Shown one piece after another: positions 1 through 38,720 of a DNA stretch of 38,720 nt. The notes under the pieces are model-generated. The model did not search any database, was not told the origin of the DNA, and was given only the letters and a program-made list of their open reading frames with translations. The stretch is from Bacillota bacterium (lineage in GTDB: Bacteria; Armatimonadota; HRBIN16), in NCBI GenBank assembly GCA_023511455.1, contig JAIMBJ010000032.1, forward strand, positions 1 through 38,720. The letters are read 5' to 3'. Every line of letters starts with the position of its first letter. Position 1 is the first letter of the stretch. Position numbers and translations under genes: made by a program.

Positions 1-314
1 CCTGTGGCGGGCGTCCATTCATAGCCATAGGCGGCGTTCCAGCGGAAGGGGTTGAAGGTGGTGCCGACCTGCTCGACCAAGTTGCCCCACGCATCGTAAC
101 TGTAACGGTCGGTGATGTTGCCTGAACTGTCAAGGAGCAAACGGGTGTGTCCTAGCCCATCCAGCACATAATACCGCGTTCCGGCTGGGGAACGCAATCA
201 GCACTCGCACGGTTGCCGTTGAGGCTGTAGGTAAAGGTCCAGCCACGCGAGGACACAGCAGTCAGGCGGTTCTGTGTATACTGCCATCCGGTGGCATTAC
301 CCCAGCTTGTCAGG
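1..314 (-). pseudogene. RHS/YD-repeat protein remnant (frameshifted, runs off the window edge)
   Basis: Reading the minus strand, two adjacent frames give RHS-repeat protein sequence. The gyrB-proximal frame reads LTSWGNATGWQYTQNRLTAV and then a WTFTYSLNGNR segment. A different frame, from about base 180 down to base 1, reads TRYYVLDGLGHTRLLL, then DRYSYDAWGNLVEQV and FNPFRWNAAYGYEW, which is the classic core-end signature of RHS/YD proteins. The switch of frame near 175-200 means the fragment is broken, unless it is a sequencing error. No start codon is seen; the similarity begins essentially at the gyrB stop codon, so this looks like debris of a larger surface or toxin-delivery protein gene. 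It continues beyond the left edge of the window. Confidence 0.7.
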
Positions 315-2375
<2,061 letters not shown>

Positions 2376-2407
2376 TCAGCAGGCTTTCCTGAGGAGATTT
2401 CCAATAT

Positions 2408-2436
2408 ATTGTATCAGAAACGCTTCAGGTTGTCAA
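2408..2436 (-). promoter_or_regulatory. gyrB promoter (-35 TTGACA, 17-base spacer, -10 TACAAT)
   Basis: On the minus strand TTGACA (2436-2431) is followed after exactly 17 bases by TACAAT (2413-2408). This is a near-perfect housekeeping sigma-70-type promoter. It lies 75 bases upstream of the gyrB ATG, leaving a leader of about 65-70 bases. It is inferred from sequence only. Confidence 0.75.
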
Positions 2437-2609
2437 ATATTGAGAGTGTAACCGGCCTTCCAGCAGTCCAGGCGACTGTTCAGGCGGGACAGGTGTGGGA
2501 TGATCGCGCTCTGCCTGGAGCCGGATGCCTGTGGATATCGCTGAGCCGCAGAGGGAACTACCTGTCGAGATGCGAATAGCAGGGATAAAGCAGGGCACGA
2601 GGTGAGCAG

Positions 2610-3818
2610 ATGACGAAATTGCTGTACTTGACGCTTCTTTTGGGGTGTGTGGTCTGGAGCAGCGCGCAACCTGCATCCGATGAGTGGTTCCGCTATCCGC
2701 CTCAACCGGTAGAGGCACAGGTGCAGCTTCTCCGCACAACACAGGAGAATACTCATCTGCTCGTCAGGTTCCCCAGTCTGCTGGTGACTCCGGATTATCC
2801 CCAGAACAGCACGGTATACGCGGAGGTGTTTATCCCTCACCAGAGTGAGAGAATGCCCGCGGTCGTTATCCTGCATTCATGGGGAGTGCAGAAGCCGGAC
2901 ATTGAGCTTTCGCTGGCTCGCTTTCTGGCAAAGCGTGGTTTTGTGACGGCGGTCATGACTTTACCGTACCACATCCAGCGCACGCCCAGCGGCTACTTGA
3001 GCGGAGAACTGATGATTGTATCCGATGCGGAACACATGCGCCGCACCATGCGCCAGGCGGCGCTCGACGTGCGGCGGTTGATCGACTGGCTGCAGTCTCA
3101 GGCTCAAATAGATGCCGAGAAGATAGGCATCGTTGGTATCAGTCTGGGGGCTATCGTGGGCGCTCTGACGCTGGGGGTGGAACCACGACTGCAGGCAGGA
3201 GTGCTGGTGCTGGGTGGGGCAAATCTGGCCCATGTGCTGTGGCGCAGCCCGTTGACGATGAACATCCGTGCCGAACTACGGGGTAAAGGGATTGGCTATG
3301 AGAAGCTGCGTGAGGAGATGCTGCCGGTAGAACCGCGGACTTTCCTGAATGGGCAGTACGGTCACCGAGTGTTGATGGTCAACGGCAGGTACGACCTGGT
3401 GATACCTCGGGAAGATGCGCTGGCATTGCGGCGTGCCCTCGGGGATGGTCCCCTATTGTGGCTGAACACCGGGCATTATGGACCCGCGCTGGTGCAATCG
3501 GCGTTATTCGATGTGGTTGGGCGTTTCCTGAGCGCGAATCTGCAGAATGGCTCCGAGCCGTTTTCTCTGCCGACCACCCTGCACGAACCGACCATCCGGG
3601 TCGGTTTGCTTTACAGCGGGGTATGGGGCGCACGTGTGAGCACGGCGATAGATATCTGGCGCTGGGAACGTGAAGGCAGGGCGGGGGTTGCCTTACAGGC
3701 TTCGCCACGCAATATCTCTCTGCTGGTGGGGTTTCGCCCGCTTTCACCCCTGCACGTGGGCATCGAGCTGTCCTCGCGTGCACCGGCGGGGTATATATTG
3801 TTCCACTTCGTTCTGTAG
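2610..3818 (+). CDS. exported alpha/beta hydrolase with beta-rich C-terminal extension
   Basis: The 402-residue protein starts with a signal peptide (MTKLLYLTLLLGCVVWSSAQ, cleavage probably near residue 20). An alpha/beta-hydrolase core follows: AVVILHSWG (oxyanion-hole region, about 84-92), nucleophile elbow GISLG (Ser178), NGRYDLVIP (Asp262) and NTGHYGP (His289), a complete Ser-Asp-His triad. The family resembles dienelactone-hydrolase-like or prolyl-oligopeptidase-like esterases; the substrate cannot be read from sequence. The last 75 or so residues alternate polar and hydrophobic residues and end YILFHFVL, looking like beta strands outside the usual fold. GAGGTG lies 6 bases before the ATG. 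The gene is divergent from gyrB and lies about 190 bases upstream of mraZ; it is probably a separate transcript. Confidence 0.8.
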   Translation: MTKLLYLTLLLGCVVWSSAQPASDEWFRYPPQPVEAQVQLLRTTQENTHLLVRFPSLLVTPDYPQNSTVYAEVFIPHQSERMPAVVILHSWGVQKPDIELSLARFLAKRGFVTAVMTLPYHIQRTPSGYLSGELMIVSDAEHMRRTMRQAALDVRRLIDWLQSQAQIDAEKIGIVGISLGAIVGALTLGVEPRLQAGVLVLGGANLAHVLWRSPLTMNIRAELRGKGIGYEKLREEMLPVEPRTFLNGQYGHRVLMVNGRYDLVIPREDALALRRALGDGPLLWLNTGHYGPALVQSALFDVVGRFLSANLQNGSEPFSLPTTLHEPTIRVGLLYSGVWGARVSTAIDIWRWEREGRAGVALQASPRNISLLVGFRPLSPLHVGIELSSRAPAGYILFHFVL

Positions 3819-3913
3819 GCAGTCACCGCGGCTCAGGGGCATCCTCATCGCACAGGTTGTGGTGCAGTAATACTCCACTCATATATGTCTACATCTAGTG
3901 GTCTCCAGAAAAT

Positions 3914-3935
3914 TTTTCTCAAAATATTGAGAAAA
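3914..3935. promoter_or_regulatory. AT-rich 9-base dyad upstream of the dcw promoter
   Basis: A perfect inverted repeat, TTTTCTCAA then AATA then TTGAGAAAA, ends 14 bases upstream of the -35 box of the dcw promoter. It sits in a conspicuously AT-rich patch in otherwise GC-rich DNA. It could be a regulator operator, an UP element for RNA polymerase alpha, or part of a terminator for the upstream hydrolase gene, though no T-run follows. Its role is inferred. Confidence 0.4.
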
Positions 3936-3949
3936 TCCCTCGAAAACCG

Positions 3950-3979
3950 TTGACAAGCCCGCCCCTCATTTTTTACAAT
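3950..3979 (+). promoter_or_regulatory. dcw cluster promoter (-35 TTGACA, 18-base spacer, -10 TACAAT)
   Basis: TTGACA at 3950-3955 and TACAAT at 3974-3979 are separated by 18 bases. Transcription would start near 3986, just before the GTGG repeat array and the mraZ start. This is the only strong promoter seen ahead of the 17-gene cluster, so it is probably the main one. Confidence 0.75.
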
Positions 3980-3991
3980 GTATGCAACCGA

Positions 3992-4029
3992 GTGGATGTT
4001 GAGTGGATGCCAGGTGGTGAAAAGGTGGA
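3992..4029 (+). promoter_or_regulatory. candidate MraZ operator: four GTGG(A/T) boxes at 11-base period
   Basis: GTGGA (3992-3996), GTGGA (4003-4007), GTGGT (4014-4018) and GTGGA (4025-4029) recur with exactly 11 bases from box to box, about one helical turn. They lie just downstream of the -10 box. MraZ is known to autoregulate dcw clusters by binding short G-rich direct repeats (TGGGN in Escherichia coli) near the mraZ promoter. The arrangement fits an operator contacted on one face of the DNA by a MraZ ring. Binding is inferred. Confidence 0.6.
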
Positions 4030-4567
4030 GGAAAAGGCTCCAGATAGCACACTGGATGAGAATCGGGTGGAGGCGCCAGAGCAAGCACCTGGGGGTGAGG
4101 CGCTTGCTGCGTTGCAGGGATACTCGGAGCACTCGGTGGATGACAAGGGGCGTATCATCATGCCGCAGCGCTTCCGAGACCTGTTTGGGCGCTCCTGTGT
4201 GATGACGCAGGGTTGGAACCGGAGCCTGTTTGTGTTTCATCCTGTCACCTGGCAACGGATACGTTCGCAGCTGGCGCAGCTTCCCTTCATGAGTGAGGAA
4301 GCAGTACGCCTGCAACGGTTTTTCATCAGTCCAGCAACGGACGTAGATATCGATTCGCAGGGGCGTTTAGCGATTCCTGCCCATCTGCGCGATTGGGCAC
4401 GGATTGCTTTACCGACTTCGGAAACGCCCAGTGTGGTGGTGATTATCGGCGCGCCGTATCGTCTGGAGGTATGGAGTAAGGAGCGATGGAAGGAGACCAA
4501 CTCTCAGATTGAAGACGGTGCCGTCTTCCAGGCGGCAGCCACACTGGGCGTGAGGCTGGAGCTGTGA
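4007..4567 (+). CDS. mraZ: transcriptional regulator MraZ
   Basis: MraZ is the first gene of most dcw clusters, a ring-forming DNA-binding protein of the AbrB-like fold. The two tandem halves are visible: YSEHSVDDKGRIIMPQRFRD and, later, TDVDIDSQGRLAIPAHLRDW; each holds the conserved DxxGR motif. It ends with the typical PYRLEVWSKERW. Start choice is difficult. ATG 4007 gives 186 residues, about 35 more than usual, with a Glu/Pro/Gly-rich head, and overlaps the candidate operator. TTG at 4112, preceded by GGTGAGG, would give 151 residues, the normal family length, starting right at the conserved domain. An upstream ATG near 3950 is excluded because it overlaps the promoter -35 box. rsmH follows after two bases, so the two are probably translationally coupled. 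Confidence 0.9.
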   Translation: MPGGEKVEEKAPDSTLDENRVEAPEQAPGGEALAALQGYSEHSVDDKGRIIMPQRFRDLFGRSCVMTQGWNRSLFVFHPVTWQRIRSQLAQLPFMSEEAVRLQRFFISPATDVDIDSQGRLAIPAHLRDWARIALPTSETPSVVVIIGAPYRLEVWSKERWKETNSQIEDGAVFQAAATLGVRLEL

Positions 4568-4569
4568 GC

Positions 4570-5511
4570 ATGATAACCATGAACAGTCATACACCGGTGA
4601 TGGTGCGCGAGGTACTGGAACTGCTCCGTCCGCAGCCTGGAGAATTCATTGTGGATGCTACGGTGGGGCTGGGTGGACATTCGGTGGAGATTGCTCCCCG
4701 CCTGATACCGAGCGGCTGGCTTATCGGCATTGACCGCGACCCGGGCGCGCTGGAGACCGCTGCCCGTCGGCTCGAGCAGTTCAGTGGAGCCATCCGTGTG
4801 ACGCTGGTTCACGCGGACTTTCGCGATTTGCCCCGGGTGCTGAGTGAGCGTGGGCTGGAAGGAGCAGACGGTATCCTGTATGACCTCGGTGTGAGTTCGA
4901 TGCAGCTGGATAGTGCGGAACGCGGTTTCAGCTTCCGTTTCGACGCGCCGCTGGACATGCGCATGGACCCAAGCCAGCCGGGCATTACCGCGGCCGACAT
5001 CGTGAACCGGTGGAGTGAGATGGACCTGCGCCGGCTCATACAGGAGTACGGAGAGGAGCCTGCCGCCGCTCGCATTGCCCGTGCGATTGTGCAAAATCGC
5101 CCGATACTGACCACTCAGCAGCTCGCGACGCTGGTAGCCAAGGCGATAGGGCGCCGTGGTGGGCACATCCATCCGGCAACGCGGACGTTTCAGGCTTTGC
5201 GCATCGCGGTCAACCGTGAACTGGAGGGCTTGCAGGAGGCAATCGAGCAGGCGGTTCATTGCCTGCTGCCGGGCGGGCGCATCGTCGTGCTGACTTACCA
5301 TTCGTTAGAGGCGCGTGCGGTTAAACGGGCGTTTCAGCGGTTGAGCGGCCGGTGTATTTGTCCACCTCATGTGCCTGAGTGCCAGTGTGGAGCAGAGCGG
5401 TTGATACGCCTTCTGACACCACATGCACTCAAGCCAAATGCAGAGGAGGTCGCTGTCAATCCGCGCTCTCGCAGTGCGCAGTGCCGTGCTGCCGAGAGGC
5501 TTGCGGATTAG
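4570..5511 (+). CDS. rsmH: 16S rRNA (cytosine(1402)-N(4))-methyltransferase RsmH
   Basis: RsmH (MraW) methylates N4 of C1402 in the decoding centre of 16S rRNA using S-adenosylmethionine. The 313-residue product shows HTPVMVREVLELL at the N-terminus, the SAM-binding motif VDATVGLGGHS, IGIDRDPGAL, YDLGVSSMQLD, the RGFSFRFDAPLDMRM block, HPATRTFQALRIAVNREL, and SYHSLE-type motif LTYHSLEARAVK. A Cys cluster near residues 275-285 (CICPPHVPECQCG) is also found in many family members. GGAG at 4558-4561 supports ATG 4570; a GTG at 4564 and an ATG at 4579 are alternatives. It is the usual partner of mraZ. Confidence 0.96.
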   Translation: MITMNSHTPVMVREVLELLRPQPGEFIVDATVGLGGHSVEIAPRLIPSGWLIGIDRDPGALETAARRLEQFSGAIRVTLVHADFRDLPRVLSERGLEGADGILYDLGVSSMQLDSAERGFSFRFDAPLDMRMDPSQPGITAADIVNRWSEMDLRRLIQEYGEEPAAARIARAIVQNRPILTTQQLATLVAKAIGRRGGHIHPATRTFQALRIAVNRELEGLQEAIEQAVHCLLPGGRIVVLTYHSLEARAVKRAFQRLSGRCICPPHVPECQCGAERLIRLLTPHALKPNAEEVAVNPRSRSAQCRAAERLAD

Positions 5512-5535
5512 TTATCTACAAGGCAGGAGGGTGAT

Positions 5536-5880
5536 ATGGTTTTTCAGGATGTGGTTCGCACGGGGGTGCGGGTACGGTCTCAAGCTGTCGTCAGGTACCG
5601 CATTCTTGCAGGGACGCGCCTGTGGTGCGTGCTGGTTTTCGCCGGGGTAGTGGCTTACCTTACAGCGTGTGGCTATGTTTACAATCTCTCCCGTGAGAGA
5701 CACAGGCTGTTCATTCAGCGGGAGGCTCTTCGGAAAGAGTACTACCTGCTGTTGAGCCAGTATGAGACCCTGCGCGATCCGGTGCGTATCCAGAAGCGGG
5801 CACAAGCATTCGGCATGGTACCGCTCACCCAACCGCAGGCGGTTGCCAGTGCGCCGGTCGTTCTGGCACAGCGACACTGA
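5536..5880 (+). CDS. ftsL: cell division protein FtsL-like (septum formation)
   Basis: This short protein of 114 residues has a basic cytoplasmic head, one membrane segment (about 28-50, LWCVLVFAGVVAYLTACGYV) and an outer coiled-coil segment with repeated Leu/Tyr spacing (about 55-85). It ends in a RIQKRAQAFGMVPL motif typical of FtsL/DivIC proteins. FtsL joins FtsB/DivIC and FtsQ/DivIB to activate FtsWI. Sequence conservation in the family is low, so the call rests on topology, size and its position between rsmH and the penicillin-binding protein gene. AGGAGG lies 6 bases before the ATG. Confidence 0.85.
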   Translation: MVFQDVVRTGVRVRSQAVVRYRILAGTRLWCVLVFAGVVAYLTACGYVYNLSRERHRLFIQREALRKEYYLLLSQYETLRDPVRIQKRAQAFGMVPLTQPQAVASAPVVLAQRH

Positions 5881-5895
5881 GCAGAAGGTGTACCA

Positions 5896-7776
5896 ATGGC
5901 TGTGCGTCGGCGGAGGCGTCCGTTCACCCTTGAGGACGCCCGGTGGAGGTTGCTGCTGACCGGGTGGCTGATAACATTGCTCTTCTTCGGTGCATGGGCG
6001 CGTTTGTTGTATCTGCAGACTGCCAAAGCGGATGCTCTGCGTGCCCAGGCCGAGCGGTACGGGGGACTGCGCAAAAAGAGGTGGACAGTGTACGGGATGC
6101 GCGGAACCATCAGAGACCGTCTGGGTAACGTGCTTGCCATGGATGTGATGTCCGTGTCGATTTATGTCCGTCCCAAAGCGGTCACCGATGCGCGATCCGT
6201 GGCACGCCAGCTCAGCCCCTTTGTCGGCAAACCAGCTGCGGAGATTGAGCGAGAGATTCTCGAGAGGAAGAGGCGCATCGAGGAAGCCGAAAAGCAACGA
6301 ATGTTCGGACAGGGTAGCGGATTCAATACACCTGTTGCCCCCTCCTTCACGTTGAAGAAAGACCTGGTGGGCGAACCGGCGAGGCGACTCAAAGAGGCAA
6401 TGGCGGACGAGCGGAGACGGGTGGCAAAAGCTATCCGTGACTCCGCGCGTCTAAGGCGCCCTGTTCAGGTGACTTCGTGGCTGGATGGCGTGGACGTGGT
6501 GGACGAACCAAGCCGCCATTATCCGTACCGGGCTATGGCTTCTGCGCTCATCGGTTTCACCGATACAGACGGGAGAGGCGCCGAGGGGCTCGAGCACCTT
6601 TACGACAACGTGCTTGCTGCCACGCATGGCGAGGTTGAAGGAGTGCTGGGATCTCGCGGGCACATAATGCCAGGTACGCGGGTAGTCAGGCGGCTGGGTG
6701 TCGACGGAGGCGACGTGCAACTCACTATCGATGCGAATATCCAGAGCATTGCCGAGAGTTGCCTGCAGGAGGTAATGGAGAAGCACCAGCCCGCAGGAGC
6801 CTGTGCCATTGTGATGGATGTGCAAAGCGGTGACCTGCTTGCGGTGGCGAATATGCCTCGTGTCGACCTGAACAACTGGGTTCAAGAACTGAAAAAGTAT
6901 GGGCAGCGCGTCATGCACAACATGGCGATGAAGTTCCTGTTTGAACCGGGCTCGACGTTCAAGCCCATTACCATCGCCACTGCCATGCAGGCAGGGGTAG
7001 TAGGAGAAGGCAGTCGGTTCCATTGTAGTGGCTCCATGAAAATCGGGAAGCATACTATCCATTGTGCCCGGCACGGTGGTTCAAGGGCGCATGGTCACCA
7101 GACTCTGCGTGACGTAGTTGCTCATTCCTGTAACATAGCTACTGCCCAGATTGGCATGAGGCTGGGATCTTCTGCTCTGTATGAGACGACTGAGCGGTTC
7201 GGTTTGCTGGAAAAGCCTGTTAAGGGTAGCGAAGCAGGCAGGTTAGAAAAACCACGCCGATGGCAGAAGATCCGCCTGGCAAACGTGGCGTTCGGACAGG
7301 GTTTACAGGTCACCCCTCTGGGGCTGGCAGCTGCCTACGCCGCGATAGCCAACGATGGAGTGTATGTGAAGCCTCGTCTGTTGTTGAATGAGCCGGTGGA
7401 GACCCACGCCGTGCTGTCGCCGGAGGTGGCACGCCAAATGCGCGATTACCTTCGGGCAGTGGTGGACGAGGGCACAGGCAAGCTGGCGGAGGTCAAGGGA
7501 TATGAGATAGCCGGTAAGACCGGCACGGCGCAGAAGGTGATACCCGGCAGGCGAGGATACGCGCCGGGCAAATATGTTGCCTCTTTCGTAGGGTTTGCCC
7601 CGGCTGACAATCCGCGTATTGTGGTGCTGGTTGTAGTGGATGAACCGCGCAATGGTTATTTTGGAGGTGTGGTCGCCGCGCCTGCTTTTGCCCGCATCAC
7701 CGAGCGGGTGCTGGTGTATCTGGGCGTTCCCGCGATGCATGATAAGCAGAAACACATCCCGTTTTCTAAGCGTTGA
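5896..7776 (+). CDS. ftsI: septal peptidoglycan transpeptidase FtsI (class B PBP)
   Basis: This is the division-specific D,D-transpeptidase (PBP3), 626 residues. It has a basic head, one membrane anchor (about 18-40), a PBP dimerisation domain starting with MRGTIRDRLGNVLAMD (68-83), and a transpeptidase domain with all three active-site motifs: STFK (Ser353, Lys356), SCN (411-413) and KTGT (541-544). No PASTA domains follow, unlike many Gram-positive homologues, which suits a diderm. A charged stretch (about 120-190) within the dimerisation region appears longer than in FtsI of well-known proteobacteria. The start is supported by GAAGGTG upstream. It works with FtsW, encoded later in the cluster. 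Confidence 0.95.
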   Translation: MAVRRRRRPFTLEDARWRLLLTGWLITLLFFGAWARLLYLQTAKADALRAQAERYGGLRKKRWTVYGMRGTIRDRLGNVLAMDVMSVSIYVRPKAVTDARSVARQLSPFVGKPAAEIEREILERKRRIEEAEKQRMFGQGSGFNTPVAPSFTLKKDLVGEPARRLKEAMADERRRVAKAIRDSARLRRPVQVTSWLDGVDVVDEPSRHYPYRAMASALIGFTDTDGRGAEGLEHLYDNVLAATHGEVEGVLGSRGHIMPGTRVVRRLGVDGGDVQLTIDANIQSIAESCLQEVMEKHQPAGACAIVMDVQSGDLLAVANMPRVDLNNWVQELKKYGQRVMHNMAMKFLFEPGSTFKPITIATAMQAGVVGEGSRFHCSGSMKIGKHTIHCARHGGSRAHGHQTLRDVVAHSCNIATAQIGMRLGSSALYETTERFGLLEKPVKGSEAGRLEKPRRWQKIRLANVAFGQGLQVTPLGLAAAYAAIANDGVYVKPRLLLNEPVETHAVLSPEVARQMRDYLRAVVDEGTGKLAEVKGYEIAGKTGTAQKVIPGRRGYAPGKYVASFVGFAPADNPRIVVLVVVDEPRNGYFGGVVAAPAFARITERVLVYLGVPAMHDKQKHIPFSKR

Positions 7777-7784
7777 CATTGGGG

Positions 7785-7815
7785 TTTAGCGGACTGTTGG
7801 CGCATACTGTATAAT
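7785..7815 (+). promoter_or_regulatory. possible internal promoter before murE (-10 TATAAT)
   Basis: A perfect TATAAT lies at 7810-7815 in the 146-base gap between ftsI and murE, the longest gap inside the dcw cluster. The -35 region is poor (about 3 of 6 matches at normal spacing); a TTGACA at 7773-7778 is too far away to pair with it. It may give extra transcription of the mur genes. Confidence 0.35.
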
Positions 7816-7922
7816 AGGTGGGGTATCGCAAGGATACATACGCCGGGCGCGCTGTGCGAATCGGTGTAAGGATAGAGCGCAGACTGTTTTGTAAGACAAG
7901 GCAAGGCTGTGAGGTGAACCGG

Positions 7923-9401
7923 ATGCCGCGAGTTCTGTTGTCTGAGCTTATCGAATTACTCCCTGAGGTGCGCCTCTCTGGCGCTTCGGATATTCAGGTA
8001 TGGGTAACGGATGTTGCCTGCGACTCGCGCAAGGTCAAACCGGGTGCGCTGTTTGTGGCGATACCGGGTCAGCAGTTCGACGGACATGACTTCGTGCCGG
8101 ACGCCGTAGCGCGAGGTGCGGTAGCGGTTGTGGTAGAACACCCCGTAGAGGTTACGTCAGTGCCTGTGCTGCAGGTGCCTCATGCTCGCGAGGCGCTGGC
8201 TTTGCTTGCCAACGGGTTTTATGGTTTCCCGTCGCGCAGGCTGTTGCTGGTTGGGGTGACGGGCACCAACGGAAAGACGACCACCACGCACCTCATCGCT
8301 CATGTACTTCGCACCAGCGGCTTGTCGACAGGCAGCATGGGAACTTTGGGCGCAGTTCTGGACGGGGTGGGTGAAGTGCCTATCTCCCACACCACGCCGG
8401 AGGCGCCCGATATCCAGTATGTGCTTTATACCGCTGTGCAGAACGGCGTGAAGGCAGTGGCGATGGAGGTTTCTTCTCATGCGCTGCACCAGCACCGAAC
8501 GCTGGGATTGGAGTTTGACGTCGCGGTCTTCACCAACCTGACGCAGGACCACCTGGACTATCACAAGACGATGGAGAACTATGCGGCGAGCAAGCGCAGG
8601 CTCTTCGTGGACTATCCGCCGCGCAGCACCAAACATGCCCATGTCGTCTTCAATCTGGACGACCCCACAGGCAGGCAATGGTATGAGGAAAGCGTTTATG
8701 ACCGATGGGGATATGGGGTATCCAGTCCGGATGCTTGCGTGCGGGCATCGGAGGTGCGCCTGTTTCCTGATGGCGTGGAGATGCGTGTGGTGACCCCCGA
8801 AGGGGAGCATCACGTGCGCGTTCCTCTTGGAGGCGCGTTTCAGGTGTACAATATTCTGGCGGCAATCACCGCTTCGCTGGCGCTGTCGCTTTCGCCCGAT
8901 ACTGTGGTCAATGCGTTGCGCGACGTTCCGCAGGTGCCTGGGCGATTTGAAATCGTTTCCAATCGTCGCGGCATCACGGTCATCGTGGATTACGCACATA
9001 CGCCCGATGCGCTGGAGAATCTGTTGCGTTCCGCAAGGGCATTACAGCCTCGTCGTCTAATTACTGTATTTGGCTGCGGCGGCAACCGCGACCGGTCTAA
9101 ACGTCCCAGGATGGGGGCTATTGCCTCTGAACTATCAGACCTTTGCGTGGTTACCTCCGACAACCCGCGCAATGAGCCGCCGGAAGCCATTATCGACGAG
9201 ATACTGCAGGGCATTCGCCAACGGGAAGATGTACGGGTGGAGCCAGACCGTCGCCGTGCTATTGCTCTCGCTATAGAGAGCGCGCAGGCGGGCGACATGG
9301 TGGTGATCGCGGGAAAGGGGCATGAGACGGTGCAAATCGTTGGCGATCAGCGAATCCCGTTTGACGACAGGCAGGTTGCGCGCGAGATGCTGGAAGGTTG
9401 A
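7923..9401 (+). CDS. murE: UDP-N-acetylmuramyl-tripeptide synthetase MurE (likely meso-diaminopimelate-adding)
   Basis: MurE adds the third residue to UDP-MurNAc-L-Ala-D-Glu in the cytoplasm. The 492-residue protein has an N-terminal UMP-binding domain (VACDSRKVKPGALFVAIPG), the central ATP-binding domain with GVTGTNGKTTTT (111-122), EVSSHALHQHR, FTNLTQDHLDYH and the probably carbamylated Lys of ASKRRLF, and a C-terminal domain with VIVDYAHTPDAL. The motif DNPR at 413-416 (in SDNPRNEPP) is the signature of meso-diaminopimelate specificity; lysine-adding enzymes differ here. ATG 7923 has GAGGTG six bases upstream; GTG 7914 and a longer open stretch back to 7818 are less likely. Followed after five bases by murF. 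Confidence 0.96.
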   Translation: MPRVLLSELIELLPEVRLSGASDIQVWVTDVACDSRKVKPGALFVAIPGQQFDGHDFVPDAVARGAVAVVVEHPVEVTSVPVLQVPHAREALALLANGFYGFPSRRLLLVGVTGTNGKTTTTHLIAHVLRTSGLSTGSMGTLGAVLDGVGEVPISHTTPEAPDIQYVLYTAVQNGVKAVAMEVSSHALHQHRTLGLEFDVAVFTNLTQDHLDYHKTMENYAASKRRLFVDYPPRSTKHAHVVFNLDDPTGRQWYEESVYDRWGYGVSSPDACVRASEVRLFPDGVEMRVVTPEGEHHVRVPLGGAFQVYNILAAITASLALSLSPDTVVNALRDVPQVPGRFEIVSNRRGITVIVDYAHTPDALENLLRSARALQPRRLITVFGCGGNRDRSKRPRMGAIASELSDLCVVTSDNPRNEPPEAIIDEILQGIRQREDVRVEPDRRRAIALAIESAQAGDMVVIAGKGHETVQIVGDQRIPFDDRQVAREMLEG

Positions 9402-9406
9402 ACACA

Positions 9407-10783
9407 ATGGAACCCATTACTCTGGATACTATCGCCAAAGCCATCGGTGGGGTGCTTACTGGAGAGCGAACAGCCCTCGTCAAAGGCATCGGCATTGACA
9501 GCCGGACCATTGAGGCTGGACACCTCTTCTTTGCCATACCGGGCGAGCGCACCGATGGACATCAGTACGTGCGCATGAGTGCGGAGCGGGGCGCGGTGGG
9601 CGCCGTGGTTTCACGACCGGTAGACGCGCCGCAAGGCTTTCCGCTCATCTATGTCGCAGATACCGTCTGGGCGCTGGGGTGTTTTGCTCGCTGGTATCGG
9701 GGTCTTTTTGACATTCCCGTGATAGGGATTACGGGCAGCACGGGCAAAACCACCACCAAAGAGATGACTGCTGCCGCTCTCAGCGCACGCCACACGGTTC
9801 TCAAGTCTCCGCAGAACCTGAATAACGAGATAGGTTTACCTCTGACGATTTCGCAGCTGGAGAGGCACCACACCGTGGCGGTGCTGGAGATGGCAATGCG
9901 AGGCAGGGGACAAATTGACTGGCTGGCAAACATTGCACGTCCTTCCATTGGCGTGATTACCAACATCGGGTGGGCGCACCTTGAGCTGCTTGGCTCAAGG
10001 GATAACATTGCCCTGGCAAAATCGGAAATTCTGTACCGTCTCCCCGAAGACGGTGTGGCTGTGCTGAATGCAGACGACGATTATTTTGAATTTTGCCGCC
10101 GGCAGGTGCGCTGCAGGGTGATTACATTCGGACATCGGCGCGGGGCAACAGTGCGGGCGGTAAAGCCACAGATGGAACGGGATGGTAAGGTTCGATGTAT
10201 CGTGCGCTACGGGCGAGAGATCTCGCCGCTACAAGTTCCCGTGCCCGGTTTGCATCACTTGAGCAATGCGCTGGCAGCCCTCGCCTGCGCAGTGGCGGTG
10301 GGTGTTCCGCTTGCGGAAGCTACCGTCTATTTGCAGCAAATGCAGGCAGTGGAACAGCGGATGCAGGTGTGTCGGACAGCCAAGCAGATAACCGTGCTCG
10401 ATGACACCTACAATGCTAATCCAGCGTCAGTCAAAGCAGCTTTACACACGATGGAGCGGATGGCAAACGGCTGCAGGCGGATAGTGGTTTTGGGAGATAT
10501 GCTGGAGTTGGGCGAAGAAGCCCCCCAACTGCACCGTGAGGTCGGTCAGGAAGCGGCTCGGATTGGCGCGCAGGTGATTGTGGCGGTGGGTGAGATGGCA
10601 GAGGAGATCGTTCGTGGTGCAAAATCGGCAGGAAACCCCTCGGTGTGTTTGACTTTCAGCGACAGCAACGCCGCAGCGGAAAACATTCTTCGCTATCTGC
10701 AGCCGGGTGACATGGTGCTGGTGAAAGGTTCACGCGCTCTTCACATGGAGCTGGTCGTGAAAGCCATTTCCGAGGACTGTTAA
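9407..10783 (+). CDS. murF: UDP-N-acetylmuramoyl-tripeptide--D-alanyl-D-alanine ligase MurF
   Basis: MurF attaches the D-Ala-D-Ala dipeptide made by Ddl to complete the pentapeptide precursor. The 458-residue product has the Mur-ligase N-terminal domain (GIDSRTIEAGHLFFAIPGE), P-loop GITGSTGKTTTKEM (about 107-120), NLNNEIGLPLTI typical of MurF, EMAMRGRGQI, and the C-terminal DDTYNANPASVKAAL motif diagnostic for the family. GGAAGG at 9392-9397 supports ATG 9407 rather than the TTG at 9398 that overlaps the murE stop. mraY starts two bases after the stop codon, implying one transcript. Confidence 0.97.
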   Translation: MEPITLDTIAKAIGGVLTGERTALVKGIGIDSRTIEAGHLFFAIPGERTDGHQYVRMSAERGAVGAVVSRPVDAPQGFPLIYVADTVWALGCFARWYRGLFDIPVIGITGSTGKTTTKEMTAAALSARHTVLKSPQNLNNEIGLPLTISQLERHHTVAVLEMAMRGRGQIDWLANIARPSIGVITNIGWAHLELLGSRDNIALAKSEILYRLPEDGVAVLNADDDYFEFCRRQVRCRVITFGHRRGATVRAVKPQMERDGKVRCIVRYGREISPLQVPVPGLHHLSNALAALACAVAVGVPLAEATVYLQQMQAVEQRMQVCRTAKQITVLDDTYNANPASVKAALHTMERMANGCRRIVVLGDMLELGEEAPQLHREVGQEAARIGAQVIVAVGEMAEEIVRGAKSAGNPSVCLTFSDSNAAAENILRYLQPGDMVLVKGSRALHMELVVKAISEDC

Positions 10784-10784
10784 C

Positions 10785-11780
10785 ATGCTCTGGTTCTGGG
10801 TGGCATTTAGCTTTGCGCTGGTGGTCGTGCTGGCGATGGGCGAGCCGACTCTGCGTGTGCTGGTGTCTGTCAAGGCTGGTCAGGCTATTCGCGAGGATGC
10901 ACCGGAGCGTCACCGCACCAAAGCGGGAACGCCGACAATGGGCGGTGTGCTGATAGTAACCGGTCTGGTGATAGGAGTATTGTTGACACTGGGGATACAA
11001 GCTGCCCTTTCTCAACAAACGCTCACCAGAGCATGGGACCCGGCGGCTTTTTGTACTACTGTGCTGGCCTTCGCGGGGATTGGCTTGCTGGATGACTACC
11101 TGATTATCCGGCGTGGTAAGAATCTGGGCTTAAAGGCGCGTCAGAAGCTATTGATGCAGTGTGCTGTAGCGCTTGCTTTTGCGGCATACCTCTTTGTCAA
11201 CGCCGAGATCGGTGTGACCACAGTGCTCCAGGCTGGCGAATGGCGCGTGGACCTGGGCGGCTGGTATTATCCTCTGGCGGTGTTGTTTATCGTCGCTTTG
11301 TCGAACGCGGTAAACCTTGCCGATGGGCTGGATGGTCTGGCAGCGGGGTTATCGCTGATTGCGGCATGTGCGCTGGGCAGTGTCGCTGGTTTACGCGACC
11401 CCTCGTGGGTGCTGCAAGGTGCGGGGGCATTAGGTGGAGCATGTGCGGGCTTTTTGAACTTTAACCGCTATCCGGCTCGGGTATTCATGGGAGATACCGG
11501 CTCGCTGGCATTGGGGGCCGCCCTGGCGCTGGTTGCCATCTTTGCCAAGGCGGAGTTGATTGCCATGGTAGTGCTAATGGTCTTCTGGATAGAAATGCTA
11601 TCGGTGATACTGCAGGTCATTTCGTTTCAGACGACAGGCAAGCGGATATTCCGAATGTCTCCACTGCACCACCACTTCGAGTTACTGGGGATGCACGAGA
11701 CTCGTGTGGTCATGATGTTCTGGATAGCGGGCATTGTCAGCGGTGCCGCGGGTTATGTGCTCGCACGGGTGAGTATATGA
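10785..11780 (+). CDS. mraY: phospho-N-acetylmuramoyl-pentapeptide transferase MraY
   Basis: MraY transfers phospho-MurNAc-pentapeptide to undecaprenyl phosphate to form lipid I in the inner membrane. The 331-residue protein has about ten hydrophobic segments. Signature motifs are ERHRTKAGTPTMGG, LLDDYLI (Asp103, Asp104), NAVNLADGLDGLAAG, VFMGDTGSLALG and the C-terminal MSPLHHHFELLG with its His triplet. Length is close to the bacterial norm. GAGGA precedes the ATG, and the stop overlaps the murD start as ATGA. Confidence 0.97.
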   Translation: MLWFWVAFSFALVVVLAMGEPTLRVLVSVKAGQAIREDAPERHRTKAGTPTMGGVLIVTGLVIGVLLTLGIQAALSQQTLTRAWDPAAFCTTVLAFAGIGLLDDYLIIRRGKNLGLKARQKLLMQCAVALAFAAYLFVNAEIGVTTVLQAGEWRVDLGGWYYPLAVLFIVALSNAVNLADGLDGLAAGLSLIAACALGSVAGLRDPSWVLQGAGALGGACAGFLNFNRYPARVFMGDTGSLALGAALALVAIFAKAELIAMVVLMVFWIEMLSVILQVISFQTTGKRIFRMSPLHHHFELLGMHETRVVMMFWIAGIVSGAAGYVLARVSI

Positions 11781-13171
11781 AACACACGCAGTGGCGAAAC
11801 AAACGCATACTGGTGGTGGGTATCGGGCGGAGCGGTTACGACGTGGCTCGGGTACTGCACCAGCTGGGGGCATCTGTTACCGCCTGTGATGCCCGGTTCC
11901 CTGAACTGGCAAACCGTCTGGCAGAGCAGGGAGTACAGGTTTTGACCGGCTGGCAGGGGGGCTTGCCAGGGAAGGCTTATGACCTCGTGATAACCAGCCC
12001 GGGAGTTCCTCAATGGGCTGAGGTGTTGCAGGATGCGGTCAGGAAGGACATCCCCGTCTGGTCGGAGGTGGAGTTCGCCTTCCATCTGAGCGAGGCTCCG
12101 ATAGTTGCCGTGACTGGAACCAACGGTAAAAGCACCACTGCGGCACTGGTCGCACACATTCTTCACACAGCAGGCTATCGCTCGATATTGTGCGGTAACA
12201 TCGCCGCCGACGGGATGGAGCGTACCCTGACCGACGCCGCTTCACAGGCAGAGCCCGAGGATATCCTGGTTGCCGAGGTCAGCAGTTTTCAACTGGAGTG
12301 GGTGCATGAGTTCCGTCCTGTTGTCGGAGTATGGACGACTCTGTCACCCGACCACCTGGACCGCCACGGTTCCCTCGAAGAGTATGGCAAAGTCAAGGCG
12401 AGACTGTTTCGTCGCCAAACGGGGACGGATTTTGCCGTTATCCCCGGCGACGATGACTTCATCTGCAGTCTGGTGAAAACAACGGCAAAATATATCTATT
12501 TTTCTCATCAGAACATAGATAAAAATGGGTGCTTCGTGGTCTGGTGTGATGCAGATGGGGTATACTTCAGGAAAGGGGAAGGGGTCAACCGCCTCGCTTC
12601 TATCGGACGATACCGACTGTACGGTGAGCACAACCGACGTAACCTGGCAGCGGCGGTTGCTGCTTGCCTCCCCTGGAACATCGCGGGAGAACGGCTGGAG
12701 GAAGCCATAGCCACCTTCCGCCCGCTACCCCATCGCATGGAATGGGTGGCGGAAATCGATGGGGTGCAGTACATCAACAACTCCATGTGCACTAATCTGC
12801 AAGCGGTTGAGGAAAGTCTGAGAACCGTACCCTCACCGGTCGTGCTCATTATGGGGGGCGTGGATAAAAGCGGTACTCCTTTTGGCAACCTTGTGCCGCT
12901 TTTGCAACAGAAGGCGCGAGGCGTGGTGCTTATCGGAGCAGACGCGCAGAACATCGAGGAGAAGCTCCGCACGGCGGGGTGGGAACGTATCGTTCGGTGC
13001 GACGGTCTGGAAGAGGCGGTTTTACGCGCCCGTGACCTTGCCCATCGGGGTGACTGCATCATGTTGTCGCCCGGATGCGCGAGCTTTGACATGTTTGTCA
13101 ATTTTCAGGAACGGGGGAACGCCTTTCGCCGCATCGTGCATCGGCTGGAGGGAGAGGGAAACGATGAGTGA
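11777..13171 (+). CDS. murD: UDP-N-acetylmuramoylalanine--D-glutamate ligase MurD
   Basis: MurD adds D-glutamate to UDP-MurNAc-L-alanine. The 464-residue protein has a Rossmann-like N-terminal domain with ILVVGIGRSGYDVAR, the ATP-binding motif VTGTNGKSTTAA (Lys118), EVSSFQLE, LSPDHLDRHG, and C-terminal motifs PHRMEWV, NNSMCTN and LIMGGVDKSG followed by LSPGCASFDMF, which is typical of MurD. It overlaps mraY by four bases (ATGA) and ftsW by eight bases. Confidence 0.96.
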   Translation: MKHTQWRNKRILVVGIGRSGYDVARVLHQLGASVTACDARFPELANRLAEQGVQVLTGWQGGLPGKAYDLVITSPGVPQWAEVLQDAVRKDIPVWSEVEFAFHLSEAPIVAVTGTNGKSTTAALVAHILHTAGYRSILCGNIAADGMERTLTDAASQAEPEDILVAEVSSFQLEWVHEFRPVVGVWTTLSPDHLDRHGSLEEYGKVKARLFRRQTGTDFAVIPGDDDFICSLVKTTAKYIYFSHQNIDKNGCFVVWCDADGVYFRKGEGVNRLASIGRYRLYGEHNRRNLAAAVAACLPWNIAGERLEEAIATFRPLPHRMEWVAEIDGVQYINNSMCTNLQAVEESLRTVPSPVVLIMGGVDKSGTPFGNLVPLLQQKARGVVLIGADAQNIEEKLRTAGWERIVRCDGLEEAVLRARDLAHRGDCIMLSPGCASFDMFVNFQERGNAFRRIVHRLEGEGNDE

Positions 13172-14366
13172 TGTACACCGCGCCAGGGAGGACAGACTGC
13201 TTGCTTGGGCGGTTTTCGCGCTGGTGATTGTGGGATTGATTGTGGTATACGACGCCAGTTTTCCGAAGCAAGGCTCCTCGCAACTGTTGAAACAGTCTAT
13301 TTGGGCTGGGGTAGGTCTGCTGGCGTATGCGGTTGGCAGGCGTGTTTCCCTCACTTTCCTGCACAAAGCCGCGGTGCCCGTGTTTATCTTATCCCTGGGG
13401 CTGATGATGGCGGTGCTGACCCCCCTCGGCGTGGAACGCAATGGGGCACTTCGCTGGCTCAAACTGGGACAGATTGGCGCTTTTGAGGTTCTGGTACAGC
13501 CTTCCGAGCTCGGCAAAATCGCGCTGATTGTATTGCTGGCGAGTTTGCTCTGCGCACCCAACCTGATCGGTTCATGCGAAAAGACGCGCAAGCAAAACTA
13601 TTTATGGGCGCTGTTCGGTATCCTGCTGGCAGCCGGGATTGTGGTGAAAGTGCAGGACGACCTGGGTACCGCGCTGGTGTTCGTTGGGATCGGAGTCGGG
13701 ATGCTTTTCGCGGCGGGTCTACCTTTCCGTCGCGTCGCATTGCTGGTCGCGGTGCTGGCAGTGGTCGCCGTCATCTTCATCTTTGAGAAAGAGTATCGCC
13801 TGCAGCGCGTCATCGCGTTTACCCAGCCGTTTGCTTACATAAATACCTCGGGTTACCAGCTCGCCCACTCGCTGATGGGTATAGGCTCCGGCGGGATTTG
13901 GGGAGTGGGACTTGGAATGGGACGCGCAAAAGAGTTCCTGCCGGCGGCAGAGACTGACTTTGTGTTTACAACCGTTGCGGAAGAGACCGGTATATTCGGC
14001 AGCACCGCGATTATGGTACTGCTGGCGCTGGTATCGTGGCGGGTATTCCTTGTGGCACACAGGGCTCAAGCGATGTTTCTTCTCCTGCTGGCAAGCGGTC
14101 TGGGACTCATGATTGCATGGCAGAGCCTGTTGAATCTTTATGTGGTTACCGGCGCAGTGCCGACGACCGGTGTGCCTTTGCCGTTCATCAGCTATGGAGG
14201 TTCGTCACTGGTCAGTTTGCTATTCAGTATAGGTTTGGTTCAAAAAGTTGCAGGCAATCCGATGATGGAGCGCGTGAAAGAGGCTTCTTATGCGCGTGCT
14301 GCTGGTGGGCGGGGGAACCGGCGGTCATCTGTTTCCCGCCGTGAGTATCGCCGAGGCGTTGCGTGA
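13164..14366 (+). CDS. ftsW: septal peptidoglycan glycosyltransferase FtsW (SEDS family)
   Basis: FtsW polymerises lipid II at the septum together with FtsI. The 400-residue membrane protein carries SEDS signatures: VQPSELGKIALI (111-121), QDDLGTALVF (164-173; most relatives have Pro where Asp165 stands), HSLMGIGSGGIWGVGLGMG, the catalytic loop LPAAETDFVFTTVAEE with Asp265, and VPLPFISYGGSSLVS. The cytoplasmic tail is Arg/Ser/Gly-rich (RGNRRSSVSRREYRRG). The ATG lies within the end of murD. The last 77 bases overlap the start of murG in another frame, a long overlap for this cluster. RodA is a possible alternative, but position favours FtsW. Confidence 0.94.
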   Translation: MSDVHRAREDRLLAWAVFALVIVGLIVVYDASFPKQGSSQLLKQSIWAGVGLLAYAVGRRVSLTFLHKAAVPVFILSLGLMMAVLTPLGVERNGALRWLKLGQIGAFEVLVQPSELGKIALIVLLASLLCAPNLIGSCEKTRKQNYLWALFGILLAAGIVVKVQDDLGTALVFVGIGVGMLFAAGLPFRRVALLVAVLAVVAVIFIFEKEYRLQRVIAFTQPFAYINTSGYQLAHSLMGIGSGGIWGVGLGMGRAKEFLPAAETDFVFTTVAEETGIFGSTAIMVLLALVSWRVFLVAHRAQAMFLLLLASGLGLMIAWQSLLNLYVVTGAVPTTGVPLPFISYGGSSLVSLLFSIGLVQKVAGNPMMERVKEASYARAAGGRGNRRSSVSRREYRRGVA

Positions 14367-15375
14367 CGCCGGTGTCAGCGATATCGCATTTGCCGGGCGT
14401 GAGGATGGTCTGGAGGGGCGTGTTATTCCATCCATGGGATGGCGTTTCTATGCCATTCGGGCATTGCCCCTGCGGCGGTCGCTGGCTCCGGCAGCGATAG
14501 GTGCATTGTTGCGTACGGTGAGCACTGCCCGCCGCATTCTGCGCGAGTTTGCCCCCGACGTGGTGGTGGCTACTGGGGGATATGTGGCGGCAGGTGTGGT
14601 GCTGGCGCAGGCACTGCGGCGCGGCAAAATCGTGTTGCACGAGCAGAACGCCATTCCGGGACGCGCTAATCGCTGGCTGGCTCGATGGGCGCGGAGGGTG
14701 TGCATCACTTTTGAAAGCACGGCGCGTTATTTTGGCGGAAGCCTCTGTGTGCATACTGGACTGCCGGTGCGGAAGGAGTTACTGCAAGCGCGTATGCAGA
14801 GCCATTCTGCCCGCGATGCGCTGGAGCTGAACCCTGACGAGCGAGTGCTGTTTGTTATCGGGGGCAGTCAGGGGGCGCGCACACTGAACAGCTGGACACT
14901 GGAGATATTGCCGGAACTGCAGCGGGCAGGAGTGCAGGTGATACATCAGGTGGGCGAGCGCAACATGGCGGATTTCGAGCAGTATTCGCAGCTCGATGGC
15001 TATCGGTGGTTTGGGTTTATGGATGCATCGACACTCGGGCGGGCGCTATCGGCGGCAGACCTTGTGCTTTCGCGGGCAGGTGCCTCAACGCTGAACGAAA
15101 TCGCGCTGTTCGGCAAGGCAGCAGTGTTCGTGCCCTATCCCTATGCCTATGCAGACCATCAGTGGCACAATGCGCAGGAACTGGCGCGTCTCGGTGGGGC
15201 GGTGGTCTTTCGCGAAGGGGAGATAGATGCCCGCAGGCTCGCCGGAGAACTGCTGGATCTTCTGAAGGATGAATGCAGGCTACAACAGATGGGCGCGGCA
15301 AACTGTCGGTGGAGCAGAGAAGACGCCGCAGAGCGGGTGGTTCAACAGGTGATGGAGGTGGCGGATCAGCCATGA
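14290..15375 (+). CDS. murG: lipid II synthase MurG (UDP-GlcNAc transferase)
   Basis: MurG adds GlcNAc to lipid I on the cytoplasmic face of the membrane. The 361-residue GT28 protein starts with the lipid-binding glycine loop VGGGTGGHLFPAVSIAEAL, has VATGGYVAAG, LHEQNAIPGRANR, the second glycine loop IGGSQGARTLN, and the donor-binding block LSRAGASTLNEIALFGK with PYPYAYADHQWHNA. Because the glycine loop must be retained, the start at 14290 inside ftsW is hard to avoid. The stop overlaps the murC start as ATGA. Confidence 0.96.
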   Translation: MRVLLVGGGTGGHLFPAVSIAEALRDAGVSDIAFAGREDGLEGRVIPSMGWRFYAIRALPLRRSLAPAAIGALLRTVSTARRILREFAPDVVVATGGYVAAGVVLAQALRRGKIVLHEQNAIPGRANRWLARWARRVCITFESTARYFGGSLCVHTGLPVRKELLQARMQSHSARDALELNPDERVLFVIGGSQGARTLNSWTLEILPELQRAGVQVIHQVGERNMADFEQYSQLDGYRWFGFMDASTLGRALSAADLVLSRAGASTLNEIALFGKAAVFVPYPYAYADHQWHNAQELARLGGAVVFREGEIDARRLAGELLDLLKDECRLQQMGAANCRWSREDAAERVVQQVMEVADQP

Positions 15376-16745
15376 ATGCTCTCCGCGTACATTTTGCGGG
15401 AATCGGCGGCATCGGCATGAGCGCGATTGCGCAGGTGCTGCACCAGCGCGGATGGCAGGTCACCGGATGCGACCTCAAGCCAAGCCCCATCACGCAGAAG
15501 CTTCAGGAGCAGGGCATCACGGTCTGGTTGGGGCACGACCCCACCCATGTGCAGGGATGTGACGTGTTCGTATACACGGCGGCGGTGCATGAGGACAATC
15601 CCGAGCTCATTGCAGCACGCAACACGGGAATCCGGGTGCTGCGCCGGTCGCAGGCGCTGGGTATGTTGCTGGAAGGTCATAAAGGCATTGCGGTAACGGG
15701 CACGCACGGCAAGACCACCACCACCGCAATGGTGGCGTCTGTGCTGGAAGCAGCGGGCGCGGACCCGCAGGTGCTGATTGGGGGGGAGGTGCGTCGGTAC
15801 GGCGGTAATGTACGGTTGGGACGGGGGGAGTACGTCGTCGTCGAGGCGTGTGAGGCATATGACTCCTTCCTGGACCTGTGTCCGTACGCGGCGGTAGTAA
15901 CCAACGTGGAAGCGGAGCATCTGGACTACTATCAGACCGAGCAAAGGATGCTGGAAAGCTATCGTCGGTTTGTGTCACAGGTTAGTGCAGAAGGGTTTGT
16001 GCTGACTTGGGCAGACGACGGGCGTTCTCTGGAGATATGTGACCAGGCCGTCGCAAAGGTGGTTACCTTTGGAAGGAGCCGCCGGGCGGATTACCGCGCT
16101 GTACCCGCAGATGGTGAGGGCGTGTTTCAGGTGCAGGCGCACGGTGAGACGCTGGGAGCAATCCGTCTGCGGGTGCCCGGCGCGCACAATGTGCTGAATG
16201 CGGTAGCCGCCGCTGGAGCAAGCGTGGAGCTGGGCTTATCCTTTGATGCTGTGCGTGAGGGGCTGGAGAGTTTTGAGGGTGTGCAGCGCAGGCTGGAGTT
16301 TGTCGGGCAGGCGAAGGGCGTGCAGATTTACGATGATTACGGTCACCATCCGACGGAGATAGAAGCAACCCTAGTCACCTTGCGTCCGCGAGTGAAAAAA
16401 AGGCTGGTGGTCGCGTTTCAGCCTCACCTCTACAGCCGAACGCGCGACTTCCTGCACCGGTTCGCAGATGTGCTGGCGCAGGGCAGTGATGTGCTGGTAC
16501 TGGTAGAAATCTATCCGGCGAGAGAGGAACCCATACCGGGTATCAGTTCCGCACGTCTTGCGGATGAGGTTCGTTGGCGGCGACCGGATATGCAGGTTAT
16601 CCTGGCAGATACACCCGAACGGGCAGCGGAGGTGTTACTGCAGATAGTGCGGGAGGATGATACAGTGTTAACGTTAGGAGCGGGGGAACTGGACCGCACT
16701 GCCCGCCTGTTGCTACAGTTACTGGGAGGTGCAGACGGTGTCTGA
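15372..16745 (+). CDS. murC: UDP-N-acetylmuramate--L-alanine ligase MurC
   Basis: MurC adds the first amino acid, L-alanine, to UDP-MurNAc. The 457-residue protein has an N-terminal Rossmann domain (FAGIGGIGMSAIAQVL), P-loop VTGTHGKTTTTAM (108-120), VEACEAYDSFLDL, NVEAEHLDYY, YDDYGHHPTEIEATL and QPHLYSRTRDF, all diagnostic for MurC. The ATGA overlap with murG fixes the start; an open stretch further upstream lies inside murG. No murB follows, although in many clusters murB sits here, and ddl follows instead with an eight-base overlap. Confidence 0.97.
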   Translation: MNALRVHFAGIGGIGMSAIAQVLHQRGWQVTGCDLKPSPITQKLQEQGITVWLGHDPTHVQGCDVFVYTAAVHEDNPELIAARNTGIRVLRRSQALGMLLEGHKGIAVTGTHGKTTTTAMVASVLEAAGADPQVLIGGEVRRYGGNVRLGRGEYVVVEACEAYDSFLDLCPYAAVVTNVEAEHLDYYQTEQRMLESYRRFVSQVSAEGFVLTWADDGRSLEICDQAVAKVVTFGRSRRADYRAVPADGEGVFQVQAHGETLGAIRLRVPGAHNVLNAVAAAGASVELGLSFDAVREGLESFEGVQRRLEFVGQAKGVQIYDDYGHHPTEIEATLVTLRPRVKKRLVVAFQPHLYSRTRDFLHRFADVLAQGSDVLVLVEIYPAREEPIPGISSARLADEVRWRRPDMQVILADTPERAAEVLLQIVREDDTVLTLGAGELDRTARLLLQLLGGADGV

Positions 16746-17733
16746 AAAGGTCATGGTGCTGATGGGGGGGGACTCCACCGAAAGGGAGGTTTCCCTCTCC
16801 TCTGGCAGGCGTGTGGCAGATGGACTGCGCCGAGCAGGCTACCATGTTATCGAGATGGATGTGGTATTCAGTCAATCGCTGGCAAAACAGCGCGGTTTAG
16901 AGGTATCTTCAGAGCGTGCGGTGGGACTTGCCGACCTGGTGAAGCGGCTGGTGATGCATCAGCCAGAAGTGGTGTTCATCGTGCTTCACGGCGCGCCGGG
17001 TGAAGACGGGCGCGTTCAGGCGGTGCTGGACTTGATGAATATACCCTATACCGGTTCGGGTGTACTGGCAAGCGCTCTTGCGCTGGATAAAGTGATGACC
17101 AAGCGGGTACTGGAGGCTTCGGGAGTGCCCGTAGCCCCGGAAGTGGTGTGCTATTGCGATGAACCCACAGAATCTATCACGCGAAAAGTGGGCGAGATGC
17201 TGGGTTACCCGGTCATCGTCAAGCCGAACACACAGGGATCCACGATAGGTGTGCATCGGGTGTATCAGGAGTCTGGGATGGATGAAGCTTTGCGGGATGC
17301 GTTCCGTTATGACGAGTGTGTGCTGATAGAGCCGCTTCTCTCCGGTGTGGAGTTGACGGTTCCAGTTGTGGGCAACCGGCGTGCTGTTGCTCTGCCAATG
17401 ATTGAAGTAGTGCCCGCAGGCGGTTTTTATGACTATGAGGCGAAATACACGCCCGGCGCGACTGAGGAAATCATCCCTGCACGAGTGCCGGATGAGATAC
17501 ATCAGCAGTGTGCGCATTACGCGCTTCTGTCCCATCGCGCGCTGGGCTGTCGGGGAATGTCGCGTATCGATTTCATCTGGGCAAGCGGTGGGGTTGTTGC
17601 CTTAGAAGTGAACACGATTCCGGGCATGACGCCGACCAGCTTGCTGCCTCGCTCGGCAGAAGCGTACGGCTGGAGTTTTGAACGTTTGGTAGACAACATT
17701 GTACGGCTTGCCAGGGGGGAAGAGGTCGTATGA
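16738..17733 (+). CDS. ddl: D-alanine--D-alanine ligase
   Basis: Ddl joins two D-alanines with ATP, giving the substrate of MurF. The 331-residue ATP-grasp protein has VLMGGDSTEREVSLSSG at the N-terminus (Glu in the first substrate site), VFIVLHGAPGEDG, PYTGSGVLASALALDK, PVIVKPNTQGSTIGV, EVVPAGGFYDYEAKY and VNTIPGMTPTSLLP near the end (Mg/ADP and second D-Ala site). GTG 16738 has GGGAGGT seven bases upstream and lies in the end of murC; a GTG at 16729 overlaps that ribosome site and is unlikely. alr, encoded about 7 kb downstream, makes its substrate. Confidence 0.95.
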   Translation: MSEKVMVLMGGDSTEREVSLSSGRRVADGLRRAGYHVIEMDVVFSQSLAKQRGLEVSSERAVGLADLVKRLVMHQPEVVFIVLHGAPGEDGRVQAVLDLMNIPYTGSGVLASALALDKVMTKRVLEASGVPVAPEVVCYCDEPTESITRKVGEMLGYPVIVKPNTQGSTIGVHRVYQESGMDEALRDAFRYDECVLIEPLLSGVELTVPVVGNRRAVALPMIEVVPAGGFYDYEAKYTPGATEEIIPARVPDEIHQQCAHYALLSHRALGCRGMSRIDFIWASGGVVALEVNTIPGMTPTSLLPRSAEAYGWSFERLVDNIVRLARGEEVV

Positions 17734-18506
17734 GCGCACGCAGAATCCCTCTGCACCGTCCGGTAGAAAAGCGACCGAAGCGCAACGTTTGGCGTGCGTG
17801 GAAATCTTTCCTGCTGGTGGTTTTGCTTGCCGAAGTGGCACTGGCGATGTGGACGAGTCCTGCTTTCAGTGTGAAGCAAGTTACTGTGGATGGCATTAAT
17901 CTGACGCTCCCGGAGCAGGTGATGCGCAAATCGCACATACGCCGCGGGAGCAGCTGGGTCTTTCTGTCGCCCTCTCGCATTGCTCAGCGGTTGCAGGAAC
18001 TGCCAACAGTGGCTGAAGCAGTGGTCTCACGTGGATTGCCGGGCAGGGTGTACATCCGTGTGTTTGAACGTCAGCCTGTTGCTTTGCTGACTGCGGCTGG
18101 TTCAAGCAGCTGGATAGATGCACGCGGTGTGCCTTTCTGGAAAACGAATCGGGCGGGGCAGTTGCCGGAAATCCGCGTGGAGATGCCTCTGACCATCACT
18201 CTGGGGCGACCGGTGCAGAACAAGCCTGTGCAAACTGCCCTGGAAATCCTGTACCGATATGTTCCAGAATATCAGTTACCTGTTACTCAAATAGTGGTTG
18301 ACCGCGAGGGCAATCTGTGTTTAAATATGAAGAGAGGGCTGCCGCAGGTGAAAATAGGAGATAGTGTGGCTTTGCCTCAGAAAATGCTGCGAACCGCTGA
18401 GCTCTGGACTCAGCCTCAGATAGTGCAACAGGCTGAATATCTGGATGTCAGCTGCGTCGATAAACCGGTCTGGAAGCCACGCGCGAGGGGAAAGGGGGCA
18501 TTGTGA
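17730..18506 (+). CDS. ftsQ: cell division protein FtsQ/DivIB
   Basis: The 258-residue bitopic protein has a basic cytoplasmic head, one membrane segment (about 25-43, SFLLVVLLAEVALAMW), a POTRA domain starting FSVKQVTVDGIN (about 46-115), then an FtsQ/DivIB beta domain in which SSWIDARGVPFW corresponds to the common 'hxLIDxxGxxF' block. It scaffolds FtsL and FtsB during division. It overlaps ddl by four bases (ATGA). Sequence conservation is weak in the family; topology and locus position support the call. Confidence 0.88.
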   Translation: MSARRIPLHRPVEKRPKRNVWRAWKSFLLVVLLAEVALAMWTSPAFSVKQVTVDGINLTLPEQVMRKSHIRRGSSWVFLSPSRIAQRLQELPTVAEAVVSRGLPGRVYIRVFERQPVALLTAAGSSSWIDARGVPFWKTNRAGQLPEIRVEMPLTITLGRPVQNKPVQTALEILYRYVPEYQLPVTQIVVDREGNLCLNMKRGLPQVKIGDSVALPQKMLRTAELWTQPQIVQQAEYLDVSCVDKPVWKPRARGKGAL

Positions 18507-19304
18507 ATGAACCTGAACGTGTTTCTCTCCAGCATTCGAAATAATCCTTGGGTCACCCCGGTAACGGTCATGGCGCTGGTTTTGGGGGCATTGCTGGCGG
18601 TCTCTCTGAAGACCCAGCAGAGCATCCGGTCTACTTCGTTGCCATCCAATCGTTTTTTCGGGCTGGCTGCTGCTTACCGCGACCAGCAAGAGCAACTCAA
18701 GATGGCAAACGAGGAGATCAGCAAGCTTCGAGAGCGCACGACGCAGTATGAGAACGAAATGGCGAGCGCGTCTGAGAAGACGAAGCTGCTGAATAACGCC
18801 TTGCAGGAAGCGAAGTTTCTGGCTGGTCTAATACCGGTCGAGGGACCGGGCGTGGAGGTGGTCTTGCAGGACAGCAAGAAACGACCGCCCGCCAATTCGC
18901 CCATAGATATTGAAAACTATATCATTCATGACTCGGATTTACAGCGGGTAGTGAACGAGCTGCACGCCGCCGGGGCGGAGGCGGTATCCATCAACGGGCA
19001 GCGTATCATTGCGACTACCGCCATCCGTTGCGTGGGACCGACGATACAGGTGAACGGCATTGCGCTGTCTTCACCGTACGTTATCCATGCGATTGGCGAC
19101 CCGGATACGCTCATGGGGGCATTGAACCTGCCGCAAGGCGTACTTACCGACATTCAGGCGATAGACCCAGACATGGTGAAGGTGACGAAAAAGAGCAACG
19201 TTCAGATACCGGCTTACACGGGCAGTCTGGTTTTCCGGTATGCCAAGCCGGTCGTCGCGACACCCGGCAACACCTCGCAGGAGAAGGGGGACGGCGTCCG
19301 ATGA
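18507..19304 (+). CDS. DUF881 family membrane-anchored protein (YlxW/YlxX-like)
   Basis: The 265-residue protein has one membrane anchor (about 17-36), a coiled coil (about 57-100, rich in Glu/Lys/Gln) and an extracytoplasmic DUF881 domain. The markers are GPGVEVVLQDSK, the HDSDLQRVVNELHAAGAEAVSINGQRI region (split in the middle by family norms) and IRCVGPTIQVNG. Members occur next to division genes, often paired with a DUF1290 gene, in Firmicutes, Actinobacteria and relatives. The function is not established; a role near the division site is inferred from context. It starts right after the ftsQ stop and overlaps the next gene as ATGA. Confidence 0.85.
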   Translation: MNLNVFLSSIRNNPWVTPVTVMALVLGALLAVSLKTQQSIRSTSLPSNRFFGLAAAYRDQQEQLKMANEEISKLRERTTQYENEMASASEKTKLLNNALQEAKFLAGLIPVEGPGVEVVLQDSKKRPPANSPIDIENYIIHDSDLQRVVNELHAAGAEAVSINGQRIIATTAIRCVGPTIQVNGIALSSPYVIHAIGDPDTLMGALNLPQGVLTDIQAIDPDMVKVTKKSNVQIPAYTGSLVFRYAKPVVATPGNTSQEKGDGVR

Positions 19305-19669
19305 GCTGGTTGCCCGTTGTGGCTTTACTGGCGGGATTCATTATTTTCTACTTTGTCCCGCTGCAGCTGCCCAGTGATTACGCCCCCTACTTGAGCCTGG
19401 CTACTTTATCGGGGCTGGATTCGATTTTAGGGGGAATTCGTGCAGGTATTGAGGGCAAGTTTCACGTAGATGTATTCATATCAGGATTTATCTTCAACAC
19501 CCTGCTGGCGGCACTGCTGGCGTACCTGGGCGACCAGATCGGGGTGGATTTGTTTCTGGCAGCGGTGGTCACGCTGGGCGGGCGAATGTTTCTGAATCTG
19601 TCGCTCATCCGCCGCTACTACTTGACTCAATGGAACATATCCCGGCAGCGGGATGCTGAAAGAACCTGA
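19301..19669 (+). CDS. sbp: small basic protein, DUF1290 family (Sbp-like)
   Basis: The 122-residue protein has three or four hydrophobic segments: WLPVVALLAGFIIFYFVPLQ, a middle part LDSILGGIRAGIEGKFH typical of the family, then FISGFIFNTLLAALLAYLGD and DLFLAAVVTLGGRMFLNL. The C-terminus is basic (LIRRYYL, SRQRD). In Bacillus subtilis the homologue lies in the ylxW-ylxX-sbp region just before ftsA-ftsZ, the same order as here. Its biochemical function is unknown. The start overlaps the DUF881 stop (ATGA). Confidence 0.85.
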   Translation: MSWLPVVALLAGFIIFYFVPLQLPSDYAPYLSLATLSGLDSILGGIRAGIEGKFHVDVFISGFIFNTLLAALLAYLGDQIGVDLFLAAVVTLGGRMFLNLSLIRRYYLTQWNISRQRDAERT

Positions 19670-19686
19670 AACGGGAGTTCACATCG

Positions 19687-20904
19687 ATGATTGCCGGACT
19701 GGATATCGGCACAACAAAAATAGCAGCTTTGATCGCGGAAGTCACGGACGACATGCGCATCAATATCATCGGGGTTGGGGTTGTCCCCTCCAGAGGTCTG
19801 CGCAAGGGAACGGTCGTGGATATAGAGCAGGCAACCCAATCCATCGAGCAGGCTGTGGAACAGGCAGAGCATATGGCGGGACGGCGCATCGAGTCAGTTT
19901 ATGTGGGGGTGACCGGTGAACACATCCGTTCCCTGAACTCCAGGGGGATGATCGCGGTGACGTCTCCCACGCATGAGATTTCGCGGGAAGACGTGGAACG
20001 GGTGATGGAGAGCTCGCGAACGGTGGTGCTGACGCCCGACCGCGAAATTATCCATGCCATCCCGCGAGGGTACGTCGTAGACGGTCAGGACGGTATTCGC
20101 CATCCAGAAGGCATGAGCGGTTCACGTCTGGAGGTGGAGACGCACATTATTCACGGTAGCAGCACTTTCTTGCAAAATATTACCAAATGCGTGCAACGCG
20201 CGCGGCTTCAGATTAACGAGCTGGTGGTCGAGCCGATTGCCACAGCGGCGGCGGTACTGACGGAAGCCGAGCGCGACCTCGGGGTAGCGCTGGCGGACAT
20301 CGGGGGCGGTACGACCGATGTGGCGGTTTTCACCGGTGGGGAGATATACTATACTGGTGTCATTCCTATCGGAGGTAACCACGTTACGAACGACATCTCA
20401 ATGGGGTTGCGCACACCGCCAGAAGAGAGCGAACGGATTAAGCTCCAGTATGCCTGTGCGGTGAAGGAAATGGTTGGAGAAAACGAAGTCGTGCCCCATC
20501 GTCCGATGGGAAGCAATGAAGAGCGGAAGATACCGGCGCGGGTACTGGCGGAGATTGTGGAACCCCGAATGCGAGAGCTGTTTGAGCTGGTGTACGAGGA
20601 AATCAGGAAGTCGGGCACGGCGGGCATGTTGCCTGGCGGACTGGTACTGAGCGGAGGCGGTAGCTTGATGCGCGGTGTGGTGGAACTGGCGCGAGAGGTT
20701 ACCGATATGCCGGTGCGGGTCGGCAAGCCCATGAACATCGGAGGTCTGGTAGATAAGGTGGACAGCCCGGTATTTGCAACGGGTGTGGGGCTACTTTTGT
20801 ACGGGCTGGAACGTTATTATATGGTTGCCGACTCCCGCCATCGCTCTTTATGGCAGGGGGTGACGGTATGGTTTCGCCGTCTGCTATCACGTTTCGCGCA
20901 ATAA
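19687..20904 (+). CDS. ftsA: cell division protein FtsA (actin-like membrane tether for FtsZ)
   Basis: FtsA binds ATP, anchors FtsZ filaments to the membrane and recruits late division proteins. The 405-residue protein has phosphate-1 loop GLDIGTTKIAALIAE, the SHS2 (1C) domain around residues 85-165, LADIGGGTTDVAVF (phosphate-2), GGNHVTNDISMGL, and LSGGGSLMRGV (adenosine motif). It ends with an amphipathic helix rich in Trp/Phe/Arg (VTVWFRRLLSRFAQ), the membrane-targeting sequence. GGGAG precedes the ATG. ftsZ follows after 30 bases. Confidence 0.96.
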   Translation: MIAGLDIGTTKIAALIAEVTDDMRINIIGVGVVPSRGLRKGTVVDIEQATQSIEQAVEQAEHMAGRRIESVYVGVTGEHIRSLNSRGMIAVTSPTHEISREDVERVMESSRTVVLTPDREIIHAIPRGYVVDGQDGIRHPEGMSGSRLEVETHIIHGSSTFLQNITKCVQRARLQINELVVEPIATAAAVLTEAERDLGVALADIGGGTTDVAVFTGGEIYYTGVIPIGGNHVTNDISMGLRTPPEESERIKLQYACAVKEMVGENEVVPHRPMGSNEERKIPARVLAEIVEPRMRELFELVYEEIRKSGTAGMLPGGLVLSGGGSLMRGVVELAREVTDMPVRVGKPMNIGGLVDKVDSPVFATGVGLLLYGLERYYMVADSRHRSLWQGVTVWFRRLLSRFAQ

Positions 20905-20934
20905 TATCCATTTCATCATAGGGGGCTAAACACC

Positions 20935-22089
20935 ATGGCTGGCGTAAGACAGTATGCGCAGATTAAGGTCATCGGCATCGGTGGTGGTGGCACAAACGCC
21001 GTGAACCGCATGATCGAAGCGGGGCTGGTTGGGGTGGACTTTTGTGCCATGAACACCGATGTGCAGGTGCTGGAGATTTCCGCCGCCGAGAAGAAGGTTC
21101 AGCTCGGCGAGAATCTGACCAGAGGGTTAGGCGCGGGCGGCAATCCGCAGATTGGTCGCAGCGCTGCGGAGGAGAGCAAGAACGAAATCATGAAGGCGCT
21201 GGAAGGTGCTGACATGGTGTTCATCACCGCAGGCATGGGTGGTGGCACGGGCACGGGCGCAGCGCCTGTGGTCGCGCAGCTGGCGAAGGAGATGGGCGCA
21301 CTGACCGTCGCAGTGGTGACAAAACCGTTCAATTTTGAGGGACCGCGCCGGATGCAAATCGCCGAAGAGGGCGTTGCCAACCTGCGCGAGCATGTGGATA
21401 CGTTAATCGTCATTCCCAACGAACGTTTACTCAACGTCGTAGAAAAGCGCACTACTCTGGTGGAAGCCTTCCGCGCCGCCGACGATATTCTCAGGCAGGG
21501 CGTGCAGGGCATTTCCGACATTATTACCATCCCGGGCTTAATCAACGTGGACTTTGCGGACGTGAAGACCATCATGTCCAACGCTGGTCCAGCGCTTATG
21601 GGAATCGGGCACGGTAGCGGCGAGCATCGCGCCCGTGAGGCGGCAGAAAGCGCCACGAACAGCCCTCTGCTGGAAACCTCCATCGACGGCGCACAGCGCG
21701 TGCTCATTAATGTGACCAGCGGTCCCGACATGACCCTGCAGGAGTTGAGCGAAGCGGCTGCAGTTATCCAGAGCCTTTGCGATCTGGAAACGGCCCACAT
21801 CATCTACGGTCACGTGGTGGATCCGAAGATGGAGGGTGAAGTGAAGATTACGGTGCTGGCGGCAGGTTTACCTGCCTCTTCGCAGGGTCCTCTGGCGGAA
21901 CGTCCGGCGCAACGTCCGGAGCCCCTGCGACGCCCGGAGCCTATGGCAGAACGTATGGGAGGAATACCGACCCGCCCCGCGGAGCGTACCTCCGCTGCGC
22001 CTTCGGGCGCACCGGAACGCCAGCCCCAGCAAGCACCGGTGAACGAAACCGACTATGACATCCCGACATTCCTTCGCAGGCGCGGCTAA
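20935..22089 (+). CDS. ftsZ: cell division protein FtsZ (tubulin-like GTPase)
   Basis: FtsZ forms the Z ring. The 384-residue protein has [15 protein letters not shown] (14-28), the tubulin signature [11 protein letters not shown] (102-112), [11 protein letters not shown] (T7 loop), and the C-terminal subdomain with [12 protein letters not shown] Pro/Arg/Glu-rich linker (about 316-370) with repeated RPEP and ERP units precedes the C-terminal peptide [12 protein letters not shown], which binds FtsA. AGGGGG lies nine bases before the ATG. A strong hairpin terminator follows. Confidence 0.98.
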
Positions 22090-22117
22090 AACCACTGCGT
22101 GAATGCTCCCTGAAGCG

Positions 22118-22145
22118 GGGGCGAGGCGGTGAGCCTCGCCCCTTT
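22118..22145 (+). terminator. rho-independent terminator after ftsZ
   Basis: GGGGCGAGGC (22118-22127), loop GGTGA, then GCCTCGCCCC (22133-22142) form a perfect 10-base stem followed by TTT. It lies 29 bases after the ftsZ stop and ends directly before the convergent isomerase gene. It probably closes the dcw transcript; the short T-run makes it weaker than ideal. Confidence 0.75.
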
Positions 22146-22146
22146 G

Positions 22147-22932
22147 CTACACCCCTGCGATAATGCGGTCGATACGCTGCGCGACATCGCGCAGATAGTT
22201 TGCATCGCCTCCACCGAGCTCGGCAGTCAGGAATCCCCTGTAGCCTATCTCATCCAGTGCCTTGCGCACCTCTCGCCAGTTCACGTCGCCTTCCAGCAGG
22301 TTCACAAACTGGCGTGTGCTGCGTTTGAAGTCTTTCAGGTGAATACGCTGGATGCGTTTGCCCAGAGTGCGTATCCAGTCCTCTGACCAGCCGAAAGCCA
22401 GCACGTTGCCCACGTCGAAGTATGCCTTCACAAATGGACTGCGGAACTCGTCCACATAACGCGCGAACTCCAGCGGACTGAGCAGGAAGTTATTCCAGAC
22501 GTTTTCCACCGCGATGACCACTTTCAGCTTTTCCGCCAGAGGAATCAGCTTGCGAATGTTCTGCTGAGAGCGGGTATAAGCATCTGCATACCGTGTGCTT
22601 TCGTTGACAATGGCAGGTACCAGCAGCACCGTATCGGCTCCCAGTTCTTTGGCACAGTGCAGAGCTGCCTGCACATCCTGAAGACCCTTTTCCACCGTGC
22701 GCGGGTCGGCGCTGGAGAGTGGAGCGTGCCATCCTCCGTAGATAATAGAATGAACGGGTACACCGCTCAATTCCGATGCCGCGCGAATCTTCTTTATCTC
22801 TTCCGGGTCGCTAATAGGGGGAGCCTCGATGCCGTCAAACCCTACCTCTTTTGCCAGATGGAAACGCTCGACGTAGCTGAGATTGCTGGGCAGCATAGAA
22901 AGTATCAGCGCTTTTTTCAGACCGTTCTGCAT
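22147..22932 (-). CDS. sugar phosphate isomerase/epimerase, TIM-barrel (xylose-isomerase-like/AP endonuclease 2 fold)
   Basis: The 261-residue product has the metal-binding residues of this superfamily: VEN (Glu143), FDVGN (Asp173), HLKDF (His198) and TAELGGG (Glu238), one at the end of each expected strand. The family contains hexulose and xylulose 5-phosphate epimerases, inosose dehydratase (IolE) and ketose 3-epimerases; the substrate cannot be decided from sequence. ATG 22932 is preceded by GGAGGAGG; an in-frame extension of 49 codons upstream is basic, Arg/Pro-rich and unlikely to be coding. It is divergent from the kinase and aldolase genes, which suggests a shared sugar pathway. Confidence 0.82.
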   Translation of the reverse strand: MQNGLKKALILSMLPSNLSYVERFHLAKEVGFDGIEAPPISDPEEIKKIRAASELSGVPVHSIIYGGWHAPLSSADPRTVEKGLQDVQAALHCAKELGADTVLLVPAIVNESTRYADAYTRSQQNIRKLIPLAEKLKVVIAVENVWNNFLLSPLEFARYVDEFRSPFVKAYFDVGNVLAFGWSEDWIRTLGKRIQRIHLKDFKRSTRQFVNLLEGDVNWREVRKALDEIGYRGFLTAELGGGDANYLRDVAQRIDRIIAGV

Positions 22933-23077
22933 TGCCGTTTGCCTCCTCCGCCGTTTTAGACCTTCGTTCCCTAGCGCTTTTGGCGAATCCTGCCTCGGAA
23001 GGGGCTTTTCGGGAAGGATGCGACGAGGGCACGGGAGAATCGAAGCATGGCGCGTGTTTCGACTGAGGTGACGATTC

Positions 23078-24016
23078 ATGCCGCAGGTGCTTTCTCTGGG
23101 TGAGCTTCTGGTGGAGGTGATGCGCCCCGCTGTGGATCAGCCCCTGGATGAACCGGGGCAATTTGTGGGACCATACCCCAGCGGCGCACCGGCGATTTTT
23201 ATCGATGCAGTAGCGCGATTAGGCGTTTCGTGTGGCTTCCTGGGCGTGGTGGGGGACGACCCGTTCGGCAGGTGCATTCTGCGTCGGCTGAGAGCAGATG
23301 GTGTGGATGTGCGCCACATACGCACGGTCGCACACCGGACGACCGGCATCGCTTTTGTTTGCTACCGTTCAGACGGCTCGAGGCAGTTTCTGTTTCATCT
23401 ACCCCAGTCTGCCGCGGCTTTGTTAAGCCCCGAAGACGTGCGGGATGAATACCTGCACGGTGTGAAGGCGCTGCATGTCACCGGCTCGGCATTAAGCATC
23501 AGCGACTGCGCCCGGGAGGCCTGTCATCGAGCGGTAAATCTCGCCAAGCAGCACGGGGCGATAGTCAGCTTTGACCCGAATGTCCGACCGGAACTGCTGG
23601 GACTAGAGGCGGTTCGGGAGTTGTGCGAGCCGGTGCTGCGGGCTTGCGATGTGCTTTTGCCAAGCGGCGGCGAAGCAACCATGCTGACGGGCGATGCCGA
23701 TGAGGAAAAGGCATGTCGTCATCTCGTGGAGAGGGGCATCCCGATTGTGGTGCTGAAGCGTGGTGCACAGGGGTGCGTGGTGTTCACCGATAACGAGCAG
23801 GTGCATATTCCTGCCTTCCCTGTGACGGAGGTAGATCCCACAGGAGCAGGTGATGCTTTCGCCGGCGGCTTCGTGGTTGCGATGCTGAGGGGGATGTCAG
23901 TGACAGAGGCGGCTCGATTCGCCAGCGCCATTGGAGCACTGGCAGTCACCAGGCAGGGACCCATGGAAGGGTTACCCACCCTTGCGGAGGTAGAGGCGTT
24001 CTTGTCGGCGATGTAG
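23078..24016 (+). CDS. PfkB-family carbohydrate kinase
   Basis: The 312-residue protein phosphorylates a sugar with ATP. It has the N-terminal GELLVEVMRP motif, SGAPAIFIDAVARLG with FLGVVGDDPFG (PfkB signature 1 region), FDPNVRPELL, PSGGEATMLTG, LKRGAQGCVVF and the anion-hole/catalytic motif DPTGAGDAFAGGF (Asp259 as base). This pattern resembles 2-keto-3-deoxygluconate, fructose or ribokinase-like enzymes; the exact sugar is unknown. GAGGTGA precedes the ATG. It lies 15 bases ahead of a class II aldolase gene, so the phosphorylated product may be the aldolase substrate. Confidence 0.88.
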   Translation: MPQVLSLGELLVEVMRPAVDQPLDEPGQFVGPYPSGAPAIFIDAVARLGVSCGFLGVVGDDPFGRCILRRLRADGVDVRHIRTVAHRTTGIAFVCYRSDGSRQFLFHLPQSAAALLSPEDVRDEYLHGVKALHVTGSALSISDCAREACHRAVNLAKQHGAIVSFDPNVRPELLGLEAVRELCEPVLRACDVLLPSGGEATMLTGDADEEKACRHLVERGIPIVVLKRGAQGCVVFTDNEQVHIPAFPVTEVDPTGAGDAFAGGFVVAMLRGMSVTEAARFASAIGALAVTRQGPMEGLPTLAEVEAFLSAM

Positions 24017-24031
24017 GGGGAACGGAAAGGG

Positions 24032-24898
24032 ATGTATCTGAAAGAGGCTCTGGAGTCCTGTCGACAGCGTGGAGCGGCTATTCTGGCGACGAACTTCTAT
24101 AATGCGGAGACCTTGCTGGCGGTGTTGCGCGCCGCCCGCGAGATGCGCTCAGTGTTGATTCTGCAAACATCACCCGCTACGCTAAGCTACCTCGGACTGG
24201 AAACGGCTGTGGCAATGGCTCGCGCCGCCAGTCGTGAGATGGGTGTCACAGCATGGTTGCACCTGGACCACGCGCGCGACCCAGACCTGGTGCGCCGGTG
24301 TATAGAGACCGGATACGACTCGGTCATGATCGATGCCAGCGAGAAGGATTTTGATACCAATGTGCGTCTTACCAGGGAAGTAGTTGCGCTGGCGCGTCCG
24401 CGAGGTGCTCTGGTGGAAGCCGAGCTGGGATATGTGCCGAAGGTGGGAGAACGTGAGGCACAGGAGTTGGACATGACTGCGCCCGAACAGGCGAAACGCT
24501 TTGTGCAAGAGACGGGCGTGGACCTGCTGGCGGTGGCCATCGGCAATGCGCACGGGTTCTACAAACGGCAGCCCCAGCTGGACATCGGGCGGTTGAAAGC
24601 CATTCGGGAGAGCGTGGATGCGTTTCTGGTGCTGCACGGCGCCTCAGGCATTCCGGACGACCAGTGGCGCGAGGCGGTGCGAAACGGCATTGTGAAGGTG
24701 AACTTCGCCACCGAAATCAAAGACGCCTTTATGGCTTACCTGCGCGAGGCTATCGTCCGCTCGGACAGTATCGATATCCGGCAGGTTTTTCCACCTGCCA
24801 TGCAGGCGGTGACCGCGCTGGTGAAGGGCAAGTTGCACCTGTGCGGATGGCAGGATTCCGGCATTACCCCGGCAAACCAAAGCAAAAACGGTCTTTGA
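24032..24898 (+). CDS. class II (zinc) ketose-bisphosphate aldolase family protein
   Basis: This 288-residue enzyme belongs to the class II aldolases (fructose- and tagatose-bisphosphate aldolases, GatY/KbaY/FbaA). The key residues are present: HLDHARD (Asp79 base, His80 zinc ligand), DSVMIDAS, VEAELGYV (Glu131), GNAHGFY (His174 zinc ligand), LHGASGIPD (His202 zinc ligand) and the phosphate-binding GIVKVNFATE. It cleaves a ketose bisphosphate to dihydroxyacetone phosphate and an aldehyde. The exact sugar is unknown; it could serve glycolysis, but its place after a PfkB kinase suggests a specific sugar. alr starts one base after the stop. Confidence 0.9.
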   Translation: MYLKEALESCRQRGAAILATNFYNAETLLAVLRAAREMRSVLILQTSPATLSYLGLETAVAMARAASREMGVTAWLHLDHARDPDLVRRCIETGYDSVMIDASEKDFDTNVRLTREVVALARPRGALVEAELGYVPKVGEREAQELDMTAPEQAKRFVQETGVDLLAVAIGNAHGFYKRQPQLDIGRLKAIRESVDAFLVLHGASGIPDDQWREAVRNGIVKVNFATEIKDAFMAYLREAIVRSDSIDIRQVFPPAMQAVTALVKGKLHLCGWQDSGITPANQSKNGL

Positions 24899-24899
24899 G

Positions 24900-26030
24900 A
24901 TGGAAACAGAGCATCTGCCTCTTTGCCCGCGAACCACTGCCGTCATCCGTCGTTCCGCGCTGGCTCATAACATCGAGTGGCTCCGTAAGCATCTCCCGCC
25001 GGGCACGCGCATCATGGCGGTGGTGAAAGCCAACGCATACGGACATGGAGCTGCGCTCCTTGCTCCAGTGCTACAGCAGTTTGGTGTGGACGCCTTTGGT
25101 GTGGCGGCAACGGCAGAGGCAAGCGGACTGCGCGATGCGGGCATCACCGCACCGATTTACCTGCTCAGCCCGGTGCTGCCCGAGGAGGTGGAGGCGGTCC
25201 TTTCAACGCAGGTTGTCTGTCTGGTGCAAGATGTGGACTTCGTGCGTCGTCTCTCGCAAGAGGCTTGCAGGCGCGGGCAGAATCTGGAGGTTCACCTGAA
25301 GGTAGACGTGGGCATGAGCCGTTTCGGCGTCTCTCCCGAACGCGCCGCGCAGGTAGCCCAGGCGATAGAGGGCATGCCGCACGTGCGCTTAACAGGCATC
25401 GCCACCCATTTCCCCTGCGCCGACTCCGATGCCGACCTGACCCGCTCGCAATGGAACCTGTTCGAGCGCACTGCCGAAGAGGTTTCGCAGCGATTGGGCA
25501 GACCATTGATACGCCATGCGGCAGCCAGTGCAGCGGTGCTGAACGTGCCAGAGGCAGCTGCAGACATGGTGCGGTGCGGATTGCTGGTATATGGTGTTGC
25601 CCCTTCGGGTTACAGGTCGGCGGAGCTGGGATTACGACCTGCGCTTTCACTGCATACCCGTGTAACCGCCCTGCGCCGTATCCCTGCCGGAACAGCAGTG
25701 GGCTATGGAGCCACCTTTGTGGCGCGAAGGGAAACGCTCGTGGCAACCTTGCCTGTTGGTTACGGCGATGGCTATGTGCGCGCGCTGGGCAATCGGGCAC
25801 AGGTGCTGCTGCGAGGCAGGCGTGTACCTGTGATCGGGCGAGTGTGCATGGACCAGATGATGGTAGACGCCACCGACACCGGTGCCGAAATCGGCGAGGT
25901 GGTCACCCTCATCGGCCGGCAGGGTGGGGAAGAAGTCACCGTGAACGACATCGCCGGCTGGCTGGACACCACACCGCATGAGGTAACCACCTTGCTCTCG
26001 GCGAGGGTGCATCGGGTCATAGTGGATTAG
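24900..26030 (+). CDS. alr: alanine racemase
   Basis: This PLP enzyme interconverts L- and D-alanine to supply Ddl. The 376-residue protein has [10 protein letters not shown] with PLP Lys43, [34 protein letters not shown], the AVGYGATF motif with catalytic Tyr269, [13 protein letters not shown], and [11 protein letters not shown]. The start follows the aldolase stop by one base, implying one transcript with the kinase and aldolase genes. It converges on ispG, and the two stop codons overlap. Confidence 0.95.
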
Positions 26031-27214
26031 GGTTCCGTCCATCTGCCATCCTGCTTGAGCAGGTTAATCAGCTCCTCCACGCCGCGCTCCTGAGGGATGT
26101 TATCTTTCACCAGCTGACGTCCACGATACAGCGCGATTTTGCCCGCAGCCCGTCCCACATAACCGTAGTCCGCATCTGCCATCTCGCCGGGCCCGTTCAC
26201 GATACAGCCCATCACGGCAATATCCAGCCCCTTGAGATGTTTGGTGGCATTACGAACCTGATTGAGAACGGTAGGAAGGTCAAACTTGGTACGTCCACAG
26301 GAGGGACAGGCGATATACTCCACCTGCGTCTTTCGCAGGCCCATCGCCTGCAGGATGTCGTAGCAGACAGGGATTTCATTCACAGGGTCTTCCGCCAGAG
26401 ATACCCGTATGGTGTCGCCGATGCCTTCCGCCAGCAGCGTGGCGATGCCTGCCGTGCTTTTGATTCGGGCGTAGGTTCCGTCGCCTGCTTCCGTCACGCC
26501 CAGGTGAATGGGATAGTCGCGCCCGGTCTCGTCCAGCCGCTTCGCCAGCAGACGGTTTGCCGCCAGCATGATGGGCACGCGGCTGGCTTTCATCGAGATG
26601 ACGATATCGCGGAAGTCGTACTTCTCGCAAATCTCAATATATTCCATCGCCGACTGCACCATGCCTTCTGGGGTGTCGCCGTAGGTAACCAGCATCCGCT
26701 CACTGAGGCTGCCGTGATTGACCCCAATGCGCATGGCGATGCCATGCTTTTTGCACGCCTCGATGACGGGAACCAACGCCTCTTCGATGGCTTGCCGTTC
26801 CTGTGCGTGCTCTTCTGGCGTGTAGTCGTCGGCGCGACCGCGCGGCTTGCGGTAAACGAAGAGTCCTGGGTTGATGCGAATCTTGTCCACGTATGGCGCA
26901 ACTGCCACAGCAATATCTGTGCCCTGATGATGCACATCCGCCACCAGCGGCACACGGTAGCCTTTCTGGATGAGAATATTGCGGATTTCGCCGATGCAGT
27001 GTGCCTCCCGCAAGTTGGGTGCGGTGATACGCACGATTTCTGCGCCCGCGTCCCACAGCTGCATCACCTGTTCTGCTGCACGCTGCACATCCCATGTCTC
27101 CGCCGTAATCATGGATTGCACCGCGACGGGATGCCCACCGCCAATGGTGACCACGCCCACACGCACCGGGCGGGTCTTACGTCGGGGGTACTCTATTTGC
27201 CACATGTTCGCCAT
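26027..27214 (-). CDS. ispG: 4-hydroxy-3-methylbut-2-enyl diphosphate synthase IspG
   Basis: IspG (GcpE) reduces methylerythritol cyclodiphosphate to HMBPP in the MEP isoprenoid pathway and carries a 4Fe-4S cluster. The 395-residue protein has the TIM-barrel half with [27 protein letters not shown] and RINPGL, and the C-terminal half with cluster ligands CPSC (Cys303, Cys306) and [10 protein letters not shown] (Cys337, Glu344). It is the short bacterial form without an inserted third domain. ATG 27214 is listed; a second ATG at 27205 is also possible, since GGCAGG lies better spaced for it. Undecaprenyl phosphate for MraY derives from this pathway. Confidence 0.97.
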
Positions 27215-27237
27215 CCTGCCTGCGAGGTTTCCATATT

Positions 27238-27267
27238 ATTGTAGCATCCGACGAGGGCAAAAAACAA
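27238..27267 (-). promoter_or_regulatory. possible ispG promoter (TTGTTT, 18-base spacer, TACAAT)
   Basis: On the minus strand TACAAT at 27243-27238 lies about 25 bases before the ispG start. The nearest fitting -35 is TTGTTT at 27267-27262, which overlaps the hairpin terminator of the upstream gene. The -35 match is only three of six, so this is tentative. Confidence 0.4.
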
Positions 27268-27292
27268 CGGCGGGGGCGATCCCCGCCGTTGT
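27259..27292 (-). terminator. rho-independent terminator of the barrel-like protein gene
   Basis: On the minus strand ACAACGGCGGGG, loop ATCGC, and CCCCGCCGTTGT form a perfect 12-base stem that runs into a T-run (27264-27259). It is 20 bases after the stop of the preceding minus-strand gene and is the clearest terminator in the window. It insulates that gene from ispG. Confidence 0.88.
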
Positions 27293-27312
27293 AAAGCCAC
27301 GCACGCCGGAGT

Positions 27313-27846
27313 CTAGAACTTCGCGCCAAGGTAGACGGCGAAGCCGTTGTGCTCGTTGTCGGTGCCCGTCAGACCGTTATAGCGCACTTCGACGAAGAGC
27401 TGGGTGCCCATGCCCTCGCCGAATGCGAGGTCATAGCCGACACCAACCGTGTATGCGAATCCTGTTTTGGTGTCGCCGCTCACGGGTCGCTTGGAGAAGC
27501 CAACACCAACACCTGCCACGTAGTTCAATCCGCCGCCGATCTTGCCCCAGTAGTTGAGCAAGACAGGCACATTGTAAACATCTCCGGAGCCGTAGTAGTC
27601 GAGGCTGACGCCGAAGTCTGCCCCGTACCCTTCACTTACTACAACGTCTCGCTGCAGTACGTAATCCACGCCGGCACCGAACCAGGTGTTGGCTTCATCG
27701 CGCGAGATGGACTTGCTGGGGAAGAACGCGCCGATGCGCACGCGGAGGTTGTTGCCCTGAGTTTCCCCGCCCCACTGCGCAAATGCGGGCACCGTCCAGA
27801 CCGCCAGCACCACTGCCGCTGCGAACGTCAACCATGCTCGTTTCAT
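27313..27846 (-). CDS. exported outer-membrane beta-barrel-like protein
   Basis: The 177-residue product has a signal peptide (MKRAWLTFAAAVVLAVWTVP, then AFAQ as a cleavage site). The mature part consists of alternating strands rich in Gly, Tyr and Val (GVSLDYYGSGDVYNVPVLLN, LNYVAGVGVGFSKRP, TQLFVEVRYNGLTG). It ends in AVYLGAKF with a terminal Phe, the signal typical of outer-membrane barrels. This resembles the small eight-stranded OmpX/OmpW-type or 'outer membrane protein beta-barrel' families, but no named family is certain. GAGGAGGTG lies six bases before ATG 27846. It is a single-gene unit with its own promoter and terminator, suggesting strong expression. Confidence 0.75.
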   Translation of the reverse strand: MKRAWLTFAAAVVLAVWTVPAFAQWGGETQGNNLRVRIGAFFPSKSISRDEANTWFGAGVDYVLQRDVVVSEGYGADFGVSLDYYGSGDVYNVPVLLNYWGKIGGGLNYVAGVGVGFSKRPVSGDTKTGFAYTVGVGYDLAFGEGMGTQLFVEVRYNGLTGTDNEHNGFAVYLGAKF

Positions 27847-27883
27847 GCGAAACACCTCCTCGTAAAATGAACAGGTTGTTTGT

Positions 27884-27911
27884 ATTATACCTCTTCGTGC
27901 GGAAGATGCAA
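27884..27911 (-). promoter_or_regulatory. promoter of the barrel-like protein gene (TTGCAT, 16-base spacer, TATAAT)
   Basis: On the minus strand a perfect TATAAT lies at 27889-27884, 38 bases before the gene start, with TTGCAT at 27911-27906 sixteen bases upstream. The -10 is consensus; the -35 matches at its first three bases. Confidence 0.55.
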
Positions 27912-27942
27912 CTTTCCTGCACGTTCGGCTAAATAATGGACG

Positions 27943-29073
27943 TTACCCGTACATCAACAGTTTCGCCGTTTTTTCTTCAGTGAGATGCGCCGACCTCCGC
28001 ATCGCCTCTTCCCGGCTAGTTCCTTCCGAGACCAGCGCCTCGCAGGCAATCGTTCCGAATCGCCTCAGCCGGGCAAGGTCACCGGCGAATTCGCCACAAA
28101 CCACAGCCACTGGCACGTGCGCTCGCCATGCTGCGCGGAGCACCCGAAACACCAGTTTGCCGTGCAGGGTGCTGGCATCGAGGCGTCCTTCGCCGGTCAA
28201 CACAAGGTCTGCAGTAGGTAGCGCATTGTAGAATCCGACCTGCTGCATCACCAGCTCGGCTCCCGAGACGAGTTGCGCCTGTGGAAAATGCGCCAGCAAC
28301 CCGAACGCCAGTCCGCCCGCTGCCCCTGCGCCCGGTATCCGCGAAAGCCGCTTGCCAACGGCGCGGTGCACGGCTCTCGCCCAGCGGCGCAGATTGCGTT
28401 CCAGTTCGGGCAGCTGTTCGGGACGCGCGCCTTTCTGTGGGGCGAAGACGGCAGTGGCTCCCCGCTTGCCCAACAGCGGGTTGCGCACATCCGCCGCCAG
28501 CGTCACCGCAACGTCGCCGTGGGTGGGCGGCGCAGGCACTAGCCGATGCAGTCTGGCAAGCCCGACATTGCCTGCGGGAACCGCCTGCCCCGCGCGGTCA
28601 AGAAGCTGCCAGCCCAATGCGGTCAGCGCGCCCGCCCCGCCCTCGTTGGTGGCACTGCCGCCCAGCCCGATGACCAGATGTCGCACGCCCAGACCCAGCA
28701 GGTGCGCAATCATCTCTCCGACGCCGAAGGTGGTGGTTACCAGAGGGTTCCGTTCCCTTTCCTGCAGCTGCGCCAGCCCGCAGATTTGCGCCATCTCGAT
28801 GTAGCCCGTGCCGCCGTCTTCGCTGATGCCGTATGGCGCGGCGTGCGGTCGTCCCAAAGCGTCAGAGACCGTGTGGTGGTGTTGTGTACAGACACCCGCG
28901 TATGCCAGACACTGCAGCATCCCGTCCCCGCCGTCTGCAAGGGGTTGCAGTATGGTCTGCGCATCCGGCAGGACGCGCCGCACTCCGCGCTCCATCGCTT
29001 CTGCCGCCGCGACGGGGTCTAAACTGCCCTTGAAGGCAGTGGGTGCAATCACTATTCGGCGGATGGCACGCAT
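27943..29073 (-). CDS. glycerate kinase (GarK/GlxK family)
   Basis: Members phosphorylate glycerate to 2-phosphoglycerate (or 3-phosphoglycerate in some). The 376-residue protein has the family landmarks IAPTAFKGSLDP, PLADGGDGML, GYIEMAQICGL, TTTFGVGEMI, GLGGSATNEGGAG, PGAGAAGGLAFG, and VLTGEGRLDASTLHGK. ATG 29073 has GGTGG upstream; a GTG at 29088 is an alternative. The start lies inside the end of the glycosyltransferase gene (22-base overlap), so translation may be coupled although the functions look unrelated. It could feed glycerate from sugar-acid breakdown into glycolysis. Confidence 0.92.
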   Translation of the reverse strand: MRAIRRIVIAPTAFKGSLDPVAAAEAMERGVRRVLPDAQTILQPLADGGDGMLQCLAYAGVCTQHHHTVSDALGRPHAAPYGISEDGGTGYIEMAQICGLAQLQERERNPLVTTTFGVGEMIAHLLGLGVRHLVIGLGGSATNEGGAGALTALGWQLLDRAGQAVPAGNVGLARLHRLVPAPPTHGDVAVTLAADVRNPLLGKRGATAVFAPQKGARPEQLPELERNLRRWARAVHRAVGKRLSRIPGAGAAGGLAFGLLAHFPQAQLVSGAELVMQQVGFYNALPTADLVLTGEGRLDASTLHGKLVFRVLRAAWRAHVPVAVVCGEFAGDLARLRRFGTIACEALVSEGTSREEAMRRSAHLTEEKTAKLLMYG

Positions 29074-30731
29074 TGGTAGACCACCCACCGTCCGTCTTCC
29101 CGCTCGCGCACAGGGCGGCAGGGCAGGTCGGCGGGGAGAGGAGTGTTTTTGTGGGCGAGGATGAAGCCGCCGTTATAACGCAGCACCAGCTGGCGCAGGT
29201 CTTGCGGCGTGCCCGGAGTGTGCACCTGTGACGGATGTCCCATCACGAATCGCAGGCTGGGACGGCTGGGTTCGAAGGCGTACACCATGACGACCTTTCC
29301 CTGTTGCAGCACGGGTATCAGCGAACGTGCCAGCCGATGTAGTGGCGCAATGTCGTAAGCGTCCCAGCGGGGCAAGCCGTCATGCCCTGCCAAAAAGGCG
29401 AACAACATTCCGAAGAGCGCCGCAGTGCCCACCACGCGCGGGGTGTGTGCCCATCGCCACGCCAGGAAGATAACGCTTAACACGAACAGCGTGCTCAGTA
29501 TGAGCGCGAAGGGCGCCATGTGCGAAACCGCCTGCACCACATCCGGCGGGACAGGCTTGCCCATCAGCATAGCCGTTTCAACGCCGCGCCACTGCCAGCC
29601 GACCGCGCCCACCAGCGCGAACGCCGCCCCCAGCACGATGCCAGTGAACCCCACCAGCGCGGCTTCGCCTGCGCGCAGTCCCCGCTTTACCGTCCACAGG
29701 GACTGTAAACGCACCGCCGCTAAAAGGCACAACGCAGGCACTGCTGGCAGCACGTAGCCTGGCAGCTTGGATTTGCTGAGAGAGAAGAAGACGATAACCA
29801 CCAGCGCCCAGAACGCCCACATCGCCCATGCGCAGCAGAGTTTCTCCCGCTCGCAACGCCAGCCGCTTATCGCCTGCCAGCCGATGATGGGCACGAACGC
29901 GCTCCAGGGATACATGCCTGCCACCAGCACGGGGATGTAGAACCAGAACGGCGCGACGTGCCCGAACTCTCTGCCCAGAAAGCGGAGGATATGGTGTCGA
30001 ACGATATACTCGTCGACGAACTGTTGCCCGGTCGCCTGCCAGACCGCCACGTGCCAGGGCAGCACAATGAGCAGGTACAGCCCCAGAGCGGGTAACCACG
30101 GGATGCGTTTCAGTTCTCCCCAATCTCGCCGCAGCAAAATCCACAGCACCATCGCCGCGCCCGGCAGAAGCAGCCCGATGAAGCCTTTGGTCATGGTCGC
30201 CAGCCCTGCGCCCGCTGCCGTCAGAAGGTACCATCGGCGGTCTCCGGTGTAACCTTCGATCCATCCGACTACAGCCAGCGTCAACCACAAAGTGAGCAGG
30301 CTGTCCATAATCGCCTGCCGCGCTAATCCCATCGTCAGTGGGCACAGGGGATAAATGACAAGTGCCAGCCAGCCGACACGGTGCAGTTCCCGACGTTTCG
30401 CCCACTGCCACAAGAGCCATGCGGTCAGGGTTGCTGCCAGAGCGGAAGGCAGGCGTGCCGCCAGTGGCGTGAAGCCGAATATCTTCATGCACAATGCCTG
30501 TAGCCAGTAGGTGAGGGGAGGTTTGTCGAAGAAGACGCCTGTGCCCACGCGAGGTACCAGCCAGTCACCCGACTCCACCGTCTGCCGCGCGGCGGTGGCA
30601 TACAGTCCTTCGTCGAGGTCAAACAGCCCTGCTGCACTCAATCCGAAGAAGCACCCCATGCCGATGGCTACCAGCGGGATGCCCACTGGCAGCAGTTCGC
30701 GAAGCAGGGACCTGTTGGACGTCGCTTTCAT
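29052..30731 (-). CDS. ArnT/PMT-like membrane glycosyltransferase (GT83-type, dolichyl-phosphate-mannose mannosyltransferase superfamily)
   Basis: The 559-residue protein has about twelve hydrophobic segments and a soluble C-terminal part. The first external loop has DLDEGLYATAARQ (Asp38, Asp40, Glu41) and GVFFDKPPLTYWLQA, hallmarks of ArnT-like enzymes that use a polyprenyl-phosphate sugar donor. Later motifs are ARLPSALAATLTAW, TMTKGFIGLLLPG and FFSLSKSKLPGYVLPA. ArnT itself adds aminoarabinose to lipid A, but here the donor and acceptor are unknown; many relatives glycosylate surface proteins or lipids. ATG 30731 has GGAG five to six bases upstream; an open 38-codon extension further upstream is not supported. 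It is divergent from the Uma2 remnant. Confidence 0.87.
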   Translation of the reverse strand: MKATSNRSLLRELLPVGIPLVAIGMGCFFGLSAAGLFDLDEGLYATAARQTVESGDWLVPRVGTGVFFDKPPLTYWLQALCMKIFGFTPLAARLPSALAATLTAWLLWQWAKRRELHRVGWLALVIYPLCPLTMGLARQAIMDSLLTLWLTLAVVGWIEGYTGDRRWYLLTAAGAGLATMTKGFIGLLLPGAAMVLWILLRRDWGELKRIPWLPALGLYLLIVLPWHVAVWQATGQQFVDEYIVRHHILRFLGREFGHVAPFWFYIPVLVAGMYPWSAFVPIIGWQAISGWRCEREKLCCAWAMWAFWALVVIVFFSLSKSKLPGYVLPAVPALCLLAAVRLQSLWTVKRGLRAGEAALVGFTGIVLGAAFALVGAVGWQWRGVETAMLMGKPVPPDVVQAVSHMAPFALILSTLFVLSVIFLAWRWAHTPRVVGTAALFGMLFAFLAGHDGLPRWDAYDIAPLHRLARSLIPVLQQGKVVMVYAFEPSRPSLRFVMGHPSQVHTPGTPQDLRQLVLRYNGGFILAHKNTPLPADLPCRPVREREDGRWVVYQCVPSAE

Positions 30732-30779
30732 GCCACTCCGTCGATTCCGCAGTTGCAGAATGGATTCCTGTTCCGCCTG

Positions 30780-30788
30780 TGGTATACT
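30780..30788 (+). promoter_or_regulatory. extended -10 promoter candidate before the Uma2 gene
   Basis: TGGTATACT forms an extended -10 (TGnTATACT) 22 bases before the Uma2 start codon. No good -35 box is seen at normal spacing, which such promoters do not need. Confidence 0.35.
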
Positions 30789-30810
30789 GTGTGCGGAGGA
30801 GTGAGCGCAC

Positions 30811-31380
30811 ATGGCGAGCGTTGCGCAATCTCGGCGTATCCGCATGAGCCGGGAGCAGTTCGAGCAGCTGCCCCCTGGGCCCCCCTATTACGACTATATT
30901 TGTGGAGAGGCTATCGAGGTGAACAGACCCTCTGGACGCCACCAGCAGCTGGTTGTTTGACTGGCAGCTTCGCTGTGGAACCACGTTCGGGAAAGGGACC
31001 TGGGAGAGGTATGGGCAGACATTAACGTTGCGCTTCCAACAGGTGACTGGCTTGGACCAGATGCGGTGTATTTGGCGAAGGAGCATCTTGACCGGTACCA
31101 CGATGCGAAAGGGTACATTGAGGGAACTCCCGACCTTGTGGTGGAGGTGCTATCCCCCAGCACAGCGGCGTACGACCGCGTGGAAAAGTTCGACGCCTAC
31201 CGCCGCGCGGAGGTACCTTGGGTCTGGCTGGTGGATCAAGAGACGCTGGTGGTGGAAGAATACCAGCGGACTGCTGAGGGCTACCTGGGCGTCGGCGTCG
31301 TCGGTGCGGAGACACCTTTTCGTCCCCGTCTGTTCCCCGCCTGGCAGGTCGACCTGAGCCGCGCGGTTGCGAGTAGATAA
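30811..31380 (+). pseudogene. Uma2 family (DUF820) PD-(D/E)xK nuclease-like gene broken by an in-frame TGA
   Basis: From ATG 30811 (GGAGGAG upstream) one frame encodes a full-length Uma2 domain of about 189 codons, except for a TGA at 30958-30960 (codon 50). Before it come MSREQFEQLPPGPPYYDYIC and EVNRPSGRHQQLVV; after it LAASLWNHVRERDLGEVWAD, GPDAVYLAKEH, PDLVVEVLSPST, DRVEKFDAYRRAEVPWVWLVD and a normal end. The nuclease-like residues (Asp of GPD, Glu of VVEV, Lys of VEKF) survive. TGA ends many other genes here, so it is a true stop. The gene is probably a recent pseudogene, or the base is a sequencing error. Uma2 genes are common multicopy genes of unclear function in several phyla. Confidence 0.85.
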
Positions 31381-31406
31381 GTGAATGCAGTTTCGCCCTC
31401 ACCCCG

Positions 31407-31436
31407 ACCCCTCTCCCAAAGCTTCGGGAGAGGGGT
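31407..31436. repeat. 11-base inverted repeat between Uma2 remnant and tpx
   Basis: ACCCCTCTCCC and GGGAGAGGGGT flank an eight-base AAAGCTTC loop. No T-run follows on either strand, so a classic terminator is doubtful. The form resembles dispersed intergenic hairpins found in many copies in some genomes. It sits in the gap between convergent genes and may still block read-through. The rest of the 120-base gap shows nothing else. Confidence 0.5.
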
Positions 31437-31500
31437 GTCCCTGTGTCCCTGCCCTCGTCGGAGAGGTGTGGGGGAATTCGTCCGCCGGGTTTGCTGGCGA

Positions 31501-32013
31501 CTACAGCAGGCTCTTCACCGCTTGCAGGGCGGCATCGTAGTTGGGGTGGCTGGCGATTTCGGGCACGTACTCCACGTAGTGGATGATGCCGTCGCGGTCG
31601 ATGACGAAGATAGCACGCGACTCCAGCCGCAGCTCCTTGACCAGCGTGCCATACGCCTGTGCGAACGAGGCGTCACGATGGTCGGACAGTACCTTCACGC
31701 GGTCGATGTTCTCCGCGCCGCAGAAGCGTGCCTGCGCAAAGGGCAAATCCATGCTCACCGTCAGGATGACCACGTCTTCTGGTAGCTGTGCGGCTTCCTC
31801 GTTGAACCGCTTGGTCTGCGCGGAGCAGATGCCCGTGTCCAGCGATGGAACCACACTCAACAGAATCACCTTGCCCGCGTAATCTTTCAGCGAGGCTGGC
31901 TGCAGCGATTGGTCGATGATGGTGAATTCGGGCGCCTTATCACCCGGTTTCAGCTCGGGTCCAACCAGCGTCAACGGCTGTCCCTTAAAGGTCACAGCGC
32001 CGGGGCGTTCCAT
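31501..32013 (-). CDS. tpx: thiol peroxidase Tpx (atypical 2-Cys peroxiredoxin)
   Basis: Tpx reduces hydroperoxides with thioredoxin as donor. The 170-residue protein has VTFKGQPLTLVG at the N-terminus, the active-site block VVPSLDTGICSAQTKRFNEE with peroxidatic Cys63, and resolving Cys98 in ARFCGAENI, the spacing typical of Tpx. RAIFVIDRDGIIHYVEYVPE follows. Length matches the family. AGGAGGAG lies about ten bases before the ATG. It has its own promoter candidate upstream and is probably monocistronic. Confidence 0.96.
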   Translation of the reverse strand: MERPGAVTFKGQPLTLVGPELKPGDKAPEFTIIDQSLQPASLKDYAGKVILLSVVPSLDTGICSAQTKRFNEEAAQLPEDVVILTVSMDLPFAQARFCGAENIDRVKVLSDHRDASFAQAYGTLVKELRLESRAIFVIDRDGIIHYVEYVPEIASHPNYDAALQAVKSLL

Positions 32014-32054
32014 CAGCGTTGTCTCCTCCTCTTCGGGTCAAAGTGTGTTGTAAC

Positions 32055-32084
32055 AGTATAGCACGCCCGCCGTTGTTTAATCAA
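32055..32084 (-). promoter_or_regulatory. tpx promoter candidate (TTGATT, 18-base spacer, TATACT)
   Basis: On the minus strand TTGATT at 32084-32079 and TATACT at 32060-32055 are 18 bases apart, 42 bases upstream of the tpx ATG. It lies in the short gap after the tricorn-like gene stop, so tpx need not rely on read-through. Confidence 0.6.
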
Positions 32085-32097
32085 GTTAATTAGATGT

Positions 32098-35000
32098 CTA
32101 CTTCGCGACTGGCGGATGAGGAGGAAACTCTGGCGGCGCTGTTCGTACAATGTCCATCAGCACCTGTACCGCTTTTTCCAGCTGCCGGTCACGACCTGCT
32201 GCAAGGTCTTCGGGCATGTCCTCCACCACGTGGTCGGGTACCGCCCCGTTGCGCTCCATGTTGATGCCCCTGTCAATGGTGAACCATCCTCGTCCGGGTG
32301 TCGCCACCGAGCTGCCGTCGATGAGCGTGCGACGCCCTGTGCTGATGACGCCGCCTGCGGTGGGCATTCCGATAACGGGACCCCTTTTCAGGGTCTTTAT
32401 CGCGTGCGTAAAGATTTCGGCGTTGCTGAAGCTGCGCTCATTGCACAGCACGGCAATGGGCTTCGTCCATACATATAGCGGCAGGCGGTCCTGGGGGTAT
32501 CCGGGCTCGCCCCCGCGCGACAGGGTGTAGGCATGGCGCTTCGCCATGAGAATCGCCAGCAGGTAATCGGTGGTCCAGCCGCCGCCGTTGAAGCGCACGT
32601 CGATGAGCAGTCCCTTCTTGCCCGCCGCCACCGCGTGCAGCTGGCGGATGAACTCGTAGACATTTAATTCGCCCATGCCCTGAATATGCACGTAGCCCAG
32701 CGCGCCTGCCGACTGTTCTTCCACCCATTTTCGGTTGCGCTTCACCCAGTCGTCGTAGCGGGCACGGCGGAAGTCCGCAGGAGAAATGGGACGGAGTGTC
32801 ACCATGCGCTCCGTGCCGTCGGCTGCGCGCACCAGCAGGCGGGTTTTCTCACCTATGGTGCCGTTCAGCAGCTGCCAAACGCTGGTGGTTTCAGTAATGC
32901 GCTGCTCGTTGATTGCCAAAATGCGCTCGCCGGGCTTCAGGTCTACATCAGAACGGGCGGCAGGCGTATTGGGGATTACGCGCTCGATGAGCAAGCCATC
33001 GCCGTCACGACGGTTTGACCACACCACCCCCAGCATTCCTGTCTCTGTGGCTTCTGGATTTGCGGCGGTGCGCGGCGTATAGCCCACATGCGAGGAGTTC
33101 AGCTCGCCCAGCATCATATAGACCACCGCGCTGAAATCGCGGTCTTCGCTCACATGTTGCAGGTAGGGGCGATACTTGAGACGCATGGATGCCCAGTCGG
33201 TGCCGTGAAACTGCGGGTCATAGAACACCTCGTTGATGGTGCGCCACACGGCGTCAAAGAGGTACACGCGTTCGGCAGCGAAGTCCACCCGCATCTGTGC
33301 GCTGAAGTCAGTCGCCTGTACCGTTCCCCCCGCGGCGGCAATGCGCGAAATGCGTCCGCGGCTCAGGAAGGTGATGGTGTTGCCGTCGGTGCTCCAGCGC
33401 AGATCGTTGGGTGAAGTGCCGCCCGTGGTTAGCCGCCTCTCGTTGCTGCCGTCCCAGTCGATGACATACAGGTCGCTTTGCCCCTGATAACTGCTGCGGA
33501 AGGCGATTTTCTTGCCATCCGGTGAAAGGGCGAGTTCCTGTACACCGCCCACATAGCGGGTGACCTGCCGTACGCGGTCGTGGATGTCCTCGAAATCTAT
33601 CTGCACGGGCTCTTTCTCTTTGGCGTCTTTCGGTTTCTCTTCGGGTTTTTTGGGGGAATCGTGTTTGGCGTCCTCCTCATCCTGCCAGTCAGCTTTGCTC
33701 TTCTCGTCGTCCGCCTTGCGCAGGAACAGGTAGCAGATGTTGAAGTTTCGCCCGTCCCGCTGCGACAGAAACGCCAGCGCGCGCCCATCTGACGACCACG
33801 AGGGATTGGTGTCGTTATTTGGGTGACGGCTGACGTTGACCATCTTGCCGTCCTCAACGTTCAGGATATAGATGTCCGAGTTATACTCGTTGTCTTCCAT
33901 TTCCAGCGCGAGGTAGCGGCTGTCTGGTGACCACACAAATTGCCCGAGATTCCAGTGTTGCAGCAGCGTGCGCTCCTGCTTCGTTTCCAGCTCCAGCACC
34001 ACCAGATTGCCGTTGCCGCGGCGGAAGGCAATCTTTTTGCCGTCGGGTGAGAAGACGGGGGCAGTATCGGGTGAAGGAGAGTTCGTCAATCGCTCAGTTT
34101 TCAGCTTTGCCGTGCGTCGCAGGCGCGGCTCCTCCGGGTCGTCGGAGGTCACGCGGTACAGACTGGTGTTGCCGCCGCGCTCGGAGGCGAAGACCAGCGA
34201 TTTGCTATCGGGCGACCAGGTAAGCCCGTACTCTGGCTCCACGGTTTCGGTGATGCGTCGTGCGGTTCCGCCATCGGGGTAACGGGTGACGAATATCTCT
34301 CCCCGCACCACGAACGCCACCTCCTTGCCGTTGGGGGCGATGGCGTATTCAGAAACGTCGCCGCGCACCTGCATCCAGCTGCCCTGTGGCTTGCGCACGT
34401 CCGCCGCTGGGGCAGTGATGGTCAGCACTTTGATTTCACCGTTCGCAGGGTCCAGCGTGCAGATATCCATTCCCTGCTCGTAGGCGATGAGGCTGCCGTT
34501 GCGCGCTATCTGCGGGAAGCGCACGCCGTCGCCCTTGTAGCGGGTCAGTTGCTTTACCGCTTTGCTCGCGATGTCCATTGACCAGAGGTTGTACGTGCCA
34601 TCCCGTTCAGAGAGGAAATATAGCGTCTTGCCGTCGGGCGACCACATCGGGAAGGTGTCGGGGGTGTCGGTTTGCGTGAGCCGGGAGAACTTATCTGACT
34701 TCAGGTCGTGTAGCCAGATGTCGCCAGTGGCGCTTCCCCTGTATCCTTTGCGCCACCAGCTGGATTCGCGGCGCACGAAGGCAACGCTGCTCCCATCAGG
34801 AGACAGGGCAGCAGGGGTGCCGGTGGCATTGTGTAGCCGATGGGGAGTACCGCCTTTCAGCGGCGCGACGTAGACGCACGGCTCTGCCCCGTAAGGCTCC
34901 CAGTCCCGTGAGGACTCGAACAGCACCGCCTTGCCGTCCGGCGTCCAGCCCAGCGCGCGGTCTCGCCCAGACCAGTATGTCAATCGTTGTATCGCGCCAT

Positions 35001-35301
35001 CGCGCAGGTTCAACACGAAGACGTCATCGTTGCCGTAGCGGTCGGAAGTGAAGGCGATTTTGCTGCCATCGGGCGACCAGACAGGGGCGTAGTCGTAACC
35101 CTCGTGTACGGTCAGACGCTTTGCTTCGCCTCCCACGTTGCTCACCAGCCACAGGTCGCCTTGCCACGAGAAGGCAATCTGTTTGCCGTCGGGCGAAGGG
35201 GCAGGGTAGCGGGCGAAACGCACAGCGGTCTGGGCAACGCAGGCGTGTGCCAAAAAGAGGGTCACCCCGGCAAATACAAAGCAGCGAAAGAACGAATTCA
35301 T
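32098..35301 (-). CDS. exported tricorn-like protease (S41 family, beta-propeller plus PDZ)
   Basis: The 1067-residue protein begins with a signal peptide (MNSFFRCFVFAGVTLFLAHA, cleaved near CVAQ). Repeated TolB/WD40-like blades follow, each with a W(S/T)PDGK or SPDGK turn, filling about residues 30-660. A charged Lys/Glu/Asp linker (about 545-590) interrupts them, as in many tricorn homologues. Then comes the tricorn C1 region, a PDZ domain (about 755-835, LLIERVIPNTPAARSDVDLK) and the S41 C2 domain with DVRFNGGG. Candidate active-site residues are His738 (SSHVGY) and Ser959 (RSFSNAEIF). Archaeal tricorn degrades oligopeptides from the proteasome in the cytosol; this one is exported, so it probably processes periplasmic or external peptides. 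The nearest purine-rich ribosome site (GGGAGG) is unusually far from the ATG. Confidence 0.92.
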   Translation of the reverse strand: MNSFFRCFVFAGVTLFLAHACVAQTAVRFARYPAPSPDGKQIAFSWQGDLWLVSNVGGEAKRLTVHEGYDYAPVWSPDGSKIAFTSDRYGNDDVFVLNLRDGAIQRLTYWSGRDRALGWTPDGKAVLFESSRDWEPYGAEPCVYVAPLKGGTPHRLHNATGTPAALSPDGSSVAFVRRESSWWRKGYRGSATGDIWLHDLKSDKFSRLTQTDTPDTFPMWSPDGKTLYFLSERDGTYNLWSMDIASKAVKQLTRYKGDGVRFPQIARNGSLIAYEQGMDICTLDPANGEIKVLTITAPAADVRKPQGSWMQVRGDVSEYAIAPNGKEVAFVVRGEIFVTRYPDGGTARRITETVEPEYGLTWSPDSKSLVFASERGGNTSLYRVTSDDPEEPRLRRTAKLKTERLTNSPSPDTAPVFSPDGKKIAFRRGNGNLVVLELETKQERTLLQHWNLGQFVWSPDSRYLALEMEDNEYNSDIYILNVEDGKMVNVSRHPNNDTNPSWSSDGRALAFLSQRDGRNFNICYLFLRKADDEKSKADWQDEEDAKHDSPKKPEEKPKDAKEKEPVQIDFEDIHDRVRQVTRYVGGVQELALSPDGKKIAFRSSYQGQSDLYVIDWDGSNERRLTTGGTSPNDLRWSTDGNTITFLSRGRISRIAAAGGTVQATDFSAQMRVDFAAERVYLFDAVWRTINEVFYDPQFHGTDWASMRLKYRPYLQHVSEDRDFSAVVYMMLGELNSSHVGYTPRTAANPEATETGMLGVVWSNRRDGDGLLIERVIPNTPAARSDVDLKPGERILAINEQRITETTSVWQLLNGTIGEKTRLLVRAADGTERMVTLRPISPADFRRARYDDWVKRNRKWVEEQSAGALGYVHIQGMGELNVYEFIRQLHAVAAGKKGLLIDVRFNGGGWTTDYLLAILMAKRHAYTLSRGGEPGYPQDRLPLYVWTKPIAVLCNERSFSNAEIFTHAIKTLKRGPVIGMPTAGGVISTGRRTLIDGSSVATPGRGWFTIDRGINMERNGAVPDHVVEDMPEDLAAGRDRQLEKAVQVLMDIVRTAPPEFPPHPPVAK

Positions 35302-35457
35302 CGGGTGTTTAGACGACCTCCCTCGGTACAGGCTTCACACGTAGTTCTCAAACATATATTGGCTGTCTGTGCCCGCTATGCCTGCAGCAAAAGTGGGGGA
35401 ACGCAATGGAAGGTTTCATGGCTGGATGAGCGCAGTGGTTTTGGGGTGGGGAACGGT
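35302..35457. other. non-coding stretch upstream of the tricorn-like gene
   Basis: No gene, clear promoter or terminator was recognised here. Together with the repeats that follow it makes up a gap of nearly 490 bases between the tricorn-like and beta-mannosidase genes, the longest spacer between intact genes in the window. Confidence 0.5.
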
Positions 35458-35521
35458 GAGATGCTTCACTTCGTTCAGCATGACAGCTTTCGTGTCATTC
35501 TGAGCATCAGCGAAGAATCTC
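35458..35521. repeat. imperfect palindromic interspersed repeat, full hairpin copy
   Basis: A left arm (35458-35485, beginning GAGATGCTTCACTTCG) and a right arm (35493-35521, ending GCGAAGAATCTC) pair imperfectly over about 28 bases around the loop GCTTTCG. The consensus around TTCAGCATGACA and TGTCATTCTGAG is the style of REP-like hairpin elements scattered between genes in many bacteria. A second, half copy lies 95 bases downstream. No protein is encoded. Confidence 0.7.
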
Positions 35522-35552
35522 TCGGAAGGGGTTGCTTCGGGTGAGGAGCGAC

Positions 35553-35589
35553 GAGATGCTTCACTTCGTTCAGCATGACAGCCTTCGTG
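35553..35589. repeat. palindromic interspersed repeat, left-arm half copy
   Basis: These 37 bases repeat 35458-35494 with a single mismatch (CCTTCGTG for CTTTCGTG). The right arm is missing, so it is a half element. The 100 or so bases from here to the beta-mannosidase promoter show nothing recognisable. Confidence 0.7.
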
Positions 35590-35738
35590 ACCCTCATGGG
35601 CTATGTCCGTAAATATGCTCTGGGCGGAGTGACCCCAGGTCTGGCGAATTGCCCCGTGCCGGCTGACTGGACAGGTACTTCCAGAGGTCTATGGACACAC
35701 GGCTATTCCCGCCTTCTCGTCCTCGCGCTTTTTCCAGC

Positions 35739-35767
35739 TTGACTAAACCGCTTTTGTTCGGTATAAC
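35739..35767 (+). promoter_or_regulatory. beta-mannosidase promoter (TTGACT, 17-base spacer, TATAAC)
   Basis: TTGACT (35739-35744) and TATAAC (35762-35767) are 17 bases apart, each one base from consensus. The -10 ends 22 bases before the start codon, so the leader would be only about 15 bases, just enough for the AGGAGGT ribosome site. Confidence 0.7.
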
Positions 35768-35789
35768 AGAACGGCAGGAGGTACTGGCA

Positions 35790-38330
35790 ATGGAGTTCTC
35801 ATTGGACGGAACCTGGAAACTGTTTTACTTTGAGCCGGGCAAAGGGTTGCAACAGAGCGCACACACTGCGGATTTTGACGAGCGCGAAGCCATACCCGTG
35901 CAGGTACCCGGCGACGTACACACCGCACTCATTCACGCAGGCGTTTTGCCCGACCCTTACTACGACGAAAACCCGGAAGCGTGCGGCTGGGTGGAGGACT
36001 ACGAATGGTGGTACCGCACGACCTTCACCGTGCCCGCAGACCTTCGCGGAGAGCGGTTCGACCTGGTGTTCGAGGGACTGGACACTCTCGCCGAAGTCTA
36101 CCTGAACGGTGAGAAAGTCGGCTTCGCACAGAATATGTTCACCCCCTACCGCTTTGACGTGACTTCGCACCTGCGGCTTGACGAGCAGAACCTGCTTGCC
36201 ATCTGTTTCCACCCGGTGGTGCTGGAAGCGGAGAAGAAGGACGTCTCTCGCTACTGGGCAGCGTTCTACAAGCCGAGAGTGTGGCTGCGCAAGGCTCAGA
36301 TGAATTGGGGCTGGGACTGGGGACCTCGCTTCGTGACGGTGGGCGTGTGGCGACCTGTGCGGCTGGAGGCGCACTCGGTGGCGCGGATTGCCCACCTGTT
36401 TGCCTACACCGAGCGGCTTGATGGAAACGGAGCACAGGTGCGCCTGAGCGCGGAGATAGAACCCGTTGGCGAGAACAATCGTCCGCTGGTGGTGACCTTT
36501 TTCGTGCGCGACCACGGGCAGGATTGGCGGGTGGTTGCTCCCGTCGTCGATGGGAGGGCGGAGACCACCCTGTGGATGGAGGCGCCGCAGCTGTGGTGGA
36601 CACACGACCTGGGCACGCCGCACCTGTACACTGTGGAAGCAGAGCTGCTGGACGGCGCGAATGTAATCCACACGGACTCGATACGCTTCGGCGTGCGCAC
36701 CATCGAGGTAGACCAGTCGCCCGGCAGGGAACCCGACACCACCAACTTCACCTTTGTGTTGAACGGCGTGAAGGTGTTTGCCAAAGGGGCAGACTGGATA
36801 CCTGCCGACAACCTGATTGGTTCCATTCCCGCCGAGCGCTACCGCTGGCTGGTGCAGATGGCGCGCGAAGCCAACATGAACATGCTGCGCGTGTGGGGAG
36901 GAGGCATCTACGAGTCGCCCGAGTTCTACAACGCCTGCGATGAGCTGGGCATCCTCGTGTGGCAGGACTTCATGTTCAGCTGCGCCGCCTACCCTGACGA
37001 TGATGAGGACTTTGTGAAGGAGGTGCGTCGGGAAGCAGAAATCGTGGTGAAGCAGTTACGTAATCACCCGTGCATCGCCCTGTGGTGCGGTAACAACGAG
37101 AACCAGTGGATCGACAGCATGATTCACTGGAACGAACCCGATTTCCCCTTCTTCGGCAAGCGCATCTACGACGAGATACTGCCACAGGTATGCGCGGCGT
37201 TAGACCCGTCGCGACTCTATTGGCCGGGCAGCCCCTGGGGCGGAGACGATGCCAACAGCGACCTCGCGGGCGACAAACACAACTGGCAGGTGTGGGCAGG
37301 TATGGTCTACCCGCGCAAGAGCCGGGAGGAACCGCGTGCCAACCCCACACCGGAGGGGGTGTCGTACCGCCACTACGCCGAGGACAGGGGACGGTTCATC
37401 AGCGAGTTCGGGATGCACGGTGCGCCCGCCCTGCGCACCCTGCAACGCAACATCCCACCCGAGCAGTTCTTCTACGACAGCGAGGGCTTTCTGTACCGCA
37501 TCAAGGACCCCGATACCTCGCGCAAGGAGAAGCTGTTCGAGGCACATGTGTGGCAGCCGCGCAGTATCGAGGAGTTCGTGCTGCTGTCGCAGTTGGTGCA
37601 GGCGGAAGGGCTGAAGTTCGGCATCGAGCACTACCGCCGGCGCAAGTTCGAGTGCAGCGGCGCGCTCTTCTGGCAGCTAAACGACTGCTGGCCTGGCATC
37701 TCCTGGAGCGTCATTGACTACTACCTGAACCCCAAAGGGGCGTATCACACCGTGACCCGCGCGTACTCACCGCTGCTGTACACCTTCCGACAGGAAGAGG
37801 ACGGCTCCGTAACGCTATGGGGCGTGAACGATACGCTTCAGGAAGTGAGCAGCGAACTGCGCGTGCGACGGATGCGGCTGGACGGCGAGACGCTCTCCGA
37901 CGAGGTGCATCGGGTCAAAGTGCCTGCCAACAGCGCGCAGCAGCTCCTGCAGCTGCCTCCTGCGCAGGATACGCGCAAGGAGTTCTTAGTGGTGCAGGTG
38001 AAGCGAGGTGCGCCTGCCCCCGACAACGTGCATTTCTTCGCGGAATGGAAGCACCTGCAGATGCCCAAAGCAACAGTGCGCGCCGTGTTCAAGCCGCTGG
38101 GCGAGGAGGGCTGCCGGTGGCAGTGCGAGCTCAGCGCGGATGCTTATGCGCACTTCGTGCATCTGGTGTTCCCCCTGGACGCGGTGCAGGTCAGCGATAA
38201 CTACCTGTTCCTGCTGCCCGCAGAGCCGCGCGTTATCGAGTTCCGCTGCGCCGAGCCGACAGACCCCCGCCAGATACAAATCTGGGGACTGAATGTAGAG
38301 CAGGCGGATATCACCGTCCGGAATGACTGA
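35790..38330 (+). CDS. beta-mannosidase (glycoside hydrolase family 2)
   Basis: The 846-residue protein removes beta-mannose from the non-reducing ends of manno-oligosaccharides. It has the N-terminal jelly-roll (MEFSLDGTWKLFYF, VPGDVHTALIHAGVLPDPYY, WWYRTTFTVP, FEGLDTLAEVYLNG), the QMNWGWDWGPRFVTVGVWRPV block typical of beta-mannosidases, an Ig-like domain, and the TIM barrel with KGADWIPADN, MLRVWGGGIYE, acid/base Glu437 in WCGNNENQ and nucleophile Glu539 in ISEFGMHG. C-terminal beta domains follow. No signal peptide is seen, so it is probably cytoplasmic. ATG 35790 is fixed by AGGAGGT and by the promoter at 35739-35767; an in-frame extension further upstream would overlap the promoter. Confidence 0.95.
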   Translation: MEFSLDGTWKLFYFEPGKGLQQSAHTADFDEREAIPVQVPGDVHTALIHAGVLPDPYYDENPEACGWVEDYEWWYRTTFTVPADLRGERFDLVFEGLDTLAEVYLNGEKVGFAQNMFTPYRFDVTSHLRLDEQNLLAICFHPVVLEAEKKDVSRYWAAFYKPRVWLRKAQMNWGWDWGPRFVTVGVWRPVRLEAHSVARIAHLFAYTERLDGNGAQVRLSAEIEPVGENNRPLVVTFFVRDHGQDWRVVAPVVDGRAETTLWMEAPQLWWTHDLGTPHLYTVEAELLDGANVIHTDSIRFGVRTIEVDQSPGREPDTTNFTFVLNGVKVFAKGADWIPADNLIGSIPAERYRWLVQMAREANMNMLRVWGGGIYESPEFYNACDELGILVWQDFMFSCAAYPDDDEDFVKEVRREAEIVVKQLRNHPCIALWCGNNENQWIDSMIHWNEPDFPFFGKRIYDEILPQVCAALDPSRLYWPGSPWGGDDANSDLAGDKHNWQVWAGMVYPRKSREEPRANPTPEGVSYRHYAEDRGRFISEFGMHGAPALRTLQRNIPPEQFFYDSEGFLYRIKDPDTSRKEKLFEAHVWQPRSIEEFVLLSQLVQAEGLKFGIEHYRRRKFECSGALFWQLNDCWPGISWSVIDYYLNPKGAYHTVTRAYSPLLYTFRQEEDGSVTLWGVNDTLQEVSSELRVRRMRLDGETLSDEVHRVKVPANSAQQLLQLPPAQDTRKEFLVVQVKRGAPAPDNVHFFAEWKHLQMPKATVRAVFKPLGEEGCRWQCELSADAYAHFVHLVFPLDAVQVSDNYLFLLPAEPRVIEFRCAEPTDPRQIQIWGLNVEQADITVRND

Positions 38331-38639
38331 GCGGATGCCCTGAGCGGTGCAAGGCGAGGCTTCCGTGGAGCTGAGGGTGGTGGTTGGTTCATCAGAGCCT
38401 GTCCCCACGCAGCGCGCTTCGCAATTGTTTCCGAAACTGCCCCAAGATGGGGGAATCGGATAGGTTGGCAACAGGCTGTAGCCTGCTTTTTTGGAGGGCG
38501 AGCCTCTCGGTTAGACATGAAAACCTGGTCAGCTGCTGGGCGCGAGCCTTGCTTTGCAAGAGGTGCGCAGCGGATGGCTCGCAGGGCCCTCTTCAACAAC
38601 AGAAGGGTGTTCGAAAGTGGTGGTTGAATGGATAGGTGA
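38331..38639. other. non-coding stretch after beta-mannosidase
   Basis: No gene was recognised in about 310 bases. Apart from a small hairpin with a T-run (listed separately) nothing is convincing. Short open frames occur on both strands but lack ribosome sites and family resemblance. Confidence 0.5.
38472..38492 (+). terminator. weak rho-independent terminator candidate
   Basis: CAGGC, loop TGTA, GCCTG forms a five-base stem followed by CTTTTTT. It lies about 140 bases after the beta-mannosidase stop. The stem is short, so efficiency is doubtful. Confidence 0.45.
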
Positions 38640-38720
38640 ACTGTTGTCAACCTTGCGGGGCACAACGGGACATACCAGATACAGGTGACGGTGCGTTACG
38701 TCACGGGTCCGATACCTTTC
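38640..38720 (+). other. possible partial gene fragment running off the right edge
   Basis: A frame open from just after a TGA (38637-38639) to the window edge reads VNLAGHNGTYQIQVTVRYV and then TGPIPF. The alternating pattern looks like a beta-sandwich surface domain. No start codon with a ribosome site is visible; an adjacent frame just upstream reads VVVEWIGELLS, so a frameshift is possible. The family is not recognised. Confidence 0.25.

Follow-up and report, generated by a model that had tools for sequence, protein, structure and literature searches.

A gene for the transcription factor MraZ, followed by the division and cell-wall (dcw) cluster, lies behind a promoter and a short array of GTGG boxes in an Armatimonadota genome. 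Few bacterial transcription factors are as widely conserved as MraZ, whose gene stands at the head of the dcw cluster. The sequence analysed, termed the window, is a stretch of 38,720 nucleotides (G000:C32, i.e. contig C32 of genome G000). Comparisons within the genus use nine members in which mraZ was found; one of these, G002, matches BEHS01000067.1 ('Bacterium HR16', HRbin16). The features of the locus are listed below by their positions in the window.

3914–3935, no strand assigned: perfect palindrome TTTTCTCAAAATATTGAGAAAA, 5′ of the -35 hexamer, exact in seven of the nine genus members
3950–3955, + strand: -35 hexamer TTGACA of the dcw promoter, invariant in the nine genus members
3974–3979, + strand: -10 hexamer TACAAT, invariant in the nine genus members, with an 18-bp spacer in all
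3992–3995, + strand: putative MraZ box 1, GTGG, invariant in nine genomes, 12 or 13 nt after the -10 hexamer
4003–4006, + strand: putative MraZ box 2, GTGG, invariant in nine genomes
4014–4017, + strand: putative MraZ box 3, GTGG, invariant in nine genomes, at Shine-Dalgarno distance from GTG 4025
4025–4028, + strand: putative MraZ box 4, GTGG in eight of nine genomes; mraZ translation probably begins at its GTG
4025–4567, + strand: mraZ coding sequence (predicted start), 180 aa, with an N-terminal extension of about 30 residues
4067–4070, + strand: GTGG 42 bp 3′ of box 4, possibly a fifth box
4406–4432, + strand: codons for the loop at about residues 128–136, site of the 7-residue insertion in the C-terminal half of the protein
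4564–22089, + strand: remainder of the dcw cluster, from rsmH to ftsZ, all on one strand, with open reading frames mostly overlapping or closely spaced

The mraZ gene, its promoter and its start

The gene behind the boxes is mraZ, and it heads a complete dcw cluster. The encoded protein matches PF02381 twice (51.1 and 47.7 bits, cut-off 23), and the DxxxR motifs in both of its halves are invariant (D39/R43 and D110/R114). The best NCBIfam match is MraZ (TIGR00242) with 92.3 bits against an equivalog cut-off of 98.35; an extension at the N-terminus and an insertion of 7 residues are present in the protein. An AlphaFold2 model (pLDDT 86.8, residues 1–22 of low confidence) is close to M. pneumoniae MraZ (1n0e_A, Z = 21.7, rmsd 1.7, 141 residues) and to 9sz7_H (Z = 19.9). 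The M. genitalium MraZ structures 9qlg, 9sz7 and 9r4j give Z values of 19–21, and MraZ chains overall give 19–22.

Downstream, rsmH (TIGR00006) overlaps the end of mraZ and is followed by an FtsL-like open reading frame and an ftsI-type PBP. An FtsA-like open reading frame is found at 19687 and an FtsZ-like one at 20935, both on the same strand as mraZ. Since the same-strand open reading frames run on to FtsA and FtsZ, a regulator at the dcw promoter could act on the whole cluster. The stretch from rsmH to ftsZ is presumed to be one regulated unit with mraZ and would be co-transcribed with it.

The hexamers TTGACA and TACAAT, with their 18-bp spacer, show 11 of 12 matches and are the only sigma-70-type match in 3600–4600. 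A preliminary description of this DNA placed the boxes directly downstream of the -10 hexamer of the dcw promoter, and this is what is found: box 1, at 3992, begins 12–13 nt 3′ of TACAAT in all nine genomes. The palindrome TTTTCTCAAAATATTGAGAAAA upstream of the promoter has no other exact copy in the searched genus genomes that carry it. It may be the site of a second regulator or a structural element of the dcw promoter. Further upstream, positions 3864–3901 form a block that is strongly conserved in the genus, GCAGTAATACTCCAC.CATAAATGTCTACATATAGTGG, which ends in GTGG. This block resembles no nameable site.

The translation start of mraZ is probably the GTG of box 4 (4025). An alternative ATG at 4007 is missing in several relatives. 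In genome G004, box 4 is without a GTG, but an ATG has been gained one codon upstream. Between the possible fifth box and the MraZ domain, insertions and deletions have lengths divisible by three, and the distance from the -10 hexamer to box 1 is 12 or 13. Box 3, by its distance from this start, is probably part of the ribosome-binding site.

The N-terminal extension (about 30 residues, 4025–4115) is absent from most other MraZ proteins. It is modelled with low confidence and is probably disordered. GTGG 4067 sits within this fast-evolving extension. It is off the 11-bp grid of the other boxes (+42 from box 4, i.e. four turns of 10.5 bp), and its offset from box 1 is +75 in all nine genomes, with no insertions or deletions between. 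This fifth GTGG may be a further contact or may reflect an unrelated constraint.

The box array and its conservation

The boxes start at 3992 (GTGGA), 4003 (GTGGA), 4014 (GTGGT) and 4025 (GTGGA), and the steps are exactly 11 bp. A direct reading of the window thus confirms the four GTGG(A/T) boxes with an exact 11-base period that had been described, as does a scan of both strands for all 4-mers at periods 7–15, where this is the sole exact four-fold array in the whole window. For a given strand and period, about 1.3e-4 four-fold GTGG arrays would be expected. The array score of the leader was reached by none of 100 dinucleotide shuffles, in each of the nine genus members.

The four boxes at exact 11-bp steps are kept in all nine members, with a single change: in G004 the fourth box is GCGG instead of GTGG. 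In the nine-genome alignment, 15 of the 16 box columns are invariant versus 5 of the 21 spacer columns (Fisher P = 3e-5). An alignment of leaders from relatives had been proposed as a check, with loss of the boxes beside a conserved promoter as the contrary outcome. Among the nine genus members the boxes are kept together with the promoter while the spacers vary. The boxes lie in reading frames 0, 2, 1 and 0, and the spacers vary to the same extent whichever codon position is considered. Thus the constraint is on the DNA and not on the protein.

The exact four-box pattern occurs once in genome G000, at mraZ. It also occurs once in each other searched genus genome that has four intact boxes. 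A wider MraZ regulon is not indicated by this pattern, i.e. there is no second four-box copy in G000. A three-box pattern is present at one other place in the genome (G000:C27:26339), which is the level of a reversed control. Among 291 Armatimonadota genomes the four-box pattern is present in 30. An MraZ gene is directly downstream in 18 of the 30 fetched loci, eight from the window genus and ten from family f43. The other loci are tandem repeats or have no MraZ match; one of them (L352) ends at a contig edge.

Known MraZ operators and other readings of the boxes

MraZ boxes are known from Escherichia coli, reportedly through the work of Eraso and colleagues in 2014. As a positive control at the sequence level, the E. 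coli leader was read by the same method, which recovers the operator at 10 bp; after the -10 hexamer it reads GTGGGAAATT GTGGGGCAAA GTGGGAAT. The two sites have in common direct GTGG repeats just 3′ of the dcw -10 hexamer and before mraZ. E. coli, however, has three GTGGG boxes at 10 bp, whereas the window has four GTGG(A/T) boxes at 11 bp that overlap the start codon. A period of 11 against 10 in E. coli had been noted beforehand and holds. A difference in the core, which had also been suggested, does not: GTGG is common to both, and it is the following base and the period that differ.

In Burkholderia cenocepacia, four 7-nt repeats with 3-nt spacers follow the -10 hexamer within a fragment bound by MraZ in EMSA, and GTG-core repeats are conserved in distant bacteria (PMC7761207). 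As in the window, where the transcription start is a predicted one, there are four repeats 3′ of the -10 hexamer that overlap this start, but with the 3-nt spacers the period is 10 and not 11. In Mollicutes, the MraZ site is given as (AAAGTGKN3)3 (Fisunov et al. 2016, as quoted in PMC5282649), and M. gallisepticum MraZ bound (GTGTTAN5)2, an 11-bp repeat, in vitro (PMC5282649). Structures are available in the PDB for M. genitalium MraZ with its promoter (9r4j) and with a 4-box promoter (9sz7). The Mollicutes site resembles that of the window in having GTG-core direct repeats about one turn apart, with a four-box complex solved (9sz7), and differs in its period of 10 and its AAAGTG consensus. 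Four boxes, put forward earlier as a peculiarity of this leader, are therefore not distinctive, being known from B. cenocepacia (PMC7761207) and from the M. genitalium complex 9sz7.

The published MraZ operators compared here, from the few organisms characterised, all have a 10-bp step. The window has four direct repeats with a GTG/TGG core about one turn apart (11 vs 10.5 bp). An exact 10-bp step, which is descriptive of the canonical operator and not defining, is absent from the window genus, where the step is 11 bp in all members. Because the step is 11 and not the canonical 10, the window operator is termed a variant. As far as sequences can be compared, the site agrees with known MraZ operators in core, number, order and position of the boxes and differs in step.

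Several other explanations of the boxes may be considered. An open frame spans 3950–4567, with GTG 3992 in frame in all genomes, and the repeats might therefore encode an MraZ N-terminus that begins at 3992 or earlier, the boxes being kept for their amino acids. A period of 11, however, is not a multiple of three, the invariant boxes fall in all three frames, and the spacers show no codon-position bias. The loss of GTG at box 4 in G004, with an ATG one codon before it, also puts the start near 4025, 3′ of boxes 1–3. A coding origin of the repeats is thus very improbable. A G-quadruplex in the G-rich leader would have a precedent in S. aureus, where a parallel quadruplex forms in a guanine-rich region 3′ of PmraZ and similar motifs are found elsewhere in bacteria (PMC11796246). 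The boxes here have GG tracts only and mostly long spacers, and a quadruplex does not require a strict 11-bp step; moreover the T of GTGG, which is dispensable in a quadruplex, is kept in 35 of 36 boxes. There is next to no likelihood that the leader acts in this way.

A regulatory RNA, or a site for an RNA-binding protein (e.g. CsrA-type GGA), might be suspected because GGA is present in three of the four boxes and the predicted ribosome-binding site and start codon are overlapped by boxes 3 and 4. Yet the array begins at about the expected transcription start, there is no Rfam match in 3600–4700, and the leader folds no better than its shuffles (z = -1.1). In six of the nine genomes box 3 reads GTGGT, so that GGA is not the conserved feature, and regulation at the RNA level is most improbable. 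The remaining candidate is an operator of another protein, e.g. a second AbrB-type regulator. MraZ itself has an AbrB-like fold, and the separate palindrome at 3914–3935 shows that another factor may act at the dcw promoter. Against this, GTGG/TGGG arrays precede mraZ in Armatimonadota, Deinococcota, Bacillota and E. coli, which is the known MraZ site, and it is very unlikely that the boxes belong to a different protein.

A reading of the boxes as DnaA boxes was rejected, as they are without the TGTGGATAA core. Elsewhere, three loci (L335 at G021:C1:173431, L336 and L344) carry 11-bp tandem GTGGATAACCT arrays that resemble regularly spaced DnaA boxes. These are possibly replication origins.

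Very probably MraZ, encoded by the first gene of the operon, has the four GTGG boxes as its operator, through which the expression of mraZ and the dcw genes would be set. What the sequences show is the array, its place 3′ of the -10 hexamer, its frame-independent conservation, its single occurrence per genome and the identity of the gene as mraZ; binding, repression and the effect on the whole operon are inferred. The earlier proposal of an MraZ operator is supported by the position, the core, the number of boxes and the gene downstream. In the proposed mechanism, MraZ would form an oligomeric ring whose adjacent DNA-binding faces meet one box after another, at about +6 to +43. MraZ on the boxes would block RNA polymerase at promoter escape, and this would give negative feedback on the level of mraZ and of the dcw genes behind it. 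In M. genitalium, MraZ represses the cluster (PMC8475190). In Neisseria elongata, loss of mraZ lowered, and did not raise, dcw expression (PMC9395523); thus the sign of MraZ regulation is not universal, and repression in the window organism is a prediction.

Distribution of the 11-bp step and the MraZ loop

The leaders of mraZ genes were searched for chains of NTGG boxes with steps of 10 or 11. In Bacillota, 50 of the 53 leaders with arrays are all-10, and the steps from GTGG to GTGG are 10 in 107 of 107 cases. Among Armatimonadota outside the window genus, 12 arrays are all-11, 14 are mixed and 9 are all-10; by the chain-search criteria, no array was found in 51 of 86 distinct Armatimonadota MraZ leaders outside the genus. 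Several Armatimonadota families have all-11 arrays of 3–7 boxes, and in relatives a single operator can combine 10- and 11-bp steps. The longest MraZ-like arrays found here, in Armatimonadota, have seven boxes (L131, L135, L177, L180) or six (L115) at a strict 11. The box consensus is GTGGaGaCtna for 11-bp steps versus GTGGtGgaaA for 10-bp steps.

Deinococcota leaders are mostly mixed, with steps of 11,11,10,10,11 or 10,11,10,10,11. Their boxes are GTGGG, and like the window array they include steps of 11 bp. The window array is all-11, whereas in Deinococcota the pattern 11,11,10,10(,11) has a mean of about 10.5 over five to six boxes and is not all-11. In four of these leaders (L222, L234, L238, L240) the five to six boxes show a fixed order of 11- and 10-bp steps. 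In the same leaders the last box, GTGGTATA, may overlap a -10 region, so that the array may lie over the promoter instead of behind it.

The window array had been taken as a lineage-specific version of the operator. The 11-bp step is real, but it is not confined to one lineage, being found in several Armatimonadota families and, in mixed form, in Deinococcota. From this distribution, the 10-bp step is probably ancestral and the 11-bp step would have arisen inside Armatimonadota. The mixed arrays are possible intermediates between the two. Perfect tandem GTGGAGACCCA repeats, identical in sequence to one Armatimonadota 11-bp MraZ box, are also seen at L364 (G152:C51:11723-11792). This locus has no MraZ nearby, and no mraZ was detected in genome G152.

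At 10.5 bp per turn, successive boxes at an 11-bp step would rotate by about +17 degrees each, versus -17 for a 10-bp step. As the sense of rotation is opposite, the protein or the twist of the DNA must accommodate it. A candidate for this accommodation is an added loop that MraZ carries in its C-terminal half. In the window genus, seven residues are inserted there, after the helix LRxxAxI and before the strand VVIIG. Neither the solved MraZ structures nor the MraZ proteins of E. coli and Bacillota have this insertion. In most other lineages where 11-bp steps occur, two additional residues are found at this site.

All-11 arrays are found only beside MraZ proteins with 2–7 extra residues in this loop: none of 72 leaders of loop-less MraZ has one, versus 20 of 43 with the loop. 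The mean step is 10.08 for loop-less MraZ and 10.69 with the loop. A phylogenetic regression of step on loop, on a tree built without the loop columns, gives a slope of 0.20 bp (P = 0.012). The association was near perfect in the first ~60 sequences, and exceptions came with added Deinococcota and several families. All-10 arrays accompany a loop-bearing MraZ at L028, L166, L237 and L270, and the loop-less Deinococcota MraZ at L218 has a mixed 11/10 array. These exceptions make the link only suggestive, and the pairing of loop and 11-bp step has few independent origins. A tentative interpretation, which we regard as possible but on balance doubtful, is that the helix-strand loop sets the spacing of the DNA-binding faces in the ring, and that at least two extra residues permit the reading of 11-bp arrays. 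Operator period and regulator geometry would then have co-evolved in Armatimonadota and partly in Deinococcota.

The window array is genuine and belongs to a familiar kind of site, of which it is a clear variant; its interest is in the shift of period and the possible link to the protein. The box array offers a simple rule for locating the MraZ site in uncultured phyla. Arrays with 10-bp, 11-bp or mixed steps and 3–7 boxes form a natural family, well suited to the study of how DNA is measured by a regulator in the shape of a ring. The variation in step bears on the joint change of a regulator and the geometry of its operator.
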